Source: a virus
Virus record (IMG/VR): IMGVR_UViG_3300008266_000427
Location: 1 to 25,098 of that record
Strand: one strand, 5' to 3'
Length of the DNA: 25,098 bases
In this document: in pieces, positions 1 to 25,098 of the stretch
How the letters are laid out: every line of letters begins with the position of its first letter
How positions within the stretch are numbered: the first letter of the stretch is position 1
Made by a program: the position numbers and the translations under genes
Notes under the pieces: generated by a model
Seen by the model: the letters and a program-made list of their open reading frames with translations, nothing else
Told to the model about the DNA's origin: nothing
Databases searched by the model: none

Positions 1-1
1 C

Positions 2-958
2 GAGCGGTTCATTGGGATTTCCCAGCGCGGACCTATGCCAGTTCCCTTGCGCTACTACGCCGCCCACACAGGACGGTGGGGTGGTGATGACAAGTTGAAC
101 CTGCAAAACCTGCCGAGGAACTCTCCCCTGAAGAAGTCCATCTTGGCCCCTGATGGGTACATGATGATTGACTCAGACTCATCGCAGATTGAAGCACGTA
201 CGCTGGCATGGCTAGCTGGGCAAGACGACTTAGTGGAGGCATTTGACCGTGGCGAGGACGTTTACAAAATCATGGCATCTGCTATTTACGGCAAGCCAGT
301 CTCGGAGATTTCCAAGGACGAAAGGTTCGTTGGCAAGACGACAATCTTGGGCGCAGGGTACGGCATGGGGGCGGCAAAATTCCAAATACAGCTTAAAAAT
401 TTTGGAGTTGCTATCGAGCTTGATGAAGCCAAGCGGATCATCGACACGTACCGCCGCACGTACCCAAGGATCACTGAGTTGTGGAAAGCCGCAGGGGGCA
501 TCCTTGGAGCCATCATCGGCAACCAATCCACCGAGCTTGGCCGAGGCGGTGTTCTGAAAGTGCAGGGCACCAAAGGTATCTTGTTGCCGAACGGCCTATA
601 CCTGCGCTACCCCAACCTGCGCCAATCCGTCAACGAGGAAGACGGCAAAACCGAGTACGTGTACGACACCAAGAAGGGTAAGGCCACAATCCCCAACCGC
701 ATCTATGGCGGCAAGGTGGTGGAGAACGTCTGCCAAGCCCTCGCTCGGATTGTGATCGGCGATCAGATGTTGCTGGTTGCGAAGAAGTACCAAGTGGTCA
801 TGACAGTGCATGACGCGATCGCTTGCATCGTGCCCGAGACCGAGGTGGAACGTGCTGTCGAGTACGTTGAATTGTGTATGCGTATACGTCCGCAGTGGGG
901 GCCCGAGCTCCCGCTTAACTGCGAATCTGGTTCAGGCAAAAGCTACGGGGACTGCTGA
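2..958 (+). CDS. polA: Family A DNA polymerase, C-terminal part (5' end outside window)
   Basis: This is the palm and fingers part of a Pol I-type replicative polymerase, which extends primers during phage replication. The frame is open to the window edge, so the start and the exonuclease domain lie upstream; 318 codons are visible. Motif A reads DSDSSQIEAR, with the catalytic Asp at 176-178. The O-helix (motif B) reads RFVGKTTILGAGYG, giving equivalents of E. coli R754, K758 and Y766, with Leu (347-349) in place of Phe762. Motif C reads VHDAI, with catalytic Asp at 812-814; the usual HDE is HDA here. The stop overlaps the next start (ATGA), so the genes are probably translationally coupled. 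Family assignment is firm. The Leu762 and HDA variants are seen directly; their effects are inferred. Confidence 0.96.
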   Translation, partial: ERFIGISQRGPMPVPLRYYAAHTGRWGGDDKLNLQNLPRNSPLKKSILAPDGYMMIDSDSSQIEARTLAWLAGQDDLVEAFDRGEDVYKIMASAIYGKPVSEISKDERFVGKTTILGAGYGMGAAKFQIQLKNFGVAIELDEAKRIIDTYRRTYPRITELWKAAGGILGAIIGNQSTELGRGGVLKVQGTKGILLPNGLYLRYPNLRQSVNEEDGKTEYVYDTKKGKATIPNRIYGGKVVENVCQALARIVIGDQMLLVAKKYQVVMTVHDAIACIVPETEVERAVEYVELCMRIRPQWGPELPLNCESGSGKSYGDC

Positions 959-1236
959 TGAGAAAACTACTCAACCAAATAATCCAGTGGGCGCTACGTG
1001 AGGAAGACCGGCGGGGGCTAAGCGTTGGCAAATGTGAGACTGTGCGCAGTGACACCATACCCTCGTTCCGCATTGGTGTTATGAAGGCGATGAACGGACG
1101 CATCTTGGAGGTGAGCACGTACAAGCCCAACAACCACGGACCTGACTGGACAAACGAGATGTTCATCGTGCCCGAGGATCAAACGCTTACGCAAGCACTC
1201 ACAACACTTTTAATTCTGAAGGGGCTCAACACATGA
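958..1236 (+). CDS. Hypothetical phage protein, 92 aa
   Basis: I do not recognise this family. The start ATG overlaps the polymerase stop and the stop overlaps the next start, both as ATGA, which strongly supports a real gene in the replication operon. The N-terminus is a basic amphipathic helix (MRKLLNQIIQWALREEDRR). A mixed alpha/beta region follows with alternating hydrophobic residues (FRIGVMKAMNGRILEVSTY) and a predicted helix at the end. There is no signal peptide, membrane segment or cysteine cluster. It lies between a DNA polymerase and a nuclease, so a role in DNA metabolism is possible, but this is context only. Confidence 0.8.
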   Translation: MRKLLNQIIQWALREEDRRGLSVGKCETVRSDTIPSFRIGVMKAMNGRILEVSTYKPNNHGPDWTNEMFIVPEDQTLTQALTTLLILKGLNT

Positions 1237-1895
1237 GCATCGTCTGGTCATTCAGTAGCCTCAAGACATTCCAGCAATGTCCGAAGAAGTATTACCACAC
1301 CAAGATTGCCAAGGATGTTGTTGAGCCAGACACCACGGCCACGCTGTACGGGAAGTCGGCCCACACCGTTGCGGAGGAATACATTCGTGACGGTAAACCA
1401 GTTCCCCCTCAGTTTGCGTACATGCAAGAAATGCTGGACAACCTCAAAGCAATCCCCGGTGAGAAGCACTGCGAAATGATGTTGGGCTTCACCAAGGACT
1501 TGGAAGCGTGTGAGTTCCACGCACCGAACGTCTGGTGGCATGGCATCGCCGACTTGGTCGTGATCAACGAGGAAAAGAAGATGGCCTACTCTGTGGACTA
1601 CAAGACCAGCAAGAGTGCCCGGTACGCTGACGTGAAGCAGTTGGACTTGGTGGCGACAGGCATCTTTGCCAAGTTCCCCAAGATCGAGCGGATCAAGTCG
1701 GCGCTTTTGTTCGTTGTAAGTAAAGAGTTTGTCAAAGCCGAGCACCACGCCGAGATGGTGCCCAAGTACGTAGAAAAACCTGCGCGAGATGTTGCACGAA
1801 TCGAGGCGGCATTGGAAAATGGGGTTTGGAATCCCGTCCAAGGACCCCTGTGCAAGTTCTGTTCAGTCAAACAATGCGAATACAACAGGAGCTGA
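1233..1895 (+). CDS. PD-(D/E)XK nuclease, Cas4/RecB-like with probable 4Fe-4S cluster
   Basis: Predicted DNA exonuclease of the RecB/Cas4 nuclease superfamily, 220 aa, the usual length for stand-alone phage members. The N-terminus has the family opening SFSSLKTFQQCPKKYY. It is followed by a conserved His in SAHTVAEEYI, the metal-binding Asp in GIADLVV, the DYKTSK (D-x-K) catalytic pair, and QLDLVA, which corresponds to the QhxxY helix. One cysteine near the N-terminus (C16) and three at the C-terminus (C207, C210, C215) match the split four-cysteine arrangement that binds an iron-sulphur cluster in Cas4, AddB and Dna2. Neighbours suggest a role in phage recombination or end processing. Start chosen at ATG 1233 because of the ATGA overlap and an upstream AAGGGG. 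CRISPR association is unlikely: there are no other cas genes or array. Confidence 0.88.
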   Translation: MSIVWSFSSLKTFQQCPKKYYHTKIAKDVVEPDTTATLYGKSAHTVAEEYIRDGKPVPPQFAYMQEMLDNLKAIPGEKHCEMMLGFTKDLEACEFHAPNVWWHGIADLVVINEEKKMAYSVDYKTSKSARYADVKQLDLVATGIFAKFPKIERIKSALLFVVSKEFVKAEHHAEMVPKYVEKPARDVARIEAALENGVWNPVQGPLCKFCSVKQCEYNRS

Positions 1896-1897
1896 AG

Positions 1898-2179
1898 ATG
1901 GAAAACCAAGAAACCGATACCGCCCTTATCCTTGAAAACGAACTCAAGCGCCGGGTAACCGAAGTCCTTGGCACGATCGTGCACAAGGTAGTAAAAAAGC
2001 AACTGGAGCAAGCGTTCTCCGAGCAGAAGCATCAAATGATGATGGAAATCAGCATCGCAGTGGGCAAGATGCTCCGAGTCGTTGAGGAAGAAGGACGCAA
2101 CCCGTTGTGGACTGCAACCCCCGAGGAGTTTGGTCTGAAGAAAGAAGACCTGAACACCCACATGATTTCAAGAGGTTAA
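1898..2179 (+). CDS. Small helical hypothetical protein, 93 aa
   Basis: Family not recognised. The start is ATG 1898, two bases after the nuclease stop, with AGGAG about seven bases upstream. An in-frame ATG at 1826 would extend the protein back into the nuclease gene and is not favoured. The protein is strongly helical and charged (LENELKRRVTEVLGTIVHKVVKKQLEQAF...), with heptad-like spacing of hydrophobics over residues 10-65 that suggests a coiled coil or helical dimer. The C-terminal third (TPEEFGLKKEDLNTHMI) looks like a short interaction segment. It may be an accessory subunit of a neighbouring replication protein, but that is context only. Confidence 0.75.
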   Translation: MENQETDTALILENELKRRVTEVLGTIVHKVVKKQLEQAFSEQKHQMMMEISIAVGKMLRVVEEEGRNPLWTATPEEFGLKKEDLNTHMISRG

Positions 2180-2181
2180 CC

Positions 2182-2496
2182 ATGCCCTACACCAAAACCC
2201 CCCGACCATACAAACATGAATATCAATTACAGAAAGCCCGAGGAGAAGGGCCAGCACGAGCTGAACGCCAACGTGCACGAGAGACCATCGACAAGAAGCA
2301 CCCCGACCGAGACGGTGATGGCAAGGCTGACATCCGCGAAGGCAAAGATGTTGCACACGTCAAGGCTCTATCTAAAGGTGGAACCAACGGACACGGTGTG
2401 CGCATCGAAAGCGCGGCCAAGAACCGTTCGTTCAAACGCAACAGCAACCACAAGCTGGTGACCGAGACCAGCACGAAGGAACGGAAGAAGAAATGA
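2182..2496 (+). CDS. HNH-like small protein with an EF-hand-like loop, 104 aa
   Basis: Start chosen at ATG 2182, with AGAGG at 2171-2175, rather than the in-frame ATG 2107 inside the previous gene. The N-terminal half is basic (TPRPYKHEYQLQKARGEG...). Residues 42-53 read DRDGDGKADIRE, matching the 12-residue EF-hand spacing (acidic at 1, 3, 5, 9 and 12). Then comes a segment like phage HNH endonucleases: VAHVKALSKGG, then ESAAKNRSFKRN, then NHK. The candidate general-base His and the middle Asn are present. The usual Asp/Glu just before the His is Ala, so catalysis may be altered or lost. HNH-type DNA binding or nicking is a tentative call. The stop overlaps the next start (ATGA), and an SNF2 helicase follows. 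Confidence 0.6.
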   Translation: MPYTKTPRPYKHEYQLQKARGEGPARAERQRARETIDKKHPDRDGDGKADIREGKDVAHVKALSKGGTNGHGVRIESAAKNRSFKRNSNHKLVTETSTKERKKK

Positions 2497-2690
2497 CCCC
2501 CGAGCAAATCTGGCTGCTGAAGTATGGCCGGGGGTGGGTGCATTGGTATGAGCTTGCGGATGAAGATGGGGACGGTGTAGACGATTTAGTTCAACGGATG
2601 CACGAGGCCCGACTGCTCAAGACCGACAGCAACCGCATGTGCGTTAGACTTAAAACAGAGAAGGAAAGAAATGAATCTATCAGAGTATGA
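2493..2690 (+). CDS. Small acidic protein with DxDGDG loop, 65 aa
   Basis: No recognised family. The ATG overlaps the previous stop as ATGA, and the 3' end overlaps the SNF2 gene start by 20 bases. The N-terminal part (TPEQIWLLKYGRGWVHWYEL) is aromatic-rich. The middle reads DEDGDGVDDLVQ, an EF-hand-like acidic loop at 2559-2594 with Gln where position 12 is normally Glu. The C-terminus is basic (RLKTEKERNESIRV). The protein is small, but its tight packing between two supported genes makes it credible. It could be a helicase accessory protein or a metal-stabilised mini-domain; neither is established. Confidence 0.65.
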   Translation: MTPEQIWLLKYGRGWVHWYELADEDGDGVDDLVQRMHEARLLKTDSNRMCVRLKTEKERNESIRV

Positions 2691-4059
2691 GTGGCCCCGT
2701 CCCCATGGGTTCACTCCGTTCGTACATCAGAAGTCAACAGCAGAGTTTTTGATTAGTAACCGCAAGGCGTTTTGCTTCAACGAGCAAGGCACCGGCAAAA
2801 CAGCATCAGTGATCTGGGCCGTTGACTACCTCATGAACATCGGCCTCGTGCGCCGAGTGCTTGTCATCTGCCCTTTGTCGATCATGAAGTCGGCTTGGCA
2901 GGGCGACCTGTTCAAGTTTGCGATCCACCGCACAGTCTCTGTCGCCTACGGCAGTGCACGTAAGCGCAAGGAGATCATCAACGCTGGGGCTGAGTTCGTC
3001 ATCATCAACTTCGATGGTGTCGGCATCGTCAAGGACGAGATCATCAACGGCGGGTTTGACCTGATCGTTGTGGACGAGGCGTCTGCGTATAAGAACGCAC
3101 AGACAAGCCGCTGGAAAGACCTGCGAGACCTAACAAGAGTTATCAAGGGCTTGTGGATGTTGACGGGTACACCCGCCGCGCAGTCTCCCGCCGATGCGTT
3201 TGGTCTGGCAAAGCTGGTCAACCCCAAGGGTGTGCCGCAGTTCTTCACGCACTTCAAAGACATGGTGATGACCAAGGTCAGCCAGTATCGGTACATCCCG
3301 AAGCCGACTGCGAAGCACATTGTGCACACCGCACTGCAACCCGCAATCCGGTTTGAGAAGCGCCAGTGCATCGACCTGCCCCCGCTGACGTTCGTTGAAC
3401 GTGATGCCCCGTTGACTCCCCAGCAAGCTGGCTTCTACAAGTTACTTAAGAAGGAGATGATGATCGAGGCCGCAGGGGAGGAAATCTCAGCCGTCAACGC
3501 CGCCACCCAGATCAACAAGCTGCTCCAGATTTCATGTGGCTCGATCTACACCGACACAGGCGAGGTCGTGGACTTTGACGTGAGCAACCGACTCAACGTG
3601 GTGCAGGAGATCGTGGACGAGTGCAGTAACAAGGTGCTTATCTTTGTGCCATTCACGCACTCGATCGCATTACTTGAGAAGCACTTAACAAAGAACAACA
3701 TCACTTGCGAGATCATCAACGGCAGTGTGTCGGTGAACAAACGTGCAGACGTGGTACAGCGGTTTCAGTCTCAGGAAAACCCGAAGGTGCTCATCATCCA
3801 GCCGCAAGCCGCATCCCACGGGCTTACCCTAACTGCCGCCGACACCATTATTTGGTACGCTCCTTGCACCAGCGTAGAAACGTACTTGCAAGCCAACGCA
3901 CGTATCGACCGCCCCGGTCAGGTCAACCCCATGACCATCGTCCACATCCGTGGAAGCCAAGTCGAAAGCCGCCTGTACTCCATGTTGCAAAACAACGTGG
4001 CAGGACACAAAGAAATCATCGACCTCTACCAAGAAGAAATTTTTGAAGAAACCTCTTGA
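2671..4059 (+). CDS. SNF2-family helicase/ATPase (superfamily 2)
   Basis: Predicted ATP-driven DNA translocase, 462 aa, with both RecA-like lobes and no extra domains. Motif I (Walker A) is EQGTGKT (residues 38-44), motif II is DEAS (135-138), motif III is LTGTP (164-168), motif V lies in QPQAASHGLTL (377-387), and motif VI is QANARIDRPGQ (407-417). The GLTLTAADTIIWYAP and DRPGQ strings are characteristic of SNF2-like rather than DEAD-box helicases. Start ATG 2671 has AAGGAAAG upstream and overlaps the preceding gene. Phages often carry compact SNF2-like helicases in replication modules, where they may remodel protein-DNA complexes or assist recombination. The specific role here is unknown. 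The stop codon lies inside a palindrome and promoter that serve the next gene. Confidence 0.93.
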   Translation: MNLSEYEWPRPHGFTPFVHQKSTAEFLISNRKAFCFNEQGTGKTASVIWAVDYLMNIGLVRRVLVICPLSIMKSAWQGDLFKFAIHRTVSVAYGSARKRKEIINAGAEFVIINFDGVGIVKDEIINGGFDLIVVDEASAYKNAQTSRWKDLRDLTRVIKGLWMLTGTPAAQSPADAFGLAKLVNPKGVPQFFTHFKDMVMTKVSQYRYIPKPTAKHIVHTALQPAIRFEKRQCIDLPPLTFVERDAPLTPQQAGFYKLLKKEMMIEAAGEEISAVNAATQINKLLQISCGSIYTDTGEVVDFDVSNRLNVVQEIVDECSNKVLIFVPFTHSIALLEKHLTKNNITCEIINGSVSVNKRADVVQRFQSQENPKVLIIQPQAASHGLTLTAADTIIWYAPCTSVETYLQANARIDRPGQVNPMTIVHIRGSQVESRLYSMLQNNVAGHKEIIDLYQEEIFEETS

Positions 4060-4071
4060 CACTGTCAAGAG
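4053..4071. promoter_or_regulatory. 19-bp perfect palindrome, candidate repressor operator
   Basis: CTCTTGACACTGTCAAGAG is a perfect inverted repeat with two 9-base arms around a single central C. It contains the TTGACA -35 box of the adjacent promoter and the stop codon of the SNF2 gene. With a one-base centre it is too tight to form an RNA hairpin but is a natural shape for a dimeric DNA-binding protein. The HTH protein encoded at 5441-5692 is a candidate ligand, which is inference only. Confidence 0.6.
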
Positions 4072-4083
4072 TTGTGGTAGAGT
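4056..4083 (+). promoter_or_regulatory. Sigma70-like promoter for the downstream half of the operon
   Basis: A consensus -35 box TTGACA (4056-4061), a 16-base spacer and a -10-like TAGAGT (4078-4083, four of six matches) lie just ahead of the 49-base gap between the SNF2 gene and the coiled-coil gene. This is the longest untranslated stretch in the left block, which fits a promoter. The -35 is fully inside the 19-bp palindrome, so binding there would compete with RNA polymerase. Confidence 0.6.
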
Positions 4084-4108
4084 ACCCCACCAACCAAGGA
4101 GAAAAAGT

Positions 4109-4537
4109 ATGGACGAAGAAGTTCAGGGGCAAGATTCCCCCCAATATGACCTAGACAAGCTGACCGCCATCTACCTCAAGATGCGCGACAAACGGGACGA
4201 CATGCGCCGTGAGGCCGAGGCCCGAGAAAAAGAAATCGAAGAGCAGATGAGCATCATCGAAGCCGAGATGCTCGAAGTCTGCAAGCAAATGAACGCCGAC
4301 AGCGTTCGCACCCCACATGGCACGATCATCCGTTCCGTAAAGTCACGGTACTGGACGAATGATTGGGATTCGATGTATCAGTTCATCAAAGAACACGATG
4401 CGTTTGGCCTGTTGGAAAAGAGACTTCATCAGACACACCTGAAAGAGTTTCTTTCCGAGAATCCCAACACGTTCCCCATCGGGGTCAACGTGGAAAATTC
4501 GTACTCCGTGGTTGTTAGACGTTCCAAAGGAAATTAA
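4109..4537 (+). CDS. Coiled-coil phage protein, 142 aa (Gp157/Gam-like shape)
   Basis: Start chosen at ATG 4109, which has AAGGAG at 4096-4101; an in-frame ATG at 3950 lies within the SNF2 gene and is rejected. Residues 13-60 form a long charged coiled coil (LKMRDKRDDMRREAEAREKE...). A compact C-terminal region follows: residues 64-81 (ADSVRTPHGTIIRSVKSR) look like beta strands, residues 82-120 look helical, and the tail NVENSYSVVVRRSK is a final strand. A coiled coil followed by a small domain is reminiscent of phage Gp157 and Gam-type proteins, which bind DNA ends or modulate recombination, but no signature residue proves it. It is the first gene after the palindrome-controlled promoter and sits one base before the next gene. 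Confidence 0.8.
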   Translation: MDEEVQGQDSPQYDLDKLTAIYLKMRDKRDDMRREAEAREKEIEEQMSIIEAEMLEVCKQMNADSVRTPHGTIIRSVKSRYWTNDWDSMYQFIKEHDAFGLLEKRLHQTHLKEFLSENPNTFPIGVNVENSYSVVVRRSKGN

Positions 4538-4538
4538 G

Positions 4539-5438
4539 ATGAGCAATATCACACTCTTGAATCAAGACCTCCCCGACTTTCTGCAACAAGCAGGTGTCAG
4601 TGATCTTACAAAATCCCTCGCTGGTAAAACCGGCGTCAAACGTATCGTGCCGAAGAACGGCATCTTCCGCAAGGTAGTCGGCGGTGAGGAAATGGGCAAG
4701 GTGAAAGGCAATCTCAATGCCATCATCGTGAACGCATCCCCCAAAGTTGGCCGCATCTTCTACGCAAAGCAGTGGACTCCCGATGCCGAGCCGACCGCAC
4801 CCGACTGCTTCAGCAATGACGGCAATGTCCCGGACGCAGGTTCAGCCAATGCGCAATCCGATCGTTGCGACACCTGCGCTCAGAACATCAAAGGTTCGGG
4901 CATGGGTAACTCCAAGGCTTGCCGTTACAGCCAGCGCATTGCGATGGTGTTGGAAGAAGACTTTGGTACTTCGCTGGAAGGTGAAATCTACCAAATGAAC
5001 TTGGCCTCCAAGTCTTTGTTCGGCGACAGCACTGCCGACAACACCCACACCTTTGGTAACTACACCAAGTACCTCGCCAACAACGGCAAGAGCTTGGACT
5101 ACGTTGTCACCACCATCAGCTTCAACGAAGAAAACGATAACCAGTCGGTGCTGTTCACCCCTGCGCGTTTCATCAACAAGGCTGAGTACGCTGTGACCAG
5201 CGTAGTGGCGGCAAAGCCCGAAGTGCAGAAGATGGTCTTGATGACTCCGTACCAAGCGGATGCGTCTGGCCGTGCCCCAAAGCTGGAAGCACCTGCCCCC
5301 AAAGCCGCCGCACCTGTGACAGTTGCCGATGCTGTGGCCGAACCCACCAAGCGCGAAAGCAAGAAAGCTGAAGCCCCCGCTCCGACTGCAAAGAAGGACT
5401 TGGGTTCTGTGGTCGCCGCATGGACTGACGAGGAGTAA
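4539..5438 (+). CDS. Four-cysteine protein with acidic tail, possible ssDNA-binding protein
   Basis: 299 aa. ATG 4539 is preferred over a TTG at 4512 because it follows AAAGGA and the previous stop directly. Residues 40-85 and 130-230 alternate hydrophobic and polar residues as in a beta-rich fold. C90, C110, C113 and C128 (DC..CDTC..ACR) form a likely zinc site inserted in the domain. Residues 250-285 are a Pro/Ala/Lys-rich linker (EAPAPKAAAPVT...). The protein ends in LGSVVAAWTDEE, an acidic aromatic tail like those that phage and bacterial SSBs use to recruit partners. These traits plus its place in a replication operon suggest a single-strand binding protein, though I do not recognise the family firmly. 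A zinc-binding replication accessory factor is the main alternative. Confidence 0.72.
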   Translation: MSNITLLNQDLPDFLQQAGVSDLTKSLAGKTGVKRIVPKNGIFRKVVGGEEMGKVKGNLNAIIVNASPKVGRIFYAKQWTPDAEPTAPDCFSNDGNVPDAGSANAQSDRCDTCAQNIKGSGMGNSKACRYSQRIAMVLEEDFGTSLEGEIYQMNLASKSLFGDSTADNTHTFGNYTKYLANNGKSLDYVVTTISFNEENDNQSVLFTPARFINKAEYAVTSVVAAKPEVQKMVLMTPYQADASGRAPKLEAPAPKAAAPVTVADAVAEPTKRESKKAEAPAPTAKKDLGSVVAAWTDEE

Positions 5439-5440
5439 GC

Positions 5441-5692
5441 ATGAGCTATGGTTACAGCCAGAACTTGGTGTACGCCAACAAAAAGGCCAGCATCAAGTCT
5501 CTGGGCGTAGCCTTGGGCCGTGTATGTATTCTTGAAGGCGTAAGCGTGAGCCATGTTGCTGATTCTTTTGGAGTTAGTCGCATGGCCGTTTACAACTGGT
5601 TCAAAGGGGACTCCGTGCCCCACCCAGACACTCACGCCGCCATCGAGAAGTTCATGCGCAGTATCAAGCGTCGCCGCAACAAACAGAAATAA
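5441..5692 (+). CDS. Small HTH DNA-binding protein, 83 aa
   Basis: Residues 35-54 (SVSHVADSFGVSRMAVYNWF) form a clear helix-turn-helix of the Cro/YdaS or transposase-helix kind: the VADSFGVS turn is followed by the recognition helix RMAVYNWFKG. A highly basic tail (KRRRNKQK) could add DNA backbone contacts. The gene is preceded by AGGAG (5431-5435) and a two-base gap from the previous stop. It lies within the transcription unit driven by the palindrome-overlapping promoter at 4056, so a self-limiting Cro-like loop is plausible. That link is inference; it could also regulate elsewhere or support replication initiation. Confidence 0.8.
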   Translation: MSYGYSQNLVYANKKASIKSLGVALGRVCILEGVSVSHVADSFGVSRMAVYNWFKGDSVPHPDTHAAIEKFMRSIKRRRNKQK

Positions 5693-5694
5693 AC

Positions 5695-8550
5695 ATGTCC
5701 AGTTTTGACCTACTCGACACCGTGTTGCCCACGGAAGGGCGGTACTGTGTTTTCGGATACGGTCGTTACCCAGACCAACGCTTTGCAGATACACGAGAAG
5801 AAGTCGATGCGATAGCCGCTGAGTTTGTCCGCCGCAAAATAGATGCGTATTTTGGTTGCGCCAAATATGGCCCACTGAACAACAGGACACATGAGAACGC
5901 CACGTACTTCCGCGCACTGTGGATGGACATTGACTGCGGCCCCACCAAGGGTGTCCCAGACGAGAAGGGTGTCATCAAAGGCTATCTGACCCAAGACATT
6001 GGGTTGGCCGAGTTCAAAAAGTTTTGCATGGCCGTTGGCATGCCACGACCGATTCTGGTGAGTTCCGGTTACGGGATTCACGCTTACTGGCTACTCGAAG
6101 AAGTAGTTACCCGCCGCGATTGGGAACCACTTGCCAACCGACTCCGTGAGTTGTGCGTCGAGCAAGGGCTGATCGTTGATTCTTCAGTGTTTGAGGCTTC
6201 GCGTGTTCTGCGCATCCCCGGCACCTTTAATTTCAAGCAGGACGAACCCAAGCTGGTAACAGTCCTTAATGAGAAAACACAGCGCCTGACGTACGAGCAG
6301 TTCAAAGAATTACTCGGCGCACCTGAACCCAAAGACGATGTACCCGACTTCATCCCGCGCTCGATGAGCCCGATGATGGAGGCCCTGATGGGCAACAAGG
6401 TCAAGAAGTTCAAGACCATCATGCTTCGGTCCGCCGAGGGTGACGGTTGCCAACAGCTGCTGAATTGCTTCGAGAACCAAGCCTCTATTGAAGAACCCTT
6501 ATGGCGTTCTGCTTTGTCGATCGCGGCGTTTTGCTCCGATGGCGATGCCTCTGCGCACAAAATGTCCAAAGGGCACCCTGAGTATGACCCCGCTCAAGTT
6601 GACCAAAAACTTGCACAGCTCCGCGCCAAGGGTGGCCCACACCACTGCGCTACGTTTGCGAAGCTGAATCCAACTGGGTGCGATGGTTGTCCACACAAGG
6701 GCAAGATCAAATCACCGATCGTGCTCGGCATGGAGATCGAGGAAGCCGACCCGGACGACAACGACTTTGTGGTTGCCGACGAAGAGACTGGCGAAGAAAC
6801 GCACTACCACATACCCGAGTATCCGTTCCCATTCTTCCGTGGCGCAAAGGGTGGCATCTACCGCCGAGCCAGCGAGGAAGAAGACGAACCAGCATTGGTG
6901 TACGAACACGACCTGTACGTGGTCAAGCGCATGAAAGACCCCGAGGTTGGGGAAGTTGCGCTATTCCGACTGCACCTGCCGCACGATGGTGTGCGCGAGT
7001 TCAGTATTTCCACAGCATCCATTTCCGCAAAAGATGATCTGCGCAAGCAGTTGGCCCACCACGGGGTCATGGCGCACCACAAACAGTACGAGAACCTTGC
7101 TTCGTTTGTTGTGGCATTCATCAAAAATTTGCAGTACGTAAAAAAGGCAGAAACCATGAGAACCCAATTTGGATGGGCCGATGCGGACAGTAAGTTCATA
7201 CTCGGCGACCGTGAGATCACCAAGGACGGTGTGTTTTACAGCCCACCCTCCAGCACCAACAAAGACGCCGCTGAGAAGATTCACGTCAAAGGTGACTTCG
7301 ACAAGTGGAAGGAAGTGTTCAACCTCTACGCCCTGCCGGGGATGGAGCCCCACGCATTTGCCGCACTCACAGCGTTCGGCTCCCCACTGCTCAAGTTCAC
7401 CGGCTTGGAAGGCGCGATCATCAACATCATTTCCCCGGAGTCAGGCTCGGGTAAGTCCACAGCCCTGTACATGTGCAACAGCGTGAGCGGCCAGCCGAAA
7501 GAGCTGACCTCCATGTTCAAGGACACGTTCAACGCCAAGATTCACCGACTCGGTGTGATGAACAACCTCGCCAACACGATTGACGAGATCACGAACATGA
7601 GCGGCATGGAGTTCTCCGATCTGTCGTACAGCATCAGCCAAGGCCGTGGCAAAGACAAGATGAACGGCTCGACCAACACGCTGCGCGTCAACAACACGAA
7701 ATGGCAGGGAATCAGCCTTTGCTCCTCCAACGCCAGCTTCTACGAAAAGCTCGGGGTATCCAAGAGTACGCCGGATGGTGAGTCGATGCGTCTGCTTGAG
7801 TACAGGGTGGACCACAACAACATCATCTCGATGGAGCACGGCAAGCAGATGTTCGACCACCAACTGCGGGAGAACTACGGCCATGCAATGGAGCCCTACG
7901 CCCAATGGCTGGTGAACAACAAAGAGGAAGCAGTCGATCTGATGCGCCAAGTTCAGGCCCGTATCGACAAAGAAATTCAGTTCACCCAGCGTGAGCGTTT
8001 CTGGTCTGGTGTTGCCGCTTGCAACATCGCTGGTGGCCTGATCGCCAAGAGCCTCGGCTTGCACGACTTCGACATGAAGGCCGTCTACGAGTGGCTCAAG
8101 AAGATGCTGAGCGAAATGCGCCAAGAAGTGAAGCCCCCACAGGCATCGCCAATCACAGCAGTCGGCGAGTTCATCAACGCACACATCTCTAATGCGCTGG
8201 TGGTCAACGGTGAAGTGGATGCCCGGAGCAATCTATCGGCACTCCCATTGCTGGAGCCCCGTGGTGAGCTGATGATCCGCTACGAGCCCGACACCAAAGA
8301 GCTGTACATTGCGGCCAAAGCGTTCAAAGACTTCTGCGTACGTCAGCAGATCAACTACAAGGGCACCCTCAAGGAGCTCCAGCAACTGGGTTGCTACACC
8401 GAGGCTATGAACAAGCGGATGTCGAAAGGTATGAAGATGGTGTCCCCCGCCGTCCGAGTGCTGAAGTTCGACGCCTCGTCTTCAGAGTTTTTGCAAGTGG
8501 ACGTACAACTGAGTGCAGATGAAGATCGAAACGGTAGCGTTCCAGATTGA
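5695..8550 (+). CDS. AEP-type primase fused to a P-loop helicase
   Basis: 951 aa, predicted bifunctional primase-helicase for the phage fork. The N-terminal archaeo-eukaryotic primase domain has the catalytic DxD at 78-80 (LWMDIDCG), the SGYGIH motif at 124-129, and the third motif region at 162-180 (DSSVFEASRVLRIPG). A probable zinc site follows with H316/H317, C318, C329, C332 and H334 (HHC...CDGCPH). Residues 350-400 are acidic. The helicase/ATPase part resembles DUF927/D5-type motors: Walker A PESGSGKST at 581-589 and Walker B TIDEI at 628-632, then a sensor-like SLCSSNAS near 674-681. It starts two bases after the HTH gene with no clear Shine-Dalgarno, so coupling is likely. It would replace the TOPRIM-type gp4 primase-helicase of T7-like phages. 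The exact helicase family is less sure than the primase. Confidence 0.9.
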   Translation: MSSFDLLDTVLPTEGRYCVFGYGRYPDQRFADTREEVDAIAAEFVRRKIDAYFGCAKYGPLNNRTHENATYFRALWMDIDCGPTKGVPDEKGVIKGYLTQDIGLAEFKKFCMAVGMPRPILVSSGYGIHAYWLLEEVVTRRDWEPLANRLRELCVEQGLIVDSSVFEASRVLRIPGTFNFKQDEPKLVTVLNEKTQRLTYEQFKELLGAPEPKDDVPDFIPRSMSPMMEALMGNKVKKFKTIMLRSAEGDGCQQLLNCFENQASIEEPLWRSALSIAAFCSDGDASAHKMSKGHPEYDPAQVDQKLAQLRAKGGPHHCATFAKLNPTGCDGCPHKGKIKSPIVLGMEIEEADPDDNDFVVADEETGEETHYHIPEYPFPFFRGAKGGIYRRASEEEDEPALVYEHDLYVVKRMKDPEVGEVALFRLHLPHDGVREFSISTASISAKDDLRKQLAHHGVMAHHKQYENLASFVVAFIKNLQYVKKAETMRTQFGWADADSKFILGDREITKDGVFYSPPSSTNKDAAEKIHVKGDFDKWKEVFNLYALPGMEPHAFAALTAFGSPLLKFTGLEGAIINIISPESGSGKSTALYMCNSVSGQPKELTSMFKDTFNAKIHRLGVMNNLANTIDEITNMSGMEFSDLSYSISQGRGKDKMNGSTNTLRVNNTKWQGISLCSSNASFYEKLGVSKSTPDGESMRLLEYRVDHNNIISMEHGKQMFDHQLRENYGHAMEPYAQWLVNNKEEAVDLMRQVQARIDKEIQFTQRERFWSGVAACNIAGGLIAKSLGLHDFDMKAVYEWLKKMLSEMRQEVKPPQASPITAVGEFINAHISNALVVNGEVDARSNLSALPLLEPRGELMIRYEPDTKELYIAAKAFKDFCVRQQINYKGTLKELQQLGCYTEAMNKRMSKGMKMVSPAVRVLKFDASSSEFLQVDVQLSADEDRNGSVPD

Positions 8551-8713
8551 CTGGAAGAAGTTCCGAAAGGGGTACTCCTTTTTTGTACCCTGCATCGACC
8601 ATGAAGCGGCCAGACAAACACTGGCCGTGGTCACCAAGCGCCTGAAAATCAAGACCATCAGCAAAGTGGTGGTCGAGGAGGGCATCAAGGGCTTGCGCGT
8701 TTGGCGCGTATAA
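8519..8713 (+). CDS. Small conserved phage protein, 64 aa
   Basis: The reading frame overlaps the 3' end of the primase gene. ATG 8519 is chosen, but GTG 8513 (two residues longer) is possible; neither has a strong ribosome-binding site, so coupling to the primase gene is likely. The sequence (MKIETVAFQIDWKKFRKGYS...VWRV) has a short beta start, a DWKKFRKGYSFFVPC loop, a helix (HEAARQTLAVVTKRLK) and a final strand pair, which looks like a compact alpha/beta fold of about 60 residues. Similar short proteins occur at the end of phage replication operons as I recall them. The function is unknown. It is the last gene before the terminators. Confidence 0.78.
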   Translation: MKIETVAFQIDWKKFRKGYSFFVPCIDHEAARQTLAVVTKRLKIKTISKVVVEEGIKGLRVWRV

Positions 8714-8725
8714 ATTACACTTGGG

Positions 8726-8747
8726 CCGCTGGTTGATGATCCAGCGG
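8726..8747. terminator. First hairpin downstream of the replication operon
   Basis: CCGCTGG and CCAGCGG form a perfect 7-bp stem around an 8-base loop, followed by TTTCTCCTT, a weak U-rich tract. It lies 13 bases after the last + strand stop codon. Alone it would be a weak terminator or a 3'-end-stabilising structure; together with the next hairpin it forms a tandem pair. Confidence 0.55.
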
Positions 8748-8777
8748 TTTCTCCTTGATAGTTGGTTCTTCCTGTTA

Positions 8778-8805
8778 CCCCCCGGTTTGCGCCGGGGGGT
8801 TTTTT
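8778..8805 (+). terminator. Strong rho-independent terminator
   Basis: CCCCCCGG, loop TTTGCG, CCGGGGGG and then six Ts (8800-8805) make an 8-bp all-GC stem with a U-tract, a textbook intrinsic terminator for + strand transcripts. On the - strand the hairpin is followed by TAACAGG, which lacks a U-tract, so it looks one-directional. The T-tract ends on the first base of the giant gene's stop codon, so the two convergent blocks are separated by less than 100 bases. Confidence 0.92.
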
Positions 8806-11800
8806 CATTTCTGGCGGTTCTTTTCTTCCCGCTTGTCTGCCGCAAGTCGGGATGGGAGCAGTGTCTCCGCGAATGGACCTACGTTCTTCTCGGTCAACGT
8901 GATGCCTCGGAAAGACTTGGCACGTTGCTCCTGCTTGCGCTCCAACGAGTCCACAAGGTTGTCGGTCGTGATTTGGTACGTGGGGTACTTGTTGTTGAAC
9001 TTCTGCATATCACCGTAGTATTCGGTGTAGGCATCGAAGTCTTTCTCCCGGTACGCACGGTCGATCTGATTCATGATCTTGGTGCGCTCGTTCAAAATCT
9101 TCTGCTCAAGGCCGATGACTTTGAAGGTCACGTACTGCGTATTCGCAAGCAGGTCTGAGCGGAAGCCGACAGCTTGGAAGATCAACTCGCCTGTGGTGAA
9201 CGCATCGCGAGACAGAATCTCCGCACCCTTGTTGTCCTTTGCGCCCTCTTCGTAGTAATTAGCTGCGTTGATCCAGTTACGGAAACCAGCAGGGGCGGCT
9301 TTGAGGACACCCTTCTTGTAGTCACCCTGCATGAACGCATCGTACGAGTCGATAAGAGACAAGATCATGTTGGCGGATGGGCCAGCCTTCTCCACTGCCA
9401 AAGCTATGGCGCTTTCGCGTGTGGTTGCAGTTTCTTTGGTGTCGCGCAGCCACATGTTGTTCAGGCTCGTACGGCTGGAGATGTCCACACCTGTGATGGC
9501 GTTGACAGGGCCGCGCTCAATGACGTCGGCGAGATCGTATCCAGCAATCTGAGTACCACCAAGCTGTTCCTTGAGCCAGACAGTGCGCCACCACAACTCG
9601 TAGCTCATGTTCTTGACTTCCTCGGGCCACTCATCATCCTTGAGGGAGTTCCACATCGCGCCGAGCAAGCCCATGACTGTGCTGAAACCCCACAAGCCGA
9701 CTGCGCCGCCGAGCACCCATGTGTGGCCCATAGTGCCGAAGAACTTCTTGGCCGCTTCAAACCGAGTGCGACCGTTCATTGGCTTGACCATCTCCACAAA
9801 GTTCCTACCCAAGAACAGGGTCATGTACACCGGGTACATCATGAACTGCGTAAGAATTCTGCCCGGAGCGCCCTTCATAAAGTCAGGGCGGTTGTACTGG
9901 CCGTAGTTACCAAGGGCTTCGTTGGTATCGTAGACAGCGTTGTCCACCGAGGTCTCATGATCCCGACCTGCTTTGCGGTTCAGTCGGTACGCTGCAAGGA
10001 ACATGGCCTCACGAGACATACGTTCAGTCGAGTGCATCAACCCGCCGAGCACCAGTGCGCTGACAGTGTCTTTGGCAAACTGCACCTTGGGTGAGGGAAT
10101 ATCGTCGGTCGGCGTGGCCTTGTAGCCCAGCGCATCGCGTGCGTATGTGGAAGTGGTCAGATCACGACCCATCATGTCTTTGATAGCGCGGCGCTCATCT
10201 TCGCTGCGGGTGACGTTTTCAATAGATGGAGGTGCCCAAGAGAAGGTGCCGTCGGCGTTTTTCTTCATCACACCGAACTCGTTCCACACCTTGAGCATGT
10301 TGCCCATCTCGGCGTAGGCTTTGCCGACACCGTACTTTGTAAGCACGGGGATGCCAGTCTGAAACAAGCTCAATGGCTGGAGTACCGCCGAGGAGATACC
10401 GCCCAGATAGAAGATGAACGAGAACTTGTTGAGCGCAGCTGCGATTTTCTCGCCAAAGGATAGCTCGCCCACCGACAGTTCATCAGACACACGTCGCTCA
10501 AAGGTGGCAACGTAGGGCTCATATATTGGGCGGTTCTTGATCGAGTCACGAGCCTGAGACAGCGAGTTGCGCAGCAGGGGAGCGTACTTGATCCGGGCAA
10601 GCTGAGTTGCCATCTTGGTGGTCGTGTCGGCCACGTTGCGCAGCAAGTCGGTGCGGAAACCAGCGAAGCCCTTACGGTGAATGAACTGCTTGCGGAAACT
10701 CTGCTCGGGCATTGTCTGCAAGTAGAGCTGGTACACCGCATCCTTGAGCTGTTCCTTGGCTTCTGGGGTGAAGTCAGTCTTGGCCCCGGTCTTGTCAATC
10801 TCGGCAAACACACCAGACAGAAGCTGGCTGTTGCCGACTGTGGTTTTGCGCAGGGCACTGATGTCGTTGCCGTACACAAACTCTTCCGACTCCAGCAAGT
10901 CTTCCATGTTCCGGGCCCGGCGCTTTTGGAACGCAGCATCCGATTCACCGGGCTTTTGCTTCACTTTCTCGTCGGCAAACCCTTGCATCGCACGGTCACG
11001 CTCGCCCATGCTTTCAAACATGAAGAACTTGCGAGTCTCGCCTGTGCCGATCGACAACCAGAAATCCCCACGGCGCACCAGCGGGAAGTACGGAGTGATC
11101 TTGCTTCCGGTCTCGTATATCGCCCTGATCTTCTTGATCAGGTTGGCCTGCTCCGCGATTGGCAGACCCGACTGTGTGATTTGGTCATCAAGCAACTTGG
11201 AGAAGGTGTTCGACAGAATCTCAAAGTGGCGCTTGACGCGGTTGTAAATGCGCTGACCTTCTGGGCCGAGTGCAGCGTATTGCGCATCGAGGTCTTTGTT
11301 CCGAACAGTCTGGGACTTGTCCGCTGGGTCGTACTCGGCGAGAGTAGCCATGTGCGTGATTCTGTCCAGCTTCTTGCGCAGGGTTGGGTCCTTGCGGAAT
11401 GCACGAGAGATGTCGTTGGTCAGATCACCCGCACCCTTGAGAAGCGTCTCAGTCATGCCGCTCATTTTCTGCATCAACTTGTGGGTGTTGCGCAGCTCGG
11501 GAACATCTCGCCCGGTTATTTCCACGATGAAGTCGTTCGTCATCACGCGAGTCAAAGCTGCGCGTGCGCCGAGGTTCATGCGGCTGTAAAGGTCACGGAT
11601 AGCCGGGATTACCTTGCGGGGGTCCTGCGCCATCTGCAGCAAAGACACTGCCTTGCTGTATTCGTCCCCGTTCTGGGACTCCTCAAATTTAGCGTTCGCT
11701 ACTTTTACCGCACGGTTCAGCTGTTGCTGGGTACGGACTGCATTTCCAACCGACGAAGTTTCGCCACCATCTCCGGCAGGCTGGCCGACTTGTCCAACAC

Positions 11801-14800
11801 TTTGAGCGCTTGCTCCAACCCCTGCCGGTACGCTGGGTCCTCCTTGTCCTGCTGCGCGTTCGCCTTCCATTGGCTCAGAAGCGCCTTCATCTCCGATTTG
11901 TTGGTAGCTAGCGTCCGCGAAGCGGTTGCCACGAGGTTTGATATTGCCACTGCGGAACTCCTTGTTCAAAAATTGGAAGATGTCATCGTTGTCATTGATG
12001 ACTTTGGTCAGGTCCTTTTTGGCCTGTTGTAAATCAAACGATGGGTGAGTGTCAAGCAGCGTCATGATCTTCTGCATCTCAGAAGCAAACTCGCCGCCGT
12101 GGTTGCGCACACGGTAGTGCGCCATCTCGTGAACCATCGTGCCGATCATAGACACTGCAACTTGCGCAGGGGTATCACGCAGGTCGGTCGTAGCCGGGTT
12201 GATGAACATGCCCTTGAACGGCACCACGATGCTGACACCGTAATACTCGTTGTCAATACTCACGCCAAAGGCTTGATCCGCCATACCAGAGTATGAGTTG
12301 TCAACCGACAACAGAGCATCACGCAGCAGGTGGAACGTCTCGCCGATTGCCGACAGGTACTTGTTGACACGAGTGGCACCGAATTGGTCACGCGCAAGGT
12401 CGGACAAAGACTGAGGGGTGCCAGTAGGTGCTTGGACAGGTATATCGTTCATAGCCGCCCACTCAAAAACTTTTGAGGGGACGCCAGAATAGTCAACAAT
12501 CTTAGTCCTGCCGGGGCCGTATACACTCGTGGTACCGTACACGCTCATCCAAAAGCGCCCGTTACCGAGATCAACCATCTCGTATCTTTCGGGGTCACTT
12601 GCCACTAAATCGTCGAGCGCCTTCTTTGCATCTTCTTCAGACACAACATTTGCACCCGTCGCCGTGTTGTCGTGGATCATGACCTTGGTCGAGTCGATCT
12701 CATTCTGCGGAATGGTCAGCTCGTCAATACGGATGCTCGTCTTCTCCAAGTCTTTGGCAGTCAACTCAGGCAGTGCGCGGTTGTTGACGTACAGCACGCC
12801 TTCACGAACTTCCACTTCGTCGCCGGGCTTGATCAGCGTGAATGCGTTGTCACTCGGAGGGGCGGTCGGCTCCAATTCTTTTGCTTCAGTCATCGACCCA
12901 TCAGAGTTGACGTACTGCACCGTGCCAAAGTTCTTGACACCATCGGCCAGATCGAGCTGGCTGTAGATGGCGGTAATGTAGTTGAAGATTTTGCCGAAGT
13001 CGTCTTTGGCTACAGCTGAGAAGTTCTGGCGATTCAAGTCAAACGGATACCCAGCATCTTCTGGCTTGACGTTCTCGGCGGGGGTCACGTCTACATAAAA
13101 CGTGCGCTTGATTTGCTTACCCTCGAATCCGGGACGGTCCTTGATCGACATGTCAAATTGCCACAACCCGTTGGACAGCACATGGGTGTTGCCTCTATAC
13201 GGTGGGTCTGTCTTCTCTTTGGACACGTAGATACGTGCAGTGCCCCAAGCAAAGTTGACGTTTGCAAATGGGGTGTAGTCGTTGACAGGAAAATTGGAGC
13301 CGATTGGTAGCTGCTCCGGGCCATACCCGTAATCGACGCTGACATCAATGTCACCAAACAGCGGGCTGAACTCCAGCACGGGGGCGTTCTTTAGGTCCCA
13401 CTTGCTGAAGTTAATTTTTTCCTGCTCGCCAGTGGACTCGTTGGTGAAAGTCTCAGGAATAGTCACAGTCACCGCAGTGCCGTGGCCATCGGGGAACAGA
13501 GTTTCAATATAGCGCTGAACGGTCTCTGGGTCTTCAGTAACTTCGATGTTAGGCCCTCGGTCTGGATCATCCAGCGCGGCTTTCAAGTCATCACCGTTGG
13601 TGACCATGCGAGAGATCACACCATCGCGCAGCGACACGACTTCAAGCTGCTTGTTCTCAAACAGGAACAGCATCTTGGCAACGCCGAGGCCACCGGACGC
13701 ACGCTTTGTCTCTTTGACAGTACCAGCAATCTGCAGGAACTGATTGCCCATCACGCTGGTCGGCATACCAAGGCCGTTGTCCACAACACGGATAGAGCGG
13801 TTGGTATCGTCGATCTTTACATCAACACGACCTTTGGTCAGCTGCCCTTGTTCCAGCGAACCCTTGATGGCGTCGAATGAGTTCTGGAACAGCTCTTTGA
13901 TCGAGACCAGCGCAATATCTTTTGGCGTGCCGTACAGCTTGGAGCCGAGCATCTTGGCCAGACGCTGCACGTTCGCACTAGGGCGAGCCTTAATTGTTGT
14001 TTCTTCCGGCAGCGGCTCGCTGGCCTTTGGCTCTTCCTTCTTGCCAAACCCAAACATAGAGCTGGCTTGCTCCCCACGCGCTTGGTACTGCGGTGCACGA
14101 GTGCTCAGGATGGTGTCGGTCACGACGATCAAGTCGGTCAGAGCGTTGGTGGTGTCGTCGCCCATGCCAAACAACTCGCGGATGCCGCGCACGAAACGGT
14201 TGAAGTACGAGGTGTCTTCCTCGTAGCCTTGGGCCTTCATCAAAAACTGCTGGAACTCTGGGTCGGTCATGCCGTACGCAATGAACTCGCGAGGGTCTTC
14301 CAACACTTCGCCTCGGTCGGCGAGCAAAGAGAGATACTCGGGCAGCTGCCCCTTGGCAGACATGTCGTTGAACGTGCTGATGGCACTGTTCATTGTGCGG
14401 AGCAAGTCGGTTGCCGAGCGCACCAGCGGCGAGTTGAGGCTGACACCCTTCTTGATTGCTTCGATAGCCAGAACAATCTTGCGGTTGGTGGCTGCGTGCA
14501 GCAGCTCGTGCAGGATGGTCAGGTTGTTGACGCCTTGGTTTTCGCCAAAGGACGCACCGCGCACATAGATCACACGGTCGCCCGTGTTGTAGTTCTCGAT
14601 GTACAGCGCAATGGAACGATCCCAGTGACGGGCATTCTTTGCCGACTTGAGCTGAGCTGGCAGCTCTTGGCCTTCTTCGATAACCACAAACTTGACGTTG
14701 GTTACAAAGCTGCGCAGGCGCTTGCCAAGCGCCTTTTGGAAGTCGTTGCCCGTCTTGATGATGTGGTTCAGGGCTTGGACACCGTTGGTGAACTTGCCAA

Positions 14801-17504
14801 ACGTAGTATCCGGCGTGCCCTTGGTCACACGGGAGGAGCTTGCCTGCTCGCCTTGAGCCGCAGCCTGCGCACGCTTTTGCGCCTCCATACCTGCTTTGAG
14901 GTCGGCCTTTTCCTTCTCGGAAATGTCGGGGCGGGCCAGCGCAGCTTTGACACGTTCACCTACCTTAGTACCCCGAAGCAGCGGGTCGGCCTGCAGTTGG
15001 AGCAAGCCCTTGATGGCTTCCCGGCGCTGGGCTCGGTGGTCGGCCAAAGCGGCTTCGTAATCCTCGTCCGTCTCAAAGTCACCTTCGTCGGGCATCGTAG
15101 CCAGCTCGTCCAGCTTGTTTGTCAGTCGGAGGATTGAACGCTCAGCCTTAGCCTTCGCAGCCTGCACAGGCTTCTTGCCCTCGGCACGTTGTTGCTTCTC
15201 TTCCTCAGTCAGAACAGCGGGTCGGCCACGCTTGGTCTTGGGTGCAGCGGCGGCGGCGGTAGTAATTTCCGCAGTCGGCACAACTTGTTCTGTCGAACCT
15301 TCGCCTTCAAACGTACCAGCAGCGTTAGGGAACTTAACTCGGGTGTATGAAACACCGTTTTCTTCCACCGGGTTGCTGATAACTTTGACGGGGTATCCCT
15401 GCCATAAAGTTGGCTGTTCAGTTGGCTGTTCAGTTGTCAGTGCAGCGGGCTGCTTGCTTTCTCCCGCCACAGTGCTTGTAGCAGCCTGTCCAGTTGGAAC
15501 CATTCCAGTTGGCTGAGTGACTCCAGCTCCTGCGGGGGCGGTGATGCCACCGGGCTGTCCAGCCATTCCAGCGCTTGTTCGATCTGCGGCACCGACAGCG
15601 CCTTCGAGTTCGGCTTGTTCATCTGCTTGCGCCTCCTCTGTAGCTTGTTGAATAGCCAGTTGGTTTGCTTGTTGGGGCTCCATACCGCCGTCAACAAACT
15701 CACGGGTCAGCTCAATGATGCGGGGGGCCAACACCTTACGCTTTTCAGCTTCTTGGGAAGCCAGCATCTGCTCGGCTTGCACCTGCGCATCCTCTGTGGG
15801 GATACCCGTGGCTTCGATCTCGGCGGTAAGAGCGGCCAGCTGTTCTTCTTTTGAAGCAGTGGGGGGCGCAGGTTGTACCGAGGGGGGCGCAGGTTGTACC
15901 GAGGGGGGCTGCGCAGCGAACCCTTCTTCGTCAAACGTGGGTTCGATCCGCCCGTCGAGGGTTTCAGCAGGAGGAGTTCCAGCAGGAGGAGTCCCAGCAG
16001 GAGGAGTCCCAGCAGGGGGAGCTTCGGCAGTTTGACCGGGGGGCACCATCTGATTGCGGCGCTCGGGGACCAAGAACCCTTTTTCTTTTGCCGCGAGCAG
16101 GGCTTGGTAGTACCCCGAATCGTCGGGACGCTCATACTTGGGAGCGCTGGACTGTAGTGCTTCCGACAGTTTTTGGACGCCTTTTGCGCCGCCGATAATC
16201 GTACCGGCTTGAGCACCGGCTTGGATAACCGTCTGGCGCAGTGTCTCTTCCAGCTGCTGGTACAAGTCAACCAAGCTGGGGTTCTTGTTCAGGCCGATTC
16301 CGGGCACGACGTCAATGCCGTACTGCGTAGCGGTGGTAGCCAGCTCGGGTGGTATTTCCTTTGCAACCGCCATCCCAACGTACTTTGGAATAGAGTCATA
16401 TCCGTACTTGGCTACGTGCTTGGTCAGGCCAGCAAACGCCTTTTCCATACCAAACCGCTCGAAGAAAATCTCCGCAGCGGCCATAGGAATAGCACGCGCA
16501 GCGGCGGCTTCGGGGGATTTACCCGCAGCTCGGGCTTGACCGTAGGAATCACCAAACTGCTGGATACCCGACTGTAAGAGAACGGGGGCTGCGGTGCCTG
16601 TCAGCACGCTCAAGGCAATCATAGGGGTCTGCACCGCCAAAGAAGCAATAGCTTGCTGCGCCGAGCGTTCAAAAATGGTGTCCCCTTTGGGGATGGCTTG
16701 TTGCCCAGCCTCGACCATACGGCGGGTATTGGCCAAGTTACTCTGCATCTGCTTGTTGCCGGTGATGTCGGCAAAGACGTTCATCAAGCCGAGGCCCGTC
16801 TGCGTGGCCCGTACACCAGCTTCCGCGCCAACACGGCCAAGGAACCCAGAGTCTTTGAGCTCTTCGCGCATTCGCGCTGCTTCTTGGTCGGCAATCTCAC
16901 CTTCGACGTCCCGGGTCATTTGCTGGAGATCAGGACGTGCAACGCCTTGTTGAGCTTGCTGTCGGGCAAGGTTCAGGGCTGCCTCGGCATTCATGCCTTG
17001 TTTAATGAAGCGCTGCTGTTGCTGCTCCAGACGCAGGTCGGTCAGGTCCTGAAGCGCGGTGGGTTGTGCCTTATCCCTAGCTGCGTATCGGCCTTGGATT
17101 ACTTTGGCTGCACGCCCGTAAACGTCTGGGCGTTGGAGCATCTTCTCAAGCGCAGCGGTGCGCTTGGCTTCCGGCATTGCATTGAGTTGCGCTTCCAGAC
17201 CCGCCACAAACTCGGGGCGAATCATCTTGTCTTCGGTCGGGAGGGGACCGGGCATTTGCTGCCCTTGAAGCACGCTTTCCCGCTTGGGCGCAGGTTTGTT
17301 GATGAAGTCTACAAGCCCAGAAGTTGGGCCAAAAGGCGCAGGCTTACCGCCTTGTGGGGCGGCGGGCGCGGGGGCAGGGGCAGAGTCTTGTCTGGGGGCC
17401 GACTCGGCTATGAGGCGCTTGACTGTGGCTTGAATAACCGATGGATCGGTGCCGTCGGGAAACTCAAGAATTCGTCCGTCAGCCAGTTGCGCTTCGATAG
17501 CCAT
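8805..17504 (-). CDS. Giant polyvalent virion-type protein: two zincin motifs, GHKL ATPase, hydrophobic C-terminal region
   Basis: 2899 aa, start ATG with AAAGGGG upstream, nine bases after the previous stop. Rough domains: 1-35 small N-terminal module (ADGRILEFPDGTDPSVIQ); 40-110 Pro/Ala linker; 120-470 helical, with a hydrophobic stretch near 290-360; 490-560 Pro-rich tandem repeats; about 905-1130 first zincin, HELLH at 999-1003 with a candidate third ligand E1073 in REFIAYG; 1170-1520 Bergerat ATPase, with N-box E1204/N1208, DNGLGM 1242-1247, SGGLG 1270-1274 and GT at 1342-1343; about 1560-1850 second zincin, HEMAH at 1792-1796 plus H1802 (SprT/YgjP-like spacing); 1850-1920 linker; 1920-2350 helical, with YFPLVRRGDFW near 2140; 2350-2899 hydrophobic segments near 2365 and 2605, like large polyvalent-protein regions of phages. 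Being last in the structural cassette suggests an ejected internal virion protein. No lytic transglycosylase or RNA polymerase motif was seen. Confidence 0.9.
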   Translation of the reverse strand: MAIEAQLADGRILEFPDGTDPSVIQATVKRLIAESAPRQDSAPAPAPAAPQGGKPAPFGPTSGLVDFINKPAPKRESVLQGQQMPGPLPTEDKMIRPEFVAGLEAQLNAMPEAKRTAALEKMLQRPDVYGRAAKVIQGRYAARDKAQPTALQDLTDLRLEQQQQRFIKQGMNAEAALNLARQQAQQGVARPDLQQMTRDVEGEIADQEAARMREELKDSGFLGRVGAEAGVRATQTGLGLMNVFADITGNKQMQSNLANTRRMVEAGQQAIPKGDTIFERSAQQAIASLAVQTPMIALSVLTGTAAPVLLQSGIQQFGDSYGQARAAGKSPEAAAARAIPMAAAEIFFERFGMEKAFAGLTKHVAKYGYDSIPKYVGMAVAKEIPPELATTATQYGIDVVPGIGLNKNPSLVDLYQQLEETLRQTVIQAGAQAGTIIGGAKGVQKLSEALQSSAPKYERPDDSGYYQALLAAKEKGFLVPERRNQMVPPGQTAEAPPAGTPPAGTPPAGTPPAETLDGRIEPTFDEEGFAAQPPSVQPAPPSVQPAPPTASKEEQLAALTAEIEATGIPTEDAQVQAEQMLASQEAEKRKVLAPRIIELTREFVDGGMEPQQANQLAIQQATEEAQADEQAELEGAVGAADRTSAGMAGQPGGITAPAGAGVTQPTGMVPTGQAATSTVAGESKQPAALTTEQPTEQPTLWQGYPVKVISNPVEENGVSYTRVKFPNAAGTFEGEGSTEQVVPTAEITTAAAAAPKTKRGRPAVLTEEEKQQRAEGKKPVQAAKAKAERSILRLTNKLDELATMPDEGDFETDEDYEAALADHRAQRREAIKGLLQLQADPLLRGTKVGERVKAALARPDISEKEKADLKAGMEAQKRAQAAAQGEQASSSRVTKGTPDTTFGKFTNGVQALNHIIKTGNDFQKALGKRLRSFVTNVKFVVIEEGQELPAQLKSAKNARHWDRSIALYIENYNTGDRVIYVRGASFGENQGVNNLTILHELLHAATNRKIVLAIEAIKKGVSLNSPLVRSATDLLRTMNSAISTFNDMSAKGQLPEYLSLLADRGEVLEDPREFIAYGMTDPEFQQFLMKAQGYEEDTSYFNRFVRGIRELFGMGDDTTNALTDLIVVTDTILSTRAPQYQARGEQASSMFGFGKKEEPKASEPLPEETTIKARPSANVQRLAKMLGSKLYGTPKDIALVSIKELFQNSFDAIKGSLEQGQLTKGRVDVKIDDTNRSIRVVDNGLGMPTSVMGNQFLQIAGTVKETKRASGGLGVAKMLFLFENKQLEVVSLRDGVISRMVTNGDDLKAALDDPDRGPNIEVTEDPETVQRYIETLFPDGHGTAVTVTIPETFTNESTGEQEKINFSKWDLKNAPVLEFSPLFGDIDVSVDYGYGPEQLPIGSNFPVNDYTPFANVNFAWGTARIYVSKEKTDPPYRGNTHVLSNGLWQFDMSIKDRPGFEGKQIKRTFYVDVTPAENVKPEDAGYPFDLNRQNFSAVAKDDFGKIFNYITAIYSQLDLADGVKNFGTVQYVNSDGSMTEAKELEPTAPPSDNAFTLIKPGDEVEVREGVLYVNNRALPELTAKDLEKTSIRIDELTIPQNEIDSTKVMIHDNTATGANVVSEEDAKKALDDLVASDPERYEMVDLGNGRFWMSVYGTTSVYGPGRTKIVDYSGVPSKVFEWAAMNDIPVQAPTGTPQSLSDLARDQFGATRVNKYLSAIGETFHLLRDALLSVDNSYSGMADQAFGVSIDNEYYGVSIVVPFKGMFINPATTDLRDTPAQVAVSMIGTMVHEMAHYRVRNHGGEFASEMQKIMTLLDTHPSFDLQQAKKDLTKVINDNDDIFQFLNKEFRSGNIKPRGNRFADASYQQIGDEGASEPMEGERAAGQGGPSVPAGVGASAQSVGQVGQPAGDGGETSSVGNAVRTQQQLNRAVKVANAKFEESQNGDEYSKAVSLLQMAQDPRKVIPAIRDLYSRMNLGARAALTRVMTNDFIVEITGRDVPELRNTHKLMQKMSGMTETLLKGAGDLTNDISRAFRKDPTLRKKLDRITHMATLAEYDPADKSQTVRNKDLDAQYAALGPEGQRIYNRVKRHFEILSNTFSKLLDDQITQSGLPIAEQANLIKKIRAIYETGSKITPYFPLVRRGDFWLSIGTGETRKFFMFESMGERDRAMQGFADEKVKQKPGESDAAFQKRRARNMEDLLESEEFVYGNDISALRKTTVGNSQLLSGVFAEIDKTGAKTDFTPEAKEQLKDAVYQLYLQTMPEQSFRKQFIHRKGFAGFRTDLLRNVADTTTKMATQLARIKYAPLLRNSLSQARDSIKNRPIYEPYVATFERRVSDELSVGELSFGEKIAAALNKFSFIFYLGGISSAVLQPLSLFQTGIPVLTKYGVGKAYAEMGNMLKVWNEFGVMKKNADGTFSWAPPSIENVTRSEDERRAIKDMMGRDLTTSTYARDALGYKATPTDDIPSPKVQFAKDTVSALVLGGLMHSTERMSREAMFLAAYRLNRKAGRDHETSVDNAVYDTNEALGNYGQYNRPDFMKGAPGRILTQFMMYPVYMTLFLGRNFVEMVKPMNGRTRFEAAKKFFGTMGHTWVLGGAVGLWGFSTVMGLLGAMWNSLKDDEWPEEVKNMSYELWWRTVWLKEQLGGTQIAGYDLADVIERGPVNAITGVDISSRTSLNNMWLRDTKETATTRESAIALAVEKAGPSANMILSLIDSYDAFMQGDYKKGVLKAAPAGFRNWINAANYYEEGAKDNKGAEILSRDAFTTGELIFQAVGFRSDLLANTQYVTFKVIGLEQKILNERTKIMNQIDRAYREKDFDAYTEYYGDMQKFNNKYPTYQITTDNLVDSLERKQEQRAKSFRGITLTEKNVGPFAETLLPSRLAADKREEKNRQK
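15409..15432. repeat. 12-bp direct repeat, two copies
   Basis: GTTGGCTGTTCA occurs twice back to back inside the giant gene, giving a doubled EQPT in the linker after residue 690. It looks like a recent replication-slippage duplication in a disordered segment. Confidence 0.85.
15861..15902. repeat. 21-bp direct repeat, two identical copies plus a partial third
   Basis: The unit begins with six Gs followed by CGCAGGTTGTACCGA; the second copy is identical and GGGGGGCTGCGCAGC begins a diverged third. It encodes a doubled PPSVQPA-type motif on the - strand near residues 535-548 of the giant protein. Identical copies imply recent expansion. Confidence 0.9.
15966..16025. repeat. 15-bp tandem repeat, four copies
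   Basis: Units AGCAGGAGGAGTTCC, AGCAGGAGGAGTCCC (twice) and AGCAGGGGGAGCTTC encode four consecutive PAGTP/PAE-like pentapeptides (residues 494-513) in the giant protein. All units keep the reading frame. The repeat probably forms an extended flexible spacer between globular parts. Confidence 0.92.
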
Positions 17505-17513
17505 AAATCCCCT

Positions 17514-20315
17514 TTAGCCGGGGAGCAAGTTCCCCTGTGCGTCAAATTGTAGACGAGTACCGCCGCCTTGTGGGGAATTAATGTTTACGGCTGAGTTTCT
17601 TTTTGCGTTAGCCCGGACCCCAGCTGCCGCGTCTTGCAGCATTTTTTGCTTCCCGGCTGCATCTGCCTTCAGATAGTCGGGCGTAAACTTTATTTTTTGC
17701 TGGGCTTCGGTGATAGCTTCGCCCAACCGTACCTCCAAACCAGCCTCACCCAGACCTGCACGAGTGGGGCCAAAGTCCGAAGTCTTAGTCTGAGCCACGG
17801 CACGGCGAAGGGCATTCACGCGGTTAAGCGTAGCATTTGTCGGATTGGTTTCGTGCGCAATCTCCGCTTCAGCCAGCTGTTCGTTGATTTTCAGGGGCTT
17901 AGGGGCACCGGACCCAGCGGCTTTAGTCGGCTTGGTAGCAGTGGCAAACTGGCCAGCCACTTTAGCCAGCGCACTTGCTTTCCTGATACCGAACTGCTGC
18001 GCGGCATCGTGGTCTTTGCGAGCCTGATCAGCTGCCGCAATCGCATCGCGGTTGAGACCCATACGTTCTTTGCGCAAAGCATCGGCGGCGTTTATCTCCA
18101 TATTCATCAACGAACGTCTCTGAGCGGAGTCAGCACGCAGGGCTTGGCCGTAAGACTCAGCAAACGCGCCACCGGCACGGCCAAGACCTTGCGCCAAACC
18201 ACGACCTTGGGTTAGAGCGGCAGCTGCTTGGAGTGCAGCTAGACCACGACTTTGGCGCAGTTCTTTTTCGCTGTCGCCGCGCATGGCGGCAATTTTTTCC
18301 TTGATGTCGGCGTACGGGCTGGGGCCAGCGCCTTCTTCCAGCATCTTGCGGCGGCTGGTGATCGCTTCGTTGTACTTCTCAGCCGACATGGGGGTGTATC
18401 TAGCACCGGCTACGTTAGCAAGCATTTGCGGAAAGAGCCCGGTCAACTTCTTGTAGACCTCGGGATTACCCTCACTAGGCATCATCCCGCCCACCAACTG
18501 GCCAAGCCCAGCTTCGTTTTCATCCTCGTCGCCCGAAAACGCCACGACGCCGCCACCGGCCATCATTTGTTCTTGACGCTCTTGGGGGATGGCATTGAAC
18601 GCATTGCCGAGACCCGAACGGATTGAGGCACGCTGTGCCAGCTCTTGGTCAATCTGGGCTACCTGCGCCACATCCTTACGGGACATCGCCATATTACGGG
18701 CTTGACGCAACTGGGCGTCAGAGAGCTTGTCCAGAATGTTATCGACGTTTTGCTCGTCAGTGACACTGCCGCCTTCGGCGTAAGAGGAAACGGTACCGCC
18801 TTTGGCTCTGCCCATCATCTGGCCGATACCGTAAGCGCCCATACCGAGAGCACCGATGTTTTGCGCCATAGTCGGCTGCGCCGCATACATAGACTGCACT
18901 GTACCCATGGGAGTGCCACGGATAAGGTTCGACATGAACTCCAGCTGCTGATATGGATGACGCTGTTGGTTGAGGAAGTCCTGATACTGCTGAGACAGAC
19001 GTTGCTGTTCGAGGGCTTGTTGCTGCCCGCCGAGCTGACTCTGCAGACCGATGGCTTCCTTCTGTTGACCAAACTGCTGTTGGCCCAAAGCACCCAACTG
19101 ACCCGCACCTGTCATGGCTGCCTGCAGGGCTTGAAGGCCCATAGAACCACCAAACTGCCGCGACTGTTCAGCCAACTGCTGAGCTGACTGCCCGAATTGA
19201 GCGCGTTGCGCTGCTTGCTGGGCTGCTTGGCTGGATGCAAACTGACGAGATGCCTCTTCGGCTTGTTGAGCCGACAACCCGTACTGGGCTTGCAACTGCG
19301 CAGCGGTCAGACCTTGACCTGCGCCAAACTGACGAGATTGCTCGCGCAGACGCTGAGCTTCCATCGCCTGCTGTTGGTTGGCAAGTTGAGCCTGCAAATT
19401 CTGCCCAGCACCAAGCTGCTGGACGCCAAGTCTGGCTGCAAGGTTTTGCTGGCCCACGGTTAAGCCCGCGCCTTGGTTCGCTTGCTGTGCTTGCAGGCCG
19501 TAGCCCTGCTCGGCATTGAATTGCTGTTGCGCGTTTTGGAACGCCTGCTGCAAGCCGCGAGCCTGAATGTCACCTTTTTGCTGGGCCAGATTGCGTGCAG
19601 CTTCAGCATCCAAAATGGCTTGGCGGCTACCACCAAACGCACCAGCGCCTACGGCTTGTGCACCGCGCTGAGTCCCTGCGATGTCCGCAGCTCGTTGCGC
19701 TTCGCGTTGCTGAATGTTCACCACATTCTGCATGTAAGGGTCCATGTACGCTTCGGCAGTGCCGGGCTGGCGGAAAGACTGGGTGCTCACCCGCTCCGCA
19801 GGGCCCATCTGAAAGTCCTGCAGAGCTTGCGCTTGCACGCGATCCGCGCCAAACTGCCCCGCTGCGTATTGACCCGGCGCTTGGAATTGGTTTTGGAAAT
19901 TGGCGGACTGGTAGGGATCAAACCCTTGGTATTGGTTCTGAAATTGACCGGGGGTGTATCCCATGTCCAGAGCACGTTGCGCTGCAGTGCCAGCAATACC
20001 CATACCTTGGCCGATAGCTGCGGATGGCCCCAGATTCTCAGCGCCCGTAAAAGCTGTGTTTTGTAAAGATTCAAACCCTGCAATGCGCTTTCCGCCGTAA
20101 GGCGTGTAATCGCGTTTAGAAAGAGCTTCGCCTCTGGCCAGTACGTCTTGTGCTGCCGGTTTTGCCCAGTCTGGCAATTCAGTTACTGTGGTTTGGGTAC
20201 CGCCGCCACCGCCACCGCCGCCGCCACCATAAATGATGCGCCCGCCTTCTTTGCGGGTTACGGATTCGCCAAGGGGTTCACCCAAAGCTTCAAGTTGTCG
20301 GCGGGAGTAGCTCAT
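17514..20315 (-). CDS. Gln/Ala/Gly-rich coiled putative ejection (internal virion) protein, 933 aa
   Basis: The ATG overlaps the GNAT gene stop (ATGA). After a short N-terminus there is a run of ten glycines (residues 30-39), then a motif-poor region rich in Q, F, Y and P (QFQNQYQGFDPYQSANFQNQFQ). Residues about 200-450 are a long Gln/Ala helix-forming region with a 29-residue period (SRQF/LG at 327, 356 and 385). Around 500-600 lie Gly-turn motifs (RAKGGTVSSYAEGGSV; MMAGGGVVAFSG), and the remainder is helical and charged, ending in LQFDAQGNLLPG. There are no catalytic motifs. Size, composition and position between the tail-tip gene and the giant protein are like T7/P22 ejection proteins that line the DNA channel. 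This is inferred from context; direct homology is not claimed. Confidence 0.85.
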   Translation of the reverse strand: MSYSRRQLEALGEPLGESVTRKEGGRIIYGGGGGGGGGGTQTTVTELPDWAKPAAQDVLARGEALSKRDYTPYGGKRIAGFESLQNTAFTGAENLGPSAAIGQGMGIAGTAAQRALDMGYTPGQFQNQYQGFDPYQSANFQNQFQAPGQYAAGQFGADRVQAQALQDFQMGPAERVSTQSFRQPGTAEAYMDPYMQNVVNIQQREAQRAADIAGTQRGAQAVGAGAFGGSRQAILDAEAARNLAQQKGDIQARGLQQAFQNAQQQFNAEQGYGLQAQQANQGAGLTVGQQNLAARLGVQQLGAGQNLQAQLANQQQAMEAQRLREQSRQFGAGQGLTAAQLQAQYGLSAQQAEEASRQFASSQAAQQAAQRAQFGQSAQQLAEQSRQFGGSMGLQALQAAMTGAGQLGALGQQQFGQQKEAIGLQSQLGGQQQALEQQRLSQQYQDFLNQQRHPYQQLEFMSNLIRGTPMGTVQSMYAAQPTMAQNIGALGMGAYGIGQMMGRAKGGTVSSYAEGGSVTDEQNVDNILDKLSDAQLRQARNMAMSRKDVAQVAQIDQELAQRASIRSGLGNAFNAIPQERQEQMMAGGGVVAFSGDEDENEAGLGQLVGGMMPSEGNPEVYKKLTGLFPQMLANVAGARYTPMSAEKYNEAITSRRKMLEEGAGPSPYADIKEKIAAMRGDSEKELRQSRGLAALQAAAALTQGRGLAQGLGRAGGAFAESYGQALRADSAQRRSLMNMEINAADALRKERMGLNRDAIAAADQARKDHDAAQQFGIRKASALAKVAGQFATATKPTKAAGSGAPKPLKINEQLAEAEIAHETNPTNATLNRVNALRRAVAQTKTSDFGPTRAGLGEAGLEVRLGEAITEAQQKIKFTPDYLKADAAGKQKMLQDAAAGVRANAKRNSAVNINSPQGGGTRLQFDAQGNLLPG
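19077..19424. repeat. Degenerate 87-bp (29-residue) tandem repeat within the 933-aa gene
   Basis: The SRQF[GA] signature recurs with serines at residues 327, 356 and 385, exactly 29 apart, and an earlier QLGAGQNL at 300 aligns 29 before QFGAGQGL. The 14-base string CAAACTGACGAGAT appears identically 87 bases apart (19238 and 19325). The period of 29 fits a long helix with eight turns per repeat. Confidence 0.65.
20199..20228. repeat. Trinucleotide run encoding ten glycines
   Basis: Ten consecutive ACC/GCC triplets (GGT/GGC on the coding strand) encode Gly30-Gly39 of the 933-aa protein. Mixed triplets reduce but do not remove the chance of slippage; a change of whole triplets would only alter linker length. 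Confidence 0.9.
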
Positions 20316-20773
20316 GATTGCTCCGTGCTCAAAATTTTTGTGTACAGCTTGTCTGTGTGCTTGTAGCCAAGATACTCAAACAGCTTTGAATTGTCCATAT
20401 GGATTTTCGTGTGCATGATGATGCGATTGACACCATCCGCACGCAGGGCTTCTTCCGCAAACTGGAATAGACGGATACCCGTACGTCCCAGTCGATGTTC
20501 TTTTCTGAGGAAATAAATATCCTCAAAGGCTGTCTTGCAAGACTTATAGTGTAAATGCGGTTGCACAATAAAGATAGCGTAACCGATTAACCCATTCTCA
20601 TCTCGCGCAGTAACGCACCGCAAAAGCCCCGCCACATAGAGTCTTCCGTAGCCTTCATAGTCGGGCATGAGTGGGAAGTCCTTGGTGACGCACAACTCGT
20701 CGTAGTGCAGCGGGATGACTTCCTTCAGCTCCTCGATGAAGGTAGCGGGGTCTTCTACAGCGTACTCAATCAT
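20312..20773 (-). CDS. GNAT-family N-acetyltransferase
   Basis: 153 aa, close to a minimal GNAT domain. Residues 60-70 (NGLIGYAIFIV) are the central strand. EDIYFLRKEHRLGRTGIRLFQFAEEAL (84-110) contains the beta4 strand and the pyrophosphate-binding loop HRLGRTG (93-99), a phage-type variant of the R/Q-xx-G-x-G/A motif. RADGVNRIIMHTK and LFEYLGYKHTDKLYTKIL (131-148) are the terminal strand-helix-strand. It would transfer an acetyl group from acetyl-CoA to an unknown amine. It overlaps both neighbours by ATGA, so it is expressed with virion proteins. Possible targets are virion proteins, host proteins or small molecules; the sequence does not decide. No signal peptide or membrane segment. Confidence 0.88.
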   Translation of the reverse strand: MIEYAVEDPATFIEELKEVIPLHYDELCVTKDFPLMPDYEGYGRLYVAGLLRCVTARDENGLIGYAIFIVQPHLHYKSCKTAFEDIYFLRKEHRLGRTGIRLFQFAEEALRADGVNRIIMHTKIHMDNSKLFEYLGYKHTDKLYTKILSTEQS

Positions 20774-22788
20774 GCGGGCAGCAACTTAGCAGCACGGCTA
20801 TTTACAGCCACTTTGTTTTTGCCGATTGACTTTTTACGAGCCTTTTGGACCCGGTCCATCATGGCGTACAGCTTACGAGCACCAGCTTCCGTGGAGCCGT
20901 TACCTAACTCAGAAACGATACGAGCAGGCACAACGAACTCACCATCAGCAAGACGCGCTGGGCGCTTGTTCGCAATCGTTGCAGGAATGGAATCAGAAAC
21001 GCCATCGCCGGGACCTTTCAAAAGACGACCACCATCGGAGTAGTCGCCGAGGTGGCTTGGACCGCCTTGAGCCAAAGCAGAAAGACCGCCTTCAGCAAAG
21101 AAGCCAACAGGCATACTCCGAAACCCACCAAGCTGCCCACTTATTCCGCCGGGAGACTTAAACCCGCTTTCAGCTGTACCGCCCATACCCACAAGCGTGT
21201 TGTCACTCGGCGGCGCAGCAGGAGCTTTATGGATGGCGTCGATTATTGGCTTCTGCAGCTGGGACTTGTAATCCGAAAGCAACTGCTCCTGCGGGGCGAT
21301 TGAGGCAGCCATTCTGGCAAGTTCTTCCGGTGTTGTTGCGCCGGTGCGACCATACATTGGGTGTCCGGGGCCAATAACATGCGACTTGTCTAATCCGCCT
21401 TGTGGTCGGCCCAGCATAGTAGAACCGGGCATTTGCTGTTCGCGCTGCTGCGCCATCTTCATCCATCTCTGGAATCCTTGAGGGTCCGCCTGAACAGCGC
21501 GGGGGTCAATTCCGCCCGGAGTGCCAAAGCCTCCACTAAAAAGCTGGTTGGAATTACCACCACTACCCATTTGGCCGAACGAGCTGGAGAAGCCTTGAAT
21601 CGGTCCGCCACTGCCTGCAGCCTGATAACCGTTGGCGTTTGCCTGACCAAACGGGTTGCCGCCTTGATCGCCTGCAGTAAACGTGCCTTGCAGATTGACT
21701 TGGCCACCAGCCGCAAACATCTGACCGCCGTTGGTCATCATGGTTTCCATTTCGTTGCGGTCGGACATTTCTTCGATTGGGCCACCTGCTGCGTAAGGCA
21801 CATAGCGCCCTTGATACTGGAGCGCCTCGGACGAACCTTCCGTGTTCGGACCTTCAGGCATGGTTTGCTCATATCTGTAGCGGAAAGGGTTGGGACCGCT
21901 ACCCTTGTACTGCTCGGGTTCTTCACCCATCATCATTGGGGACAACGCAGCAAGACCAGACCTTAAATTGCCCGCAGTCATAAACCGCGAAGGGTTTTTA
22001 CCAACTTCGCTAAGACCCGCTTTTAAAGTGCCCATTGGGGTTGCAGTAGCCAAACGGTTTGCCACAGCGTTTTGCGCGGCTTGTTCCTGCGCATAGACAT
22101 TCCCAATGTCTGCGGCATTTTGGCTGAGCGCGGTGGGGTATGGCGTGGCAGTCGGCATCGGAGGCGGCATCGCAGTCGCTGTTTGGATAGGGGTGCCAAT
22201 CGACATAGCCTCTGCGCCTTGCCCCGGACCGAAGTATGACCCACCGCCAAAAAGATTTTTACCCGTCTGGGAAAGATTTGCGGCTTCTGCGCCTAACGGA
22301 GTAACAGTAACTCCCGCTCCTTGGCTAGCCAACTCAGGAACAACTGACTGCACTCCGGCGTCTGCAACCGCAGGAGTTACCGAGTTAGCGCCTGCCGCAC
22401 CAGCGGTGGAAGACAGAGCCCCAGTGCCCGCACCCATCAAACTACTCGCCAACCCAGCGCCGCCGTATGCGCCGAGACCTGCCATCAGACCTTTACCCAG
22501 ACTGCCGGTACGAGCGGTCTGAACCCCGCCAACCAACAAACCTGCGGTCATAGGGTTAATTAAACCCCCGGTCAAGGGTGTAAGCGCAGCGCCAATCAGG
22601 GTGGGTAACATGCGCTTGAGGAAGTTAGCTTCGGGTAAACCCGTATCTGGGTTGAGCGTCAGGGTGCCGCCACCAGCTTTGGCAAGCGCTTGGAGGCCCG
22701 AGACTTCCTCTGGGGCCATGTGAACCAACATGGTGTCGCCTTTGCGCCCACGGCTGGCAAGGTGTTGTGCAGCAAGTTCTAGGCTCAT
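20770..22788 (-). CDS. Glycine-rich phage virion-associated protein, 672 aa
   Basis: Start set at ATG 22788 (MSLELAAQHLASRGRKGD), with GTGAGG upstream. An in-frame start at 22917 would run back into the preceding gene and adds Pro/Arg-rich sequence unlike a protein N-terminus. The N-terminal block (MLVHMAPEEVSGLQALA, LTLNPDTGLPEANFLKRMLPTLIGAAL) and C-terminal block (GDGVSDSIPATIANKRPARLADGEFVVPARIV, then ARKLYAMMDRV) resemble ends I recall from uncharacterised phage structural proteins. The middle is Gly/Ala/Met/Pro-rich with hydrophobic glycine stretches (about residues 70-150) that could be membrane-active, plus hairpin motifs such as YAAGGPI, FAAGGQV and FAEGGLS. It is probably a tail-tip or ejection protein. 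No enzyme motif. Confidence 0.85.
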   Translation of the reverse strand: MSLELAAQHLASRGRKGDTMLVHMAPEEVSGLQALAKAGGGTLTLNPDTGLPEANFLKRMLPTLIGAALTPLTGGLINPMTAGLLVGGVQTARTGSLGKGLMAGLGAYGGAGLASSLMGAGTGALSSTAGAAGANSVTPAVADAGVQSVVPELASQGAGVTVTPLGAEAANLSQTGKNLFGGGSYFGPGQGAEAMSIGTPIQTATAMPPPMPTATPYPTALSQNAADIGNVYAQEQAAQNAVANRLATATPMGTLKAGLSEVGKNPSRFMTAGNLRSGLAALSPMMMGEEPEQYKGSGPNPFRYRYEQTMPEGPNTEGSSEALQYQGRYVPYAAGGPIEEMSDRNEMETMMTNGGQMFAAGGQVNLQGTFTAGDQGGNPFGQANANGYQAAGSGGPIQGFSSSFGQMGSGGNSNQLFSGGFGTPGGIDPRAVQADPQGFQRWMKMAQQREQQMPGSTMLGRPQGGLDKSHVIGPGHPMYGRTGATTPEELARMAASIAPQEQLLSDYKSQLQKPIIDAIHKAPAAPPSDNTLVGMGGTAESGFKSPGGISGQLGGFRSMPVGFFAEGGLSALAQGGPSHLGDYSDGGRLLKGPGDGVSDSIPATIANKRPARLADGEFVVPARIVSELGNGSTEAGARKLYAMMDRVQKARKKSIGKNKVAVNSRAAKLLPA

Positions 22789-22822
22789 TGGGGCCTCACG
22801 GAATGGGGGTTGGTTGAGTCTA

Positions 22823-23461
22823 TCATGGGAGAACCGAAGAGACAAACGAAAGTGTGGCCACCACAGAGGGGATGGACGGCATTGGGAATGGGCTGGTCTG
22901 GGCTGCGGTGGCGTCAAAAGTCACGGCTGTATCGCTGGACGCTGCCCACATTTCAACGGTGTCCCCGGCGGTCAGTTGCACATAAAAGTTGGCCGCTGCA
23001 ATGACAAACCCCGGAATACCCCCGTGGCTGGAGATGACGTCAAACTTACTGCCCGTGCCAGCCACGTCGATGTTGTTGATGCGCAACCAAATCCACGCAG
23101 AGTGAATCTGGCTGTCGGTGTTTTTTAACTGAACACTGAATTGGTAATTGTAGATGCCAGACTGGTTGACCAAGATGCCGTCCGTGCCATCGTTGACGCA
23201 ACCGTTGATAAAGTCGGTCTCGTCAAACGTAATCTGCGTAGCGGTGTTGGCCGTGAAAGTCTTGTCCGTAGTGCGCTGAATAGCAGCGTATGGGAAGTTC
23301 AGGTACTGCCCGCCACGAGGGCCGATCAACGTGTTGACGTTGCCGCCAAGTTGGTTGAAATACAGACGCAGCACATCGCTGTGCTGGTTGTGAAACCGCG
23401 TCTCGTACGCTTGTGGAGCAGCGGGCAGTCGTGGCGGTACAACACCAAGAAGCTGGGTCAT
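22823..23461 (-). CDS. C1q/TNF-like jelly-roll virion protein, 212 aa
   Basis: ATG 23461 has GGAG at six bases upstream, two bases after the preceding stop. The N-terminus (YETRFHNQHSDVLRLYFNQLGG, residues 19-40) resembles an opening shared by several phage structural proteins, followed by GPRGGQYLNFPYAAIQ. Residues 65-188 have the beta pattern of C1q/TNF-like domains: TQITFD, then GILVNQSGIYNYQFSVQLKN, AWIWLRINN, VQLTAGDTVEMWA and DTAVTFDA. Such domains trimerise and often sit at tail-fibre tips or on capsids. It may act in host attachment or as a decoration protein. The fold call is from pattern; no receptor is implied. Confidence 0.75.
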   Translation of the reverse strand: MTQLLGVVPPRLPAAPQAYETRFHNQHSDVLRLYFNQLGGNVNTLIGPRGGQYLNFPYAAIQRTTDKTFTANTATQITFDETDFINGCVNDGTDGILVNQSGIYNYQFSVQLKNTDSQIHSAWIWLRINNIDVAGTGSKFDVISSHGGIPGFVIAAANFYVQLTAGDTVEMWAASSDTAVTFDATAAQTSPFPMPSIPSVVATLSFVSSVLP

Positions 23462-23463
23462 GC

Positions 23464-25098
23464 TTATCTCCGACCGTCAGGACGAATGTCAAGTGACGGA
23501 ACGCCAAGCTGCCACTGCACACCCAAACCATCCGAGCTGATACGGAACGCCATCTGGCGACCCCGGACACGGACATACACAATCTCGGTAAACTGCTGCA
23601 CCGTGTAGTTGCGCTGGCCTTGGTAGTTTTGTGCGCTGGTCACTGTGGGAGACGCAGCGGCGCTGTAGTTTGAGCCGGGGTTTTGCCGTGGGCGCAGCGT
23701 CATGGTCACTGTGGGGTTGTTCACCGTGGAGCCATCAAACGTGACGTCCGGGATCATGCGCCATGCAAAGCCGTAGTTGTGCCCATCTCCGATGTTCATG
23801 TCGGCTGACTGAATGTAGGAGCTGATTGGGCTTGGTGGGTTGGTCGTGCCGTCATTTACGCCGGTTTCGTGGTAGATCAATTGGCCGTTGTAGCCTGCAG
23901 CGGTGGGACTTTCGCGCAGGGGGGTATCCAGCCAAGCCGTACGTGCAAGGTTGCCGTAGGACCAGATTTTTTCCAAGTGGTTGTAAATGACGTAGCGGTC
24001 AATCACCGTGGAATTGGCCGAGCAGTAGAACCACCAAACTTCGTTGTAGCCCTCATTGGTGCCCGAAAAGAATTGGTACTGCTGCTGCAGGTTGATGTCC
24101 CCGAAGATGTACTGACGCAGTGGGCAGTAAAGCGTTTCCACACGACCGGAATACATGTAGAACTTGTCGTAGCCCATCCAGTACACAATGTTGGCCGCTG
24201 TTGAGGTGACGTTTGGCCCAGCAATCGAGATGTTGTCACCCAGAATCTGAAAGCTCCAAACAAACGGAGGCCCAAGATACTGCATGGAATACACAGCCGC
24301 GTCGGTCCAAACCAAAATCTCTTGACGGGTTTGCTGGTGCGCAACAATAGATGAACCGGTACTCAGGCGGTAGCTACCCGCTTGGTTGGTGATTGCCGGA
24401 GACCACAAGGCGTAGTTCTCTTGGTCGGACCATCGGATGAGCAAAGGGTCTAAAACAGCGGAGCCGTAGTCGTTGCAGCCAAACGCAATCGTGAAGCGCG
24501 AAGCGTCAGAGATGGCCACAGCGTTGGCGACCGTTGGACAGTCCGTATCTGTTGTGTATGGTGACGGGCTTGTGGGGGACAGCAGCACGGCGCGGTCGTA
24601 CGTATTTGGGCTGGGGTTGACTTTCCACAAATACAAGCCGCCACCGCGAGGGTTCAAAATCAAGTCCTGCCCGTAATTGTCTTGGCTCCACAACCGCAAC
24701 TGAATACCTACGCCGATGCCAGCGGGGGCAGGATCGCCCCAACCTGTAAGCGCACCCGCCGTGTTTCCGCCCCAACCACCCGCGCCCCAACCCGTACCGA
24801 CCGTAAAAATTTCACCGCCAATTGAAATTTGGTACGAAAAGGTGGCCGCTCCAGTGGTGCCGCCGGATGTGGCTGGGGAAGACACCACGATGCTGTATGT
24901 GGCAGAGTTAATGTACGTGATGCGAAACTCGCGGTTTAGTGCCGCTGCAGGGATGCCGTTAACTGCGCCAACTACACCAGAGATGGTGACAAAATCGCCT
25001 TGTTGAGCGCCATGCCCGGCGTCGTTGATAACCACCGTGGTGGAACCGTTCACCGTGGTAAACGCATTGGAAGCAACGGTGTTGACATCCCGCAGGGG
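23464..25098 (-). CDS. Tail nozzle / DNA-stabilisation-like protein, partial (start outside window)
   Basis: 544 codons are visible; the frame is open to the window end with no stop, and a GTG at 25053 is not needed as a start. Residues near the visible N-terminus (GHGAQQGDFVTISGV, LNREFRITYINSATYSI) form a small beta domain common in large phage tail proteins. The GWGAGGWGGNTAGALTGWGDPAP segment is a Gly/Trp linker. The rest is a repetitive beta architecture with aromatic strands (ALWSPAITNQAG, WTDAAVYSMQYLGPPF, IVYWMGYDKFYMYSGRVETL, NEVWWFYCS), which looks like a propeller of the P22 gp10 / T7 gp12 type that closes the tail channel. The C-terminal YTVQQFTEIVYVRVRGRQMAFRISSDG is a further beta module. 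It is first in the visible structural cassette. Confidence 0.8.
   Translation of the reverse strand, partial: PLRDVNTVASNAFTTVNGSTTVVINDAGHGAQQGDFVTISGVVGAVNGIPAAALNREFRITYINSATYSIVVSSPATSGGTTGAATFSYQISIGGEIFTVGTGWGAGGWGGNTAGALTGWGDPAPAGIGVGIQLRLWSQDNYGQDLILNPRGGGLYLWKVNPSPNTYDRAVLLSPTSPSPYTTDTDCPTVANAVAISDASRFTIAFGCNDYGSAVLDPLLIRWSDQENYALWSPAITNQAGSYRLSTGSSIVAHQQTRQEILVWTDAAVYSMQYLGPPFVWSFQILGDNISIAGPNVTSTAANIVYWMGYDKFYMYSGRVETLYCPLRQYIFGDINLQQQYQFFSGTNEGYNEVWWFYCSANSTVIDRYVIYNHLEKIWSYGNLARTAWLDTPLRESPTAAGYNGQLIYHETGVNDGTTNPPSPISSYIQSADMNIGDGHNYGFAWRMIPDVTFDGSTVNNPTVTMTLRPRQNPGSNYSAAASPTVTSAQNYQGQRNYTVQQFTEIVYVRVRGRQMAFRISSDGLGVQWQLGVPSLDIRPDGRR

Follow-up and report, generated by a model that had tools for sequence, protein, structure and literature searches.

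The locus

The stretch of viral DNA considered here (the window: 25,098 bases, from IMG/VR virus record IMGVR_UViG_3300008266_000427) has a run of + strand genes extending from 35 to 8550. Within it a SNF2-type helicase gene (2671..4059; PF00176, PF00271, phrog_62) is followed by genes for a 142-aa protein (4109..4537; phrog_13900, and PF22709 below cut-off), a 299-aa protein of unknown function (4539..5438), an 83-aa HTH protein (5441..5692) and, last in the run, a DUF927 primase-helicase (5695..8550; PF06048, phrog_8841). The original prediction, made from this sequence without database searches, was of a promoter internal to the replication operon, overlain by a palindrome and expressing a putative ssDNA-binding protein, the HTH protein and the primase-helicase. 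The last two are indeed downstream; the first gene, however, is that of the 142-aa protein, which has a weak likeness to Mu Gam/Sipho Gp157, and the ssDNA-binding label, attached to the 299-aa product, is not confirmed as the PHROG matched (phrog_27714) is itself of unknown function. Placement of the HTH gene in the same unit holds with respect to strand and spacing, the genes from 4109 to 5692 being separated by gaps of just 1-2 bases, from which we infer joint transcription.

The PHROG that the 142-aa protein matches is labelled ‘minor head protein’, as is the Xp15 homolog, and, given the replication-module position and the Gam/Gp157 likeness, that label is probably wrong. Beyond the run, a strong intrinsic-terminator-like hairpin (8777-8800; 10 pairs, 8 of them GC) lies where the replication and structural gene runs converge, and the - strand from 8805 to 17504 is a single ORF of 2,899 aa that may encode one large multi-domain (polyvalent) protein of the phage.

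The palindrome, CTCTTGACA-C-TGTCAAGAG (4053..4071, + strand), is perfect over its 9-base arms and is referred to below as O1, for the operator that it is proposed to be. It encompasses a perfect -35 hexamer, TTGACA (4056..4061), and its left arm also has the helicase stop codon TGA (4057..4059). After a spacer of 16 bp there is an extended -10 element, TGG-TAGAGT (4075..4083; TG at 4075-4076 and the hexamer at 4078-4083), from which a transcription start is predicted near 4090, and AAGGAG (4096..4101) is, judged from its sequence, the probable ribosome-binding site of the 142-aa gene. The palindrome over the -35 box is thus as originally described, and so is its location in the only sizeable gap of the operon, since the 49 bases from 4060 to 4108 are the largest gap in the run. 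With a score of 10/12 the promoter is joint top of the four promoter-like sites in bases 1-12000, the other 10/12 site being on the minus strand, where the palindrome's TTGACA is paired with an AAAAAT 18 bp further along. A check for further copies, as had been proposed, found none elsewhere in the window at up to 3 mismatches.

From the window alone the case is weak. The window has 2 palindromes whose arms are at least 9 bases long with a spacer of 1 nt; dinucleotide shuffling gives 0.11 on average, with one or more in 20 of 200 shuffles, so that O1 is only mildly unusual by chance. (The second such palindrome, at 14716-14734, is inside the giant - strand ORF and is probably a chance occurrence.) The strength of the case comes from comparison with relatives.

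Conservation of the dyad

A search of viral_contigs for the 18 fixed bases of the palindrome found 14 stretches: 13 have them at the homologous place, and one (L015) is unrelated. When the pattern is relaxed to TTGACA-N-TGT(C/A)AA, which is the core TTGACACTGTCAA at 4056-4068 in the window, it is found in 69 of the 72 distinct intergenic regions that precede the 142-aa gene. The three exceptions (Rollin, RHph_TM27A and Xp15) have 142-aa homologs of only 27-28% identity, and within the family proper the figure is 69 of 69. Loss of the palindrome from close relatives that keep the gene order, which would have counted heavily against the prediction, is accordingly not what is seen. Rollin is instructive in having, at the homologous place and overlapping the helicase stop, a TTGACA promoter without the dyad, and in the 17 kb of it examined an HTH homolog was not detected.

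Among 41 distinct 43-mers, TTGACA is invariant in all, a figure to be read with the core pattern in mind as that pattern itself fixes most of the bases whose invariance is reported, TTGACA included, with no family locus being lost by its use. In the -10 element, columns T, A, A and T are retained in 39-40 of the 41, with the T, A and final T reaching 40, and the central base of the dyad is random (0.1 bit). The right half-site is fixed save for position 10 (C in 23, A in 18), with the right arm reading TGTAAA in about half of the family, and is conserved even though a sigma-70 promoter has no need of those bases. The outer arms vary, often in step, the second outer pair being T.A in 29 of the 41 and G.C in 4. 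What the family shares, then, is the dyad TTNACA-N-TGTNAA, whose left half the promoter holds to TTGACA; perfect 9-bp arms are specific to one sub-clade, that of the window. The expectation that the palindrome would be conserved in related phages is therefore borne out for the core and not for the full arms. A consequence of the pinning by the -35 box is that only the right half-site is able to co-vary with a protein.

The HTH protein

An AlphaFold2 model of the 83-aa protein, built with 61 sequences (pLDDT 88.3, pTM 0.76), has five helices, with residues 47-55 (5579..5605, + strand) as the recognition helix and Met48 (codon 5582-5584) inside it. In fold comparison the best Z was 7.1, which is below 8, and the 50 matches listed were mostly lambda-repressor-like. 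Superposition on the P22 c2-operator complex (PDB 3jxb) gives Z 6.5 and rmsd 2.0 over 56 ungapped residues at 16% identity. In that alignment Met48 falls on c2 residue 33. The latter is taken to be a base-reading valine, a role for which a literature search gave no confirmation.

Scores stayed below the Pfam cut-offs for HTH_23 (23.1 against 24.6 bits), P22_Cro (20.0 against 30.2) and HTH_3 (17.3 against 23), NCBIfam gave nothing above cut-off, Foldseek with the model gave nothing at E ≤ 0.001, and PADLOC had nothing convincing for the three proteins submitted. With 50,697 GenBank phage records there was no match at E ≤ 0.01, the HTH family having been found in uncultivated phages only, and a literature search, of sources available in part, found no precedent for this particular repressor. 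A search of genome_contigs with the 142-aa protein yielded one weak 41-residue match, from which no host was inferred.

Right half-site and residue 48

To follow the right half-site more widely, 367 sequences were reduced to 222 distinct loci by dropping 108 duplicates, 36 without the 142-aa gene and one at an edge. Class C loci, in which a base is inserted in one arm, were enriched on purpose by searches with their HTH proteins, so class frequencies are not natural ones. One locus with a doubtful site (L222) is included in the class counts and excluded from trees and cluster tests. The right half-site is TGT(C/A)AA in 156 loci, TGTnnAA in 55 and TGTTAA in three; four have no TGT and a further four have no site in reach.

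The residue scored in each readable HTH protein was that following Ser-Arg or Thr-Arg in the recognition helix, which is Met48 in the window. With TGT(C/A)AA it is Met in 101, Gln in 4, and Val and Ala in one each; with TGTnnAA it is Ala in 45, Ser in 5, Thr in one and Met in 2; and with TGTTAA it is Thr in all three. Put the other way around, Met, Gln and Val go with TGT(C/A)AA by 106 to 2, and Ala, Ser and Thr with TGTnnAA or TGTTAA by 54 to 1, the exceptions at O1 being L358, L163 and L321. Of the 35 clusters described below, two contain both classes and, by the labels on the 142-aa tree, in each of them helix and operator have switched together: in one, L133, L141 and L142 (Thr, TGTTAA) are among Met, TGTCAA sisters, and in the other L324 (Ala, TGTCTAA) is among L188, L191, L245 and L250 (Met, TGTCAA).

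Several analyses took relatedness into account. A 141-row tree built from the 142-aa protein has 8 changes of helix class and 10 of operator class, and five independent pairs (starred branches) change in the same direction 4.9 times on average and in the opposite direction 0.0 times, for a median sign test p of 0.0625, which is above 0.05. A tree of helicase plus 142-aa protein (67 rows, from a quick search) has 5 helix and 7 operator changes and four pairs, with p 0.125. A model in which the two traits are dependent beats the independent one (LR 35.4, 4 df; p 3.8e-7 by chi-square, an optimistic value given the few switches). As another control, each column of the HTH protein, the 142-aa protein and the helicase, all of which share the phylogeny, was used as a predictor of operator class with one cluster left out at a time (151 rows, 35 clusters). 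HTH column 48 was first of the 681, with a balanced accuracy of 0.902, the next having 0.825 and the mean of all being 0.524 (sd 0.093). By raw mutual information column 48 is third, after two high-entropy columns of the same protein; with clustering at 75% identity, where the 4 clusters remaining are too few to inform, it is not among the top columns.

A proposed second operator-promoter upstream

A one-mismatch scan of 13 records revealed extra sites upstream of O1. Eight such places were examined, and seven proved to be promoters of O1 design directly 3′ of an intrinsic terminator, the eighth being within a coding region. These sites, termed O2, had been found with a pattern that included the right half, and the seven were recovered in a scan blind to all bases right of TTGAC. 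Its 44 distinct hits comprised 34 O2, nine O1 and one unrelated site (L264), with a spacer of 16 bp in every O2. Three further O2 sites are from class C phages (L381, L387, L388), by a scan that required GT and none of the later bases; in four other class C stretches (L376, L377, L379, L389) O2 was not found. In the sister phage L008, O2 is at 1493 and O1 at 7527, so that O2 is 6.0 kb upstream and, by that spacing, would be expected about 2 kb before the first base of the window. With O2 present in relatives, O1 would not be the sole regulated promoter.

O2 follows residue 48 in 26 of the 28 phages for which O1, O2 and the HTH protein are readable, the exceptions being L140 and L155. It is GT(C/A)AA in 18 of the 20 Met or Gln phages and in none of the 8 with Ala, Ser or Thr (Fisher 1.4e-5, uncorrected for relatedness). 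The O1 and O2 of one phage share 4.29 of 6 right-half bases versus 3.19 for shuffled pairs (p 5e-5, likewise uncorrected).

As to surroundings, the terminator before O2 (gccaccttcgggtggctttttt) is seen in L368-L374 and at about 30 other O2 loci. Several O2 loci are preceded by a different small gene, the N-terminal part of whose product we take to be HTH-like, and at some a small gene, presumably VRR-NUC-like, follows.

A structured leader element in relatives

A structured element of ~100 nt (L024:9881-9982; also, for example, in L028, L035, L205, L198 and L240) is, in many relatives, directly 3′ of the O1 promoter, within the leader of the 142-aa gene. It is absent from the window. Its outer stem is long and varies in sequence, whereas GGGTTAGCGCC, which is part of a hairpin, and CACTGCTTYATGTGAAC are invariant. 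The collected loci have 94 distinct copies, 62 of them in the 142-aa leader after O1 and 32 elsewhere, and its pattern occurs in at least 120 viral stretches and in no stretch of genome_contigs. The inner stem co-varies, and outer-stem strands pair better with their own partner than with those of others (12.0 versus 8.0, 29 copies). There was no Rfam match, and the element may be a phage RNA not described before, whether riboswitch-like or of another kind. Flanks of the element (L198, L208, L236, L258) have a second repeated motif, ACGCATGGRGAYTG ... CAGTCTCCAGCCGTGTTGG, that often adjoins it and could form another stem.

Proposed mechanism and alternatives

The palindrome is most likely the docking site of a repressor, since related uncultivated phages show the site and the DNA-reading residue changing together. 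Our favored interpretation, to which we assign a probability of roughly four in five, is that it would be the operator through which the HTH protein exerts negative feedback on its own replication operon. The sigma-70-type promoter would have the 142-aa, 299-aa, HTH and primase-helicase genes read jointly. As HTH protein accumulates, it would bind, presumably as a dimer, to the dyad, whose centre is at 4062 (roughly -28), and would keep RNA polymerase off the covered -35 box, thereby blocking the promoter from which it is itself made. A site of the same kind, O2, lies several kb upstream on the promoter that opens the early module, so the HTH protein would also lower expression of the replication module as a whole, acting as a brake on early as well as replication transcription once enough of it had been made. 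What is directly seen is the dyad with its conservation, the match to a promoter, an HTH gene that is conserved within this gene run, and residue 48 co-varying with the right half-sites of O1 and O2; dimeric binding, repression as opposed to activation, a joint transcript and the timing are inferred. The autoregulation by the operon's own HTH protein that was originally proposed is in this way supported by comparison, in that the site co-varies with the recognition helix.

The original prediction also allowed for a host repressor. Such a protein, silencing the promoter via the dyad until the phage removes it, and with the HTH protein having its targets elsewhere, is compatible with conservation of the dyad; that the phage's own recognition helix should co-vary with the site, with O1 and O2 both changing class along with residue 48, is not something it predicts, nor is the joint absence of dyad and HTH homolog in Rollin, and it is considered quite improbable. 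Where the HTH protein does bind O1 and O2 and yet activates transcription, the co-variation is equally good evidence of binding, and the imperfect -10 box TAGAGT would be in keeping. Nevertheless, protein bound over a -35 box near -28 normally excludes polymerase, and that is where this dyad is, on a promoter whose -35 is perfect, whose -10 is extended and whose 16 bp spacer is near-optimal; activation is accordingly rated as unlikely.

Roles not involving a bound protein fare worse. If the inverted repeat worked as a hairpin in read-through RNA, be it as attenuator or as terminator, it could draw on an 8-pair stem with a T-rich tail that a scan picks out on the minus strand. The + strand lacks a T run, however, class C has its extra base in one arm, and a hairpin function, whether of RNA or DNA, was rejected because 18 of the 41 distinct sites keep a G-A mismatch mid-stem; its chances are very slim. 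Even less credence is given to two divergent -35 boxes with an antisense promoter directed into the helicase gene. The 10/12 score of the minus-strand TTGACA and AAAAAT is in its favor, but as a family-wide role it was rejected, the minus-strand hexamer being TTTACA in about half of the family and displaced by one base in class C, and co-variation with the HTH helix is not predicted by it. 

A lysogeny switch is unlikely, as tyrosine integrase (PF00589) was found in none of 14 records of 53-66 kb, the control rings being found in all 14.

Relationship to known systems

The Cro-type early repressors of temperate phages are small HTH proteins that turn down early genes from operators in promoters. 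The protein considered here resembles them in size, in its modest lambda-repressor-like fold matches and in having its proposed operators within promoters. It differs in that no tyrosine integrase was found in the 14 long relatives, in there being one dyad per promoter, and in that neither a CI partner nor a divergent promoter pair is seen at O1. P22 c2 is a lysogeny repressor, and its half-sites are, we presume, different from those of O1. In Aca autorepressors an inverted repeat is inside the core promoter of an operon that encodes the cognate small HTH protein (PMC9410906). To that extent the likeness is close, with a small HTH protein in the operon that it putatively controls and a repeat inside the core promoter, and Aca7, Aca10 and Aca2 structures are among the fold matches. 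Unlike Aca, the setting is a replication module and not, as far as examined, an acr operon, and a different promoter has a further proposed operator. The O1 system is closest to Aca in design and to Cro in proposed role, without being assigned to either family. In Prot-DNA-Korr and its application to MerR, side-chain-to-base contacts are read from correlations between residue and base positions (PMC5045206). Here too residue and base positions correlate; the differences are that the regulator is from uncultivated phages only and that a change in half-site spacing goes with one residue.

Implications

What was a palindrome becomes a candidate repressor-operator pair, in phages for which no cultured relative with this HTH protein was found, and it suggests that in these presumably virulent phages the replication genes are under a feedback brake. 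The system is ordinary in kind; the natural evidence of specificity switching is unusually rich, nature having supplied many variants where a single residue of the recognition helix differs along with the two operators, an apparent switch of HTH specificity without loss of function. A more far-reaching interpretation, which we regard as tentative and on balance doubtful, is of a large family of integrase-less, uncultivated freshwater phages with a dedicated repressor and two operators, in which changes at residue 48 may have re-coded specificity several times and the two operators have kept pace. If it is true, there would be a natural residue-to-base code for a change in half-site spacing, and if relatives also co-infect, their repressors would be mutually blind, a divergence resembling that of immunity groups in phages that are virulent.

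Follow-up and report, generated by a model that had tools for sequence, protein, structure and literature searches.

The giant ORF of the window, by which is meant the whole stretch of DNA analysed here (a single viral contig of 25,098 bases), encodes a 2899-aa protein (positions 8805-17504, minus strand, from ORF translation) in which a GHKL ATPase with an S5-like transducer is linked through a beta-rich connector to a zincin domain (zincin 2) that is its obligate partner. The earlier note on this DNA had described an ATPase flanked by two zinc proteases. A GHKL domain and two zincin-type domains do lie in one polypeptide, but the flanking arrangement does not extend to the family, with the first zincin (zincin 1) moved or undetected in many relatives, and the triad was rejected as a conserved unit. 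That unit is better described as the dyad of GHKL-S5 and zincin 2, zincin 1 being an ordinary part of the protein. The dyad is very likely an intact module. Its status as a new cargo module, within a class of giant proteins already familiar from phages, is well supported, and there is a realistic chance that it is a new kind of ATP-gated protease. Our preferred reading, held with moderate confidence, is that the region forms an injected, nucleotide-gated zinc protease cassette lying within the giant polyvalent protein that a podovirus-like phage ejects.

Every motif named in the earlier note was found in the 2899-aa protein at the residues it gave, namely HELLH (residues 999-1003), E1204 and N1208 within ELFQNSFDA, DNGLGM (1242-1247), SGGLG (1270-1274), GHGT (1340-1343) and HEMAH (1792-1796). 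To these H1802 was added as a candidate third zinc ligand of zincin 2. In 2000 shuffles of the giant protein the HExxH motif had a mean occurrence of 0.008 and never appeared twice, and the extended HExxHx5H pattern was absent from all of them. Chance motifs are ruled out by these shuffles together with conservation among relatives.

The giant gene, all features of which lie on the minus strand, appears to code for a putative ejection protein of the polyvalent (PLxRFG) type, with relatives of similar length present in IMG/VR. Residues 1-900 gave no family match. The C-terminal part possesses an LPD39 domain (residues 1981-2112, positions 11169-11564; PF18858, E-value 2e-11) and a PLxRFG/tail-700 domain (residues 2138-2874, positions 8883-11093; NF032893, E-value 2.6e-102; DarB-like phrog_10089, E-value 1.1e-58), its score against NF032893 being 343 bits compared with a cut-off of 100, which places it among the PLxRFG-domain proteins.

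Zincin 1 (residues 930-1150, positions 14055-14717) is of the internal-virion-protein type, with a homolog of solved structure (PDB 9sfn_G, phmmer E-value 9.6e-17), tblastn matches to phiKMV-type internal core proteins (E-value about 1e-14) and weaker ones to N4-like virion RNA polymerases. Its HELLH (positions 14496-14510) lies within a predicted helix and is followed downstream by E1073 (positions 14286-14288) of the DPREF segment, a Glu in every aligned row listed and likely the third zinc ligand, judging from the pattern of polyvalent MPTases given in PMC5512222. Of 85 loci, 38 have zincin 1 ahead of the dyad and 13 have it after zincin 2, while the zincin 1 profile detected nothing in 27, all without 5′ truncation; seven further loci are 5′-truncated. 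Some of these 27 contain an HExxH of another, unassigned type. Zincin 1 is regarded as a separate, common internal-virion-protein module with a processing or structural role.

The plus strand of the window holds replication genes, namely exonuclease, helicase and primase-helicase (PHROGs), with its first ORF taken from its reading to be a DNA polymerase. The virion block on the minus strand comprises a stabilisation-type structural protein (phrog_3287, E-value 2e-43), proteins of 212 aa and 715 aa, a GNAT acetyltransferase, a Gln-rich protein of 933 aa and lastly the 2899-aa protein. The GNAT gene (positions 20312-20773, minus strand) sits within this block, and the Gln-rich gene (positions 17514-20315, minus strand) lies directly upstream of the giant gene. 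The Gln-rich product is a possible ejection protein, matching a DNA ejection protein family weakly (phrog_4287, E-value 0.002) and being similar to gp33 of Roseobacter phage CRP-901, with strong composition bias. Phage CRP-901 has a similar gene order, and its block also includes a GNAT gene. In phage DSL-LC04, retrieved via the structural protein, the last gene of the block is annotated as "DNA transfer protein", and convergent nuclease and helicase genes come after it. Searched with all dyad and PLxRFG profiles, the genes that occupy this last place in CRP-901, DSL-LC04 and HTVC023P gave no match, so that the comparison with DSL-LC04 and CRP-901 is positional evidence only. The suggestion in the earlier note that the protein probably travels with the virion is borne out as the most likely case by the PLxRFG/tail-700 C-terminus, LPD39, the virion-type zincin 1 and a gene position at which a cultured relative has a DNA-transfer protein. 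On homology, that of zincin 1 included, and gene order, the giant protein is very probably packaged and ejected as a virion protein. The PADLOC defence models gave zero matches for the window protein and weak ones in a few relatives.

The GHKL (Bergerat) ATPase domain occupies residues 1165-1350 (positions 13455-14012). Its N-box (ELFQN, with E1204 and N1208; positions 13881-13895) is invariant wherever present, and its G1 box DNGLGM (positions 13764-13781), glycine-rich lid box SGGLG (positions 13683-13697) and GT box GHGT (positions 13476-13487) are conserved in relatives. Pfam, NCBIfam and PDB profile searches assign residues 1196-1300 to the GHKL superfamily, where they lie at roughly the same distance from Hsp90, topoisomerase VI-B and a restriction-associated GHKL family. 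The Pfam family HATPase_c_3 matched the isolated region with 27.3 bits, above its curated cut-off of 25, and matched 23 of 23 diverse relatives (best E-value 6.5e-10). The S5-like or Hsp90-middle-like transducer follows at residues 1350-1520 (positions 12945-13457), and Foldseek aligned about 400 columns with Hsp90 N+M and GyrB 43K structures. In an AlphaFold2 model of residues 930-1875 (31 sequences, pLDDT 77, pTM 0.51) these matches were to Hsp90 N+M (8eob, E-value 3e-11) and the GyrB 43K fragment (4pu9, E-value 2e-10, TM by target 0.50); with a pTM of 0.51, the placement of ATPase and protease relative to each other in this model is unreliable. The transducer contains an invariant R1492 (positions 13029-13031) in YPFDLNRQ, likely the catalytic-loop Arg (compare DLPLNVSRE of HtpG). 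The S5 basic residue of GHKL ATPases is described in PMC2292703, which mentions no protease. With the N-box Glu and Asn, DxGxG, lid and GT box, a predicted Bergerat fold and a transducer bearing a basic residue, the architecture of an ATPase with an S5-type transducer is well supported by the models, and the earlier claim of a complete GHKL signature stands. The giant protein would be expected from its sequence to hydrolyse ATP.

As phage T4 RIIA is itself a GHKL domain with a variable C-terminal domain (PMC7824862), the dyad could in principle be a GHKL of the RIIA group that gained a zincin tail and acts, like RIIA, against abortive infection. One distant relative (L043) matches RIIA proteins (E-value 4e-6), and gp154 of Arthrobacter phage Atuin aligns over the GHKL and into the S5 part (probability 94.6, E-value 6.8e-8). 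However, HtpG aligns better to the same profile (hhalign probability 96.7, compared with 72 for one RIIA), RIIA family phrog_2979 is matched by just one of 24 relatives (best E-value 0.0023), the window proteins scanned include no RIIB partner, and RIIA is a separate gene that is not known as virion cargo. Membership of the RIIA group was rejected, and an RIIA-like role is considered highly improbable. Atuin gp154 (L029:5962-8091) is an unannotated protein of 709 aa with an N-terminal GHKL and a lengthy C-terminal portion; it lacks HExxH and looks RIIA-like in organisation.

Between transducer and zincin 2 lies a beta-rich connector (residues 1520-1620, positions 12645-12947), found in the surveyed loci except the truncated L047. 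Its segment GDEVEVREGVLYVNNRALPE has a likeness to signal peptidase I (Pfam Peptidase_S26), recorded for 25 of 54 relatives but falling below the cut-off in the window protein. No Ser/Lys catalytic dyad of signal peptidase I was seen in the connector, and a signal-peptidase domain was rejected in favour of a fold-level or chance resemblance. The connector is followed by a hypervariable insert (residues 1621-1690, positions 12435-12644) with a dN of 0.54 and a dS of 1.9, against about 0.07-0.09 and 0.7 in the flanking domains, values that point to replacement by recombination. The insert is missing or replaced in other relatives. It is predicted to form an alpha-beta-beta-beta-alpha mini-domain with a dsRBD-like order of elements, and is possibly a swappable specificity part.

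Zincin 2 (residues 1690-1870, positions 11895-12437) is recognised from its conservation, its co-occurrence with the GHKL domain and its model. It carries HEMAHYRVRNH (residues 1792-1802, positions 12099-12131), an HExxHx5H pattern with three His and one Glu that are invariant wherever present, and H1802 would be the third zinc ligand. In a second AlphaFold2 model, covering connector and zincin 2 (54 sequences, pLDDT 88.8), a long helix and three strands precede a helix ending in HExxH, with further helices behind, the same order as that given for zincin domains of polyvalent proteins in PMC5512222; zincin 2 differs from the zincins described there in its likely third ligand, a His six residues past the second His of the motif. 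A Foldseek search of zincin 2 against the PDB returned nothing significant, the plausible zincins listed being Wss1 (5jig, E-value 0.37, probability 0.60) and BepA (E-value 1.1) and the remaining matches looking like noise. Against viral models, the connector-zincin 2 model gave one strong match, the UniProt viral protein A0A516L4L2 (E-value 1e-19, 27% identity), so at least one member of the family is already deposited. Searched singly, 47 of 54 relatives matched the YgjP-like family and 39 of 54 matched WLM (best E-value 3.8e-6). The window protein itself lies below the family cut-offs for YgjP (18.7 bits against 26) and SprT (14.1 against 25.6) and is not listed for WLM, and membership of these families by curated cut-off was rejected for it. 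Structure prediction had been named in the earlier note as a check on the region; it returned the Bergerat and S5 folds and placed HELLH in a helix, while for zincin 2 the order of elements fits but the PDB fold match is not significant. From sequence and model the zincin fold is likely, and zincin 2 is probably an active protease.

In a variant of the preferred reading, the GHKL-S5 dimer would close round incoming phage DNA, as in MORC, topoisomerase VI and gyrase, and a Wss1/SPRTN-like zincin would strip off or destroy proteins attached to it, for instance restriction or nucleoid proteins. The models for topoisomerase VI-B and the BbrUII restriction GHKL match 23 of 23 diverse members, the nearest zincins by sequence are WLM/YgjP-like, and the annotation of related C-termini is DarB-like antirestriction; Wss1 and SPRTN are DNA-dependent proteases according to PMC5127644 and PMC4559962. 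However, fold and family matches fail to separate DNA-type from Hsp90-type GHKL domains, WLM membership is unproven with weak Foldseek support, and no DNA-binding element was identified. A DNA clamp is judged unlikely.

The pairing of GHKL-S5 and zincin 2 was followed in scans of 2.9 million viral contigs, seeded with sequences and alignments and later with each half of the dyad alone. About 100 distinct contigs with the dyad were obtained, several of them near-duplicates. In the half-seeded scans, limited to the best 80 loci each, both halves were present in 200 of the 200 complete frames listed, a count in which overlapping loci of one contig recur; the sole one-half frame is truncated by a contig end. 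The order of the dyad is constant and its spacing is 92-188 aa. Across 85 loci and the window, E1204, N1208, D1242, G1246, G1271, H1792, E1793, H1796 and H1802 are invariant wherever present, the single exception among the dyad's catalytic residues being L069 with two conservative changes (G1244A and T1343S); these residues are otherwise kept down to about 32-35% identity. The possibility raised earlier that homologs lose the key residues freely is therefore contradicted. A dN/dS of 0.08-0.12 in GHKL, S5 and zincin 2 (seven close sequences) indicates purifying selection.

Phage structural proteins sometimes retain enzyme folds without activity, and the motifs might accordingly be kept only as folds in a structural ejection protein devoid of catalysis. 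Such a relic is very improbable here: throughout the 85 loci neither half varies in its catalytic residues, L069 deviating by its two conservative changes only, while N-terminal and linker regions fall to about 20-30% identity. The distances of GHKL-S5 and zincin 2 are correlated (Mantel r 0.81, reached by 0 of 2000 permutations). In the 51 loci with the full set of zincin 1, GHKL and zincin 2, the distances of each part correlate with those of the others (0.88-0.92), and zincin 1, where present, follows GHKL no less closely than zincin 2 (r about 0.91 each). Within a lineage, then, zincin 1 passes down together with the dyad, and between lineages it changes. The survey of co-variation called for in the earlier note thus divides the three parts: GHKL-S5 and zincin 2 were never separated, but zincin 1 is separable between lineages.

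By tblastn, the dyad was detected neither in 50,697 phage records nor in 72,556 plasmids, where the matches covered the GHKL part only (HtpG, RIIA, "ATP-binding protein"); the plasmid matches were accordingly rejected as relatives of the dyad. A bacterial or prophage origin was also rejected, as none of the candidates from two scans of 84,980 species genomes was confirmed as a relative, although these scans needed short exact peptide patterns and are a weak test. The dyad pairing was found here only in uncultured viruses. In the literature searched, where subscription papers are thinly covered and a negative result is weak, there was no description of a GHKL or HSP90-like ATPase with a zincin or metallopeptidase, in agreement with the earlier note, which knew of no description of the triad. 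PMC5512222 gives zincins as the commonest domain of polyvalent proteins, and its main text names neither GHKL nor HSP90. A number of loci deserve mention in their own right. L067 (2-16669) has an open frame of at least 5556 aa with the dyad, its 5′ end truncated in the fetched locus, and no Pfam family matched its first 3330 aa. In L085 (6464-12148) and L083 (7184-17248) the dyad lies beside a ddrB-type ParB domain and LPD22 respectively, both polyvalent settings. In two alphaproteobacterial plasmids (L030:4887-6470 and L031:3935-5503) a GHKL "ATP-binding protein" gene adjoins a DGQHR-domain gene with helicase and ParB nearby, which looks like a conserved and possibly defence-related cluster.

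The strongest rival to a host-directed protease is self-handling, whereby the GHKL part would serve the giant protein as its own Hsp90-like chaperone, refolding it once it has passed through the tail, and zincin 2, together with zincin 1, would cut the polyprotein into functional pieces, with no host target. Zincins have been proposed to process polyvalent proteins (PMC5512222), the best GHKL matches include models of the Hsp90 family, and the N4 virion RNA polymerase, an ejected giant of about 3,500 residues, has an HExxH domain and is proposed by its authors to refold in the cytoplasm after ejection (PMC12633501). However, with the dyad absent from the phage records searched, giant ejection proteins would seem to manage generally without it; zincin 1 already offers a candidate for the processing; and there is no evident reason why a chaperone and a processing protease should be neighbours, yet the two halves always occur together. 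Chaperoning and self-processing are therefore taken as a serious alternative of lower probability than the gated cassette.

GHKL ATPases are ATP-driven clamps, and the families met in this analysis act on DNA, client proteins or phosphotransfer; none was found among them with a clamp permanently built onto a zinc protease. Hsp90-type GHKL units, unlike AAA+ rings, are not processive unfoldases, and a gated protease therefore fits better than the unfolding device considered in the earlier note. The obligate pairing of clamp and protease, with each active site intact, is best explained by functional coupling. In the proposed mechanism, the GHKL ATPase, the S5/Hsp90-middle transducer and the short beta connector are permanently linked to the compact HExxHx5H zincin. 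On ATP binding the lid would shut and the GHKL heads would form a dimer, and the transducer, with R1492 touching the nucleotide, would relay the closed state to zincin 2, so that cleavage would be restricted to the closed state or to a captured client. Carried in the virion, the whole giant protein would be taken into the host along with the DNA, where the protease would cleave a host protein; the most plausible target would be one encountered by the incoming DNA. That ATP controls the protease is a balanced proposition, and the same measure of confidence is given to a host or defence protein, rather than the phage protein itself, as the target. More tentatively, the dyad may represent a class of enzyme not described before, in which an Hsp90/gyrase-type ATPase gates a zinc protease delivered in the virions of diverse uncultured phages, with a swappable insert selecting the host target. 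If the dyad is active, phages would possess an energy-gated protease without an AAA+ ring, delivered at infection. Its separation from zincin 1 defines a 720-residue piece for expression.

Like Hsp90/HtpG and GyrB, TopVI-B, MutL and MORC, the dyad has all GHKL boxes, an S5-type transducer and a candidate catalytic-loop Arg, but no attached zincin was found in those families and its likeness to any single one is weak; membership of Hsp90/HtpG was rejected on the NCBIfam equivalog cut-offs (27.5 bits against 455 and 18.3 against 371). T4 RIIA is likewise a phage GHKL with a variable C-terminal part, but is a stand-alone gene with an RIIB partner and no known zincin, and its profile match is weaker than that of HtpG. 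Zincin 2 shares with WLM (Wss1), YgjP-like and SprT-like proteins the HExxHx5H pattern, a small helix-sheet-helix core as predicted by its model, and repeated Pfam matches in relatives, whereas the window protein is under their cut-offs and the fold match is not significant. Zincin 1 resembles phiKMV gp37 and PDB 9sfn in its HExxH and downstream Glu, a match limited to this one of several modules. A further likeness is to the polyvalent PLxRFG/DarB-like proteins (Iyer et al., 2017; PMC5512222), which are also giant and multidomain, with a PLxRFG C-terminus, LPD39 and a virion-type context, and in which zincins are mixed with an unrelated ATPase. DarB itself combines SWI2/SNF2 with a methylase, while the window protein matches DarB-like profiles in its C-terminus only, and membership of DarB antirestriction was rejected, SWI2/SNF2 and DNA methylase being absent from the giant protein in Pfam, NCBIfam and PHROGs scans. 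The N4 virion RNA polymerase is similarly a giant ejected protein with an HExxH domain (its C1 domain; PMC12633501), but its enzyme cargo is an RNA polymerase, whereas that of the window protein is the GHKL-zincin dyad.
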